In this document: in pieces, positions 1 through 64,000 of the stretch
How the letters are laid out: the number at the start of each line of letters is the position of its first letter
Numbering within the stretch: position 1 is the stretch's first letter
Origin: Mesostigma viride
Taxonomy: Eukaryota > Streptophyta > Mesostigmatophyceae > Mesostigmatales > Mesostigmataceae
Direction: 5' to 3'
DNA: 64,000 bases
Assembly (NCBI GenBank): GCA_009746045.1
Contig: RPFO01000080.1
Span: forward strand, 9,394,113-9,458,112
Translations under genes and position numbers: made by a program
The notes under the pieces: model-generated
Told to the model about the DNA's origin: nothing
The model's database searches: none
The model's input: only the letters and a program-made list of their open reading frames with translations

Positions 1-257
1 TACTTTACTGTACTCTACTGCACTCTACTGCACTCTACTGCACTCTACTGCACTCTACTGTACTCTACTGCACTCTACTGTACTCTACTGTACTCTACTG
101 TACTCTACTGTACTCTACTGTTCTCTACTGTACTCTACTGTACTCTACTGTACTCTACTGTACTCTACTGTACTCTACTGTACTCTACTGTACTCTACTG
201 TACTCTACTGTACTCTACTGTACTCTACTGTACTCTACTGTACTCTACTCTACAGTA
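1..257. repeat. decanucleotide satellite (TACTCTACTG)n
   Basis: About 25 near-perfect copies of TACTCTACTG run from the left edge and continue outside the window. On the minus strand the array lies inside an intron of the membrane-protein gene and begins at the first intron base: the donor reads GTACTGTAGA, and the array unit on that strand is GTACAGTAGA. It is not a known telomere repeat and sits inside a gene. Confidence 0.9.
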
Positions 258-258
258 C

Positions 259-2471
259 CTCGAACAGGTTGTCGATGAAGAAGTGTGACAGCGCGCCAGC
301 TGGCACAAGCGCGAGCGTCTGCTGGAACGAGAGGGCCGGCTGTTAGGGGGGGGGGGGGGGGGAGGAGCAGAGGTATTGCAGATCACGCACATGAGCAACT
401 GCAGATCACGCTCATGAGCGAGGGTGCATCATATAGGCAAGAGCCAGCACACGTGCATGACACTGACATTAGCAAACATGGGTGCGCATCATAGACAAGA
501 GCCAGCACGGGTGCATGACTTTGTTAGCTACGATCAAACACTAGCAGGCCCATACATGCACGGCTGGGCCAGAGCAGGGAGATAAAAACAGAAATCAGCT
601 GTCTCGTCGATAATGCAGCAAGCGGGTCCTACTGCAAGTGCTGGTGTCTGGGGCCACAGGGCAAGCCAGGAGTCGGGTCACACCTGACCAGGGATAGCAG
701 CGCAGAGCCGCGCGGTCCTGCGGTAGGATCCTAATGGCCAACCAAAAACATGCGTACAATTGTCATGGTGCGCAGGTCCGTGATGTATCGCAGTTGGGGA
801 GAGGCTTTTCACTCCACCTACCCAGTTGGGGTGGGACTAAGAGTACTCCTGCCTTGAACTTCTACATCCTCCTCGCCCCAATGCCAACCTGCCTTAGAAC
901 TGTAGTATAACTTATCCTCCTCATTCTACGCCTTCGCAAGGCAACCCCATGCCTACCCAACGGTTTAGACCTCACCAGTGTCGAGCTATAGATAATGTCA
1001 CCCCCCCTACCCACCTGCGTTGTAACCAACATCCACCTCCAGAACCTCAAAGTCCTTAATTGGCTGTCGTGGGCTTCTCCCTCCTCCCCTCCCCCCCCCC
1101 CCCTACCCACCTGCGTTGTAACCAACATCCCACCTCCAGAACCTCAATGTCCTTAATTGGCTTTTATGGGCTTCTCCTTGCCCCCCCTCCCTACCAGTAC
1201 CCACCTGCGTGGGTGTTGCCAACAGCCGGGTGAGAAGCCTCCAGATCAGTGCCATGGGCAGCCCCAGCAGCAGGGTGTAGCCCCACGGGTCGTGCACGTA
1301 GTGCATCAGGATGGTACCCAGGCGGGGCGCAACACCCTGGGTGGGTGGGGGGGGTGGGGGGGGGGGGGGGGGCAGGGGGGGAAACAGCACGTGACAAGTT
1401 GCGATGAAAAGATGACGCCGTGTTGGTGCTAGATGCAACAGTGTACCGTGCTAGTTGTGGTTAAGTACAAGCGCTATTTGTGGTAATTGACAGCGCAACA
1501 AGTACCATGTTGGTGCTAGTGGTGGTGTTATATTTTAATAACTATCGGTGGTACCATCATTATGGTAAATGAAAGGCACACTGGGCTAAAAGTTGAAGGC
1601 AGGGACTAAACACCTGGGTGGGTCGCAAACATAACTATGCGGGGCGCGGTCTACGAAATTGCAAGTACTCAAACTCAACCACCTTGCGCGGTGGGTTTGT
1701 TGCCCATGTTACTCTGTCATGACAACCCAGGTATAATGCCACGTGACCACGGGTGCCTGCTGGTGTATATAAATAGTAAAAGGTCTGCCATGGTATAATG
1801 CCACACCAACACGGCTGCCTGCTGGTGTAGTAGTATACTGCTATTTATAGATTTAGTCACAAGCTTGGCATGGTGTAGTGCCACACGAACACGGGTGCCT
1901 GGACACACCGACAGGTAAAGCTGCTTGTTCAAGCTTTCTGGGCAACGTTTACACCAGGATAACATGCAAACTTATGGTTACCAGGGTTGTACGCTTGGGG
2001 TGGCTGCGTAAAGTACGACGCCACCAGGTCATGCATGCATCCGAGGACGGTGAAGCTTTAATGCGGCTCAGCAGACCACCGCCACCACGCACGGCCATGC
2101 ACACTTGCCATGCACTCTTGCCATGCACACTTAGCATGCACAGTTCCTGTCCCTTTCAATTAATGACACTCCCCATCGCATACAAGCAAAAGGCTACAAC
2201 CCTTAATGCGCCAACGTTCTGACAGTCAGAAGGCCCACGGTTCAGCCTAATTGCCGGCAGGCCAGGCCTTTCATAAGGACTGCCATGCTACCTTCGGTTT
2301 ACGAGCATTTACCTGAAGAAGCCATTCGAAGAAAGAGCCGATGTCAGGACCGAGGTAGCCATTCGCAGCAAAGACGATGACGTGCCAGGCAGAGAACCGC
2401 TCATCCGAAGCAAACATGAGGCCGTAGCCGGTCCCCATTCCGTAAAGTAGGTGGCTGCCCGGTCCGGGCAT
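259..2471 (-). CDS. conserved multi-pass membrane protein, 5' part (three exons; continues beyond left edge)
   Basis: Three exons join in phase 0: 2471-2313 (53 codons, start MPGPGSHLLYG), 1336-1205 (44 codons) and 339-259 (27 codons). Junctions are CAG|GTAAAT, CCCAG|GG, CAG|GTGGGT, AACAG|CC and GAG|GTACTG. The reading joins AANGYLGPDIGSFFEWLL, then VHDPWGYTLLLGLPMALIW, then AGALSHFFIDNLFE. This pattern (GPGxH at the start, GPDxGS, HxPxxYxLLLGxP, LSHFFxDxLFE) resembles an uncharacterised membrane-protein family of plants and algae that I remember but cannot name; the second exon is clearly a transmembrane segment. The start is the first ATG of the conserved block, and a CCAAT box and a TATAAA-like motif lie just upstream on the minus strand. 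The 3' exons are outside the window. Function is unknown. Confidence 0.6.
340..1204 (-). repeat. intron 2 of the membrane-protein gene with donor-side echoes
   Basis: On the minus strand the exon ends ACGCAG|GTGGGTA. Near-copies reading AACGCAG|GTGGGTAGGGG recur at about 1,125-1,100 and 1,025-1,001, within a roughly 105-bp direct repeat (about 1,001-1,105 and 1,106-1,200) that also repeats the CCACCTCCAGAACCTCAA block. G/C homopolymers lie at 343-361 and 1,346-1,372. The rest of the interval shows no coding signal. Confidence 0.65.
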
Positions 2472-3377
2472 TTTCCAATGGGCTCAAAGGCTGTTGCTTT
2501 ATAGTGAAGTGGCTGACAACTTCATTGATCAGAATGTTTTCTGAATATATAATTACAATGCCGAGTAAACCTTGAAGCCATTATTCAAAGCGAAAAGGCG
2601 TCGTGGTCTTCCTGTGCAAAGTTTACTTGGGCATGGGAATTGACAAATTGACAAAACTCAATGCCTGCATCTACTTGTAATCTGCCTCAGACCACATGCA
2701 CCACGCACAATAACCTAAGTCCATGAAGCATACTATGTATAAGACTGTAACGTCAGATAACATCAGTTGGGTGAAACACGGTAACCATTCACAATTTAAG
2801 GACGAATGACAGGCTCGTGAGTGGCGACCATGAGCCGCGAGAGAACAACCAGAAATCTAAGGTCTTACAGCGTGTACAGACCAGGTTCACCCTCTGCAAG
2901 ACTGCAACGTCCCCCAAAGTGTTGCCTGACAGGCTTCTGCTGGTCGCGTCACGCCGAACCGGCGTCCGTCGCACGTCGGACGGTCACAAGTTATAGTGCA
3001 GTTGATTTCCTGCTGTCAGACTGTCACAACTTGTACTCTGAAGTCAAACCACGGCCGTGACAGGTCGGACGGCGTGGGATCCAATTGACTTCAGGGACTG
3101 ACTGACTGACTGACCGTGACAGGGTCAGATACGTGGCAATGATTGCCGTTATGATCCATCGTCATCGCGGCCACGGGCCAATTCGCCATCTGGCGGGAAC
3201 GAGATATCTGGGAAACTCGAGACTAACAAAAAAGGATTGCGGACATAGCTTTTATCCTGTTGCAGAAAATAAACAGCGGATCTGTGGACAACCTCCAGCG
3301 CCTTCGGACGTACGAAGTGTGTGAATGCAAAGATATCAAGGCATCACGTCGCAATCATAAAGCGAAAGCCCCATTAG
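2472..3377. promoter_or_regulatory. divergent intergenic region between membrane-protein and CHI-like genes
   Basis: Nine hundred bases separate the two opposed start codons, so both promoters probably lie here (inference from orientation). On the minus strand, CCCATTGG (CCAAT box) and CTATAAAG occur within 40 bases of the membrane-protein start. On the plus strand I see no convincing TATA box. A (GACT)n run is at 3,096-3,114. No coding exon was recognised. Confidence 0.4.
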
Positions 3378-6300
3378 ATGTCTAGGACCTCGCAGGCTGT
3401 TTTTTGCACCGTCCCTGGCCTTGGTTTAGCTACGCTCCCTCGAAACGCAGAAAACAAGAATGCAGTTTCTCGCTCGCCCGTCCAATGGCAGTTGACGGGA
3501 CGTTCCCAACCACTACAGTTCATACTTGAAAGTGGGTCAGCGATGCTAGAAACCGCTCTGAAATCTGTATCAGAATGGCAAGAATCACACGGAAGAGCTT
3601 GTGCGACGTCGACACCGCTGTTCGTGCTAGCATCCCTTACTGCTCGTCACACAGCTGACCTCGCTGCGATACAATTCCGGCAGGAGCAGAAAACAGGCCT
3701 TTCTTTTCCCGAACAAATCTGTCGACGAGATGATTTCGATTGCTTGGATTTGAAAGGTATGTCTGGGCAAAAAAATTCTTTTGTACTTACATGGTTCCCA
3801 TCTACTACTAGTATCACCGTCCTTCGCCCGGCCCTGCTCTTTTCCGCCCCGCCCCCCCCCGCCCACGGATACATGTTGGCCCTTTATTTTTAGTGTGCCT
3901 TTAGATGTTCCAACTGCAGACCAAAAATATCGGCTGGCGAGAGTGACCAGCTGGGGTAACCCGTGCATACTCAGCGTTGAATTTATTAAGCGAGGGTTGG
4001 CGCAATCTTACGTCATCACAGTGCTGCACTGCATACAATCTCGGCTCTACACCCTCAGGATTAGCCCCATTCTGCCCCCCCCACCCCACCCCACTTGGCT
4101 TGTCAGCCTGGTATTAAGCTTGTTACGGCACCCACTCGCCCCTTTGCTTGTCAGCCCGACCATCGTTTTTCTGGCAGCATCGCTGTGACACCAGCGCCTT
4201 CTTGCGTTAGTCTCTTACTATCAATAGTTCAATCGGATTGATTTTGCATTGTGATCTTTTATATTTAAATAGGATTCGTGAGATGCAATATGTGAAGGGC
4301 ACGGCACCATAGTTTCTGGTGCCTGATACGCATCACGTTGGAGTTATAACAATAGGCACTTCTCTGGCAATATTTCGACGACATGCACGGCCGTGAGGCG
4401 CTGCGCTGCCTGCGCATGCGGTATTCTTCTTTCCATCCCCTTTCAATTCTTTTCCTAGTAATTTGTTTCTGTTCGAGATCTTCTGGTGTTCTTACATCTT
4501 CGGCATGGCTCAGTAGAGTTCTGTAGAAGGATAGAACGTAAATTAATTTGTTGCATAGCTGGCACATAATGCTTCGCTTATGGACTGATCATGACTTTTT
4601 TTTCTTTTGCGTCTACGCTACATAAAAATATGGCCATATTTTGGTAGAATACACCAGACTATACTGATACAACACACTCCATAATCATCTTCATGTCGAT
4701 GTTGACCCGCTCCCTCACCGCCTTAAGCCTCTAAACACCCTCTTCATGGGTGTTCAACAGGACTGTTACTTGGCTTTCCAGTATGGCCAACTTGCCCCTG
4801 AAATCAGTGCTCTTTTATGCCTACCCAGCGCCCCCTCTGCTCGGGCGCTGCTGGCACAGAGGAACAGAGTACTAACGATCTGTAGACTATGGTGATGTGA
4901 CGAGTATACAAGTTTGATACTGAGTACTTGCGACCCGCAGACTATCTTGATATCGAAGAGACAACCAGCGCAGGCCAGAAATCGGGAGAATCCGGACCAT
5001 GCTCGAGCCTGCTGTTATCTTATCCACGTTTGTGAGTCGTTCAGGATGATGGAAACGAATGGAGGTGGCTATGTGTAGCCGTGGACATTAAAATATATGG
5101 CTGGCTAACGCTCATCGAGACCTAGACGGTTTAGCTAAAAACAACCTCACGTGATTAGGGCAGGTGCTGATATGATGATGCAAATTTGATACCGGGTACT
5201 TACGATCTGTATACAGTTCCTATTGGCATACTATTACCATCCATGTACTATGCTAGTACTTACGATCTGTATACGGTTCCTATTGGTATACTATTACCAT
5301 CCGTGTACTATGCTAGTACTATCGTATTTCTGGTCTCTCCCTTGACCCCTTCTTCTGGCATCCTCGACCCCTGCTTATCTACTGGCATCCTCGACTCCTG
5401 CTTGTTGCTGTCGTCTGGCCCCAGGTCTCGGCGTGCGCTCCAAGCGCATCGTGGTCAAGGACCTCAAGGTGGGAAGCTGGGTTGGCTTTTTATTCGATCT
5501 CACGACTGCCTCCTTGCCATCTTACTGTTGCATCCCTTTCTATCTTATTGTCGCACTCGTTTTCTATCTCATGGCACTCTGTTCTCTCTTAATTTCGTCA
5601 GTTATGCATAATTGCTTTCTGCTCTGTAGCTATCTATCTATGGCTGTCGCCCTGTCAACAGGACTACCCCACCCCACCCCCCTCGGCCAGCAGCGACAGC
5701 TCTGATCTAGTGTTCTTGAAATAAGCAGTAGGAACGGGTTCCCCCGGGACAGGCATGGCAGCAAACCTGCGCCAACTTCACGGCGTTCCTCGGCGACTAC
5801 ATGGACACCCATCCAAGGTCCACTTCACCATCCCACGTGCAACCACCCTTCCTCTCATTAAACATGGCCTCCCTCTCTGTTTGTTCACTCCCTGCAACCT
5901 GCTGCCATTGACATGTTTATGTGGTCAACTTGTACCTCGACACCCAGGCGGTGTTAGACCTCTCGTTCCACTGGTGACGTGTGCATGCCTGGAACGTCTG
6001 GTCTGCTCCGCTGCTGTGGCGTGCCAGGTCTACGCGGTCGGCTTCTACGTCGACACCCAGGCGGTGTTGAACCGGCTGGGCCCCAAGTACCGGGGGGTGG
6101 CGCAGGACGGGATTAAGGAGAGCTCCTTCCTAGCGGCGGCGCTGGTGGCGGATGCAGGAATCGCCAAGGGGATACGTCTGGTGGGTCAACGACAGTGGTG
6201 GTGCTGTACCGGGGCGTGGCAAGGGTTGGGCGTACGGCTGGTGGGTCAACGACAGTGGTGGTGCTGTACCGGGGCGTGGCAAGGGTTGGGCGTACGGCTG

Positions 6301-9300
6301 GTGGGTCAACGACAGTGGTGGTGCTGTAACGGGGCATGGCAAGGGTTGGGCGTACGGCTGGTGGGTCAACGACAGTGGTGGTGCTGTACCGGGGCATGGC
6401 AAGGGTTGGGCGTACGGCTGGTGGGTCAACGACAGTGGTGGTGCTGTAACGGGGCATGGCAAGGGTTGGGCGTACGGCTGGTGGGTCAACGACAGTGGTG
6501 GTGCTGTACCGGGGCATGGCAAGGGTTGGGCGTACGGCTGGTGGGTCGACGACAGTTCTGGTGCTGTACCGGGGCATGGCAAGGGTTGGGCGTACGGCTG
6601 GTGGGTCAACGACAGTGGTGGTGCTGTACCGGGGCATGGCAAGGGTTGGGCGTACGGCTGGTGGGTCAACGACAGTGGTGGTGCTGTACCGGGGCATGGC
6701 AAGGGTTGGGCGTACGGCTGGTGGGTCAACGACAGTGGTGGTGCTGTAACGGGGCATGGCAAGGGTTGGGCGTACGGCTGGTGGGTCAACGACAGTGGTG
6801 GTGCTGTACCGGGGCATGGCAAGGGTTGGGCGTACGGCTGGTGGGTCGACGACAGTGGTGGTGCTGTACCGGGGCATGGCAAGGGTTGGGTGTACGGCTG
6901 GTGGGTCGACGACAGTGGTGGTGCTGTACCGGGGCATGGCAAGGGTTGGGCGTACGGCTGGTGGGTCGACGACAGTGGTGGTGCTGTACCGGGGCATGGC
7001 AAGGGTTGGGCGTACGGCTGGTGGGTCAACGACAGTGGTGGTGCTGTACCGGGGCATGGCAAGGGTTGGGCGTACGGCTGGTGGGTTTGATTTTTAAAAG
7101 ACGGGATTCAACCTTTTTACTAGGGGTTGCCATGAAAAAAATGGGAATTTGACCTTTTTTACAGGGGCTGCCATGAAAAAAATGGGAATTTAACCTTTTT
7201 GACAGGGGCTGCCATGAACAGCCGTCGCATCCTCGCATCAAAGCGCGCTTGCAAGCGGTGGGCATGGCAAGGGGTGGGCATGGTAAGTGCTGGGCATGTC
7301 AAGGGCATCCAGCTGGTAGGTGCGAGGCTGGGCGAGGTCGACCCACACGTTTTTGCTGGGGTGAACTTGGAGCCTTGTGAAGTGCGAAGAGGGGAGGGGT
7401 TTGTTTGAGGTCTATCCCTTGGTCCTAACAGCCACAGGGGCCCTAGTGCGGTCATGCGCGGAGTCACTGCGCGACGCAGAATCAAGGTATCAGTCGCGGC
7501 AAGTATCCGTGCCTCTCCATGCAATAGCGCACCACTATTATAACTATTATAACGGCTGCGCAGGTGCGTCCAGTATTCGTGCGATATCGCTCCCTGTCAT
7601 AGCATACCACGGCACCCTTAACAGTTCCCTTTTTTTCCAGCGTCAGTCTCGCCTTTTGGCTCATGCTTCCCTACACGACACACTTCACTGTACATGGCCA
7701 TGTCTCGCCTTTTGGCCCATGCTTACCTTCACTACTTGTACATGGCTACGCCTCGCAGGTGATGTGTCGCAACGTGAGCCCCTCTATGATTGGCGGCTCC
7801 CTGTCCAAGAAGATGGCGCAGTACATGGATGGGGTGAGTGTAGCCGCCCTGATGGTTTGTGCTGGCATTCTCCACCCGCGCAGTATGTGGTTGGGCTGGT
7901 ACATGGACGCGGTGTTTGTGGGTGGTAGCCGCATTGATGGTTTTGGATTGTTTTGCACTGGCATTTTCCACCTGCGCAGTACGTGGGAATGGTTTGCGGG
8001 GTTCAATGGGTTTGGTGCGTGCCTAGGGTCTGTGCATCCACGGTGCACCGCGTGCAGATGGTGGGCAGTACATGGACTCCTCCCTCGGTGGGTGTGGACG
8101 TCTTGATACTTTTTACCGGCACATTCCTCCAGCCCATGTGCGCAGTGTACGTAAACAGTTGCCAAATGGTGCATGGAGTTTGGTCCGGTCCGCCCGTCGA
8201 TGGCGCCATAGCACTGCGTGGCTAGGGGCCCCACAACATTTTCACAATCCAACACCCTTTGGGTTGCCTTGTGAAGCCGTAGGGTCCGGTCCTATTTGGT
8301 GCGTAGTGAAGCCGTAGGATCCAGTCCTATTTGGTGCGTAGTGAAGCCGTAGGATCCAGTCCTATTTGGTGCGTAGTGAAGCCGTAGGATCCAGTCCTAT
8401 TTGGTGCGTAGTGAAGCCATAGGATCCAGTCCTATTTGGTGCGTAGTGAAGCCGTAGGATCCAGTCCTATTTGGTGCGTAGTGAAGCCGTAGGATCCAGT
8501 CCTATTTGGTGCGTAGTGAAGCCATAGGATCCAGTCCTATTTGGTGCGTAGTGAAGCCGTAGGGTCCAGTTCCTATTTGGTGCGTAGTGAAGCCGTAGGA
8601 TCCAGTCCTATTTGGTGCGTAGTGAAGCCGTAGGATCCAGTCCTATTTGGTGCGTAGTGAAGCCGTAGGATCCAGTCCTATTTGGTGCGTAGTGAAGCCG
8701 TAGGATCCAGTCCTATTTGGTGCGTAGTGAAGCCGTAGGATCCAGTCCTATTTGGTGCGTAGTGAAGCCGTAGGGTCCAGTTCCTATTTGGTGCGTAGTG
8801 AAGCCGTAGGATCCAGTCCTATTTGGTGCGTAGTGAAGCCATAGGATCCAGTCCTATTTGGTGCCCAGTTAATTCCTAATAGCTCCAGTCCTATTTGGCT
8901 CAATTCCTATCTGTTGCTGTGTCACGTGCAGATTGCTGCCCCCCTAGTCACCCTCACAAAGGGTAACGACCATCTACCTCCCACGTACCCCTATCAAACA
9001 TGTTTTTTACTCCTACGGTTGACCCATGACATGCAGAGCCCTTCATCACTTGCCGCGCTCGCAAAGTTCAACTCCTACTTCAAGCCGGGCTCCGTGGACC
9101 TGAGCAAGGGGACGGCGGTGACGTTTGCGTGGACAAGGGAAGGGGTGCTGACGACCACGATCGGCCAAAAGGAGGTGAGGGAACCCTGGGCACCCAATGC
9201 CTGTTCGTCTGTGTGTCTAGAGTTGTTGGGTAGCGAGGCGTGACACCTGTCGGCCGAAAAGTGATGACCTTGTTACGAAGCGGTCAGGACACGGTGCTCA

Positions 9301-9965
9301 GCCAACGTCACGGGTATCCTGTCGCGTCGAGTGTAAGGAGATCCGGATCACCACGCATGGAACCAGCACGTGGCATCAGGACCTCACCAATAGAGGCGGT
9401 TGGGGCCTTACGGCGTAAATGAATTTTTCACGCATGTTTTCTGTTGTAATTTCTTACTCTTCTCCGGTTAATCAGTTAATTGATTGCACGCGGTCCCGTT
9501 GGGATTCGTCGGGTTGGTTGTTGATCACCTCAACAAATTCTACAGACGTCCTATCCTGCTCCAGCGATCAAGGCTCGTTCAGGAGGCGCGTGTAAATCTT
9601 GCTTGTGGTCACACCACAATGTCGTGGTCTCTTCTCGCGCTTCGTGTGGGCAGCTTGTGCCCGGTATGAATTTGGTTGCTGAGCGATCTGTTCAGCGACA
9701 GCGGATTAACTGTCGCATCTTGTGTGTCAAACGTACCGACCGGATCTTGTCTCGCTCCCCGCATTGACGACACTTGCGGCGGTATGTTTGCGCGTCGATA
9801 TTTTTCCCTTGCCCTGCATCCCTTAAATATCAGGTCGGCTCCATCGCCAACGCGCAGCTAGCCAAGGCGCTGTTTAACATCTACCTGGGCGACAAGCCGG
9901 TGTGCAGCGAGGCCAAGGAGGACCTCAAGGAGGAGCTCTCGCGGCTCATCTCATCCAGACAATAG
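3378..9965 (+). CDS. chalcone-isomerase-like (fatty-acid-binding type) protein, six exons
   Basis: Exons are 3378-3756, 5425-5468, 6028-6180, 7759-7833, 9037-9174 and 9834-9965. They total 921 bases and encode 306 residues ending in TAG, and all introns are GT-AG. Residues 1 to about 105 look like a targeting leader. The CHI domain follows: KTGLSFPEQI, then LGVRSKRI across intron 1, VYAVGFYVDT, GIRLVMCRNVSP across intron 3, LAALAKFNSYF, GTAVTFAWTREGVL, and QLAKALFNIYLGDKPV near the end. The order and spacing match the chalcone isomerase fold. The conserved Arg of GVR is kept, but the VYAVGFYV strand resembles the fatty-acid-binding (FAP) branch rather than true chalcone isomerase, so a plastid lipid-binding role is more likely than flavanone formation (inference). 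Exon phases agree at every junction, which supports the model. The ATG at 3378 is the first in frame; an upstream non-coding exon cannot be excluded. Confidence 0.85.
3757..5424 (+). repeat. intron 1 of the CHI-like gene, with a 60-bp tandem duplication at 5,195-5,314
   Basis: The donor is GTATGT and the acceptor CCCCAG. Near the 3' end two 60-bp copies lie head to tail, each containing TACTTACGATCTGTATAC and CTATTACCATCC, differing at a few bases. The rest holds C-rich runs (3,847-3,860; 4,076-4,093) and no recognisable exon. Confidence 0.7.
5923..5960 (+). repeat. acceptor-side echo of CHI exon 3 inside intron 2
   Basis: The stretch containing CTCGACACCCAGGCGGTGTT copies exon bases 6,036-6,073 (GTCGACACCCAGGCGGTGTT) with few changes. 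It ends about 70 bases before the true exon start at 6,028, so it is an intronic duplicate of the coding edge. Confidence 0.75.
6181..7086 (+). repeat. 60-bp minisatellite x15 starting exactly at a splice donor
   Basis: Fifteen head-to-tail 60-bp units start with the first intron base (GTGGGTCAACGACAG) of CHI intron 3. Each unit ends GGCAAGGG..CGTACGGCTG followed by GTGGGT, which mimics the real exon end GCCAAGGGGATACGTCTG|GTGGGT. The array therefore carries 15 decoy copies of the 5' splice junction. The unit length is divisible by 3 and lacks stops in most frames, so long spurious reading frames cross it on both strands. Confidence 0.95.
7096..7215 (+). repeat. about 48-bp tandem repeat x2.5 in CHI intron 3
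   Basis: Copies of a unit containing GGGGCTGCCATGAAAAAAAT, GGGAATTT and AACCTTTTT follow the 60-bp array directly. Past it, at about 7,255-7,330, a degenerate relic of the junction unit appears (GGCATGGCAAGGG, then AAGGGCATCCAGCTG|GTAGGT). Confidence 0.75.
7834..9036 (+). repeat. CHI intron 4: degenerate donor echoes and a 35-bp minisatellite (8,271-8,870)
   Basis: After the donor GTGAGT, the exon-end theme CGCAGTACATGGATGGG recurs in degraded form at about 7,876-7,915, 7,973-8,000, 8,060-8,080 and 8,137-8,155, each with a GCATTYYCCACC-like leader. Then come about 17 copies of a 35-bp unit (GTGAAGCCGTAGGATCCAGT + CCTATTTGGTGCGTA); two copies carry one extra T. There are no spacers, so it is a plain tandem array. 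Confidence 0.85.
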
Positions 9966-10480
9966 CCCCCTGCCATCGCGGGTCAAAGATCATGACACTA
10001 GATCAGGACACTAGATCATGACACTATGTACATCACGACTTATGCCATCATGACACTAGCACGACATCACGGTGGATAACTACACCAAGTAACACGGCTT
10101 TTTGACTGCCACGTGGGCTTTTTTTTTGGTAGCCACACTGGTTGATATGGTGAATAAGATGCCCCGTGCGGGGAGGGCTTGCGGAGTACGAGGGAAGGAT
10201 AGGATCTGGACAGTGCCTGCCCCTAGAAATAATAGTACCGCAAACATTTTTTCTTAGCTATTGCTCTCGCCACCGGCTGTATTTTATAGGGCTCTCAAGG
10301 GCCCGGAACATGCATGCAGGCGATGTTTCCGAAGATAATTTGGAATGTGGGGGCAAGCACCTTTAATGTGCAGCTCTCATTAGTAACCGCTTGTGGATGT
10401 GCCATACGGGAACATGGCAAGTTGACACATGGGCCACTTGGGAGTAATCTACAATTTATATTCTTTGTCAACTGAATAAT
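9966..10480. other. downstream region of the CHI-like gene
   Basis: Short ATCATGACACTAG repeats at about 9,988-10,055 follow the stop codon and look like another local duplication. No TGTAA polyadenylation motif was found close to the stop, and nothing else is recognisable. Confidence 0.4.
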
Positions 10481-10492
10481 TAATTAGCACGT

Positions 10493-10636
10493 AGACTGCG
10501 TCACGTGGGTACCAATAAAGGAACCTTAAACCCCTATACACAATGAGGGAGGGCGCTATGGATGGCTATTAAAATCACGTAGACTGCGTCACCAATAAAG
10601 GAATTACCGCAAACCCCTATACACAATGAGGGAGGC
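10493..10636 (+). repeat. direct repeat that duplicates a start-codon region
   Basis: Two copies of a block of about 60 bases share GTAGACTGCGTCAC, CAATAAAGGAA and CCCCTATACACAATGAGGGA. The first is at about 10,493-10,556 and the second at 10,576-10,636. Each ends in the same ATG context, the second being the start of the reading frame below. Confidence 0.75.
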
Positions 10637-11229
10637 CGCCCTAGCTTCTCTCACTGCCCCAAGTCGAGAGCGTGACTTTGACGTCGACAAGTTATTTTCC
10701 ACCTGTGACGTCCTCAGGCCAGGCTTTTTCGACATGCTCCCCATCAAGATACTGGAGCTGAGTCGTGTTTTATGGGTCGCACGGATCGCTCCTTGCCCTG
10801 TACCTGCGCCTCCGCGACCATACCCCGTGTTTCCGCAACGGAGCCAAGATGTGACGGCCGGTATTCCCACCGCGCACCTGGACACCTGTCCAGCTGGTCT
10901 TACCCCCGCCTTCAGCTCGCCGCTCTCTTTACCATCCTTAAGCGCTCTCTCTGCCAAGGACCTCCTGCACCCCGCCGGCCCCTTGTTGACCAAAATCCAC
11001 CTTCCTCCTCCACCTTCAAGAAGGGCATCTCACAGCACGTGACTCCCCTCGCTGCAGTTGTGGGCCGCACGCTGGCCGCCGAGCTCCCCGCCATCTCCAC
11101 CGCCACCTCCATGCACCCTCCTCGCCTCCACCCCCACCCCCCCACCGCCTCCACCGACTCCACCGACCCCATCTCCGCCCAGCTCCACGACATCGACAAG
11201 CGCCTCCAGGACAACGCCATCGCCATATA
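10626..11229 (+). CDS. doubtful protein-coding region, unrecognised
   Basis: An open frame begins MREAALASLTAPSRERDFDV and runs to 11,042. Its first 45 residues look coding-like (mixed charge, SRERDFDVDKLF, FFDMLPIKILELSR), while the rest is Pro/Ser-rich. A second frame (about 11,040-11,230) ending SAQLHDIDKRLQDNAIAI could be a continuation after an intron or frameshift. I recognise no family. It could be the 5' part of an eroded transposon gene. A possible repeat edge (GGGGACGTGGCGCG) follows at about 11,475. Confidence 0.25.
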
Positions 11230-13735
11230 GTGCCTGCAAAACAACGCAGGCCTCACGTACCGCCCAGGCGGTGAAGGACATTGCCGCCAAGCCAGCCCGG
11301 CCCCGCTGGCCCGGCTGGCGATGCTCCTCGATCCCACCCAGACCTGCATGCCAGGCGGACATGCTCAAGCAACACACCACCTACACCACCTCCGCCGTCG
11401 CAGCACAGCTCAATTAAGCAGCAGACGCTCGACCTCCACGAGGAGGCCGAGCTCGACAAGCGCAGGCGCCTTAAGGGGACGTGGCGCGCCGAATATTTTC
11501 CGCGCGAAAAAATTCGCGGTACCAGCCGTACCGTGAAAAGTGGGTGCACCGTGCGCGCACCCCTTGCGGAAGTGGTCATGGCGACTGCGTTTAGGTGAAA
11601 CTAGCAATGTAGGGCTAGAGAAATGCAAAAAAAATGCTCGAATATTGAAGAAGATGATTTCATGATGTTGGGTTGTGGCGGCAAGTAGCTGGTTTACAAT
11701 ATCGCTGCTTTCTTTTACTGCCATCGGCATGGGGGTTAAACTGCATTTTTTGGTCGCGCGGAATAAAATAGAGTTCGTGATAGCGGCAGTAAATTCGCAG
11801 TTTTGGGGGCCTTTTTGACCGTCAGGGATGCATTAATATCGGTAGCATTGAATTCCAAACCGAACTGGTGCTTTTTGCTACATTTTCGGCCATTCTCGGT
11901 AAGTAATTCTTCAGGCCTGCGCAGTGCATGTCGGAACCTTCCATGGAAGAACGGCCGTTGTTGCGCGCCTGAGCGAGGGATCTGCGAGGGCAAGGTATAG
12001 ATTTGTCGCGAATGTTATGTGCTATCAGTTCTTTCTTCTATGAGCTCATCGTTCGAAGGTTTTTGCGTTCTGTTTGGGCCGTTTCCGCCAGCTAGCTCGC
12101 CGTTGCTTGCCGAATACCTGGCAGCTTTAGATTGTTTTCGTTGATGTCGTGGTTAGGGCCGCTTCAGTCGAAGCCTATAGCTTCTCGGGAAGGTTTAAGG
12201 CATTTCATAAAACGTGTTCTGGCAAGGATGGTGTGCGTATGGACGCTTCTTGTTGTGTTAGAGTGACGCACCCTCTCTTCGCAGCGGCATCACAGCGCTC
12301 ATGCGCTGGAGGGCCGCCAATGGTTTCTTTCCATTTTCTCGTGCAGGGGAGGAAGTGTTTTATGGACGATCATGTTGGAGATATTGCATTTGTGTGACTG
12401 CATGTAGATAGCTGCCACCATTGGTTTATTTGAGCTTTCCCTTGATATGATGATGTGAAAAGACTGCAATGTGCTGAGCCAACCATGGTTGACATGGTTG
12501 ACTGCATGCCATCGTTGTATGCCATGATCTCCTTGGTTCCTTGCCCTCCATAGTTCCAGTTTGTTGCCCATCTCAGGTAGGGCAGTGAAGGAGTTGTTGC
12601 TGTGTTGATTAGCTTGGTTGGCATAAACCTTACACTCTAACCTGGGAGAAACATAGAAAATGCTGGTTAGGCATTTTAGTGCCATCAGCATTATTGCTAT
12701 TCACATGCTTATATGTCTGGCCATGCTCGAGGGACGGTGAAGGTGTATGAGGTGTGTGGCCACCCCTTTGTACTTCATAACATATTCAGCATGTATTTGA
12801 TGCATGTTGGATGGCATGTAAAGTGTGATTGTGTTAACTTGGTTACTGAGTGGTCCTTAGCGCCTGTCAGGTGGTCGTCTAGGAAACCCATCAGTGCGTG
12901 TCACAGTGACCCCAAACCTTGAGCATGTGTCGTCATCAGTGTGCAAGAGTTATTTATATGTGCTTTTGGTCATAGATTTGCTGAGTTCTAATCATGAAGT
13001 TTACAAGGTAACCTTGGGTTGACTAATGTGTATGCTCTATTGGCATGTATGCCTAACGATCGTGTTGCTATGCTTAGGCTGGCAAGGTTGGCCATGCCGA
13101 GGGCAGGTGAGGGCAGATGAGGTGCCTAGCTGTTTGCTTATGTATTGTGATCGAGTAGGGCATGCTTTCAGGCTTTTTGGATGGAAAACATCATGCCTAA
13201 CTGGCCTTGTACAAAGAAAAACCTCCTTTAGCTTATGTTCAGGTTTTAGCACGTTTAACTTTATAACTTGAGCTAGACTTGTCGGAATGACCTGGGACTT
13301 GGAAGACAGTTGTCCCCCTGTTAGACGGATTTTCGCTGCAGAAAAAAGTATTTTTTTGACGTGTTTATAAAAAGTTATTCCCAATGTCCGGTAAAAAAAG
13401 GGTCGTTTTGCGGGGAAATTAATAACTGTTCGAGGTTTTGCCCTTTCCATGATGTAAATAGCTCAGCAAGCTACAAACTCAGGGAACTAAAAACGCTGCA
13501 GGCAGTTTTGCAAATAAATGTGTGCATTGGCTGGGGCATACCCAGCCCTAATTAGCGTCTTTTGCTATTTATAGCGCATTATTGGTGTATATATGGGGGT
13601 AGTACCCCCAACAAGTGCATGGACAACTCACTAGAGATGTTATTTAGTGCCCCCAATCATAACTTAGCGTTGTGCAAATGAGTTTCAAGTGATATTAGCA
13701 TAGGTCAATTTTTATGGGTTTTGGGGTGCCACCTC
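11230..13735. other. no recognisable gene
   Basis: I see no convincing exon, RNA gene or repeat family. AT-rich stretches with short CATGTTGG/GGCATG words at 12,440-13,150 suggest old repeats, but nothing could be assigned. Confidence 0.4.
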
Positions 13736-13736
13736 C

Positions 13737-14190
13737 CCTTAACGTCACCGTCAAGAACTTCCACCTGGTGGAAGGTGAGAATTCCGTGAAGCTTGCACAG
13801 GCGTTTGAGCTAGAGAGAAATCCTTGGCCCCATGGGCCTCATGGGTGAAATCATGAAGCTGGAGGCCCTCCGCGTTCCCCGCTCGCGGGGTAACTGGGCA
13901 GGGGCGCCTCTGCTTCTGCTCATCTTTGAGAACTCCGGCGGACAAGATTTCGTTTCTCAGACGCAGCAAGCGGCTAGCTCGAGAAGACTCACTACACCCT
14001 GGACGACGACTTACCCCTGGACGACTTGACCCTGGCGCAGCAACAACGGCGACGGGAGCTATAGCCAACCTACCTCCAGCTCCGGCAGACCGCGGCGGGG
14101 AAGCCGGTGTACTGGAAGGGGGCGACCATCTACGTCGGCCACCGGCAAGCCCTGGCAAGCGACCCCCGCTGCCCCAGCACCCCAGCTTAG
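13737..14190 (+). pseudogene. eroded LINE ORF1-like fragment
   Basis: Reading across frames gives LNVTVKNFHLVEG, then RSRGNWAGAPLLLLIF, FLRRSKRLAREDS, HYTLDDDLPLDDLTLAQQQ, and after an in-frame TAG, YLQLRQTAAGKPVYWKGAT. The order (RRM-like strand, basic helix, DDLP, RRREL, then a Trp-Lys-Gly strand) resembles L1-clade ORF1 proteins (recalled family pattern). At least two frameshifts and one stop show it is dead. A plus-strand LINE is implied although its RT is absent here. Confidence 0.45.
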
Positions 14191-14399
14191 GGGAATACAG
14201 CAGTAGTAGTGTAGAATAGTCAGGCCGAGCCACCATGGCCTTGTAAACATGTACGCCTATTACGGGCCCCATACCAGCTGATGCCTTATTGACATTATTA
14301 GCATCATTTAGCCATGTACATGTGTGCCTATGATGTGCCACACACCAGATGATGCCTAGCTTTATTTCATGGAGACAACCAGCGCATTAATTATTTAGT

Positions 14400-14675
14400 T
14401 ATGCTAAGTGTATTATTTAGTTATGCTGTGCCCATGCAGAGAGCTACTCTCTGCTGAGAAGCCATGCCCTAGCCATTGTCTAGCCATGATGATCGATCTT
14501 CCACCCCATGCCAGGCCTTTGATACATCATGGTGGACGTGCAGGTGCACTTTAATTGTGCACCCATCTGGAGCTTGTGTAGTGGTTTACACCCTACCCTT
14601 GCAGGAAGTACGTAGCCTACTAGAATGTATTACAAGCGATATGCCCCTTCAGACTCAGGGATATTAAATTAAAAA
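14400..14675 (+). mobile_element. SINE copy 1
   Basis: The head has the hairpin-forming word CAGAGAGCTACTCTCTG, the core GTGCAGGTGCACTTTAATTG followed by TGCACCC, and the 3' side CTCAGGGATATTAAATTAAA. The same blocks in the same order occur at 16,212-16,555 and 53,363-53,690 (minus), defining a family of about 250-340 bp. No clear tRNA A/B boxes were seen. Confidence 0.6.
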
Positions 14676-14679
14676 TCAA

Positions 14680-14980
14680 AATAAATTAAATTATAACATG
14701 CCTCCGTTGGGAGATCATGTAGCACATATTCCATGATGGATGGGTGGAGTGGAGGAAGCCGCGTAATCGAACTAACCTAACTCTAAGCTATCTAGTCTAG
14801 AAAAGCCTATCTACACTACTCATCAAAACGCCTCCTCCTCTTGCGGGGAGGTGGCTTGCCCACGGGGGCTGGCGTGTGAGCCTTGACAATCTTCTGCCAC
14901 CGCGTCTTGTCCTGCATGGCAGTCCAAAGAAGGGAGAGAGAGGGGATGCGGTGTTCAAACTGGGCTGGAGTAGCCATAGC
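14680..14980 (-). mobile_element. LINE-A 3' end
   Basis: On the minus strand it encodes the last residues of the LINE-A protein (KIVKAHTPAPVGKPPP type) and the 3' UTR, ending in the hairpin word TCCCAACGGAGGCATG and an AT-rich tail. It matches 52,420-52,680 closely. The sequence from 14,981 to 15,354 has tandem CCATAGCC words and nothing assignable. Confidence 0.65.
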
Positions 14981-15354
14981 CCCAGCGGGCTAGAGTAGCC
15001 ATAGCCCTAGCTTGTACCCATTGGCGTCACTGCCGCTAAGGCAGCCATGCCTAGAATGTTGCCTAGCTGTGCCAACACACCTAGTCACGTGCCGCCACCG
15101 CACGGTACACAACCAGCCATAGCCTTAGCCTAGTCCTAGTACAGCCATGCTACGCCCTGGCTATGTTCAGATTACTTGCCCACGCTCCTTGCTATGATAT
15201 GCTCACATGGGTCTTATTGCACCCACAGTTTGCCGGATCGTTAGCCTGTCCTTTTAGCTAGCCGCGCCCGATTGCAGCTGTGGCATGCCTTTGGCATGAA
15301 GGAGACTGGGGGTCTCTGCCCTTTCTCCTGTAGTGCACACACAGGGATTAATTA

Positions 15355-15420
15355 AAAGCACTTCGGTGCTCCGTGACTCCCCAACGGGAGCACGAGTTTA
15401 ATTAATTAATTAATTAAACT
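15355..15420 (+). repeat. hairpin plus (TTAA)n 3'-end module
   Basis: TGCTCCGTGACTCCCCAACG + GGAGCA can fold through TGCTCC/GGAGCA and is followed by GAGTTTAATTAATTAATTAA. The same module occurs at 36,823-36,885 (minus), 53,305-53,362 and, degraded, about 49,485-49,535. Confidence 0.7.
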
Positions 15421-15955
15421 GCATGGGCTGGGACCACTAGGTCGGCCAGCAACATCTGGGGGCATGTAGCTCATGGCATGTTTCCCTACCCTTTTAGGAA
15501 TGTTCTTGGGGCCAGGCCAGGTCAAAATATGCCGCCCTGGTTGGCCGAGCCGCTGGGGACCGGCCAGACCAAGGGCGGTGTACGTGACCTGGCTGGTGCG
15601 TCGGAGCAAGATGTCGGCTACAAATGCTATCCTACGCTGCCTAATCTCGTCCGAAATACGAGGCATACCCTGATTATTACAAAGACTCTAATGACCTACG
15701 CTGAGAAAACCCTACGTTCAGGACCTGTCGGAGCATCCTGTAAACCGTGCCGTCTAGCTTAGCTGCCAGTGTTGCCGTGAGTGTCCACGCCTTGGCGCCT
15801 GATACGTGAGCACCGTGAGGACGAGGACCTTGAAGAGCATGCATGCGCTTGCGGTGGTCGCCCAGGCCCTTGGAGCGCCAGTAGGTGTTGAGCGAACGAA
15901 GCCTAGCCCAGGTCAGGCCGATGCGGACGTCCGCATCGTCCACTCAGGGATATGT
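15421..15955 (-). pseudogene. LINE-A C-terminal fragment (two frames)
   Basis: The minus strand encodes LTWARLRSLNTYWRSKGLGD and ARTSQV-type residues, then GQPGRHILTWPGPKNIPKRV, in shifted frames. It matches residues from about 160 of the copy at 51,418-52,542. It is 5' truncated and followed by a foreign tail at 15,355-15,420. Confidence 0.7.
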
Positions 15956-16205
15956 GCTACATATACTCCCAACGGAGTTATGTTCTTAATTGATTAATGG
16001 ATGCATGGAGGTGGGCGAAGCCACGAAACCTAACTAAGCTAACTCTCAGCTAATCTACTGTAGATCGAAAATCCTAACTACTCTACTCAGCAAAGCGCCC
16101 CTTCCTCCTGCGGGGGGGGGGGGGCTTGCCCACAGGGGCTAGCGTGTGAGCCTGGACAATCGTCTGCCACCGCTTCTTGTCTGCATAGCAGTCCAAGCAA
16201 GAGAG
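15956..16205 (-). mobile_element. LINE-A 3' terminus
   Basis: A hairpin word CTCCCAACGGAG with an AATTGATTAATT tail lies at 15,960-16,000. It is followed by minus-strand 3' UTR and the last codons (HTLAPVGKPPPPRRRKGRF). Confidence 0.6.
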
Positions 16206-16211
16206 AGGTCC

Positions 16212-16555
16212 CAAGGAAATTAATTCAACACTTACCTCCGTGGGGAGGATATGTAACACATATCCCTGAGAAGGGCGGGCATATGGTTTTGAGGTTTTCA
16301 ATACATTCTAGGCGACAACCTGCAGGTGCATGGTTGGTGTAAACTGCCACGTTACTCGGGGTGCACAACTGAGGTGCACCTGCACCGGCACCATGTGCCG
16401 TTCCAGCAGCTGAGCTGTGCAAAGTTGCGGACTTGGGGTCAGGAAGACGAACATGGCAAGGCAATGGCTTGGGCATGATGGCGTCAGGCTCAGCAGAGAG
16501 TGGCTCTCTGCATGGGCAAAGCATGGCTGATCGACTCAATTATTAGCGGATGCAT
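16212..16555 (-). mobile_element. SINE copy 2
   Basis: On the minus strand, CAGAGAGCCACTCTCTGCTG is followed by GTGCAGGTGCACCTCAGTTG and CCTGCAGGTTGTCGCC, and then the 3' end GGATATGTGTTACATATCCT with a CCCCACGGAGG hairpin word. The shared 3' end with LINE copies suggests mobilisation by LINE machinery (inference). Confidence 0.7.
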
Positions 16556-16591
16556 TCATGCAGGCTGCCCCATGGTCCAGAGCCCACATCT

Positions 16592-16640
16592 ATTAATTAA
16601 TTAATAAATAGACAAGTGACTGCGTCACGTGAGCATACAC
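16592..16640 (-). repeat. hairpin CACGTGAC-GCA-GTCACGTG with TTAA tail
   Basis: On the minus strand ATGCTCACGTGACGCAGTCA continues to a TTAATTAATTAA tail. It abuts the CTG repeat of the Harbinger-like segment. Sister copies are at about 52,681-52,742, 52,881-52,948 and 53,394-53,438. Confidence 0.7.
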
Positions 16641-16679
16641 CTGGGGTGGTTTTACCGGATTAGGATACATTTGCACGGC

Positions 16680-17585
16680 TTCAAATGTATCCTAAATGCA
16701 CCATTGGCAAACATGGTTTCTGGACATGGTCGATATCATTAATATGTTTGGCAAGCATAATATGATCATGCTTGCCAAAGATGTTGTCTCTTTTCATATT
16801 TCACACATATATTATCGGCCTCGGCGTGCCATGCTTCCACGTTTGTTGTCTCTTTTCATATATTGTGAATATGATCAATAAAATTCCAAACATGACCATG
16901 TTGGAGACTTCAAGTGGAGCATCATGATTACTGTTTTCACTATTACGTAACCCATGGTTCATGTTAACATGGCATAATGAGCAATCCTATTGACCCCATG
17001 ACTAATGGTGAAGTTAATAAAGTTACATCGTGGCACGTCACTATAGCATCAAGTTGCATCATTGTGCATAAAGTAGTTTAGCACTGAGTTGGCATGCCAA
17101 CACCAGGTACACTAAATAAATTAAAACCAGAATTGATAAACAACCCAGTATCCAAATACAGTATCCATATATATGCAGGTCGTACTACAGGTACAGCCAC
17201 GGCTGCCACGCGGCTTCTGCAGCGATCACGCTCTTTCTCCTAGACAATTGCTCTACTGGTCCCTACAGGTCGGTCGACTTGGACCATGATGCGTCAAGAA
17301 CAGTTAATTGACCGACTTAAACAAGATGTTTGTCTACATGCAGCTGTCTGCACCTAACTAACGCGAAACCGCGTGCTACCAAATATAGGGGCAAATGCAT
17401 GAGTAACACATGTCAACGCACAACCGGTGGAAATCACGCGATACCAACCGCGGCAACAGTGGTGTGAACATAGCGGGCACTGACATGCAAAAAAGCACCA
17501 GCAGCGGCATCAGTAGCAAATTGTAGTAGCGGAACAATAGCCACTACATCAATGCAACAACACATCAGCCCAGCAACACAGCAGC
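16680..17585. other. AT-rich left part of the TIR-bounded segment
   Basis: No gene was recognised. CATGCTTGCC/GGCAAGCAT words at 16,750-16,780 and TCTCTTTTCATAT repeats at 16,787-16,862 are short local duplications. Confidence 0.4.
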
Positions 17586-17940
17586 AGCATGACCGTAGCA
17601 CAGCAGCAGCACAACTGTAGCACATCAACACGGCCGCATAGCAGGAGCACAAGTCAGCGCAGCAGCAACTTAGTATGCCGATTCCTGAATTTCCTATCAG
17701 TGGACTATAGTCCATTGATAGGAAATTCACTAATAGGCAGTACTAGCTCAGCAGCACGGCAGCAATGCAGCAGTGCATCAACACAGCAGCACGACAGCAA
17801 TACATCAGCGGCACGGCAGCAATGCAGCAACACATCAGCACAATAGCACAGCAGCAGTACGGCAGCAATGCAGCAGCAATAGCATGGCAGCACAGCAGCA
17901 GCAGCAGCACATGAGCAGCTCAATGACAACAACGCTGCTT
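17585..17940 (+). repeat. imperfect CAG/ACA trinucleotide region with a 42-bp palindrome
   Basis: Interrupted AGCAGCA and ACAGCAG words fill the interval. Bases 17,687-17,728 form a near-perfect palindrome: GAATTTCCTATCA and TGATAGGAAATTC flank a central TGGACTATAGTCCA, with one mismatched pair. Confidence 0.85.
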
Positions 17941-17945
17941 GCGCT

Positions 17946-19480
17946 TCAGCAGTCGTCGTCGTCGTCATCGTCATCGGCAAGGATGAGCGCTCGCTTCCGA
18001 CGCCGGGAGGCGCCTGCGTTGTTGTTCTCCGCCACAACGTCGCTGGGTGGAACCATCTCGCGCAATCGAGCCTCGGCCAGGGTGATATCCGGCGCTTGCA
18101 ACGCAGGGACGACCACACCGGGGCACCCGCAGATCTGTGCCTCCAGCTCGTGGAGAGGCACGCAAGAAACCGCGTCCTCCTCCCAACGGGCACCCCAGTA
18201 CATGGCTACCATGTCGTTTTGCGTGTCGACAACAGCGACACGACCATGGTACCTGCCGTCCCGGCTTTCGGTGCGACCGTCCGCGGATGTCACACGCTCC
18301 GACGCCCAATGACACACGACTTGCCCTACGAGGTTGCGGCTGCCACTCTTGACCTGCAGCGTTACGCCTTCCCAGCATGCCTTCGCCATGCCGACGATGC
18401 CCTTCGAGCATTCAGCATCTTGCCACTTCACGACCGGGTGTTCCGCGTCATAGGGCACCTCCTTCAGCGCCTTTAGGCACTCCTTGGTGAGCTTTTCGTT
18501 CGCACCCAAGGAGACTCCATGGGGCGGCTGACCTCGCTTGCCCACCACTTGTGTCAAGACGAGGTCTGAGGCGGTGATGATCACCGTGTGCGCCGCAGTG
18601 GTTGGCGGATGGGGCCATTGCGCAATGTCTGTATTCCACGGGTGCCACGTGTCATGCAAATGCTTAGCGCGGTATACAAAGAGCTCAATAGAAGGTTGGC
18701 CGCCATCCTCCTTCGCAACCACCTCCTTGATGATGCCAACGAGGACTGGAGTCCACGTGAGCTTCGAGTTGCAGAGAATACCAGCTGAAGGGTGCCAGTA
18801 TAGAACAGCGGAGCCTTTCTCAACGCCTTGCATGCGCTTCAAGTAAGCGACCTTGGCTGCCATGGCCCTGTCTTCTGCCGCCCATTCCTGCTGTGTGTGG
18901 CCATCATGACGAACTCGGTCTACCAGCGGGGTGACGCGCACCGCCTCTGCGTCGACCAACGCCATGAAGTGCTCTTCTTGCGTCGGTGGTGGTTCAGGCG
19001 CTGCATCGTGCTCACGCAGGGCGGAGATGTCCGCGCGAGATGGCCACGGCAAAGGGCGCCACTCCTCAGGCACCTCCTCAGGGGCATGTGGGACTTGACT
19101 TGCGAAAAAAGGCCTTGTTTGGCTTGATGGTGTCGGGCGGAAAGTACCACTGCCAGATGCCATGGGGCAACTTCTCGACCCTTGTTTTGATCGACTCCAG
19201 CTCCTTCCCCAGAAACTCCATGTTCAATGGTGCGAAGGCTGGGGTGTCCTGCAACATCGGAATGCGGTCTGGATCCACAAGTCGGACGCCAAACAGCGGC
19301 CGCCCCTCCGCATCAAACCTGTATGGCTGTGTCATCGCCTTCCCGCACCGTGGCGCGCCTTCCTGTCGAGTCCCCGCGGGCTGCCACGGCGTCTTTTGGG
19401 ACTCCGTGGTCCGGTAGGACAACCAGGTCTCTGTGTTGCCCTGTACCTGGAAGAAGACGGCGTGGTGCACCTTCATTGAG
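17946..19480 (-). CDS. unknown transposon-associated protein with a C-terminal Asp run
   Basis: A long minus-strand frame ends ALILADDDDDDDDC followed by a stop, and covers 17,946-19,108. Its N-terminal continuation lies in another frame (about 19,480-19,105: KVHHAVFFQVQGNTETWLSY, then FDAEGRPLFGVRLVD and GIWQWYFPPDTIKPNKAFF). The frames meet at a run of six T (GCCTTTTTTCGC), so skipping one base joins them; that could be an indel, a sequencing error or a +1 frameshift. In the middle, VLYWHPSAGILCNS, ELFVYRAKHLHDTWHP and TVIITASDLVL suggest a compact beta-rich domain, perhaps BAH-like, but I do not recognise it. The in-frame ATG at 19,163 is probably not the true start because upstream sequence is also coding-like. 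Confidence 0.5.
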
Positions 19481-19489
19481 CGACCGCGT

Positions 19490-20505
19490 TTTTCAGGCAC
19501 CGGCTGTGCCGCTCCGCCGCTCCGCCGCTCCGCCGCCCGCCGGCTGCGCCGCCGGCCCGCCGCGCGCCGGCTGCCCCGCCCCGTAGCCCGTCGACAGGCT
19601 GCCCCGCCCCGCCGCATGCCAGCTGCGCCGGCCCGCCGCCCACGCGCGCCGGCAGCGCCGTTGGCCCCCCGCGCGCCGACGGCCCTGCCCCGCCGCCCGT
19701 TGACAGCCCCGCCCCGCCGCATGCCAGCTGCGCCGGCCCGCCGCCCATGCGCGCCGGCAGCGCCGCTGGCCCCCCGCGCGCCGACGGCCCTGCCCCGCCG
19801 CCCGTCGACTGCCCCGCCCCGCCGCCCGTCGACAGCCCTGCCCCGCCGCATGCAGGCTGCGCCGCCGCTGCCACCTCGCTGCGCGCTGGCTGCGCCACCT
19901 CGCCGCCCGCCGACGGCGCCGCCCCGCCGCGCACCGGCTGCCCCGCCCCGCCGCCTGTCGACTGCCCCGCCCCGCCGCATGCCAGCTGCGCCGGCCCGCC
20001 GCCCACGCGCGCCGGCAGCGCCGCTGGCCCCCCGCGCGCTGACGGCCCTGCCCCGCCGCCCGTCGACTGCCCCGCCCCGCCGCCCGTCGACAGCCCCGAC
20101 CCACCGCATGCCAGGTGCGCCGGCCCGCCGCCCGCGCGCGCCGGCAGCGCCGCTGGCCCCCCGCGCGCCGACGGCCCTGCCCCGCCGCCCGTCGACAGCC
20201 CTGCCCCGACGCCCGTCGACAGCCCCGCCCCGCCGCATGCCAGCTGCGCCGGCCCGCTGCCCACGCGCGCCGGCAGCGCCGCTGGCCCTGCCCCGCCGCC
20301 CGTCGACTGCCCCGCCCCGCCGCCCGTCGACAGCCCTGCCCCGCCGCATGCCAGGTGCGCCGGCCCGCCGCCCGCGCGCACCGGCAGCGCCGCTGGCCCC
20401 CCGCGCGCCGACGGCCCTGCCCCGCCGCCCGTCGACAGCCCCGCCCCGCCGCATGCCAGCTGCGCCGGCCGGCCGCCCATGCGCGCCATGCGCTTCGCAG
20501 GTCCA
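19490..20505. repeat. GC-rich minisatellite (GCCGGCCCGCCGCC / GTCGACAGCCCCGCC words)
   Basis: About 1 kb of nested repeats is built from CCGCATGCCAGCTGCGCCGG, CGCGCGCCGACGGCCCTGCC and CCGCCCGTCGACAGCCC blocks in higher-order units of about 90-130 bases. All reading frames here are low-complexity Ala/Pro/Arg/Gly and I treat them as repeat translation. The array lies directly 5' of the unknown protein gene on the minus strand. Confidence 0.85.
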
Positions 20506-20666
20506 TTGGGATCATGAGGCCTGCGCAAAATCTCACCTCGGAGGCCCGTGCTACTTCTAGTAAGATGCTTGCATTTTCAATGCGTCACCTATATGCAGGC
20601 ATAGAGGGTGGTACATGGCGCTAGACTCATCAAGGGATAGGAGCCATGCCCTCAGCAATTACTCAC

Positions 20667-21442
20667 CTCCTGGCCCTTGCTGTTGCGGTCTCGGATGAAG
20701 ATGATGGTCTACACGCCGCCGCATGCAAACAAGGAATGAGAGACAAAGCCGTGCGAGGCCAATATGGGCACAGTGAGAGAAACAAGTCGACGCGAACCTA
20801 CATCACGAGTGTCAGCGAAGGGGACCCATGGGAGAAGTCTCCCTCCCATGGTATCATTCACGGACACACGCAGCGGCCATGGGAACAGCCAAAACAGCAG
20901 GTTCACACACGCAAGGGCAACGACCTGCAGTGCCTGACCAGCATGTCGGTCAGTTGTGATTGGCAAGGCAGAGCCACACACACCAGGTACACGCTGCATG
21001 GGCAGGGAAGACGCTCTTACATGAGAAAAAGCGAGGAAACGTGCGCGAGAAGGATATTAAGAGCGATCCGCGCTAGAAGGATGCTACAATAGCATCATAT
21101 ATTCAAGAATTAGCAAAGAAAGATGTAGAAAAGAGACAAAAGAAAGAAATACGAGAGAAAGCAAAGACAGGGAGCTGCCAAACCGGGCAGACAAAAGGTT
21201 ACGAGCGGCAAGAGTTGTGAACGCTGCACTTGATTGCTTTCTCTGACTTGTCAACTGCGAAGAGTGACTGACTTACCTCTCTGGAAATGGTATGCTCAGC
21301 ATCCCATGGTAATGAAATGGTGAGCTATGCTGTCAGACATGCCTATATAACATAGCTACCCTAGGGTCCTAATACAAAACTAGAAATCAAACCATACCGT
21401 GAGTTTCCCGGCTCGCACGGCCTCCTCCCTTTGTGCCAACGC
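20667..21442 (-). pseudogene. CFAP299: two exons matching CFAP299 (cilia- and flagella-associated protein)
   Basis: Minus-strand exon 21,442-21,398 encodes ALAQREEAVRAGKLT (TTTGCAG| acceptor, |GTATGG donor). Exon 20,708-20,667 encodes TIIFIRDRNSKGQE (GTGTAG| acceptor, |GTGAGT donor). Joined in phase 0 they match the CFAP299 core in which REE..GKL is followed by the (V/I)IFIRDRNS.GQE motif (recalled family pattern). I could not find the preceding N-terminal exons or the next exon (the YIDYAHR region) on this strand. Both exons lie inside the TIR-bounded segment, so this is either a captured gene fragment or part of a real gene with unusually repeat-filled introns. The exons themselves are intact. 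CFAP299 implies a flagellated lineage. Confidence 0.65.
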
Positions 21443-21564
21443 CTGCAAACACAACGGGCCGTGGAGGAGGGTGGAAAGGTGGGCAAGTGTGGAGGAGTTT
21501 GGGGGGGACCGGGTTGAGCAGCGGTGGGGGAAAGATGTGCCGGTCATGATGTTGTCAACTACAG

Positions 21565-21900
21565 CTGTTGTATCGTGATTCACCTTCAATAAGTCTACTG
21601 TTCTACATCCGGTGGTGGATGGACACAAGCAATAAAGGCCCCGCCCACAACTCAGATTTCTTTAGAAAATCTACTGATCTACATTCGATGGCGCCTTCAC
21701 AGAAGCAGGAAACTCCGCCCACCGGTCAAATGTGACGCCCAACAAAGCCCCAACTTATTTCTTCAAGAAGTATACTGTTTTACATCCGGTAGTGCTTGGA
21801 CAGAAGCAATATGTAAAGCCCGCCCACAAATCGGATTTCTTTACGAAAAACCTGTTTTACATTCGATGGGGTCTTGACAGATTCAAGCAGCAATACTCGT
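21565..21900 (+). repeat. about 75-bp degenerate tandem repeat x4
   Basis: Blocks with TCTACTGTTCTACATCCGGT, GACA(G/C)AAGCAATA, CCGCCCAC and AGATTTCTTTA recur four times, each somewhat diverged. Confidence 0.75.
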
Positions 21901-21954
21901 TTCTACCTGCGTGCGACTGCAGCGGCCGAGTGCTGCAACTTGCCTTCACGTCCC

Positions 21955-22890
21955 AGTCTTCACGTGACAGTCCTGGTCTTCACGTCTTCACGTCTTCACG
22001 TCTTCACGTCTTCACGTCTTCACGTCTTCACGTCTTCACGACTTCACCTGAACTTGCGGCGTATCGTATCTTTGATACCTTGCATGCACGTCTTCACGTC
22101 TTCACGTCTTCACCGCGTCTTCACCTGTCTTCACCACGTCTTCACGTCTTCGCGTCTTCACGTCTTCACGGCTTCACCTGAACACCTGAACTTCACCTGA
22201 ACTTGCCGTATCGTGTCTTCACGTCTTCACGTCTTCACGTCTTCACGTCTTCACCGCGTCTTCACCTGTCTTCACCACGTCTTCACGGCTTCACGGCTTC
22301 ACGGCTTCACGGCTTCACCTGAACACCTGAACTTCACCTGAACTTGCCGTATCGTGTCTTCACGTCTTCACGTCTTCACGTCTTCACGTCTTCACGTCTT
22401 CACCGCGTCTTCACCTGTCTTCACCACGTCTTCACGGCTTCGCGTCTTCACGTCTTCACGGCTTCACCTGAACACCTGAACTTCACCTGAACTTGCCGTA
22501 TCGTGTCTTCACGTCTTCACGTCTTCACGTCTTCACGTCTTCACCGCGTCTTCACCTGTCTTCACCACGTCTTCACGTCTTCACGGCTTCACGTCTTCAC
22601 GGCTTCACCTGAACACCTGAACTTCACCTGAACTTGCCGTATCGTGTCTTCACGTCTTCACGTCTTCACGTCTTCACGTCTTCACGTCTTCACCGCGTCT
22701 TCACCTGTCTTCACCACGTCTTCACGGCTTCGCGTCTTCACGTCTTCACGGCTTCACCTGAACACCTGAACTTCACCTGAACTTGCCGTATCGTGTCTTC
22801 ACGTCTTCACGTCTTCACGTCTTCACGTCTTCACGTCTTCACCGCGTCTTCACCTGTCTTCACCACGTCTTCACGGCTTCACCTGAACAC
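21955..22890 (+). repeat. (TCTTCACG)n satellite with higher-order units of about 150 bp
   Basis: An 8-bp unit CGTCTTCA is repeated throughout. A higher-order block, marked by CACCTGAACACCTGAACTTC and TTGCCGTATCGTGTCTTCAC, recurs about five times with near identity, implying recent amplification of the long unit. Confidence 0.9.
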
Positions 22891-23063
22891 CTGAACTTTG
22901 CGTATCGTATCTTTCATACATTGCATCATTTGCATGCCTTGGAGCTGCACGTCTTCAAGGAGTGTCACCCAGTTCCCGCTTGATTCAAATGCACTTCGCG
23001 CTTGAATTCGTGACTTCGCCCCGCTCAAGGTGGAAAGAATGATGGGCACTAGCCACGGGAACT

Positions 23064-23426
23064 ATGCCCGATGCTGATAGCCGAAGCGATGACATGGACG
23101 AATTGATTGATTTGTGTTATGCCGGGGACGATTGTAGAAAATGGGTGCTAGGAAAGAAATCTGGTGCCATGAAAGTAGATTTTTTGGCCGGTGCAAACCA
23201 CCAATGCGCCGGCCGATGTGGCAAGGTCCTGCACGGCAGCCAGAGCGCACCCAGCCAGAGCGCACCCAGCCAGAGCGTACCCAGCCGCTGCCGCCGCCGA
23301 CCCCCGTACTGGTGGGCGTGGAACAGACGATGAGAGAGATGCAACGAGCTATGGAGAACCAAAGCAAGAAGGTTGAAGAGCTTGGTTTGCAGCTGCGTCA
23401 AGAGGTGCAGAAACAAGTGGTCCAGC

Positions 23427-23468
<42 letters not shown>

Positions 23469-23517
23469 TGCAGCAGCAACTGCAGCAGCAACTGCAGCAG
23501 CAACTGCAGCAACAACT

Positions 23518-23607
<90 letters not shown>

Positions 23608-23756
23608 CTTCAGTTCCCGCAGGCAGCGTCGGCAATGTCGCAGTTTCCACAGGCATTGTCGGCACTGCAGCAGTTTTCGCAGGGACCGTCGGCAGCAGAG
23701 CAGTTCCCGCAGGGATCATCGGTGGTGCAGCAGTTCTTTGTGAGTCATTCGTGTAG
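23064..23756 (+). CDS. putative polyglutamine protein frame, unrecognised
   Basis: A start at 23,064 gives MDELIDLCYAGDDCRKWVL and a Cys-containing stretch (QCAGRCGKVLHG). A tandem SQSAPSQSAP segment follows. A different frame continues EQTMREMQRAMENQSKKVEE and RQEVQKQVVQLE into a glutamine run encoded by CAG (23,431-23,605, the last 29 or so codons pure). The amphipathic heptad pattern before the run suggests a coiled coil. The frame change near 23,230-23,280 would need an intron or indel. Function and expression are unknown. Confidence 0.35.
23430..23605 (+). repeat. (CAG)n with CAACTGCAGCAG interruptions
   Basis: CAG runs flank five CAACTG-interrupted units at about 23,466-23,520; the 3' block is uninterrupted for about 87 bases. 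Confidence 0.95.
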
Positions 23757-23817
23757 TGTTGAGTGGGTGGGTGGGGGTGTGTGGGGGGGGGGGGTGTAGG
23801 GGGGTTTGACTGTGTGA

Positions 23818-24716
23818 CTGCGTGGCTGCTTGGCTGGAAAGGAGGGTGCGTGGCTGTGTGGCTGCGTGGCTGCGCTGCTGCGTGGCTGCGTGGCTGCGTG
23901 GCTGCGTGGCTGCGTGGCTGCGCTGCTGCGTGGCTGCGTGGCTGCGTGGCTGTGTGGCTGCGTGGCTGCGCTGCTGCGTGGCTGCGTGGCTGCGCTGCTG
24001 CGTGGCTGCGTGGCTGGAAAGGAGGGTGCGTGGCTGTGTGGCTGCGTGGCTGCGCTGCTGCGTGGCTGCGTGGCTGCTTGGCTGGAAAGGAGGGTGCGTG
24101 GCTGTGTGGCTGCGTGGCTGCGCTGCTGCGTGGCTGCGTGGCTGCGTGGCTGCGTGGCTGCGTGGCTGCGTGGCTGCGTGGCTGCGTGGCTGCGTGGCTG
24201 CGTGGCTGCGTGGCTGCGTGGCTGGAAAGGAGGGTGCGTGGCTGTGTGGCTGCGTGGCTGCGCTGCTGCGTGGCTGCGTGGCTGCGTGGCTGCGCTGCTG
24301 CGTGGCTGCGTGGCTGCGTGGCTGTGTGGCTGCGTGGCTGCGCTGCTGCGTGGCTGCGTGGCTGCGTGGCTGCGTGGCTGCTTGGCTGGAAAGGAGGGTG
24401 CGTGGCTGTGTGGCTGCGTGGCTGCGCTGCTGCGTGGCTGCGTGGCTGCGTGGCTGGAAAGGAGGGTGCGTGGCTGTGTGGCTGCGTGGCTGCGCTGCTG
24501 CGTGGCTGCGTGGCTGCGTGGCTGCGTGGCTGCTTGGCTGGAAAGGAGGGTGCGTGGCTGTGTGGCTGCGTGTAGCTGCGCTGCTGCGTGGCTGCGTGGC
24601 TGCGTGGCTGCGTGGCTGCGTGGCTGCGTGGCTGGAAAGGAGGGTGCGTGGCTGTGTGGCTGCGTGGCTGCGCTGCTGCGTGGCTGCGTGGCTGCGTGGC
24701 TGCGTGGCTGGCTGGG
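23818..24716 (+). repeat. (GTGGCTGC)n satellite with higher-order structure
   Basis: The basic unit is GTGGCTGC, with a GCGCTGCT variant. About eight higher-order blocks begin TGGCTGGAAAGGAGGGTGCG. Long Cys/Trp/Ala frames through it are repeat translation. A poly-G run (24,714-24,727) ends it. Confidence 0.9.
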
Positions 24717-24908
24717 GGGGGGGGGGGTGCCGGGTGCGTGGATGCGTGGATGTGTGGCTGGGTGGGTGCGTCACTGCGTGGCTGGCTGGCTCTGTGGCTG
24801 CGTGGGCGGCTGGATGGCCGGGTCAGCGTGGCTTCGTGTTCAATGGGATGCTAATATGTTGTTGCCTTTGGATGCCACAGTTCATGGATTCTTTTGTTCA
24901 CATGCAGG

Positions 24909-24987
24909 TGCTGCCGTCTTCCCCATCGACGTCGTCAAGACCGATGTCGCCAAGAAGGATGATGCAATCACTCTCGGCCATGTTTAA
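24909..24987 (+). CDS. possible terminal exon, unrecognised
   Basis: After an ACATGCAG acceptor-like site, a short frame reads GAAVFPIDVVKTDVAKKDD and ends ITLGHV followed by TAA. FPIDVVKT superficially resembles the mitochondrial-carrier PxDxxK motif, but the surrounding family residues are missing. The region 24,990-25,517 holds nothing else recognisable. Confidence 0.2.
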
Positions 24988-25589
24988 CTCATGTGGGCCT
25001 TCATGGCCATACGGGAAATATTATTGAATCAGTTCTTTGACACTGAGTTGGCACTACGCAACACCTTTGATGCACATGAGTGCAGGGCGCATGTGTTGAA
25101 ACCATGCAACCATGGCGATCCCTCAAAAAGTTTGGTTATGTAATAAGTGACACAATTATTCCGGACGTATGATGGCCCAACGTCCTGTAAGGTTGAGTTG
25201 TCTTGGAGGAGGAGCGTGATGACCGCGGAAGCCGCGTGGGTGTCTGTAGTGCTATATCTTGAAGATGTACGGTCTTGGAAGAGTTATGGTCTTGGAATCA
25301 TATAATAATGAACTTGGAATAAAGTTGCGGGCAGCCTTCAATTGGCATATGTTGTCTCATTGATGTTGTCTCATTGCGTTAATGGGTCAATTGTCTTAGT
25401 TTATATAATGTATATCTTGGGAAACTCATTGCTTCAATAAAATGCATGCTAGGCGCAATCAACCCCCACAAACACATCTGAAAACTGCACAGTGCATCAA
25501 ATGTATCCTAGACAAAAAAATGTATCCTAATCCGGTAAAACCACCCCTGTAACTTCCTCAGTGGGATCGAGGGGAATATGGGATCGATG

Positions 25590-26310
25590 GAATGGATGGT
25601 GTAAGCTATCTAGGTCCTAGTTACAGGGGTGTGGGCACCGCGGCCCGAATCGCTATGAATGACATACGCGGGTCACACGCGGAGCCCCCACATGCAGACT
25701 TGGGGGTGGTCTCCTTCATCAATATACTTGCCATCTATCCTTGCGTACCATCTGCCTCCATATTACAGACAAACCAGGAGGCTGCCCGGGTGTGAGCCCG
25801 TCGCGTCTAGTGTAGCACATGTCCATGCCGAGTCTATCACGAAAAGTCCACGGGTGGCGGCCCTGCCGCGCGCGGCCTGGGGCACGCCAGGTGAGGACAT
25901 ATATCGCCCAGGCTGCCAGGGCGGGCTTGGTGCCAGCTACTAGTCTATCTGATGTGTCTACCTGATCTGTGCGGTCCAGGTGCCCGGCTAGGCCAGGTGC
26001 CCGGCTAGGCCCAGGCGCCTGTGCCTAATAATGTAGGAAACATAGGGCAAATCAGCGTACGTACAGATCCTCATCACTAATGTGCAAACCAAAGGGGATG
26101 TTAAGGCCTTGCGCAGCATCTTGGTGACGTTGCCGTCGAGTCGTTGCTCCAGCTCCTGCGTCAGTGTCCAGGTCTCGGCGCCCACATCTATACTGGCTTG
26201 GAACAGTGACACACATTTAGAGGCGCCGGTTTGGGAGAATATACAGGCCTCGGCGGAGCCTGGATGGTTTTTAGGGGCATGCCCAGGGTTAAGCAGCACA
26301 ACCGCCAAGA
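25590..26310 (-). pseudogene. LINE-B 3' fragment
   Basis: The minus strand encodes VGAETWTLTQELEQRLDGNV, then YADLPYVSYIIRHRRLGLAG, i.e. the post-RT C-terminal region, followed by 3' sequence to about 25,590. The same unit in the opposite orientation is at 50,676-51,417, with several indels between the copies. Confidence 0.7.
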
Positions 26311-27040
26311 AACTAGAAAGGAAATGCGGTGTTCAAACTGAGCTGGGACCACTAGGTCAGCCAGCAACTGCTGTGTATTAATTAATTAATTAATTAATTA
26401 ATTAATTAATTAAAATCATAGCTCCGTGGGGAGCATATGTAACACATAGCCCTGAGAAAGGGCATCTATGGGTGTGTAATACAATCAGGGCGACAACCTG
26501 CAGGTGTAGGATGTACAACTATCTATCACCTGCTCTGGGTGCACAAGGTGCACCTGCACCGCCATGATGGTTCATGCCTCCTAAACAAGCACAAGCACAC
26601 AAGGCGGCTTGAGGAGAGGGCCTAGAAGCAACTGCTGTGTATAGTTCATGGCAGGTTTACCCATCTTTCTAGGAATGTCCTTTGGGCCAGGCCAGGTCAG
26701 GATACTATGCCACCCAGGCTGGCTGGCCAAGCCGCTGGGGGCCGGCCAGACGGAGGTCGGTGTCTATTATACCGGCCTGGTGCGAGCAAGATGTCCTACG
26801 AATGCTATCCTACGCTGCCTAATCTCGTCCGAAATGCGGGGCATACCCTGATACAGAGACTCTAAAAAAGACGTATGTGTGGAAAATCCTACATTCAGGA
26901 CCTGTCCAAGCATCCTGGTCTGGAAACCGTGCCGTCCAGCCGGGTGGCCAGCATGTCCGTGAGCGTCCACCATGCCTCGGCGCCATGGGTGAGCACCGTG
27001 AGGACGTACCAGGAACTTGAAGAGCACTCGCATGTATAAT
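26311..27040 (-). pseudogene. LINE-A fragment interrupted by a SINE
   Basis: Minus-strand LINE-A sequence occupies 26,318-26,378 and 26,627-27,040 (MPRISDEIRQRRIAFVGHLA present). The interruption is the SINE below. The left part abuts LINE-B, and the right end is cut by the (TA)n-bounded retroelement cluster. Confidence 0.75.
26379..26626 (-). mobile_element. SINE with 16-bp target-site duplication
   Basis: The insert is flanked by AGCAACTGCTGTGTAT at 26,363-26,378 and 26,627-26,642. Related LINE-A copies (e.g. about 53,985) show the uninterrupted site. On the minus strand it carries GGTGCAGGTGCACCTTGTGC, CACCTGCAGGTTGTCGCC, CTCAGGGCTATGTGTTACAT, a CTCCCCACGGAG hairpin and a (TTAA)n tail. 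TSD, tail and family consensus together define a genuine retroposition. Confidence 0.85.
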
Positions 27041-28923
27041 ATATATATTCATTGAGAATGATAGATTACGGAGGTGAGATAGGCATGCAACATAAGGAAA
27101 AACCCGAGAACTGGGAGAATAACCCTGAAGAAATTAATAGTAATCTGACACAGACATCCAAGGATCACGCCAGCGGCACAAGGTACAACTAACTGTACAT
27201 CACAAAACTACACGCAGCAACAGCGCTGCCGGCCCACCATGCAGGCCTGGAAGGAATCTAGACCGCATGGGTCGCGACAAAGTCGGCCCGGGTGCGGCGG
27301 AATAACACATCAGCCACGGTGCGAGTGAGGGCGAGTGACAGACGCTGCCGCCAATACGAGGACCACGTGCGGGCCGACCACGGGGCGGTCTGACCCTCGA
27401 GGTCGAGGCGGTCTTCACGGCGCTCAGTGGCAGCACTCGTGGAAAAACTCCGCTGTCTTGGGGCCCATGGCCCCGAACTCCTCAAGGACAAAGGGGATGA
27501 CCCGGTGGGGCCCCACATTGCCGTAGGAGGCAAACTTGTCGCGCTCAGCCACAGCGGCAGCAGCGCCGGCATCCACAGCCGCCCGGAGGATGTGGCGACC
27601 GGAAAGCGGCCGAGCCACGGAGACATCGATGAGCAGGTGGCAACCCTGCCCGTCGTAGTCAAGCACGGTAATGTCGGGGCGGTGGTTGGGTGAGTAGAGG
27701 GCGGCCCCATCCGCGTCCTCGCACTTAATGGTGGAGTGGGGAAAGACCGACCGAACCATGGCACACACCACCCGGAGGAGAGCGGTATGGAGATAGAGGA
27801 ACCAGTTCTGGTTCTGCTGGCCACCCATGCACGCGATGTAGTGCGTCCCAGTAGTATCCAGAGCAAGCCCGCAGCTGCCGCAGGACGCACCCGCCGTGAT
27901 GAGAGGTTGCGGGGCAAAGAGCTGGTGGCGGAGAGCGATGGCGTAAAGGGCCGGAACCAGTGTGAACAAAGGGCTCATGGGGAGGGCGCGCAGGAATGCG
28001 GACCCCACGCTCCCCTCAAGGGAAACGGAGTGAAGCCAAGCCTTCCCCTGATCGTTCAAGCTCGCATGCAGACCCATCCAGTCGGCACAGTGTAGTATAC
28101 CCGCGTAGGTCTTTTGTTGTTTTTCATGAACGCAGGCAGGGAAGACACTAGGACTGACGACAGTGGACACGCCGGGCGTGCCCCGGGGCAGGCGACGGTG
28201 GACGGCCTGAGCGGGGCGGACGAGGTCGCAAGCCTGCTGGATCCCGAGGTAAGAATCCTGCACAGCCTGCACAAAGGGAAAGGGGGATGGGGTGACCAAG
28301 TCGGGAATGGCGCTGACGGCGCTGGGGACCAACCGGCGGATCTCCGCCCAGGCCTGAGCAACAGAGCCAAGGAAGGCGGCGGGGGCGAGGCGGGCGGCGC
28401 GGGTGAGCCCACACCCGCCCATGCGGCAGGGGAGGGTGGCCAAGCGCATGGAGTGAGCTGGCAGGCTAGGGCCGGGGAGGAGCACCTGCAAGGCGGCCTG
28501 AATGCGCTCGTCATGGCCTTCCGCGGCAAGCCGCACCAAGTGGGGGGGGAGCGCCACGGAGCCAGTGAACTCCACCCGCGGGTGGGCGCAAAACCACAGG
28601 AGGAGCCCTTTGGTCTGGGGGTCCTTGAGGCGCGCCCAAGTCTCAAGGACATGGGTGCGCTGTTCCACGGTGGCCCGGAGCTCCTCTTCGACGTAGGCAG
28701 GGTCACCCACAGGGACGCCCAGGCACGAGAAACCGCGCGCCCGCGCCAATGCCCCCGGGATAGCCGCGGGGAAGCCAGAGCAGTCCCCCTGGGGCGAAAA
28801 GACTGCACACTTGGGGAGGGTGAGCCGAAGGTTGATGGCCGCCATGGCCACTTCAAGGGCAGCCAGGGCGGCAACCACAGCGTCGGCCGGGCCAAGGGCA
28901 TGGATATCGTCCATGTAGGCGAG
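27041..28923 (-). pseudogene. non-LTR retrotransposon copy C1 (HAV-type), 5' truncated
   Basis: The minus strand encodes the RT end (ILAYMDDIHALGP), the thumb, a CCHC motif CGSCGLALDTTGTHYIAC, and a restriction-like endonuclease-type region (NHRPDITVLDYDGQ, then CHLLIDVSVARPL), ending FRRTRADFVATHAV at about 27,250. Relative to copy C3, four extra bases (CAGT) near 27,424 shift the last 60 codons. The 3' end reads CTCAATGAATATATATAT and enters a LINE-A fragment; the 5' end stops at ATATATAT (28,923). Confidence 0.75.
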
Positions 28924-29509
28924 GATATATATGCTGCCTTCTATTCCCCCAACCACCGGCCTGACATCGTGGTGCTGGACTTTGAGGGGGGTGGCCGGCA
29001 TCTGCTTATTGACGTTTCGGTGGCGCGGCCCTTGGCTCTTAGCCACGTGGCTGGGGCCTCCCTCACGGCAGGTTACACGGCGGACCAGGCGGAGCGGGCC
29101 AAGCTCCTGGCCTACGGCGACGTCGGGCACCATCGTGTGGTGCCCTTTGTCCTGGAGGAGTTTGGGGCCATGGGGCCCCTGACCTCCGCCTTCTTCAAGG
29201 AGTGTTGCCGGCTCCGGGAGGACCGGCTGGACCTGGAGGGCCAGCGGGCCCCATGGTCGGCGCGGACCTGGACGTCATATTGGCGTCAGCGCTTGTCGGT
29301 GGCGCTGACTCGGGCCATGGCTGACATCATGCTCCGCCGTACGCGGGCTGATTTTGCGGTGCAGCAGGGCTATTAGGTTCCTCCCGTTAGGCGTTTCCAT
29401 TGGTCTTATCGTAGTATAGAGCTTTGACATGGCTCTGTATATAGGTTTATAGCTGGGCGTTTGCTTTGGTTTGAGTGATTTCACTCTGCTGTAAGTAATT
29501 ATATTTTTA
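28924..29509 (+). pseudogene. non-LTR copy C2 (QGY-type), opposite orientation
   Basis: This plus-strand 3' fragment carries NHRPDIVVLDFEGGGRHLL to RRTRADFAVQQGY followed by TAG at 29,376, then a 3' UTR ending AAGTAATTATATTTTTATAT. It is 5' truncated at a TA tract shared with C1. A short second copy of the HAV-type 3' end lies at 29,510-29,645. Confidence 0.75.
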
Positions 29510-29645
29510 TATATATTCATTGAGAATGATAGATTACGGAGGTGAGTGAGATAGGCATGCAACATAAGGAAAAACCCGATAACTGGGAGGGACGCATATG
29601 TATTAAAAATATAATATATATTACGCATATATATTACGCATATAA

Positions 29646-31420
29646 TATATATTCATTGAGAATGATAGATTACGGAGGTGAGATAGGCATGCAACATAAG
29701 GAAAAACCCGATAACTGGGAGAATAACCCTGAAGAAATTAATAGTAATCTGACACAGACATCCAAGGATCACGCCAGCGGCACAAGGTACAACTAACTAT
29801 ACATCACAAAACTACACGCAGCAACAGCGCTGCCGGCCCACCATGCAGGCCTGGAAGGGATCTAGACCGCATGGGTCGCGACAAAGTCGGCCCGGGTGCG
29901 GCGGAATAACACATCAGCCACGGTGCGAGTGAGGGCGAGTGACAGACGCTGCCGCCAATACGAGGACCACGTGCGGGCCGACCACGGGGCGGTCTGACCC
30001 TCGAGGTCGAGGCGGTCTTCACGGCGCTGGCAGCACTCGTGGAAAAACTCCGCTGTCTTGGGGCCCATGGCCCCGAACTCCTCAAGGACAAAGGGGATGA
30101 CCCGGTGGGGCCCCACATTGCCGTAGGAGGCAAACTTGTCGCGCTCAGCCACAGCGGCAGCAGCGCCGGCATCCACAGCCGCCCGGAGGATGTGGCGACC
30201 GGAAAGCGGCCGAGCCACGGAGACATCGATGAGCAGGTGGCAACCCTGCCCGTCGTAGTCAAGCACGGTAATATCGGGGCGATGGTTGGGTGAGTAGAGG
30301 GCGGCCCCATCCGCGTCCTCGCACTTGATGGTGGAGTGGGGAAAGACCGACCGAACCATGGCACACACCACCCGGAGGAGAGCGGTATGGAGATAGAGGA
30401 ACCAGTTCTGGTTCTGCTGGCCACCCATGCACGCGATGTAGTGCGTCCCAGTAGTATCCAGAGCAAGCCCGCAGCTGCCGCAGGACGCACCCGCCGTGAT
30501 GAGAGGTTGCGGGGCAAAGAGCTGGTGGCGGAGAGCGATGGCGTAAAGGGCCGGAACCAGTGTGAACAAAGGGCTCATGGGGAGGGCGCGCAGGAATGCG
30601 GACCCCACGCTCCCCTCAAGGGAAACGGAGTGAAGCCAAGCCTTCCCCTGATCGTTCAAGCTCGCATGCAGACCCATCCAGTCGGCACAGTGTAGTATAC
30701 CCGCGTAGGTCTTTTGTTGTTTTTCATGAACGCAGGCAGGGAAGACACTAGGACTGACGACAGTGGACACGCCGGGCGTGCCCCGGGGCAGGCGACGGTG
30801 GACGGCCTGAGCGGGGCGGACGAGGTCGCAAGCCTGCTGGATCCCGAGGTAAGAATCCTGCACAGCCTGCACAAAGGGGAAGGGGGATGGGGTGACCAAG
30901 TCGGGAATGGCGCTGACGGCGCTGGGGACCAACCGGCGGATCTCCGCCCAGGCCTGAGCAACAGAGCCAAGGAAGGCGGCGGGGGCGAGGCGGGCGGCGC
31001 GGGTGAGCCCACACCCGCCCATGCGGCAGGGGAGGGTGGCCAAGCGCATGGAGTGAGCTGGCAGGCTAGGGCCGGGGAGGAGCACCTGCAAGGCGGCCTG
31101 AATGCGCTCGTCATGGCCTTCCGCGGCAAGCCGCACCAAGTGGGGGGGAGCGCCACGGAGCCAGTGAACCACCCGCGGGTGGGCGCAAAACCACAGGAGG
31201 AGCCCTTTGGTCTGGGGGTCCTTGAGGCGCGCCCAAGTCTCGAGGACATGGGTGCGCTGTTCCACGGTAGCCCGGAGCTCCTCTTCGACGTAGTCAGGGT
31301 CACCCACAGGGACGCCCAGGCACGAGAAACCACGCGCCCGCGCCAATGCCCCCGGGATAGCCGCGGGGAAGCCAGAGCAGTCCCCCTGGGGCGAAAAGAC
31401 TGCACACTTGGGGAGGGTTA
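29646..31420 (-). pseudogene. non-LTR copy C3 (HAV-type)
   Basis: It is nearly identical to C1 over its length but with the coding frame intact to FVATHAV and a three-base loss near 31,160 in the RT thumb. The 5' truncation is near 31,418, where the sequence meets TTACGCATATATATTAAAAA. High similarity to C1 implies recent duplication or insertion. Confidence 0.75.
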
Positions 31421-32272
31421 CGCATATATATTAAAAATATAATTACTTACAGCAGAGTTACGCATATATATATTAAAAATATAATTACTTACAGCAGAGT
31501 GAAATCACTCAAACCAAAGCAAACGCCCAGCTATAAACCTATATACAGAGCCATGTCAAAGCTCTATACTACGATAAGACCAATGGAAACGCCTAACGGG
31601 AGGAACCTAATAGCCCTGCTGCACCGCAAAATCAGCCCGCGTACGGCGGAGCATGATGTCCGCCATGGCCCGAGTCAGCGCCACCGACAAGCGCTGACGC
31701 CAATATGACGTCCAGGTCCGCGCCGACCATGGGGCCCGCTGGCCCTCCAGGTCCAGCCGATCCTCCCGGAGCCGGCAACACTCCTTGAAGAAGGCGGAGG
31801 TCAGGGGCCCCATGGCCCCAAACTCCTCCAGGACAAAGGGCACCACACGATGGTGCCCGACGTCGCCGTAGGCCAGGAGCTTGGCCCGCTCCGCCCGGTC
31901 CGCCGTGTAACCTGCCGTGAGGGAGGCCCCAGCCACGTGGCTAAGAGCCAAGGGCCGCGCCACCGAAACGTCAATAAGCAGATGCCGGCCACCCCCTCAA
32001 AGTCCAGCACCACGATGTCAGGCCGGTGGTTGGGGGAATAGAAGGCAGCGCCATCCGCATCCTCGGACCGGATGTTCGCGTGGGGGAAAACCGACCGAAT
32101 CATGGCGAGCACCACCGTCAGGAGGACAGTGTGCAAATACAAATACCAATTCTGATTCTGTTGGCCCCCCATGCAGGCAAGGTAGTGAGTCCCCGTGGGA
32201 TCCAGCGGCTGCCCACAGCTACCACAAGGCCGCCCGGCCGGAACAAGAGGCTGCGGGGCAAATAGCTTACGC
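31421..32272 (-). pseudogene. non-LTR copy C4 (QGY-type)
   Basis: A minus-strand 3' fragment keeps the full CCHC (CGSCGQPLDPTGTHYLAC) and RLE-like region. A one-base loss near 31,990 disrupts FEGGGRHLL. Two direct copies of the 3' terminus (ATTAAAAATATAATTACTTA + CAGCAGAG) lie at 31,427-31,457 and 31,465-31,500. Confidence 0.7.
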
Positions 32273-32825
32273 ATATATATATTACTGTTGCTGCGTGTAG
32301 TTTTGTGATGTATAGTTAGTTGTACCTTGTGCAGCTGGCGTGATCCTTGGATGTCCGTGTCAGATTACTACCTTTCTTCAGGGTTATTCTCCCAGTTATC
32401 GGGTTTTTCCTTATGTTGCACGCCCATCTCACCTCCGTAATCTATCATTCTCAATGAATATATATATTATAAAAATATAATTACTTACAGCAGAGTGAAA
32501 TCACTCAAACCAAAGCAAACGCCCATCTATAAACCTATATACAGAGCCATGTCAAAGCTCTATCTATACTACGATAAGACCAATGGAAACGCCTAACGGG
32601 AGGGACCTAATTGCCCTGCTGCACCGCAAAATCAGCCCGCGTACGGCGGAGCATGATGTCAGCCATGGCCCGAGTCAGCGCCACCGACAAGCGCTGACGC
32701 CAATATAACGTCCAAGTCCGCGCCGACCATGGGGCCCGCTGGCCCTCCAGCTAGGTCCAGCCGGTCCTCCCAGAACCGGCAACTGTCACTCCTTGAAGAA
32801 GGCTGAGGTCAGGGGCCCCATGGCC
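32273..32825. mobile_element. non-LTR 3'-end pieces C5 (+, HAV-type) and C6 (-, QGY-type)
   Basis: C5 (32,285-32,465) is only the HAV-type 3' UTR. C6 (32,470-32,825) is a more diverged QGY-type terminus with small insertions (for example an extra CTAG near 32,752). Both are joined through ATATATAT tracts. Confidence 0.6.
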
Positions 32826-33659
32826 CCAAGCTCCTGGCCTACGGCGACGTCGGGCACCATCGTGTGGTGCCCTTTGTCCTGGAGGAGTTTGGGGCCATGG
32901 GGCCCCTGACCTCCGCCTTCTTCAAGGAGTGTTGCCGGCTCCGGGAGGACCGGCTGGACCTGGAGGGCCAGCGGGCCCCATGGTCGGCGCGGACCTGGAC
33001 GTCATATTGGCGTCAGCGCTTGTCGGTGGCGCTGACTCGGGCCATGGCTGACATCATGCTCCGCCGTACGCGGGCTGATTTTGCGGTGCAGCAGGGCTAT
33101 TAGGTTCCTCCCGTTAGGCGTTTCCATTGGTCTTATCGTAGTATAGAGCTTTGACATGGCTCTGTATATAGGTTTATAGCTGGGCGTTTGCTTTGGTTTG
33201 AGTGATTTCACTCTGTTGTAAGTAATTATATTTTTAATATATATATATTAAAAATATAATTACTTACAACAGAGTGAAATCACTCAAACCAAAGCAAACG
33301 CCCAGCTATAAACCTATATACAGAGCCATGTCAAAGCTCTATACTACGATAAGACCAATGGAAACGCCTAACGGGAGGAACCTAATAGCCCTGCTGCACC
33401 GCAAAATCAGCCCGCGTACGGCGGAGCATGATGTCCGCCATGGCCCGAGTCAGCGCCACCGACAAGCGCTGACGCCAATATGACGTCCAGGTCCGCGCCG
33501 ACCATGGGGCCCGCTGGCCCTCCAGGTCCAGCCGGTCCTCCCGGAGCCGGCAACACTCCTTGAAGAAGGCGGAGGTCAGGGGCCCCATGGCCCCAAACTC
33601 CTCCAGGACAAAGGGCACCACACGATGGTGCCCGACGTCGCCGTAGGCCAGGAGCTTGG
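32826..33659. repeat. 834-bp spacerless palindrome (copy C7 against the end of C8)
   Basis: Bases 32,826-33,242 are the reverse complement of 33,243-33,659, with centre AATATATATATATT. Both arms share the private variant CTCTGTTGTAAG, where other copies have CTCTGCTGTAAG, so the arms derive from one another. At least one arm mismatch exists (GCCATGGCTGACA against GCCATGGCGGACA). Confidence 0.9.
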
Positions 33660-35756
33660 CCCGCTCCGCCCGGTCCGCCGTGTAACCTGCCGTGAGGGAG
33701 GCCCCAGCCACGTGGCTAAGAGCCAAGGGCCGCGCCACCGAAACGTCAATAAGCAGATGCCGGCCACCCCCCTCAAAGTCCAGCACCACGATGTCAGGCC
33801 GGTGGTTGGGGGAATAGAAGGCAGCGCCATCCGCATCCTCGGACCGGATGTTCGCGTGGGGGAAAACCGACCGAATCATGGCGAGCACCACCGTCAGGAG
33901 GACAGTGTGCAAATACAAATACCAATTCTGATTCTGTTGGCCCCCCATGCAGGCAAGGTAGTGAGTCCCCGTGGGATCCAGCGGCTGCCCACAGGCCGCC
34001 CGGCCGGAACAAGAGGCTGCGGGGCAAATAGCTGGTGCCGGAGCGCCACCGAGTAGTGGCTGGGAGCCAAGGCGAATGGGGGGGCCATGGGAAGAGCACG
34101 AAGGTACGCCGAGCCCACACTCCGCAAGGAAAGCGAGAACAGCCACGCACGTCCCTGGGCGTTGAGGTCCGCGAAAAGAGCAATCCAATCAGCCGTGTGC
34201 AGAATACCCGCGTAGGTTTTCTGGTGTTTATCGATGACGCGAGCAGGGAATGCGGCGGGAGATTGAACGGAGGCGACCGAGGGAGTGCCGCGAGGGAGGT
34301 GGCGCTGTACCGCCTGAGCGGCACGGACGGGAGAACAGGCCTGCTGGATCTCAGCATAGGCCTCCTGGATGGCGGTGACGAAGGGCAAAGGGCTGCTGGG
34401 GTCCAGGAGGTCAGGCGCTGCCGTTGCCAAAAGGGGCAGGAGCCGGCAGCTTTCCGCCCACGACTGAGCGACGGAGCCCAAAAAGGCTGCTGGGGCCAGC
34501 CGGGCGGCACGAGTCAGACCGCAGCCACCCATCCGTGCAGGCAGGGAGGCAATGCGAATAGCATGTGGCGGGAGGTCGGGGCCCGGGACCAGCTGCGCCA
34601 AGGCCGACTGGATGCGTTCGTCGTGGCCCTCGGCGGCCAGCCGGACCTGAGACGGAAGAGCGCCCCGGAGCCAGTGAACGACGCGAGGGTGAGCGCAAAA
34701 CCACAGAAGCAGACCCTTGGTCTGCGAATCATGAAGGCGCGCAATCAAGGGCAGTACCTCAGTGCGTGCCTCGAGGGCGGCCCGCAGAGCATCGATGACA
34801 AACGCGGGGTCGCCAACCGGAACGCCGAGGACATCCAACCCATGGAGGCGCTCGTCCCGGCCCAAGAGCTGGGGCGGAAAGCCGGAGCAATCACCTTGGG
34901 GCGAGTACACCGCGCACTTGGCAAGGGTCAACTGGAGGTTGATGTCGGCCACCGCGGTCTGCAGTGCCAGCAGAGCCGCGGTGGTGTCCGGCACAGGGCC
35001 CAGCAGGTAGATATCATCCAAGTAGGCCTGAATAGCGACCGCCGGGTGGGCAGCATGGACCGCTTGGAGGCAACCCTGGAGGGGGGCGGCAAAGTACAGG
35101 GGTCCCAGGGGGTCCCCTTGCTGGGTGCCCGACCGCGACAGCAGGCCGCCGCGAGTGCCGTCCTCCATGATGTGAACCAGTTGGCCGGGCTGGCCGTAGC
35201 ACACGGCTGTCCAAGCGTACAAGTCCTCGAAGGACTCCATGACGGCCGCAAACATGCTGGCGCGGGACAGACTGTTGAACGCGTTGTGGCAGTCGACCTT
35301 GACGACAGCGTGGGTGGGGTGGGCCTCGAGGTAGGCCTGCACCGAATGGATGAGGATATCCGCCCCGCCTGGAGTCGTCACCCCCAGCTGGGCCGCCACC
35401 GAGGTCTCACCCGCTGCGAGGGGCGGGCAGAAAAAGGCACGGAGCTCGGGCGCCTTTTGGCGGCAGATCACTTTGCCCACGAGCTTGCGGAGCACCTCAC
35501 CGCAGGCGATCGGGCGCACCTTGCCCTCGGGGGGGGGCAAGACACCCTTGAGCAGAGCGAGGAGGCGAGCGCCCGCTAACCACTCGCGCGCAGCGGGAGG
35601 AACGCGACCAGCCGCCAGGTCAATGAGGGTGTCAAAGAGAATGTCCTCGCCCCCATGCCCCACCAGGACCTCCAAGTGCTCGTAGCGCCAGCCCGACGGC
35701 CCGGTAGAGGAAGCCCGCGGGACCTCACGCATCACCTCCAGGAAGCAGGCGCGCAA
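33239..35756 (-). pseudogene. non-LTR copy C8 (QGY-type), longest; RT + zinc finger + RLE-like
   Basis: The minus-strand frame begins in the RT fingers (GKVRPIACGEVLRKLVGKVI) and shows KVDCHNAFNSLSR, GTQQGDPLGPLYF and QAYLDDIYLLG (the catalytic Asp pair, here in an LDD context). It then shows GGCGLTRAARLAPAAFLGS in the thumb/linker. A 10-base loss near 33,998 shifts the frame and removes the first zinc-finger cysteines compared with C4. The RLE-like part (NHRPDIVVLDF, then LLIDVSVARP) and RADFAVQQGY follow in the other frame to 33,393. The architecture resembles RLE-type non-LTR elements (R2/NeSL-like, recalled). It is 5' truncated at ATATATATATATG (35,757). Confidence 0.75.
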
Positions 35757-36010
35757 TATATATATATGCGGGCCTCGCCCAGGTCCTTCGAGTGCCAGTA
35801 GGGGTTAAGCGAACGAACCCATGCCAGGCCGATGCAGATGTCCACATCGTCGGCTGTGTTGGGGAGCATGCTCCCCACCAGTTTGAAGCGATCACGGAAC
35901 CGGACCTCTGTCCCATCTAGCAGCCGTGGCTTCGGCGGGGAACTGGTCGCCCCAATCACCATCGCCTCCGTTTTGACACTAATCTCCAACCCCACCGCCC
36001 GCGCCTGAAG
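35757..36010 (-). pseudogene. LINE-A fragment (RT C-terminal side)
   Basis: The minus strand reads VGLEISVKTEAMVIGATSSP, then LLDGTEVRFRDRFKL and SMLPNTADDVDICIGLAW, continuous in frame. It is interrupted by the (TA)n junction of C8. Confidence 0.75.
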
Positions 36011-36822
36011 CTAGTAGGGTAGTTGATCGATAGCCTTGGTGTCGTCTACACGTGTAAGAGGCGGAGTGGGGGCGGGGGCCCAGCCAGGCCGAGGGCTAGG
36101 CCGGCCTCCGTTTTGGGGCTGATTTCTAGACCGACAGCGCGAGCCTCGAGCGCGCCAGGCAGTCCAGCCAGAGTTGGGCAGACTCCGGCCTCTCAATGCA
36201 TGAGCGTGATGTTGTCAGCATAGTAGATGAGGTCAGCCAGTAAACCCTGCTGGTTGGTCGGCCCCCCTTCTCCTGTCTCATTCCTAATCACTAGGCCAGT
36301 CTCGTGGCCAGCTACACGCCTAGCTAGCTTAGAGCGAGCACGTGCCTGGCGCATGCATATAACTCAATCCACTACTACAACAATGAGGTACGTGGTACGG
36401 TGACAAGACGCAACCTTGCCAGACGCCGGTCTGTGCACATGCAGTGGACATGGCGGGGTAATGCTGTGTTGAGTGCGCACCGAGGTGGTGGACCCCTCAT
36501 ACAGCATGTGGATGACAGCTATCAGGGTGGTGGGTACGCGAGCGCGAGCATGCAAGGACAGCCCATAGAGCGGCCCAGTGGAGAGAATCAAAAGCCTAGT
36601 TGATGAGATCGACGAAGATGAGGATGGCGCGAAACTCACGAAGCTGCAGGAGGGCGATCTCCTCGAAGAGGCGCCGTGCGATGAAGATGGCCATGCATGA
36701 CTGTGTTGCGCCCACGTCGGCCGGATGCCCATCGGGCTCAGACTCCCCAAGGTGACTGTCGAGAGCAGAAGGAAGGCGGTTGATGATCATGCGCATAAAT
36801 AGTTCAAGCGCGGCACTCTACA
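36011..36822 (-). pseudogene. degraded LINE RT domain
   Basis: The minus-strand frames give RRLFEEIALLQLREFRAILI followed by FVDLIN, then TTLIAVIHMLYEGSTTSV, a degraded VxxGCVLSPYL-like block, and LADLIYYADNITLMH (YADN in place of YADD). Multiple frameshifts show it is dead. It is related to LINE-A but more diverged. Confidence 0.65.
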
Positions 36823-36885
36823 TCAATTAATTATGGGTTAATTAAACTCGTGCTCCCGTTGGGGAGTCACGGAGCATTAACCCCG
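36823..36885 (-). repeat. hairpin plus TTAA-tail module
   Basis: The minus strand reads TGCTCCGTGACTCCCCAACG + GGAGCACGAG followed by a TTAATTAA tail, as at 15,355 and 53,305. The interval 36,886-37,140 shows nothing assignable. Confidence 0.65.
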
Positions 36886-37148
36886 ATGGATGGATGAATG
36901 GGTACACGCAATCCTATCGGTCTAATAATCTATCCACAAGACAATCCTATACTCTATATCTATGGTGCCCGTGACCCTAGGGGTCTTGTCTACTAGCATG
37001 CTTCCCACGTGTGCAAACGGACGTGGCTTCCCCACGGCACTCTACATGGATGCACACACCTCAGTCGTTCGCAGGGTCGTCATGTGATGCAGGAGAACCT
37101 TTGTTTTTGTACATCACATAAGACGGTAGCTGTGCTGCCACTTAGGAA

Positions 37149-37582
37149 TAGGGATGCCTGGTGAAATACGGTATCTTGGGGACCCTATACATATTGTATT
37201 TTATACTGTATACGGTGTAAAATACACGTGCATGTATTTGGGTTTGATTTTGGTTTCAAACAGACCCCTGGCCGGCCCTAGACAGTAGACGCCTAATGTA
37301 GTGAGGAGTTCATTCCATCCGTCCGTCAGGCAAGCATTGGAGTGGGCACTGGGCAGTGCCGGGGTGAGTGGCGCCGTCAGGTAACTGCCGGACCGCTCAG
37401 GACTGGGGACTGGCGCAATTGCCGACTGGCACCCTAGAGGGTCAGTACAGTGCTCCACATGGTGCCACGTGGCATCATACAGCCCATGTGTATTTTACAC
37501 AGTATTTTGCCCTCTATATACAATGTATTTTATACGTTTATAAAATACGTATTTTATACATATACCGATTTTGCCATCCCTA
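37149..37582. mobile_element. hAT-type miniature element with 8-bp TSD
   Basis: The left end TAGGGATG and the right end CATCCCTA are flanked by CTTAGGAA at 37,141-37,148 and 37,583-37,590. Subterminal inverted similarity continues (TATTTTATAC and GTGTAAAATACAC words). An 8-bp duplication with a TAGGGATG terminus fits hAT non-autonomous elements (known trait). No transposase is present. Confidence 0.8.
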
Positions 37583-37590
37583 CTTAGGAA

Positions 37591-39044
37591 TCAGCGGCGC
37601 GTCGGCGAGTACGATCCGGTTGACGACGACACTTAGCGGGCGAGGCAAGCCCGAGGCGGAGATTGAGAAGCTAGGGCCGGCGCCCTCCCTCCTCATTGTG
37701 TGTAGCCGCGGTTGAATGTTCCTTTATTCCTACCCACGTGACGGTGTCTACGTGATAATTGATTAATTAATAGCCGCCACGCCGCCGCGGGCCAGTCACG
37801 CTCGGATAACCAGGCCACGCCTCCCACGTCGCTGCCGGTGCCGGCGCCGGCGCCGGCGCATGCAGGCTGCGACGGCCGACGTGGCACGGGGCACGCCGCA
37901 TACGGTCCCGACTGACCCCGGCGCGAAAGGGAAGCTGGCGCAGTTCCGGTCCGCAGTCCGCGCAAGGCGACAAGACACTACAGTACTGAGGAGTGAGGAC
38001 AGGCACGGCCTAGTTCTCCGTCCAGAAGTCGTGGATGACGCGACAATTTGTCAATTTCGCCCCGGTGGCGTCCGACAGCCGACAGGTGTGGGGATTGTGT
38101 CAGATGACGCAATATCCATTCTGGGTGACCTTGACATCAGGCCGACCGGCACTGCTCGCCTTGAGTACTGTAATGTAACGTTGTAGTGTTGCTGCGCAGT
38201 AATAATAATCAACTTTTTAGTTTGTGCATTCGGCCAAAGAGAAGCGTAGCATTTCAGCGAACTGTGATAGTTTCAATTATTCGGACTATCCGGTTTTCAT
38301 ACTCGTAAGGTCGTTTCTGCTCTCCAAGATCATCGTCAGAATCTGTCTTTAGCAGGACTACGTAAATTTCTTACGCACTGCAGCTCTATTTCCCTGCATT
38401 GTTGAAGGCGTAAGACTGGTGAGCATCCATATCTCCTCCCTTGGCCCTGCTCTCGCTACAGCTTACTCTGGCAGTCTAAAGACGAAATTGTGGGGGACGC
38501 TAGCCGTTGCCCACCTTGCATGGTGCTAGCATTGCACTGCTGTTTGCGACGTCGCGATGGGGGCGCCTACCGTTCCGCAGAAAGATGTAGCGCGCAGGGT
38601 TTTTTTATCTGGGTGGTGTTTATTTTCCAGCGCATGTTAGTTCGTGGGTAGAGACTAGTGGACCATTCCAGAGAACGGGTTAGACAGTAGCCAAGACATA
38701 CGTGGTTTATACAGAGAATGGGTTAGACACTATGTTATTGTAAATCCCTGCCGTGCTATTGTACATCCCTGCCAGCCTGCTCACTCAGGCACAGGGAACT
38801 TAATGGGGCAGTCCATGAAAAACATGAACTTAATGGGGCAGTCCATGAATGGCGCTTAAATGCCAGGCATTGCTTGGCAGGTCCGATTGGCGTTAGGGGG
38901 TAGACGTCTAGCCACTCTAATAATTATGTGTACAATCCACCTCTACCTGTACACCCGCCTCTAACGAAACCACCAGCGGTGCGCTCCTCACATCACTCGC
39001 AGGCGCCCAAGCACTGACAGCTGCAGCGGACGCCAGCATTCATC
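37591..39044. other. no confident gene; one possible minus-strand exon near 38,020-38,145
   Basis: The minus strand at about 38,145-38,020 reads KVTQNGYCVI, a stop, then CRLSDATGAKLTNCRVIHDF and WTEN, which looks coding-like but has an internal TGA and no recognised family. A GCCGGC-rich spot is at 37,838-37,858. Short tandem duplications include AACTTAATGGGGCAGTCCAT at 38,800 and 38,828. Confidence 0.25.
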
Positions 39045-39733
39045 ATGGCAACAACCAGTTTGCACGCCTGCCCCGCCCCACCCGTGCATGCTGTGAAATG
39101 CTCCACACCTGGGAGGGTACATAAACCCTCCGTGGGGCCCCTGGCACCCTGCCGAGGCCTTGGGGCTGTCAACCGCGCCGTCCTGTGGCCGCTTCAGAAG
39201 CAAGGTACGCCTAATTGTACCCAGGGCGATTTTATTAGTGACCAGGAACAGGATACTTGCACAAGAGGAGCGGGCACCACAAATTCTAATACACTGTTTT
39301 AATAATAATGCTAATAATACGCTGTAATGCTCCTGTAGCGGTAGCAGTAGACTAGTTTTTACTTTTATTGCTTGATTTCTCCCTTGCTCCCCCAGCCCAC
39401 CCTTCTTCATGGCGTGACACAAAACATGTTGTGCCTAGGCACTGGTCGACGAATGCAGTTGTGTAAATCATGCCTTCAAGGACGCCTTAGCCACTCTCGG
39501 CATGCCTTAGCCCCCCAGCCGACTTGATAACATACGGGTCCTCCCCTTTTCTGCAGGGATCGTTCCCCAGAGTGGAAGTTTGAGCCGGTTGCCTGGCCAT
39601 GCCCGTGGAAGCAATCGCAAACTGGTAGAGAGCTTTTTTCCGTTTTCTACATCAGGCCGCTTTCACATATTTCGCCGCATTCTTCATCTGGCCTGCACCT
39701 GTCGCAAGCATCTGCAGTGTCCACGTCTCCCAG
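39045..39733 (+). CDS. possible upstream exons (leader-like), unrecognised
   Basis: ATG at 39,045 opens MATTSLHACPAPPVHAVKCS and reaches a donor-like CAAG|GTACGC at 39,205. A block after CTGCAG (39,557) continues in compatible phase (IVPQSGSLSRLPGHARGSNR) up to CCCAG|GTACCC at 39,734. The composition resembles an organelle leader. It could be the 5' end of the ARMT1-like gene or a separate gene; I cannot decide. Confidence 0.25.
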
Positions 39734-39999
39734 GTACCCCTCTCTACATCCACCACCGGATGGGCCGATGGGGAGGTTAGTCCCTGCCCCCGACGCCCCT
39801 TCCTACACTAGCAATGTTAGGGAGAAAGTTGATGTTCTGTAAATAAGGTTGAAAAGGCTTGGGAGGAAAATAATGGTGGAGTTATGGAGGAATTTTTTGG
39901 GAAGAAATTAATGTTCTTTAAATAATGCACATGCCAACGTGGCATGGAGATGGAGAGCACAACGACTTACACCGATCCTGCGTTTCTCCCCCCTACTTT

Positions 40000-40190
<191 letters not shown>

Positions 40191-40708
40191 ACACGCGCCC
40201 TCTCTCACTCTAAAAAAATTGAGTAATAAGGGCTTGAGGGGTATCTGGAAACCATTGTCGAGTAGGATGATTGAGTGATGATTGAGTAATACCTATTAGT
40301 GATAATGGAGTAGTGATAATGGAGTACTAATGAGTAGTATGCATTATAATATGTCTGTCTGTGTGCGCGCCTTTCCCTCGCACCGTTGATTTCCTCCCCA
40401 TCCTCCCTTTCTCCCTCCCTCTCTCCCCACCTCCCCGTCTCTCCCGCCTTTTCCGTCCCTCTTCCCCCTGCCTTCCAGCGCCCGCTCTGCTTGGGCAAGC
40501 CATCCTTTCATCCCTTTGTCCAAGTCCTGGGATGATAACGCCAAAAAAAACTGTTGCAGTTCTCTAATTTTACAACAAGTCTATTTTATTGGAAGCAATC
40601 ATATGAGCGTACAGGATGTTTCTAATGGCCAGAAGTTTGTCTGGTCACTCCTGTCGCCCCTCTGCGTCACGGCTTGCTTGTCGCTCCTCTCCTTAACGGC
40701 TTGCACTT

Positions 40709-43700
40709 ATGCCTCCATCAATAAGCGCTTGCTTCCCCGGAACCTTTCGCTCATCGCCAGTTCCATCCTGTGGGTCCTCCATGGCCTGCCCTTTGACCCA
40801 CACCCAACCCCCGACTTCAGGTGAGCACCAAAACGCGCATGTCCGCGCCCTGCAAGCGCGGCGCACAGTGACAGCGTCGGCCAACCCGCCCGGGCTATCG
40901 GTGGTCACCCCTATCGGAGACCTCGCGTCCAAGGGCAAGTGGGCGCACGAGTCGCAGCTGCCGCCGAAACTGCTTTCGGATAAGCCAGGCACGTGGGCGC
41001 ATGACACGATGAGCCGCCGCATTCGAGAGGACATCCTCGTGCGCATCTACAACGAGAACAGCGACTATCTGGAGGCACACCCAAAGGTAATTGCACTAGA
41101 GTGTTCTTTGATACAGCGCACCTACATACTACTGTATCGGACTATACATAGTGTATACTACATACGACTATGCACCTATATGCCCTACATATACACCTAT
41201 ATACCCCTATATATACACCTGGTTGTTGCAGGAGTATGCTACTATCATGTTGTGTGTATAGGAGAGAATATCCTTGCTCGCGTCTGCAGTGAGAACAGCG
41301 ACTACTTGAATGCGCGCTCCATGGTATCAATGATAGAGATCATCGCATGAGGTTCATGATGTAATTTGCCTTCTACTAGAATGCACACCCAAAGGCACCA
41401 ATGATAGGGAGTCGCATACTTTGTATACTACCAGCAATCTAATCTGCCGTCTATGTACAAATGATTTCTCAAATAAACCATCATTGTGAGTATTACAAGT
41501 TGTTTTCTAAAGTTGAGGTTGCTGGTTAGGAATCCTTTTCCACTGTCATCTTCCGCAACCGCCCAGCTGCACAGGCCAAGGAGGAGCTGGGACCGGAATT
41601 CCTTGCACCCATAGGGGGATGCCCCAGCATCTCCCCCCCCCCTAGTTGAAGTTTTTCTGTGCACGCGAATACCATTACAAGCCCAGGAAGCTGGATGTTC
41701 TACACCGATTCCCCATCTTCTTGCTATGATACTGGAACTACTACAACAGTGCACTGCAAGTGTGTTCCGTGCGCACTACCGCCGGCGTGTACTGGCCGAG
41801 GAAGGGCTGGATGCCTTGAATCGATGCCCCACTCTCCGCATTATAATAGTAGTATCATATGGTAGTATATCATGTCATAGTAGTATCATATAGTATATCA
41901 TATAACAGTTTATCATAAAATAGTATATCCTATAGCAGTTTATCATATCGTTGCAGTATCACATAGCAGTATCCATGAGACCACAATCAATGGAGTATAT
42001 TCCTGTCCGCTACATTCCTGGTGCCCCGTGTGCGCAGGCCAAGAATGAGCTGGATGCCTTGAACGACTACCTCAAGCGTGCGGCGGAGGTGAAGCTGCGC
42101 GACTTGCCCCTCCACGATGACGGCGGCGTTGACTACGCCACCTGGCAGTCCCTGCTGCAGCCCCACCTGGACAAGACCTGGCTGACCGCGCCCTGGGTGG
42201 TCACCGAGTTCTATTTTTACCGCAAGCTGGCGCAGGTGAGTGATCTTTCTGTGGTGAAGCTGTAAACAATGTCCCTGACCCTAGTTGTCCTTTGTCATAT
42301 CTTCGTCAAATCCTGGTCAAATCTTAATTCATCACTTGCACCCACCCAGATATTCAAGGGCTCCTGGTGCGCATTTTTTAAACATTTCTTACTTGCCAGC
42401 TTCTTCCTTATATCCCATCTTTCTTGTCACTTGCACCCACCCAGATCTTCAGCTGGTTCTCGGGTGAGCACTACGACCCGTTTGAGGACCAGAAGCAGCT
42501 GGGCCTGATGACCGCGCTGTCGGAGATGGAGGAGCTTGCGCACCGGCTGGACAAGACGATCCGTGCGGCGCTCACCGGGCCCGTGCGCGCGGCGGAGGAC
42601 GGCTTCAAGCTGCTCTGCTATGCGGCCCTGTGGGGGAACAAGGTCGACCTGTCGCTGGTGGGTGGATGTAGGAAGGCCCCCCTCACTGCTAATGAATATG
42701 GACAGTGGTGCTCTGCTACGGGGGTGGGGGAACGAGGACGACCTGTTGCTGGTGGGTGGATGTATGCCACCTCTTCTACATTGACGTGTCGCCAGTGGGT
42801 GGCTCACCATAGACCTGTAGCTGTGGGTGGCGTCTGCATGCAGCCTGTCGCTGAGTGGTGGCCACTGTTAAATTTGTCGGTGGGTGGCTGCATGATCGGC
42901 GCCTCACTGTCGGGTGGATGCTGAACAACCGTGTTGCTGTTGGGTGACGGTTAAATTTAGAGATAGATTGCAGCGAGTCTGGCCGGTTTTGTGGCTGGTA
43001 GGGTGGTAAGAAAGGCCATTTGGTCCGAGGGGGAACAAGATCAATGGGTGGGTTGTGGTTAGATATACATGTGCTGCTGGTGCGTGGCGGCTCGTTACGT
43101 TTATGCATGTGCGCCTAGTGGCAGCTGTCGGACGGCCGCGAGAGCAGTGTACTGCCCCCACGGATTCCGCGATATTTTCGACTCTGTAGCTCACCCCATG
43201 TTTATTCTGGCAACTGTGCGGTTCCTAACACGGTGGTCGCACAGCGGCGCGCGTCGGCGTGTCTTCAGGTCCACCCCTTGCATCACCCCTTGCATCTATT
43301 CTGGCACCTACTTTCTCTGGTCACTGTGGCTATAGTGGCCGGTGTTGGACAGTAGCGAGAGCAATTCATAATTGCCAACCTCGTCCATGAATATATCCTG
43401 TTTGTGCTGTCATCTGTGGTATGAACACAGTGGCCGGTGTCGGACAGCGGCGAGAGCAACGTGTCGCGCGCGCTGGAGGCCGGACACTCCAAGCTGCTGT
43501 GGGACGACCTGGAGGTGAGAGGGGGCACACGATATGTCGGGTATTTACTATGACACTACCAGTAGAATGGCAACAATGGCGGAAAGCTGCAGTGGGGCGA
43601 CCTGGAGGTGAGGTCGTTTGGATTCGAATGACAACCTGGACGTGAGGGTGGCCGCATGTTTGTAGCACAATAGCAACAAGATAGCGACCAGCAATAACAG

Positions 43701-46700
43701 TTATGAGCTGCTATGGGACGGCCTGGAGGTGAGGGGGGTGCGTGACAAGGGGATCATGCTACGAGAGGGGGGTGCGTGACAAGGGGATCATGCTACGAGA
43801 GGGGGGTGCGTGACAAGGGGATCATGCTACGAGAGGGGGGTGCGTGACAAGGGGATCATGCTACGAGAGGGGGGTGCGTGACAAGGGGATCATGCTACGA
43901 GAGGGGGGTGCGTGACAAGGGGATCATGCTACGAGCCTCTCCCCAGGTGCCCATATTGCCCTTTCAGCAGTTGTCATGCATCCCCCCATCATTTTCTCGG
44001 TTTTCTCCTCTTCATCTTATTAATTGGCTGCCCCGTTGTCCATCCTTTGCCCCCCCTTGTTCCCTTCTTTTGCTTCCCTTTTTCCATCCTTTGGGCCCCC
44101 CTTCTTCCATCCTGTGGCACCCCCTTCTTCCCTTCCTTTTCTTCCCTTCTTCCATTTTTTTGTTTCCCCCTTCTTCCCTTCTTCCATTTTTTTGTTTCCC
44201 CCTTCTACCCTTCTTTGGCCCCCCTTCTTCCCTTCTTTGGCCCCCCCTTCTTCCCTTCTTTGGCCCCCCCTTCTTCCCTTCTTTGGCCCCCCCTTCTTCC
44301 CTTGTTTGGCCCCCCCTTCTTCCCTTCTTTGGCCCCCCCTTCTTCCCTTCTTTGGCCCCCCCTTCTTCCCTTCTTTGGCCCCCCTTCTTCCCTTCTTTGG
44401 CCCCCCTTCTTCCCTTGTTTGGCCCCCTTCTTCCCTTCTTTGGCCCCCCTTCTTCCCTTGTTTGGCCCCCCTTCTTCCCTTCTTTGGCCCCCCTTCTTCC
44501 CTTCTTTGGCCCCCCTTCTTCCCTTGTTTGGCCCCCCTTCTTCCCTTCTTTGGCCCCCCCTTCTTCCCTTCTTTGGCCCCCCTTCTTCCCTTCTTTGGCC
44601 CCCCTTCTTCCCTTCTTTGGCCCCCCTTCTTCCCTTCTTTGGCCCCCCTTCTTCCCTTGTTTGGCCCCCCCTTCTTCCCTTCTTTGGCCCCCCTTCTTCC
44701 CTTGTTTGGCCCCCCTTCTTCCCTTGTTTGGCCCCCCTTCTTCCCTTCTTTGGCCCCCCTTCTTCCCTTGTTTGGCCCCCCTTCTTCCCTTGTTTGGCCC
44801 CCCTTCTTCCCTTCTTTGGCCCCCCCTTCTTCCCTTGTTTGGCCCCCCTTCTTCCCTTCTTTGGCCCCCCTTCTTCCCTTGTTTGCCCCCCCTTCTTCCC
44901 TTGTTTGGCCCCCCTTCTTCCCTTCTTTGGCCCCCCTTCTTCCCTTGTTTGGCCCCCCCTTCTTCCCTTGTTTGGCCCCCCTTCTTCCCTTGTTTGGCTG
45001 ACTCTTGTTCCCTTCTTTGGGCCCCCTTTGTTCCCTTCTTTGGGCCCCCCTTCCTCCATGTCGTTGTTAACCTATCCCTGCCAGCTGCTGTGGAGCAAGG
45101 TCGGAGCGCCCTTGATCGAGGGCAAGGCGCCCGGTCGGCGCATGGACGTGGTGGTGGACAACGCCGGATTCGAGCTCTTCACCGACCTGTGCCTGGCCGA
45201 CTATGTGGTGGCGTCGGGGTTGGCGCAGAAGGTGGTGCTGCAGGTCAAGGGGCACCCAACGTTTGTGTCCGGTGGGTGCATTAGCGCTGATGTATGGCTA
45301 TTCCTTAATAGTTTGTCCTGTTTGTGCCGCGCTGCAGGTCAAGGGGCACCCGGCATTTGTGTCCGGCGGGCGCCCATCTCAACGTATCCCAGATAGACCC
45401 TACTGTCTTGTTCCTAAATAGGTCGTACTGTTTTTTTTCTAGATAGATGCTATTGTCCCGTTGCTAGATAGACCTAATTGTCTTATTCCTTGATAGGTCC
45501 CACTGTCTTGTTCCTAGCTATATCGTTCTTTCTTGTTCCCAGATAGATACTACATCGATCCTACTGTCTTGTTCCTAGATAGATCGTGCTGTCTTGACAT
45601 GATGTCTGTGTCCGGTAGGTGCACGTCAGCATGGGTTGTGTCCAATACTATTCTGGTCCCTAGATGACGATCTATATAGTAGTAATTTTTATAATTATAT
45701 AGTAGTAACAAAATGGGTTGTTTGTTGTGACGTGGTGGTGTTGGCTTCGGGTCATCATTCACCCAACTGCATCGTGTCTTTTTCTTCACCCACTTTCTTT
45801 ACCCAACCATCGCTTCCAAGGTGCTGTGCTTATCTGCCCACACTTGCTACCTTCCTCCCCCCTCCTCCCTCTCTCCCTCCCTCCCTCCCTCCCTCCCTCC
45901 TCCCTCCCTCCCTCCCTCCCTCCCTCCCTCCCTCCCTCCCTCCCTCCCTCCCTCCCTCCCTCCTCCCTCCCTCCCTCCCTCCCTCCCTCCCCCTCCCTCC
46001 CTCCCTCCTCCCTCCCTCCCTCCTCCCTCCCTCCCTCCCTCCCCCCCCCCCCTCCCTCCCTCCCTCCCCCCCTCCCTCCCTCCCTCCCTCCCTCCCTCCT
46101 CCCTCCTCCCTCCCTCCCTCCCTCCCTCCCTCCCTCCCTCCCTCCCTCCCTCCCTCCTCCCTCCCTCCCTCCCTCCCTCCCTCCCTCCCTCCCTCCTCCC
46201 TCCCTCCCTCCCTCCCTCCCTCCCTCCCTCCCTCCCTCCCTCCCTCCCTCCCTCCCTCCCTCCCTCCTCCCTCCCTCCCTCCCTCCCTCCCTCCCTCCCT
46301 CCCTCCCTCCCTCCCTCCCTCCCTCCCTCCCTCCCTCCCTCCCTCCCCCCCTCCTCCCTCCCTCCCTCCCTCCCTCTCTCCCTCCCTCCCTCCCTCCCTC
46401 CCTCCCTCCTCCCTCCCTCCCTCCTCCCTCCCTCCCTCCCTCCCTCCCTCCCTCCCTCCCTCCCTCCCTCCCTCCCTCCCTCCCTCCCTCCCTCCCTCCC
46501 TCCCTCCCTCCTCCCTCCCTCCCTCCCTCCCTCCCTCCCTCCCTCCATCCATCCATCCATCCATCCATCCCTCCCTCCCTTCCTTCCATCCTTCCTACCT
46601 ACCCTCCTTTTCAACTAATCCATTCATTCTATTTTTTGTAAGTTTCTTTCCAGTATTTTATGTGAGCATTAATCCCGATGTACTGTCTCTATTGTGTATA

Positions 46701-49700
46701 GTTCTCATCCCTGTTTCTGAGTGTTACCTGCAAAGTTAGCGGGAACATTGGTGCCGTGACGGAGGCAGCAGAGGCACGAAGGGATCAGCTTGCCTAAATG
46801 CTTGGGCGTCACCTGGCAAGAAACCTATTCGCCTTGTGTGCACACAATACTGTCCTGTAGTGACCACATACACACACAGGCACACACAGGCACACACAGG
46901 CACACACAGGCACACACAGGCACACACACGTGCACATCCACACGCAACATGCACACGCATGCACATATACACTTATATACATATACACACATGCGCACCC
47001 GCGCACGCGCCAGATGCTAAGGCCATTTCAACTGGAACATTCCAAACCGAAACATCAGTCTCAGAATCTCAATTCCCACTCTTCTTTCATAACCCGATTC
47101 GCCTTCTTGCTGCCTGCCTTTCTTGTGTCATGATGCCGTGCACATGCAGATGCGCTGGCCAAGGGCATGCATCAACTGGAGCATTGAAACCCTCCCACTT
47201 CACTGCTCCTCTAACCCTCCTCCTGCTTCCCACCTCTTGAATAACTTGCTTCTTTGCACACACAGACGCGCTCGCCAAGGACGTCAACTGGATGATCGAA
47301 ACACTCAGCGGGCTGGGCAAGGAATACCGGCACGTGGCGGCGGTGGCCAAGAGGTATGCCACCACTATAAGGAGGCATAGGGGTAGTGCGTGTGGCGGCG
47401 GTGGCCAAGAGGTGTGCCACCACTATAAGGAGGCATAGGGGTAGTGCGTGTGGCGGCGGTGGCCAAGAGGTTTGCCACCACTATAAGGAGGCATAGGGGT
47501 AGTGCGTGTGGCGGCGGTGGCCAAGAGGTATGCCACCACTATAAGGAGGCATAGGGGTAGTGCGTGTGGCGGCGGTGGCCAAGAGGTTTGCCACCACTAT
47601 AAGGAGGCATAGGGGTAGTGCGTGTGGCGGCGGTGGCCAAGAGGTATGCCACCACTATAAGGAGGCATAGGGGTAGTGCGTGTGGCGGCGGTGGCCAAGA
47701 GGTATGGTACTGTAATAAGAAATAGGGGCAGCGGTGGGTTCAATTATGACATACGGGTAGCGGAGGGGTTCAATTATGACGGATAGGGGTAGCCAAGAGT
47801 TACACCATGAGACATGGGAAGATGATGCAGACGATATTTGTAACTTTCGTGTAATTATTTTTCTAATGAGAGTAGCATAGTACTCCGTGTCATGCCCATG
47901 CGCATGACACGCAAGTTTTTACATGGGAAGGGGAGGAAGGGGGGTCGGACCGCTGCTAGGGGAAAGGGATGGGGGAGGGGGCGGGGGCGCGAAGGGGGGG
48001 GGGGGGAGGGGGGAGAGGTATTTCCCCCCCTAGGGTACAGCCTTCGATGGCATCTCTCTTCGATGGCGTTTCTTTCATGCATGTGGCTTTGCAGGAGAGA
48101 CTGGAATCTTACGTTCTACTATGTGGTACCTATATGGTACCTACTTTGGTACCTATTTTGGTACCTATTTTGGTACCTGTTTTGGTACATTATTTGGTAC
48201 GTACTTTGGTACCTACAGTCATTCCCGCGTTAAGTTACGATCGCCGCCAAAATCTGGGCGTCGTAACTTAACGCGGAACGTAACTTAACGCGGAACGTAA
48301 CTTAACGCGGGTAGGTAACCTTTACAGTAGAATTAGATTAGCAGCCCACCCCCTCCTCCTCTGACGGACTTCTATACGGCAATCGACAGCTCTCGTCAAG
48401 CCCGATCCAGATGCAGCATCAAAGTCGCCCGAAGTCCATTTCTCCGGCCATGTATTTACGGAAAGGTGAACGGTGAGGTTTACGCCGCCAAAATCTTGGC
48501 GTCGTAACTTAACGCGGGAACGTAACCTTAAGAATCGTAACTTAACGCAGGAATGAATGTATATGGTTCTCCATGACTATGTCTGTTATCTTGTCATTCC
48601 ATGCTCCAGGCAGGCTGGCGGGCCGGTGGGCCAGCGGGCAAATACCACATGTAGCTGCCACAATTATAACAAACCTGTTCTACCGGTATTCTAGTTATGA
48701 CAAACCTGTGCTGCGAATTTTCTAGTTGTAATGAACCCAATCTACGGATCAAAGAAACTGCGCTGTTATTTGTGGCCTACGCTCGTGCACCAAGTCTGAG
48801 CAACCTGTATACTCAACGCTGTTAAATGCCCCTTCATCTTGCCCTCTTATTTGTGGCCCACGCTCGTGCCTCAGGTGGAAGTCCTACCTCGAGACCGGCC
48901 AGTGGAAGCTGCGCCCGGACTACTTCTGGTGCCAGCCAGGGGCCTTCTGGGAGATGCCCGCCCACCTGGTGGCCGACCTGCAGAAGTCCAACCTCACCAT
49001 CGTCAAGGGTGCGTGCGGGTTAGGGGCTGGCACCACCTTGTCCATGTTCCATACTTCTTATGGTGCAAGCACCGCAAAAGGTCATCCGACCGCACCATCA
49101 TAGTTACGAGGGCGTAGTTGTTGGTGCACATAATCTATATCCCATGGGTCAACGTTTCTCATTATTAAAGCACCGCAACAAACCAGCCAACCTCACCATC
49201 ATAAATGGTGTGTGGTACTGCTGTATACTGCTGTAGACCACCTGTATACTGCTGTAGACAACATGCACGACACCTGTTTGCCTTCACCACCATCAAGGGC
49301 AATGCTGAAAACTGCCATAGCATCTAGTCGATGTTGTTTCTTGTTATGAAAGCAGTGCGAGGGAGATCCACACTCACAGCCACCACGGGTGCATGGATGA
49401 TGGGCAATGCAAGGTTACCGATGGACCCTGGTATGCATGACTTTTCTTCACCTTGTCTTATGGTATTTACTTACTTTTTTAATTAGCCATGCAGTCCCGT
49501 TGGGGAGCCGCGGAGCACTAACTCTTATGGTGATCTTATAGTAAGTACCCCAGGGATTATGCTTTTGGCTGCACTGGCTTTAGTGGCCATCACTTGAAGG
49601 CAGGCTCAGATAAACACATTTCACCAAGCATGCAAATGCCCTGCGCTTCTTATCTCGTCTCACTGACCCCGCCTCGGAGATGCTGATTATTTACACCTCC

Positions 49701-49946
49701 CGGTTGCATGCAGGCGACGCCAACTACCGCCGCCTGCTGGGTGACCGCGACTGGCCGTACGACACCCCCTTTGACGAGGTGTGCGGCTACTTCCCGTCCC
49801 CCCTGTGCGCGCTGCGGGCGCTCAAGGCGGAGCTCGCCTGCGGCATCCCCAAGGACGTGGCCGCGAGGACGGAGAAGCAGGACCCACAGTGGCTGGTGGA
49901 CGGCCAGTGGGGTGTGGTGCAGTTCACGGATAAAGGGGTTCGTTAA
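40709..49946 (+). CDS. ARMT1: ARMT1/DUF89-family damage-control phosphatase, eight exons
   Basis: Exons are 40709-41086, 42038-42235, 42445-42657, 43431-43514, 45085-45271, 47266-47353, 48875-49008 and 49714-49946. Together they give 1,515 bases (504 residues plus TAA), with every phase matching. Family landmarks in order: an N-terminal helical region, then [46 protein letters not shown] across intron 3, [14 protein letters not shown] (the metal-binding Asp-Asn pair), HPTFVSD (metal-binding Asp whose codon is split by intron 5), [19 protein letters not shown] across intron 7, and LRALKAE at the C-terminal (R/T)xxK-type motif with Thr changed to Ala. DUF89 enzymes are metal-dependent phosphatases acting on damaged phosphometabolites such as fructose-1-phosphate; ARMT1 was also reported as a carboxyl methyltransferase (known). 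The start at 40,709 is the first ATG of the open first exon; earlier exons at 39,045-39,733 are possible. Confidence 0.88.
41087..42037 (+). repeat. ARMT1 intron 1: donor and acceptor echoes
   Basis: A downstream copy of the exon 1 end lies at 41,267-41,325 (GAGAACAGCGACTACTTGAA against GAGAACAGCGACTATCTGGA), with a further GCACACCCAAAGG at 41,384. Upstream copies of the exon 2 start lie at 41,570-41,600 (CACAGGCCAAGGAGGAGCTG), about 41,679-41,703, and 41,795-41,827 (GGCTGGATGCCTTGAATCG against GAGCTGGATGCCTTGAACG). TATCATATAGTA-type repeats fill 41,840-41,970. Confidence 0.75.
42332..42372 (+). repeat. acceptor-plus-exon 3 echo in ARMT1 intron 2
   Basis: CACTTGCACCCACCCAG|ATA copies the real acceptor and exon start CACTTGCACCCACCCAG|ATC, 95 bases upstream. 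Similarity continues through TTCA..GG..TC. Confidence 0.85.
42722..43366 (+). repeat. donor and acceptor echoes in ARMT1 intron 3
   Basis: At 42,722-42,764, GGGGGAACGAGGACGACCTG + TTGCTG|GTGGGTGGATGTA copies the true exon 3 end and donor at 42,630-42,670. Upstream of exon 4, AGTGGCCGGTGTTGGACAGT + AGCGAGAGCAA at 43,334-43,364 copies 43,430-43,460. A weaker GTCGGACGGCCGCGAGAGCA sits at 43,127. Confidence 0.85.
43515..43935 (+). repeat. donor echoes and 34-bp tandem array, ARMT1 intron 4
   Basis: The exon end CTGCTGTGGGACGACCTGGAG|GTGAG is echoed at 43,586-43,613 (GCAGTGGGGCGACCTGGAGG + TGAGG) and 43,707-43,734 (CTGCTATGGGACGGCCTGGAG|GTGAG). The last echo opens six copies of a 34-bp unit GGGGGGTGCGTGACAAGGGG + ATCATGCTACGAGA. 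Confidence 0.85.
44205..45055 (+). repeat. pyrimidine minisatellite (TTCTTCCCTTCTTTGGCCCCCC)n
   Basis: About 35 copies of a 21-23-bp unit alternate CTTCTTTGG and CTTGTTTGG variants, with five to seven C per unit. The coding strand is almost all pyrimidine except GG. The array ends 30 bases before the intron 4 acceptor, so it may act as an enormous polypyrimidine tract (inference). Frames through it are spurious. Confidence 0.95.
45331..45620 (+). repeat. donor echoes and roughly 33-bp degenerate repeat, ARMT1 intron 5
   Basis: Bases 45,331-45,373 copy 45,238-45,280 almost exactly: GCTGCAGGTCAAGGGGCACC, then TTTGTGTCCGG. A third short copy TGTGTCCGGTAGGTGCA is at 45,607. Between them, TAGATAG.C.TACTGTCTTGTTCC words repeat six to eight times. 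Confidence 0.85.
45848..46580 (+). repeat. (CCCT)n tetranucleotide tract, about 730 bp
   Basis: Nearly pure CCCT with occasional phase slips, ending in (CCAT)n. The minus strand is (GGGA)n and could form G-quadruplexes. It is intronic (ARMT1 intron 5). Long Pro/Ser/Leu or Gly/Arg/Glu frames are artefacts. Confidence 0.95.
46866..46935 (+). repeat. (ACACACAGGC)n and ACAC-rich tract
   Basis: Six decamers followed by CACACATGC-rich dinucleotide sequence up to about 47,000, still inside ARMT1 intron 5. Confidence 0.9.
47019..47200 (+). repeat. two successive acceptor echoes of ARMT1 exon 6
   Basis: The exon starts CACAG|ACGCGCTCGCCAAGGACG. Echo 1 (47,142-47,195) reads GCAGATGCGCTGGCCAAGGG, then CATCAACTGGAGCATTGAAA. 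Echo 2 (47,024-47,075) reads GCGCCAGATGCTAAGGCCAT, then TTCAACTGGAACATT. The farther copy is more diverged. Confidence 0.85.
47334..47712 (+). repeat. 58-bp minisatellite built on the exon 6/intron 6 junction
   Basis: The unit contains the exon tail GTGGCGGCGGTGGCCAAGAG, then the donor GTATGCCACCACTATAAGGA. The true junction (47,353|47,354) is the first; exon-tail copies follow at 47,392, 47,450, 47,508, 47,566, 47,624 and 47,682, nearly identical. Each copy offers a potential 5' splice site in the same sequence context. Confidence 0.95.
48120..48216 (+). repeat. (TTTTGGTACCTA)n short tandem repeat
   Basis: Six or seven 15-16-bp units around GGTACCTATTTT lie in ARMT1 intron 6. Confidence 0.9.
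48220..48555. mobile_element. MITE-like element with CATTCC(C/T)GCGTTAAG ends
   Basis: The left end CATTCCCGCGTTAAGTTACG is mirrored at the right by the reverse complement of CATTCCTGCGTTAAGTTACG. Internal arms (GCCGCCAAAATCT.GGCGTCG, CGTAACTTAACGCGG) recur near both ends, with two extra tandem copies on the left. The TSD is unclear. It is a palindromic non-autonomous DNA element or fold-back repeat. Confidence 0.65.
48765..48798 (+). repeat. acceptor echo of ARMT1 exon 7
   Basis: GTTATTTGTGGCCTACGCTC + GTGCACCAAG copies the true acceptor region TTATTTGTGGCCCACGCTCG + TGCCTCAG at 48,847-48,874. Confidence 0.8.
49184..49310 (+). repeat. donor echoes in ARMT1 intron 7
   Basis: The exon end reads CCAACCTCACCATCGTCAAGG|GTGCG. 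Degenerate copies are CCAACCTCACCATCATAAAT + GGTGTG at 49,188-49,212 and CCTTCACCACCATCAAGGGC at 49,281-49,300. A hairpin-module relic lies at about 49,485-49,535. Confidence 0.7.
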
Positions 49947-50115
49947 GAGATGGTGGACGGCCAGTAGGGCGTGGTTGTGCGGTCCAGGGATGAAAGGGGT
50001 CCATTAGCTATGTTTTGTGCGGCTGACCTGATTAGGGTTTAGGGTCGGTCCAGGGATGATAGGGGTCCATTAGCTATGTTTTGTGCGGCTGACCTGATTA
50101 GGGTTTAGGGTTAGC
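49947..50115 (+). repeat. echo of the ARMT1 terminal coding end in the 3' UTR
   Basis: Immediately after TAA, TGGTGGACGGCCAGTAGGGC, GTCCAGGGATGAAAGGGGTC and CATTAG echo the last codons (TGGTGGACGGCCAGTGGGGT, TTCACGGATAAAGGGGTTCG, TTAA). A roughly 64-bp piece of this echo is then tandemly duplicated. Confidence 0.8.
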
Positions 50116-50161
50116 TTAGTGAGTCGCCGAAGGGGCTCTTTGGCTCCGCGACGGGACCGCG

Positions 50162-50166
50162 TGTAA
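50162..50166 (+). terminator. possible polyadenylation signal TGTAA
   Basis: TGTAA, the usual polyadenylation motif of many chlorophytes (known), lies 216 bases after the ARMT1 stop. The motif is short and may be chance. The interval 50,170-50,560 holds nothing recognisable. Confidence 0.3.
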
Positions 50167-50562
50167 TTACTAATTGAGGGGTAGAACGGGGGCAGACCAC
50201 ATATGTGCTTCCTGCCTGCTAATGTTCATGTGTGCTGGAGATCAGATTGGAATGTGGCAAACCCCCGGGCCTCATGAAGCTTTGGCAGGCAGTGTTAGTC
50301 GTGTGAGGTCGTTGACGAGATGAGAACGTGTTTTCTTCACTAGATGTGAAAGCAGCCAGGAATATTCAGTAGGCTATGCAAATTAGCAGGCTGTCTTGAA
50401 GCCCCTGGGATGTTCTCATCAGGTCACTTGGCTAGTTAATTAAGTCATGGCTGTACCAGGGAAACTCTTTTGGCAGCGCATGCATTCTCTATTGTTGTGA
50501 TCCAGGCAGAGTAAAGAACACCAATCAATGTTGGGTGTATATGTACGTGGCATGTGTAACAT

Positions 50563-51417
50563 GACAGGTCCTGAACGTAGGGTTTTCCACACATAGGTCA
50601 TAAGTGCTGGTTGTCTCCTTGATAAGAGTCTTTGTATAAGGGTATGCCTCGAATTTCCGACGAGATTAAGCAGCCGCTTCAAGCTGCTCGGCAGTTGGCT
50701 TCCCGACTGCGAGGACGACCTGACGACACGGATCGGCATGGCGTGGGCGCACCTCCATGACCACCGCCGCTGGTGGAGCAACCCCGCCCTACCCCGGATC
50801 GTCAAGCGTGACCTCTTCAAGGTCGTCATTCTGATGATCCTGACCTACGGCGCCGAGACGTGGGCACTGACGCAGGAGCTGGAACAACGACTCGACGGCG
50901 CCGCCACCAAGATGCTGCGCCAGGCCCTTAACATCCCCTTTGGTTTGCACATTAGTAATGAGGATTTGTACGCTGATTTGCCCTATGTTTCCCACATTAT
51001 TAGGCACAGGCGCCTGGGCCTAGCCGGGCACCTGGCCCGCACAGATCAGGTAGATACCTCGGTAGACTAGCTGGCACCAAGCCCGCCCAGCCTGGGCGAT
51101 ATATGTCCTAACCTGGCGTGCCCCCGGCCGCGCGCGGCAGGGCCGCCACCCGTGGACATTTCGTGATAGACTCGGCATGGACATGTGCTACACTAGACGT
51201 GACGGGCTCACCCCCGGGCAGCCTCCTGGTTTGTCTGTAATATGGAGGCAGATGGTGCGCAAGGATAGATGGCAAGTAGTGCTGAAGGAGACCACCCCCA
51301 AGTCTGTGGGGGCTCCGCGTGTGACCGCGCATGGCATTCATAGCGATTCGGGCCGCGGTGCCCACACGCCTGTAACTAGGACCTAGATAGCTTATACCAT
51401 CCATTCCACCAGCGTTT
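50563..51417 (+). pseudogene. chimeric LINE-A/LINE-B fragments
   Basis: 50,563-50,675 is LINE-A-like (GTCCTGAACGTAGGGTTTTC to CCTCGAATTTCCGACGAGAT). It joins abruptly to LINE-B, which encodes HDHRRWWSNPALPRIVKRDL, MILTYGAETWALTQELEQRL, YADLPYVSHIIRHRRLGLAG and HLARTDQVDTSVD followed by TAG at 51,070, then a 3' region matching 25,590-26,000. Confidence 0.7.
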
Positions 51418-52680
51418 ATTGCTGCCATTCGCCGACTGTATGAGGGCTCACAGGCAGTAGTGCGGACTGCGGAAGGCACCACCCCACCATTCCCCCTTCA
51501 CCACGGGGTGTGGCAAGGTTGTGTCCTGTCTCCATACCTGTTCATTATTGTCGTGGACCACGTCATGCGCCAGGCACGTGCGCGCTTTACTGCTCTTAAG
51601 GGGTTCGAGCCAGGCTTGGACATCCTTAACGAGCGTGGGCACGGCGGGGTTAGCACGGGTTACCGCCTGGCTGACCTGATTTATGCGGACGACACCACCC
51701 TCATCGCGCGCCCCGAGCACATTCAGACCTGGCTGGACTGTCTGGGCCTGGAGGCGAGGGCGGTGGGGTTGGAGATAAGTGTCAAAACTGAGGCGATGGT
51801 GATTGGGGCTACCAGTCGTCCACCGCTGCCGCGCCTGCTCGACGGGACGGAGGTCCCATTCCGCGACCGCTTCAAGCTGTTGGGGAGTTGGCTTCCTGAC
51901 ACTGCCGACGATGTGGACACCCGCATCGGCCTTTCCTGGGCCAAGCTCCGTTCGCTCAACACCTACTGGCGCTCCAAGGGCCTGGACGAGCACCGCAAGC
52001 GCATGCTCTTCAAGGTCCTCGTCCTCACGGTGCTCACGTATGGCGCCGAGGCATGGACACTCACGGCAACACTGGCAGCTAAGCTAGACGGCACGGTAGC
52101 CCGGATGCTCCGACAGGTCCTGAATGTCGGGTTTTCTCAGCGTAGGTCATTAGAGTCTTTGTATCACGGTATGCCTCGTATTTCGGATGAGATTCGGCAG
52201 CGTAGGATAGCATTTGTAGGACATCTTGCTCGCACCAGCCAGGTCGACACCGCCCTTGGTCTGGCCGGTCCCCAGCGGCTCGGCCAACCAGGGCGGCATA
52301 TTTTGACCTGGCCTGGCCCCAAGAACATTCCTAAAAGGGTAGGGAAACATGCCATGACCTATACCCAGATGTTGCTGGACGACCTAGTGGTCCCAGCCCA
52401 GTTTGAGTACCGCATCCACTCTCTCTCCCGTCTTTGGACTGCCATGCAGGACAAGACGCGGTGGAAGAAGATTGTCAAGGCGCACACGCCAGCCCCTGTG
52501 GGCAAGCCGCCTCCCCCCAAGAGGAGGAGCCGTTCTGATTAGTAGCGTAGATAGGCTTTTCTAGACTAGATATAGCTTAGCGTTAGGTTAGTTCGATTAC
52601 GCGGCTTCCTCCACACCACCCATCCAACCTGGAATATGTGCTACATGATCTCCCAACGGAGACATGTTATAATTTAATCT
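51418..52680 (+). mobile_element. LINE-A, best copy (5' truncated): RT C-terminal half and C-terminal domain
   Basis: The frame is open from AFIAAIRRLYEGSQAVVRTA at about 51,418 to TAG at 52,542. It shows HHGVWQGCVLSPYLFIIVVD (RT motif), ADLIYADDTTLIARPEHIQT with the catalytic YADD, FRDRFKLLGSWLPDTADDVD, LTYGAEAWTLTATLAAKLDG, MPRISDEIRQRRIAFVGHLA and a Lys/Pro-rich C-terminus (PVGKPPPPKRRSRSD). RT fingers and any endonuclease are missing. The 3' UTR ends in the TCCCAACGGAG hairpin word and an AT tail. About 375 intact codons suggest a recent insertion. Confidence 0.8.
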
Positions 52681-53362
52681 CCCACTGAGGACTTATGCTC
52701 ACGTGACGCAGTCACGTGTCTTTTAATTAATTAATTAATTATGCAGCGTATAATAGCATTTGTAGGACGTCTTGCTCGAACCAGTCAGGTAGACACCGCC
52801 CTTGGTCTGGCCGCGGTGCCCACACCCCTGTAACTAGGACCTAGGTGGCTTACACCATCCATTCCATCCCATGTTCCCCGCCCACTGAGGACTTATGCTC
52901 ACGTGACGCAGTCACGTGTCTATTATTTAATTAATAAATTAATTAATTGGTCTGGCCGGCCCCCAGCGGTTCAGCCAGCCATGCAGGGCGGCATATTCGA
53001 CAAACCCAGAAGGATTGGTAAGTAAGTAAGTAAGTAAGTAAGAACATACCTCCGTGGGGAGGATATGGAACACATATCCCTGAGAACCTTGGGGCATATG
53101 GTTTTTGTGGGCCCAGGTCATAGAGGACAACGAGCCCCCCCCTGTGGGGAAAGGCCCGCGTGTGCAAGCCCGTGGGAGGCACGCCAGTGCTGTATAGATC
53201 GATGTTGGTGTTAGTAATGCTGTTAGATCGATAGATGTCGTAGGTAGCTGATGTAGATAGCTTAGACCGGTAGGACTGATTGCACCCACCCATCCATCCA
53301 TCGGGGTTAATGCTCCGTGACTCCCCAACGGGAGCACGAGTCTAATTAATTAATTAATTAAT
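52681..53362 (+). repeat. nested short 3'-end modules with (TTAA)n tails
   Basis: In order: hairpin CACGTGACGCAGTCACGTG plus tail (52,681-52,742); a LINE-A scrap (52,743-52,810); a LINE-B 3' scrap (52,811-52,870); a second hairpin copy (52,881-52,948); a LINE-A scrap with a (TAAG)n run (52,949-53,042); a SINE 3' scrap (53,043-53,140); and the TGCTCC/GGAGCA module (53,305-53,362). Each carries or abuts a TTAA tail. Confidence 0.65.
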
Positions 53363-53690
53363 ATGGTTTTTAATACATTCTATGCGACAACCTATGCTCA
53401 CGTGACGCAGTCACGTGTCTATTAATTAATTAATTAATGCAACAACCTGCAGGTGGTGGGTGTAGACTGCCACTTACTCGGGGTGCACAACTGAGGTGCA
53501 CCTGCACCACCATGTATTCCAGCAGCTCAGCAAAGTTGCGGACATGGGGTGGAAGATGATCATGGCTAAGCAATGCCTAGGGCATGATGGCCGGCGTCTC
53601 AGCAGAGAGTGGCTCTCTGCATGGGCAAAGCATGGCTGACTCGATCATAGCCAATGCAGTAAGGCTGCCCCATTAAAAATTAAATTAAAT
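53363..53690 (-). mobile_element. SINE copy 4, interrupted by a 45-bp insert
   Basis: The family blocks GTGCAGGTGCACCTCAGTTG and CAGAGAGCCACTCTCTGCTG are present. At 53,394-53,438 a 45-bp insert (hairpin CACGTGACGCAGTCACGTG plus TTAA tail) splits GCGACAACCTGCAGG. GCGACAACCT (53,384-53,393) and GCAACAACCT (53,439-53,448) flank it as a 10-bp duplication. The intact site is seen in SINE copy 2 near 16,304. Confidence 0.8.
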
Positions 53691-54913
53691 TATATAACAT
53701 GACTCCGTTGGGAGATCATGTAGCACATATTCCCTTGCTGGATGGATGGAGGTGGGCAAAGCCGCGAAACCGAACTAAGCTAATTCTAAGCTAATCTAAT
53801 CTAGAAAACCCAAACTATTCTACTCAGCAAAGCGCCCCTTCCCCTGGGGGGGGGGGGCTTGCCCACAGGGGCTGGCGTGTGAGCCTGGACACTCGTCTTC
53901 CACCTCTTCTTGTTCTGCATAGCAGTCCAAGCAAGAGAGAGGGAGTGAATGCGATGTTCAAACGGGGCTGGGACCACTAGGTCGGCCAGCAACTGCTGTG
54001 GGTAGGTCATGGCATGTTTACCTATCTTTTCTGGAATGTCCTTGGGGCCTGGCCAGGTCAGGATATGCCGCCCTGGCTGGCCAAGCCGCTGGGGGGCGGC
54101 CAGACCGAGGTCGGTGTCTACCTGACTGGTGCGAGCAAGATGTCCTACGAATGCTATCCTACGCTGCATGTCTAATCTCGTCCGAAATGTGAGGCATACC
54201 CTGGTACAAAGATTCTAAAGACCTATGTGTGGAAAACCCTACGTTCATGCAGGGCCTGGGTGAGCATCCTGGATACCGTGCCGTTCAGCCGTGTGGCCAG
54301 CATGTCCGTGAGCGTCCATGCCTCGGCGCCATACGTTTACAAGCACCGTGAGGACGAGGACCTTGAAGAGCATGCGCTTGCGGTGCTCGCCCAGGCCCTT
54401 GGAGCGCCAGTAGGTTTTGAGCGAACGATGCCTAGCCCAGGCCAGGCCGATGCGGATGTCCACATCGTCGGCGGTGTCAGGGAGCATGCTCCCCAGCAGT
54501 TTGAAGCGATCACGGAACTCGACCTCCTTCCCGTCTAGCAGCCGCGGGCAGCGGCGGGCGACTGGTAGCCCCAATCACCATCGCCTTGAGCAGTTTTGAC
54601 GCTAATCTCCATGCAACCCCACCGCCCGCGCCGGCCTCCAAGCCCAGACAGTCCAGCCAGGTCTGAATGTGCTCGGGGCGCTCGATGAGGGTGGTATCAT
54701 CCGCATAACTCAGGTCGGACAGGTGGTAGCCAGGGCCACCTCCGTCATATTCGCGATCGTTAAGGATGTCCAAGCCGGGCTCGAACCCCTTAAGAGCAGT
54801 AAAGCGTGCACGTGCCTGGCGCATGACGTGATCCACGACAATAATGAACAGGTATGGGGACAGGACACAACCTTGCCACACCCCGTGATGAAGGGGGAAT
54901 GCATGGTGGTGTG
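53691..54913 (-). pseudogene. LINE-A copy, cut by the Gypsy LTR
   Basis: Minus-strand LINE-A runs from its 3' hairpin and tail (53,675-53,720) through the C-terminal domain (RIAFVGHLARTSQVDTDLGL), the RT end (FRDRFKLLGSMLPDTADDVD) and YADD (LSYADDTTLIERPEHIQTWL) to HHGVWQGCVLSPYLFIIVVD. Frameshifts occur near 54,170, 54,290 and 54,560. Homology stops at 54,913, where the LTR starts. Confidence 0.75.
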
Positions 54914-55496
54914 TGTTACGTCCCAGCCCAGACACACCTAGCCTGAGCTACGTAGCGAAAGACCCTTCTTGCCGGAATTAGGAATAATTCAAGGTAGCCT
55001 AAAGTAGGTTGCGCTTCACGACGTGAGTCGTGAGATATCTGGCATCACGGCTTGATGCCAAGCTAATTAGTACACACTTATAATGGCTAGCAACACCAAG
55101 TACAAATGGATAATTGCCCCGGGCTCAATGTGTAGGCGTATTCGCACTTATCATTCATCAAGCCAAGAGGACGAGACTCTCGTCCTCGGACCAATTTAAC
55201 CTAGGTTGATTGCGGCGCAGATACACGCCAATTGCCCTAGAACAATCCCAGCCAATCGTTCCACGTAAGATCCGGGCCGACATCGACCCTCAACTACAGG
55301 ATCCACACCTAGAACTACGGACGGACTCAGAACGGGCGCGGCGCCACCGCACCGGCCCCAAAAAGGGCAACCTAGGACCAAAATGACTAGCCCAATTCAC
55401 ACAATAGCCAATGTCCATAAAACTAAGTACAACGGCCACAAGGCCTTAGTAATTTATTCCATTGTTACGTCCGACCAAAAGGGCCGGGACGTAACA
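54914..55496 (-). repeat. 3' LTR of Ty3/Gypsy element
   Basis: It starts TGTTACGTCCC and ends GGGACGTAACA, an 11-bp perfect terminal inverted repeat with canonical TG..CA. In element orientation the first 34 bases form a hairpin (TGTTACGTCC paired with GGACGTAACA). Length is 583 bp. The insertion lies in a LINE-A copy; the flank GTGTG (54,909-54,913) is the candidate target repeat to match at the outer 5' LTR, which is outside the window. Confidence 0.85.
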
Positions 55497-55511
55497 CTCC
55501 TCCCCCCCCCA
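55497..55511 (-). promoter_or_regulatory. polypurine tract
   Basis: On the minus strand, an uninterrupted purine run GTGGGGGGGGGGAGGAG lies immediately before TGTTACG of the LTR, the position expected for the plus-strand primer. Confidence 0.75.
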
Positions 55512-55757
55512 CGGGGGTCGGTAGTCCCTACCGTACAAAGATAGGATAGGATCACAAAACAAGACTACTATAAGAGTGCTATGTCCCGACCTCGGTTCAC
55601 CCGCAGGTCAGTGATACCAGTTCCTCTAGAGGTTGATACACATGCCCAACCCTGACGTAGTAGCCAAAACTCTGGGGATTGGACTCCGCTGTCCATCCCT
55701 AAACTGAACTATTTACCCTAGCGTCCGCCGCTAGTAGTCCGCCGCTGCTGCTGGGCC

Positions 55758-58320
55758 TCAAGGAGAGCCCGTCGCCCCACGGGTGTCATAATATGGGTCA
55801 TCACCCCTGGATGCGCACATAAGTCCACCTCGAAGGCGATCTGATATGGGGACGTCTTCTGCCGACCCAACTTGGACAGCTCCACCCACGTACCCCGGGG
55901 CCACATGGCCATGCAGGAACCCGGCGAGGTACTGGGGGTGGGTAAAGAGAAGGGTCAGCGCCGACCAATCCGCCACCCCACAGCGGTGATCACGAACAAA
56001 CTTCACCCCCATCATGAAAACCTCGGTGCGCACGTGATCCTCAAGGATGGTTGCCCTGGGGGCCCCTACAATGTCCGGCACCACCCGATCCAGGAAGGCG
56101 CGCCCTTCCGCCGGGGCCACCTTGGGCGGCGTAACCACGTGCCCCACTCCATCCACCTGATACCTCCGATCCCACCAATCCTCGGTACCGAACCGCACCG
56201 TGTTGCCCACCGACCGGGGAAAACGAAGGTCGTCGGGTTGCGGCAAGGGCAGCGGCGCCTGTGGGAAGAAGGTGATTTCTAGTTGTTCCCAGTAAGCACC
56301 ACGGTCAACCGCGCACCAAGGACCCGCTTGAAAAACCAAAGGGGCGGGCAGGTGCATGCCGGGAGGGACCGAGATCAAGGGTCCCTCGAATACCACACAC
56401 AACTTCTCCGTTCGAGGCCCCGGCCCACCATGTCTTACGGTCCTCCCCGGAATTGTCCGTATGAAGTCCCCCAACGACCACTCCTCATGTGAGGCTGCCC
56501 GGGAAGCGGCCTCGTAGCCTACTGAGGTGGCGACTGAATGATCGCCCTGGCGCCCGAGCTGGTCCAACATCCGCTGTATGAGACCCTGCCCTGATTGCAC
56601 CGCTGCCACGAGTGTCTCAATGGTAACCACGGGCTCCGCCGGCACCATGACACCCGCCACGCTGGGACCCTCCGCGGCATTCCGTACCGTATGTAAGCAC
56701 GGTCCCTCCGCGGGAAGGTGCGAGTGTCGGTCCGAGGTGGTAGGTCTGCTGGGTCCCTCCGCAGGACGTGACATCGACGGTTCGGCCTGGGCAGGCCGGG
56801 GACGTGGCTCCAAGGAGACCAAGAAGTTAGGCTCCGGTGGAACCTCTTCCGCTCGGGAGCGGGGTTCCAGGGAGACATGGAAGGTAGGCTCTCCTTGGTC
56901 TGCATCGGGCGGGGTGCCAGCGGGAGCCCCATCAACCGGCCCCTCTCTGCATGGCCGGCTGTTCGGTCCTGGCCACCGCGGTTTCTGTCGTATCCGTTCG
57001 CCGTCGCCGGTTCTCTCGCTCTCGCTCCAACTCCACCGCCGACCCCCACGTGCGCTCCCATTGCCGATCCTCTGGTCGGCGAGGTGGTGGTGACGCTCGG
57101 CGAGTGGGGCGTACATCGGTCCCGGAGTCCGAGCGGGAACGCGAGCGGGTGGGCGGTGATGGCGAGCGACGACGTGCCGGCCACTCCGGGGCCCGTCGAG
57201 GGGCGGTTTGACTGCCCCCACCCCATCCGGTAGCCCTCGGAAGCTAGACTCCGCGTCTCGCGTCCTGAAGGTCGCCCCCAGCCCGTCGCCGGCGGAGGCG
57301 CCTCATAACGAGGCACAGGACGGCTTCTTCCGCCGCTCCCCTGGGAGCCCCGAGAGGACTGATCCCGCGGAGGGGAACGAGAAGGAGGGCGTGGAGGATG
57401 GTCGTCGGAATCAGAGTCATACCCCTCACTCCCATCGTCCTGGTCCTCATCATCCATAGCCACGATGCGATCCAGCGCCTGCCGTAACGAATACTGCCCT
57501 TCTCGCAGGCATTTTTCACCCCGTAGCGCCCCCTCTGGCGGAAGGTACCGGGGAAAGTGGTATACCAGCAGCTTCCGCACTGCCGGGGTGGAAGTAAGAG
57601 GAGAAGGAGCCGTGGGAATGCCAGGCCCGCTTCCAGCGTGTTCATGCACTCGTGACAGGAGCACTCCCGCTCATGTGTTTCCCAGTCGGTCCCGACCACC
57701 ACGCCGTTGCGTGCAGCAGTGCGGGTCTCAATCCGGAACCTCGCGTTGCGCCGCACGAACATCCGAAAAGCCTCCATCTGCACAGGGCCGACCCGCGCCA
57801 TAATAGAATCGGCGCGGAGGTCCGACGGCATTTGATTACGGCGACGCCGTCGTCGTTCCAACAGGGCTTCCCCCTCCCGACCGTAGTCACGCAAGAACAC
57901 CCGGGGATTGAACGTCTCCTCGTTCAGCTCCTTTACCAGCTGCAACGTACGCGTGTCCGGTGCTCCGGGCCTTGACGATGGGTCTGGCCGGCGCTCGCGA
58001 CTAGATGAGGGCCCCGTCTGTCCGCCACCATCTCCCGAGCCCCCGGCCCCTGGTGCACCCCTTCGGACCGCAGGCTCTCCGCGAGCTATCTGCGTCCTCG
58101 CCCCCCACTTCCGGTTCTGGGACCTCAGGATCGTCGGGTATATCCATGTCGACCAAATCCCCTCACTGGACTCCCCATCTGCCCCGGAATCCTGCGTCGG
58201 CAGCCTCCACGGCGCCGACGGAAGTCTGACCTCTGGGAAGCGCCTCCGCGGCGTCCCCCTGCACAGCCCACACACAAGATGCCAGGGCGTTAGTCGGCGT
58301 GTACCTAATACCTGGCTCAC
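55758..58320 (-). pseudogene. extra ORF(s) between pol and 3' LTR, unrecognised
   Basis: Three minus-strand frames succeed each other. 58,320-57,620 holds LQLVKELNEETFNPRVFLRD, a RRRRRR stretch, MEAFRMFVRRNARFRIETRT and CSCHECMNTLEAG. 57,664-57,230 holds FPRYLPPEGALRGEKCLREG, MDDEDQDDGSEGYDSDSDD and a Pro/Ser/Arg region. 56,700-55,758 holds VQSGQGLIQRMLDQLGRQGD, VFEGPLISVPPGMHLPAPLV, EDHVRTEVFMMGVKFVRDHR and HPQYLAGFLHGHVAPGYVGG. About 2.5 kb in sense orientation, with acidic and disordered linkers, is long for a Gypsy 3' region. No envelope features (signal peptide, transmembrane anchor) are visible; it looks gag- or nucleoprotein-like but I do not recognise it. Confidence 0.5.
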
Positions 58321-58358
58321 GCACTACCCTCACCCTACACCCTACCGGATGTGGTCTG

Positions 58359-61300
58359 CTAACGCAACTGGTGCGTCTTCTTGTATGCTTCTAGTAAGCG
58401 GGCGCACCCCGCTAACTCGGTAGCGGTGCGCCAGGAGTCCTCAGACTCGTGTTGTGCGAATCGCCATCGCACCCGATATTGTCGCTGGACCCCTCGTCCC
58501 CGTTTGACATCCCGGTGACCCACGATTGCGGCCACCTCGTCCTCCTGTTCCCCCGTATCCGGATTGAACTCCAGTGGGGCTGGGGGATTGACCCTACCCT
58601 GAATGGTGTTCTGGTGATACAACTTGAGCTGGTCACGGTGGAAACGGTTGGACGTGAGGTTCCATGACACTGGAATGTCCACCTGGAACATGACATCATC
58701 GAACTTGGTGAGGACCTTGTAGGGTCCCAGGAACATGGGTCGGAGCTTAGTCTTCAGCTCCTTCTCCACCTTGTGCGAAAATCGCCCGATCTGCGGGCCC
58801 TCAACCAGGACCCAATCGCCCACCTCGATGGACGGCGTCCGGTGATCCCGCTTGCCGGCTGTCCTCTCCAGATACCGCGCTGCCGCTGCGCGATAGCCCT
58901 GAACCGCGCTGTTATGCGCCTGGTGCATCCGCTGCAGCAACCGCTCAACCCCTTGCAGGGTATCCAGCTTGACCTGATCCTCTCCAGTTCGTGGCTCCCA
59001 AGCAAGTCGAGCGGTGTGAGAGGGTGTCGGCCGGAGTTGAGGAAAAAGGGGGTGAACCCATGGGCGGCCTGGGGGGCATTGTTCAGGGAAAACTCCACCA
59101 AGCCCAGAAGTTCTTCCCAATTGCTGCCCACCGTGTCGGTGTAGTGTCGCATGGTCTCTTGCACCGTGCGGTTCAACCGCTCCACCAGGTGCGACGACGA
59201 GCTGTGGTAGGCCGTGCCCAGCGACACCTTGGTGCCCAGTTGCTCGAAAACTCCTGCCAGAATTTGGCCGTGAAGAGCTTGTCGCGGTCAGAGATGAACT
59301 GCCGGCTGAGCCCGTGAAACCGAAACACGTGCGTCAGGTATATCTTGGCGCACTCCTCCGCTGTGAGGTCGACCGGACACGGAGCCAGGTGACACATGCG
59401 CGTCAGGCGGTCCACGAACACCAAGACCATGCTGTTGCCGTTCTTCGTCTTCTTGAACGGGCCGATGAAGTCCATCATGATAGAATCCCAAGGACCCATA
59501 GGATCCGGCAGCGTCTTAGGGACGGCCTGAGAGCCCGTGTTCCTGGACTTCATGATCTGACACGAGGGGCACTGGCGCACATACGTCTCGATATACTCCT
59601 TCATCCCTGGCCAGTAGAAGTGCTTACGTGCCCGGGGAAGGAGACGGTGACTTCCCTGATGTCCGCCCAGAAGAGAATCATGGAGCTCGTGAAGCAAGGC
59701 AGCCCTACAGAGCTCAGGAACATACAGCCGCCATTCCTCCGGCTGGGGACTCACGAACAGGCGCCCCTCCTGGAACTTGCAAGGATAGGCCCCCATCTGC
59801 TGGGGATGTGCCCGGATGGCTTCAAGTGCTGCTTCCTCCGTGATCGTGAAACGGCTGATCAGCATCTCCAAGTCCGACGTGACTGTGAACGCGTCCGCAG
59901 CCGGTTCTGCCGCATCCGTACCCGCCTGGTTGACGAATTCTGAGAAGACTGTGGGAGGGCCGAGCGGCTGAAGCTGAAAAATTCCCTGGGGCGGCACCAC
60001 ATGACTAAGGGGCACGCGCGCATGCGACCCCTCCCCCTCCCCGGGGGTGTCCACGTCCTCGTGGGCGCTTGGTTGAACCGTCTCCTCCGGGAGGGGTGAC
60101 AAGTCATCCATGGTGGTGTGCCCAAGATGAAACAAGTGGCGGGCCTGGGGAGACCGTGGTTCCACACCGTAGGCGGTCCCCGGGGCGGCCACTGGGACAC
60201 AGGTGGTATGCAGCACGTCCATGTCCTCGTAGAACCAATAGTCCGCCCGTCGCGAGAGGGCGTCGGGCACCACATTGTCCGCGCCCTTGACATATTGGAT
60301 CTTGAACGGCGCAAACTGTGACAGGTACTCCATCCACCGCGCCTGGCGGGGCGTCAAGTTGGGCTGCACCAGGAGGTGGGTGAGCGGCCGGTGGTCCGTG
60401 TGGATCACCAGGCGATGGGGGTCGAGATCCCCCTGCTCACTGATGGCCACCGAAAACTGGGCCCCCAAGAGATGATGACGCCACGTGTGGCAGCTGTAGA
60501 CGACTGCCAGGAGTTCCTGCTGATGCACTGGATAATTCCGCTCCGCCGGAATCATCGTGCGTGAGATGTACTCGATGGGCTGAAGGCCCTTGCCGTGGTC
60601 CTGCAGGAGAACACCCCCGATGGCCACCTTGCTGGCGTCCGTAGCCACGACGAAAGGAAGGGCCGGATCCGGCAGGATAAGGACTGGCGCTGTGGTGAGG
60701 TGGCGCTTGAGCGCCTCGAAAGCCTGTTGGCACTGCTCAGCCCAAAGGAACGGGGTACCCTTCTTGAGAAGAGCGTTGATCGGGGCGGCGATGGTGGCAA
60801 ACCGCGGGATGAACCGTCGGTAGTAAGATGCCAATCCCAGGAAGCTGCGCACCCCTTTCACGTCCGTAGGGACAGGCCATTGCTGGACGGACTCGATCTT
60901 CTCAGGGTCGGTCGCGATGCCGTCCGCGGACAGGGTATGGCCCAGAAACGGCACGCAGCGACCGGCGCGCACCTTGGCCTTCCGCGCCGAAAGGTGCTCA
61001 TCCTCCATGATCTGCAGCACGGCGTCCACATCCTCCAGGTGCTCCTCGAACGTCTTGGAGTACACCAGGATGTCGTCCAGATACGCCAGCGCGCACGTGC
61101 GCTTGTAGGTCCAGGGCGGGCGCGCCCCCTTCTGCGGGTCCGCCAGGTCCTGGGAGACCTGCGGCAAGTGGGCTGTGCCCATCACCGGACGGAGGATGTC
61201 ATTCATCAGCATCTGGAAGGACGCAGGCGAATTACACAGCCCCATTGCCGCCACCCGAAACTGATAGTGACCGAAGGGCGTAGCGAACGCGGTCTTGTGG

Positions 61301-62300
61301 CAGTCTTCTGGCGCGATGCGCAGCTGCCAAAACCCGTCCGCACAGTCGATGACGGTGAAACACGTAGCCCCCTGGACACGGTTGAAGATGTCGTCGATCC
61401 GCGGTAGAGGATACCGGGACTTGACGGTGATGGCGTTCAGCTTCCGGTAATCAGTCACCAGACGCCACTTGCCCCTGGCTTGGGAACGAGCAGCACGCCC
61501 GCTGAGAAGGGGCTGTTGCTGGGTTCAATGAGCCCAGCGTCGAGCAGTGAAATGAGGATCTTCTTGAGCTCCACCAGCTCGACTGGGCCCATGCGGTACA
61601 TGGGAGACACGGTAGGCCCGGAACCCTCCTGGAGCTGGACACGATGTAACACCGATCGATTGGGAGGGAACTGGGGGGTGCGATCCGCGAAGAGGCAGTG
61701 CGCTTCTCCAGGACGGCATTGAACCGCGCCAGCTCGTCCGGTGTGAACCGGCACCAATCTCGTTAAGCAGAGCCTGAGTGCTGTCCAGGTCTATGCGATA
61801 CATCGCGTACTCCTTGCCCTTCCGGAGCTGGCGCGCCAGCGTCTTGCTACTCATCAGGATCTGGGACGCTGGTCGAGGCCCGTCCGCCGAGCGCTCGTGT
61901 GTAATGTTATGGACCTCCGCGGCCTGTGCCCTATACTCGCTGTCTGGGCACCAGAATGAACCATCCGGAAACCAAACTACCCGCCGGCGCACACTGATGT
62001 CCACATCCTGCTTGTCCAGCCAGTCCACTCCAATGATGATGTCGGCAGCGCCCAACGGCGCAATAGTCGCCACCAGGTCCACCGGCGTGCCCTGCAGCAC
62101 ACCCTTGATGTCTGCTAGGCCCGGCGATTGGTGTCGCCGACCGTCTGAGTAGGTGACATATACTGCCGTGGTGTGAGGTCGGGTACCAGGCCCAGCCGAC
62201 GCACCAGGGCCTCGTTGATGAAGGACGTGGAGGCGCCGGTGTCGACCAGGAACTTCACGTCCATGATCGTTTTCTCCTTCAAATACGGATCAAGGACGGT
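58359..62300 (-). pseudogene. Gypsy pol: protease, RT, RNase H, integrase, chromodomain
   Basis: Protease: VKFLVDTGAS near 62,250 and IIIGVDWLD near 62,030. RT: VSPMYRMGPVELVELKK, DYRKLNAITVKSRYPLPRID, GLCNSPASFQMLMND, and AYLDDILVYSK near 61,070. RNase H: FVVATDASKVAIGGVLLQD, then VIHTDHRPLTHLL and ALSRRAD. Integrase: a zinc region ending CPSCQ near 59,560, MMDFIGPFKKTKNG, FISDRDKLF, and the catalytic Glu in HLVERLNRTVQETMRHY in a shifted frame. C-terminus: RPMFLGPYKVL, then the chromodomain-like QYRVRWRFAQHESEDSWRTA before TAG at 58,359. Frameshifts lie near 59,250, 59,010, 61,470 (a short G run), 61,700 and 62,110. Confidence 0.85.
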
Positions 62301-63870
62301 GGGAGGGACCAGTAACCCTCCGCTGAAAAGAAACAGATGCCGCGAATCTCCTTGAGATGCACGCGCCGCCGGTTGGGTGGACGCGTCTGCGGCCACGTTA
62401 TTGACGTCTACCTCTACTCTAGTTGACTCCGCGTCTGGGCTACCATCTGATTTTTCTACCCTATCCCCTACCCCGGGACCCAAGCCCATGGGCAGGGCTA
62501 CTACTCCCGAGGAGCGGTGGGACGGGAGGCCGCCTCGCCCGACCACCCGCCCTCTTCCCCCCCTCCTCCTCTTCGTCAGCCCCCTCCTCGTCGTCATACT
62601 CGTAGCCAGCCACTGCCTGCGTTTGGCCGGAAGAGGAGGACTGTCGCCGCGCCTCAATCTCGTTGACCGCGCGCAACACACCCTTGGTAGAGCTGGTCGC
62701 GGGTGGTCGCGGCTGCTGGTACTGCGTCGGGACCTGTCTGGCGTGCTGCAGGCGAGCCGCACGCTCACCCGCGTTGCGGGGTCGGTCCCGAGGACCGGAG
62801 GAGTCGGGGCGGCTGCCGAAGGCCGGGCCGGAGAAACGAACACTGGGTTCCCTTCTCCTGCCCACGACTGGCGTTCTTGCCCCGGAGCTTGGGGCAGTCG
62901 CGCTTGAGGTGCCCCACCTCGCTGCACATGAAGCAGCGCGCCTTGCTAGCGTCGATCGCGTTGACGCCATGGTCAGTGTAGCCCTCGTCAGGGTCGTCGA
63001 GGTACTCGTCCTCCTCCTCGCCGGCGAAATCAGTGGAGTACATCTGATTCACCCGTCGCGGGGGAGCTGGTCTGAAGAAACGGCGCACTGAGGGGCACGC
63101 CCGCGAGCCACTACGTCGGCCACCTGTAGGAGATACCTCTGGATATTCAAGATGTCCCACTCTTCCCAAGGGACATCAGCGTAGTGCTTGAATACCTCGT
63201 CCTGCAGCTCAGGACAGAGTGCCTCGATGAACCTGCTCTTGTACTCGTACCAGGTCATGTCAGCCAGGTAGGCGGCGCTGGACTCGAACTTAGACAGAAA
63301 CTCGCGATATGGGGTGGTCCCCTGGCGCAGCTTGCTGAAGGCCATCCGCTCGTGGAGTGTAGCATCTGGGGGCACCAGCTTGCGACGCACCGGTCCATCA
63401 GTTCCGCCAAGGTTTGCGGGTATGACTGGGACGCGATGCTCTCACAGTTCAAGATGCTCACCACCGAGGGGTCCATACAGGAGTTAATCACTAGCAATCA
63501 GATCGCTGGTGGCCAGCTGCCAGTTGTGATGATTGCGCCAGATGGTATACTGCTGTCGCCACATGCGTCCCCATTCCTCTACCTCGCGCGGTTTCATGTC
63601 CGCGTGCAGCTTGGGTACATTCTTGAAATTGGGCATCGGTGGGGCCTTTACCGCGGCGGTGACGGGCCCACCGACGTCTACGTGGGGGATATCGCCGAAG
63701 GTGGGGGGCTGCGACCGGGGGAGAGAGCGGATCTGGGCGGCGTACCATGAGTCCGCCGCACCTGGACGGATGAGGGGTGTTCGTACCCCGGGTCATCCAA
63801 GGCCACCCTGCTGAAGCTGAGGTTGCCAGCAGGCGCAGGCGAGGGACCGCGCTTTGGTCAAGCACCCGTG
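62301..63870 (-). pseudogene. Gypsy gag with CCHC zinc knuckle
   Basis: The minus strand shows the capsid-like region MAFSKLRQGTTPYREFLSKF, WYEYKSRFIEALCPELQDEV and IQRYLLQVADVVARG (63,390-63,090). A linker (DEYLDDPDEGYTD) and the knuckle CFMCSEVGHLKRDC (about 62,905-62,945) follow, then a basic/Pro-rich tail leading to the protease. The N-terminal part (63,390-63,870) is split among frames. The last 130 bases of the window are the presumed 5' part of the element and show nothing definite. Confidence 0.75.
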
Positions 63871-64000
63871 GGCGCTGCGGTTGAGGTGCCGGGCGCTGGA
63901 CGGGCGTGTGAGTCTCCTCGTCTCGGGTGGTGACACTGCTCCTGGTCTCCCCTGGGCTGGTCCGTGGTCTATGAGTACCAACGGGCGGGCCCTGCGTGAC

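Follow-up and report, generated by a model that had tools for sequence, protein, structure and literature searches.

The window analyzed here, a stretch of 64,000 nucleotides, belongs to the nuclear genome of the streptophyte Mesostigma viride, a green-algal relative of land plants. The assembly that contains it comprises 439.9 Mb in 2,243 contigs; the published account of the M. viride genome gives a size of 441.8 Mb and an average intron length of 1,142 bases (PMC6947507). Two genes were mapped in the window (see the table below). The spliced translation of one contains a Pfam ARMT1-like domain, and its top database match was the M. viride model P0001 (jgi/Mesvir1), with 98% identity at 65% query coverage. 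This gene, ARMT1, consists of 9 exons and 8 introns, including an extra first exon located by tblastn of P0001 and by splice sites. The exon taken as the first in the initial annotation (exon 2 here) starts at the acceptor 40820|40821 and not at the ATG at position 40709. Throughout, ARMT1 introns are numbered 1 to 8, so that intron n of the initial annotation is intron n + 1 here. The second gene is chalcone-isomerase-like (CHI) and showed a 100% match to model P0121 over a 179-residue query. A codon-usage scan revealed no clear third gene in the window, and the membrane-protein gene of the initial annotation could not be placed. The scan did mark coding-like stretches with no Pfam match at about 17952-19224 (minus strand), along with a further short stretch at about 26.1 kb.

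Exons of ARMT1 and CHI and copies of their borders ("echoes") in the window
Feature	Position	Strand	Basis or remark
ARMT1 exon 1	39045..39204	+	tblastn of P0001, splice sites; absent from the initial annotation
ARMT1 exon 2	40821..41086	+	P0001 mapping, splice sites
ARMT1 exon 3	42038..42235	+	spliced frame, P0001 mapping
ARMT1 exon 4	42445..42657	+	spliced frame, P0001 mapping
ARMT1 exon 5	43431..43514	+	spliced frame, P0001 mapping
ARMT1 exon 6	45085..45271	+	spliced frame, P0001 mapping
ARMT1 exon 7	47266..47353	+	open spliced frame, GT-AG; Pfam ARMT1-like domain spans the exon
ARMT1 exon 8	48875..49008	+	spliced frame; Pfam ARMT1-like domain
ARMT1 exon 9, stop codon included	49714..49946	+	spliced frame; Pfam ARMT1-like domain
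CHI exon 5	6028..6180	+	gene-model mapping, splice sites
CHI exon 6	7759..7833	+	gene-model mapping, splice sites
ARMT1 exon 2 end and donor, echo	41262..41338	+	44/62 exon bases and 12/13 intron bases match
ARMT1 exon 2 end and adjoining intron, second echo	41373..41450	+	GT lost
Acceptor and ARMT1 exon 3 start, echo	41561..41590	+	alignment
Acceptor and ARMT1 exon 3 start, second echo	41759..41831	+	alignment
Acceptor and ARMT1 exon 4 start, echo	42332..42355	+	alignment
ARMT1 exon 4 end and donor, echo	42709..42764	+	weaker copies on to ~42946
Acceptor and ARMT1 exon 5 start, more diverged echo	43117..43169	+	alignment
Acceptor and ARMT1 exon 5 start, echo	43334..43364	+	alignment
ARMT1 exon 5 end and donor, three echoes (43584-43612, 43630-43652, 43706-43738)	43584..43738	+	
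ARMT1 exon 6 end and donor, echo	45331..45373	+	downstream stretch matches too, tandem-unit-like
ARMT1 exon 6 end and donor, short second echo	45604..45623	+	alignment
Acceptor (47149|47150) and ARMT1 exon 7 start, echo	47139..47187	+	alignment; P0001 mapping
58-base minisatellite, 7 units	47316..47721	+	unit 1 spans the ARMT1 exon 7 donor with 38 exon and 20 intron bases; 6 more follow
ARMT1 exon 8 acceptor region, echo of the intron part	48759..48788	+	alignment
ARMT1 exon 8 end and donor, echo	49187..49214	+	a weaker one at 49284-49299
ARMT1 coding end and stop codon, tandem echo in the 3' region	49951..50006	+	spacing 57
CHI exon 5 start, echo in CHI intron 4	5915..5959	+	alignment
60-base minisatellite, ~15 units	6155..7086	+	unit 1 crosses the CHI exon 5 donor 6180|6181
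CHI exon 6 end, donor and adjoining intron, echoes	7899..8107	+	alignment

Each border was locally aligned to its own intron, and the score was compared with those obtained from dinucleotide shuffles of that intron. The initial annotation had reported echoes of exon ends with their donors in ARMT1 introns 2, 4, 5, 6, 7, and 8 but not 3 (introns 1, 3, 4, 5, 6, and 7 but not 2 in its numbering), and echoes of acceptors with exon starts in introns 2, 3, 4, 6, and 7 but not 5 and 8 (its introns 1, 2, 3, 5, and 6 but not 4 and 7). Both sets were reproduced, and for each listed echo none of 200 shuffles reached the score. No clear echo was seen in intron 1 (39205-40820), which is new to the gene model; at each of its edges, the score was reached by 4 of 100 shuffles. 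For 5 of the 29 rows of echo alignments the query overlapped the searched stretch. These rows were excluded, and the echoes concerned rest on separate alignments.

In ARMT1 and CHI together, 8 of 15 donor edges and 5 of 15 acceptor edges were unmatched by any of 100 shuffles, and 9 donor and 8 acceptor edges out of 15 each scored above all 14 other introns (one CHI acceptor was set one base off in this 15-intron count). Queries of 30 bases taken from the exon alone behaved similarly: 7 of 15 exon ends and 4 of 15 exon starts were unmatched by any of 100 shuffles. The echoes of a gene's own splice borders inside its introns are real. In CHI, introns 5 and 6 each hold a donor echo and intron 4 holds an acceptor echo, so the pattern that had been extended to this gene is present there in part (3 of 14 borders at score 26, compared with 11 of 16 in ARMT1). 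The suggestion that copies farther from the true site are more diverged was reflected in a weak trend only (Spearman -0.42, p 0.09, 17 copies).

A border that is not a splice border, the stop-codon end of ARMT1, is echoed as well. As originally described, the copy lies in the 3' region, and 46 of 52 bases match. The score was reached by 1 of 200 shuffles when the last 40 coding bases served as the query and by 7 of 200 for a 60-base query across the stop codon. The same edge test detected no echo of the ARMT1 and CHI start codons or of the CHI coding end.

Many of the echoes retain splice signals. Donor echoes kept GT at the aligned place in 10 of 14 cases (11 within 4 bases), and AG was present within 6 bases, a loose criterion, in 6 of 7 acceptor echoes. 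Ranked among 61 known or predicted donors, half of the donor echoes (7 of 14) reached the 40th percentile or higher, and the echo acceptor 47149|47150 was placed at the 51st percentile of 76 acceptors. The last exon of P0001 is this echo, read from the echo acceptor to a stop codon at 47185-47187, and its 12-residue end differs from the true exon 7, after which two more exons carry the conserved end of the domain. Judged from sequence, the public ARMT1 model is cut short at the echo acceptor, which may reflect either use of this site in RNA or a prediction error. Among 116 matches there was no separate model for the lost 3' exons, in that none was named Mesvir and none exceeded 63% identity. 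Apart from the echo acceptor of P0001, the outer borders are used in the gene models of ARMT1 and CHI. A low-stringency gene finder also called echoes as exons, for example at 42737-42751, 43593-43607, 47150-47164, and 49187-49207.

The geometry of the copies was examined with 40-base tiles outside repeats and transposons (1,447 tests). Within 250 bp, 46 direct matches were found as opposed to 0 inverted ones. The corresponding numbers were 6 and 5 at 250-500 bp, 9 and 2 at 0.5-1 kb, 10 and 10 at 1-2 kb, 0 and 6 at 2-4 kb, 4 and 3 at 4-8 kb, and 26 and 12 at 8-16 kb. The excess of direct over inverted matches is limited to short range; beyond 250 bp the difference is small or absent. At score 26, unmasked edge tiles were echoed in 18 of 55 cases, compared with 12 to 16% for intron, exon, and intergenic tiles and 1 to 3% for reversed controls. 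In ARMT1 and CHI, 30-base exon windows, which overlap and hence are not independent, matched the adjacent intron at score 26 in 29 of 169 cases when they lay within 30 bases of the border and in 0 of 537 cases farther away. Matches near the border are predicted by tandem duplication that crosses it and are not predicted by random copying of nearby pieces.

For five ARMT1 echoes the distance to the source is 93 to 98 bases, but the window-wide spectrum of repeat spacings had no sharp peak that would mark a preferred spacing. Of 17 copy pairs tested, 1 abuts, and in 3 others sequence between or next to the copies matches as well (one of the three is explained by a neighboring echo). At the echoes of the ARMT1 exon 6 and CHI exon 6 donors, the sequence that follows the copy also matches the segment separating the two copies. 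The remaining 13 pairs showed no clearly recognizable duplicated stretch, and we infer their tandem origin from their position.

We evaluated how common echoes are elsewhere in the genome using genes of the mitochondrial-carrier and kinesin Pfam families, which were modeled by a small gene finder that took Pfam matches as its guide. Only exons that overlapped a Pfam match by at least 40 bases were used. The 24 carrier loci came from about 40 gene clusters and were picked mostly for several or intron-split matches, not for echoes. Thirty further loci (L006-L035) served for codon training only, and proteasome matches were left out. The gene finder is rough, and several borders are probably misplaced (e.g., in L060, L064, and L068). 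Run without evidence at a penalty of 16, it recovered 8 of 8 acceptors and 7 of 8 donors in ARMT1, and 5 of 7 acceptors and 4 of 7 donors in CHI; this recovery is no independent check because the splice-site and codon tables were partly trained on the same genes. The penalty was 16 in the border counts and 15 in the first run of loci.

In the 24 carrier genes, 25 of 105 borders were echoed in their own intron (12 of 45 donors and 13 of 60 acceptors). Seventeen of these echoes had at least 12 exon bases aligned, and 8 had fewer. The initial annotation had expected scores above those of non-matching edges and no dispersed repeat family behind the echoes, and both expectations were borne out: non-matching introns gave matches in 51 of 3,150 comparisons (1.6%), near the level of shuffles (11 of 1,050, 1.0%). 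Exon windows of the carrier genes matched at score 26 in 44 of 630 cases within 30 bases of the border, in 1 of 1,036 at 30-79 bases, and in 6 of 3,169 beyond (4 in the reversed control). Among the kinesin genes, of which 11 were sampled, echoes were found for 15 of 57 borders, 10 of them with at least 12 exon bases. Their exon windows matched in 24 of 342, 24 of 570, and 10 of 1,417 cases over the same three distances (0, 4, and 4 in the reversed controls), a pattern that fits border attachment less well than that of the carrier genes. Some of the far kinesin matches are long echoes, low-complexity sequence, or borders probably misplaced by the gene finder. Counting borders that pass the complexity filter, at least one echo was present in 17 of the 35 sampled genes, or in 19 of 37 genes when ARMT1 and CHI are included.

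Some borders are spanned by tandem arrays. In the 58-base array, the border unit is about 0.8 identical to the five inner units, which are 0.98 to 1.00 identical to one another, and the last unit is 0.86 to 0.88 identical. The 60-base array of CHI is built alike, with a mean identity of 0.97 for the inner units, 0.79 for the border unit, and 0.59 for the last unit. In locus L038, an array of 3.3 copies of a 99-base unit spans a donor; it is the only one across a supported border in a tandem-repeat scan of the 24 carrier loci. Locus L068 contains a copy spanning a donor that matches at 63 of 63 bases with a spacing of 70. All multi-copy arrays found are at donors.

We compared borders with points in intron interiors, keeping control points with a trinucleotide entropy of at least 4.6, by which simple repeats are dropped. 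In ARMT1, 11 of 16 borders were echoed versus 22% of interior points; in CHI, the values were 3 of 14 versus 34%. Interior points were echoed at 28% in the two window genes and at 9.1% in the 35 sampled genes. In the latter, 32 of 136 borders (23.5%) were echoed, giving a border-to-interior ratio of 2.57 (95% interval, 1.48 to 3.92). The ratio was 1.66 (0.98 to 3.12) for all 37 genes, and the gene-level difference in the 24 carrier genes alone was not significant (10 up, 14 down, p 0.42). When low-complexity points were retained, borders and interiors of these 24 genes were echoed at 23.8% versus 22.9% at score 26 and at 8.6% versus 17.4% at score 40; the border excess is missing from the unfiltered carrier genes because low-complexity interior points often match themselves nearby. 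Local copies were more common in the introns of the window genes than in intergenic DNA (28% versus 8%, or 39% versus 23% with simple repeats kept).

These values were set against simulations of undirected tandem duplication filtered by exon integrity. Ongoing duplication produced border-to-interior ratios of 0.9 to 1.4. When duplication had ended 0.15 to 0.2 substitutions per site ago, the ratio was 1.7 to 3.5 without any border preference, because an exon copy faces an unchanged original, whereas both intron copies drift. Since simulations with such a quiet period reach ratios like those observed, the border excess neither needs nor excludes a border-directed process. No quiet-period setting near the observed interior level reached the observed border level, the nearest giving 16.5% for borders versus 9.5% for interiors. 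The 11 of 16 echoed borders of ARMT1, a gene that the initial annotation picked for being striking, lay above all 341 matched simulations of ongoing duplication (0 of 201 and 0 of 140 reached it). In the first simulation, with 40-base tiles, borders fell below intron interiors, and the real tiles show the reverse.

The copies lie close to their source in direct orientation and are specific to the intron of that border; most adjoin the border, some form true tandem arrays, and many unrelated genes contain them. We think it likely that the echoes are "mirages," that is, short tandem duplications of local sequence that by chance run across an exon-intron border and are tolerated. When a duplication crosses a border, the new copy would fall inside the intron, and the outermost border would stay in use. 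As long as the outermost border is used, the mRNA need not change, so selection would tolerate the duplication, whereas a duplication confined to a coding exon would change the protein and be eliminated. The copy could later decay as neutral intron DNA or be amplified by unequal exchange or slippage into a minisatellite, and repeated events would lengthen introns and leave decoy splice sites. The molecular step (slippage or unequal exchange), the action of selection as a filter, and the neutrality of the copies are what we infer from these observations.

The initial annotation had gone further in proposing a recurrent process acting at exon borders themselves. In a process of this kind, features of splice borders such as transcription, R-loops, or cotranscriptional splicing intermediates might raise the rate of duplication. 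Its view that recurrent tandem duplication enlarges existing introns and supplies decoy sites agrees with the near direct copies, as well as with the arrays and the echo acceptor in P0001; at score 26, the copies adjoin the border in ARMT1 and CHI and, in all but a few cases, in the carrier genes. The aiming at borders is what the data do not show. The 2.57-fold excess in the 35 sampled genes, the failure of quiet-period simulations near the interior level to match the border level, the ARMT1 count that ongoing-duplication simulations did not attain, and the abundance of local copies in introns relative to intergenic DNA all argue for it. Against it, interiors are echoed too (28% and 9%), as is the stop-codon end; undirected duplication that ended 0.15 to 0.2 substitutions per site ago suffices for ratios of 1.7 to 3.5; most aligned copies are about 75 to 94% identical and are thus not young; CHI lacks the excess; the carrier genes alone give p 0.42; and the interval for all 37 genes reaches down to 0.98. 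We regard a border-directed process as unlikely.

Less probable still is templated insertion during break repair, in which short nearby pieces would be copied into a break without tandem duplication. It would account for the 13 of 17 copy pairs that lack a clearly recognizable duplicated stretch between them and for alignments that often end within about 13 bases of the donor. However, it does not predict the absence of inverted copies within 250 bp or the clean tandem arrays that span borders, and pieces from exon interiors should be copied equally, yet ARMT1, CHI, and the carrier genes contain almost no matches to these (the kinesin pattern is less clear). Introner-like elements are common in some algae, and a dispersed repeat of this kind carrying splice sites could place similar sequence in many introns, but no observation favored one. 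Borders matched other introns at 1.6%, close to the shuffle level of 1.0%, and 13 ARMT1 and CHI edges were unreached by shuffles, with 0 of 14 other introns scoring as high; a dispersed repeat is refuted at this sensitivity (51 of 3,150 versus 11 of 1,050), and we give it very little credence. Chance likeness of degenerate splice motifs deserves even less. Donor and acceptor motifs and pyrimidine tracts are indeed alike in all introns, and 8 of the 25 carrier echoes have fewer than 12 exon bases aligned, but shuffles and non-matching introns gave 1 to 2% as opposed to 24% for own introns, and the 30-base queries from exons alone also beat 100 shuffles (7 of 15 ends and 4 of 15 starts). Chance similarity is refuted by these controls.

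Mirages, the reading we prefer, are known from amphioxus, where exon-intron boundaries of the Adh3, globin, troponin C, and PGBD5 genes carry tandem duplications that resemble minisatellites (PMC3087553, PMC3902484). Both borders are involved, the repeat unit measures 10 to 160 bases, AG or GT is often retained, and the repeats undergo concerted evolution with length instability, while splicing is reported to be undisturbed (PMC3087553, PMC3902484). The M. viride structures resemble them in that the tandem repeats span the border, both 5' and 3' borders are affected, and many units keep AG or GT. The unit lengths of 58, 60, and 99 bases fall within the 10 to 160 bases of amphioxus, and inner units are homogenized in both, with a diverged edge unit; the copies in PGBD5 are imperfect too. 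Unlike the amphioxus cases, the host is a streptophyte alga, most of its copies are single and diverged, they were found in 19 of 37 genes examined, and one echo acceptor has been taken into a public gene model, whereas regular splicing is described as undisturbed in amphioxus. On the features by which mirages are recognized at the sequence level (border-spanning arrays, involvement of both borders, retention of GT and AG, and homogenization of inner units), the M. viride structures agree with them.

Related duplications have been described in other organisms. In potato, a duplication across an intron-exon boundary gave rise to a new intron (PMC4974935). As in M. viride, the duplicated stretch included splice signals, but there a new intron was made, whereas here the copies are absorbed into an existing one. 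Novel intron positions have also arisen through tandem duplication in Drosophila, where duplicated splice-site sequence likewise turns intronic but lies within coding exons and creates introns (PMC2891723). The AGGT tandem-duplication model of intron gain does not describe the M. viride copies, which lie in existing introns with their outer borders used, the ARMT1 echo acceptor being the exception. Introner elements do not describe them either, as similar copies across genes were found in only 51 of 3,150 comparisons, against 11 of 1,050 for shuffles. An earlier study of internal gene duplications reportedly linked these to intron evolution, including intron creation and multiplication, and not to border copies left in the intron. 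In limited searches of the open-access literature, mirages did not turn up for any plant or alga, although one border-crossing duplication is known from potato.

In the reports considered here, border duplications are described gene by gene, chiefly in amphioxus, and their presence in 19 of 37 M. viride genes makes counting possible. Questions that could be addressed in this way are whether local duplication lengthens introns, whether selection alone places the copies, and how frequently duplicated splice sites are used. For annotators, the truncation of P0001 at an echo acceptor, together with the echoes called as exons by a simple gene finder, serves as a warning. A bolder reading holds that, in M. 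viride, tandem duplication biased toward borders and coupled to transcription or splicing is a main engine of long introns and that some echo sites are used by the spliceosome. We consider this combined reading unlikely; if it were true, border copies would provide a lasting source of isoforms that are truncated or altered, as well as of novel intron positions. Border copies could help explain the growth of introns and the origin of decoy splice sites.

The public Mesostigma viride gene model of ARMT1, P0001 (jgi/Mesvir1), uses an echo acceptor, that is, an extra copy of an exon border inside its own intron (window 47139-47187). Exons 7 to 9 of ARMT1 are absent from P0001, and the model is truncated because the echo acceptor was taken as a splice site.

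Five ARMT1 echoes (window 42332-45373) lay 93 to 98 bases from their sources, the individual distances being 95, 94 to 98, 95, 93, and 94 bases. Outside the window, the sampled mitochondrial-carrier locus L038 contained an array with a period of 99.

Retroelement parts, repeat arrays, and one further open frame were also mapped in the window (see the table). By eye, more frames resembling those of reverse transcriptases were seen at 27 to 36 kb and 53 to 55 kb.

Open frames and repeat arrays in the window
Feature	Window position	Strand	Remarks
Reverse-transcriptase frame, retroelement part	33894-35804	-	Pfam RVT_1
Reverse-transcriptase frame, retroelement part	51391-52542	+	Pfam RVT_1
Open frame, 425 residues	17946-19223	-	Codon use partly coding-like; no Pfam match
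Very long simple array, 4-base unit, about 194 times	45850-46607		Within ARMT1 intron
Very long simple array, 22-base unit, about 38 times	44198-45057		Within ARMT1 intron
GC-rich array, periods near 24 and 105 bases	19507-20487		Several frames open, both strands

Elsewhere in the Mesostigma genome, contigs C2 and C622 carried kinesin matches with the same scores and layout on each. This kinesin region is present in duplicate, perhaps because two haplotypes were left unmerged. The sampled loci L064 and L068 are two kinesin genes on separate contigs. Judged by eye, they contain a similar tandem copy (L064, about 751-882; L068, 1577-1710), and the exon end concerned looks the same in both. This would fit a border duplication that is older than the gene duplication or one that arose twice.
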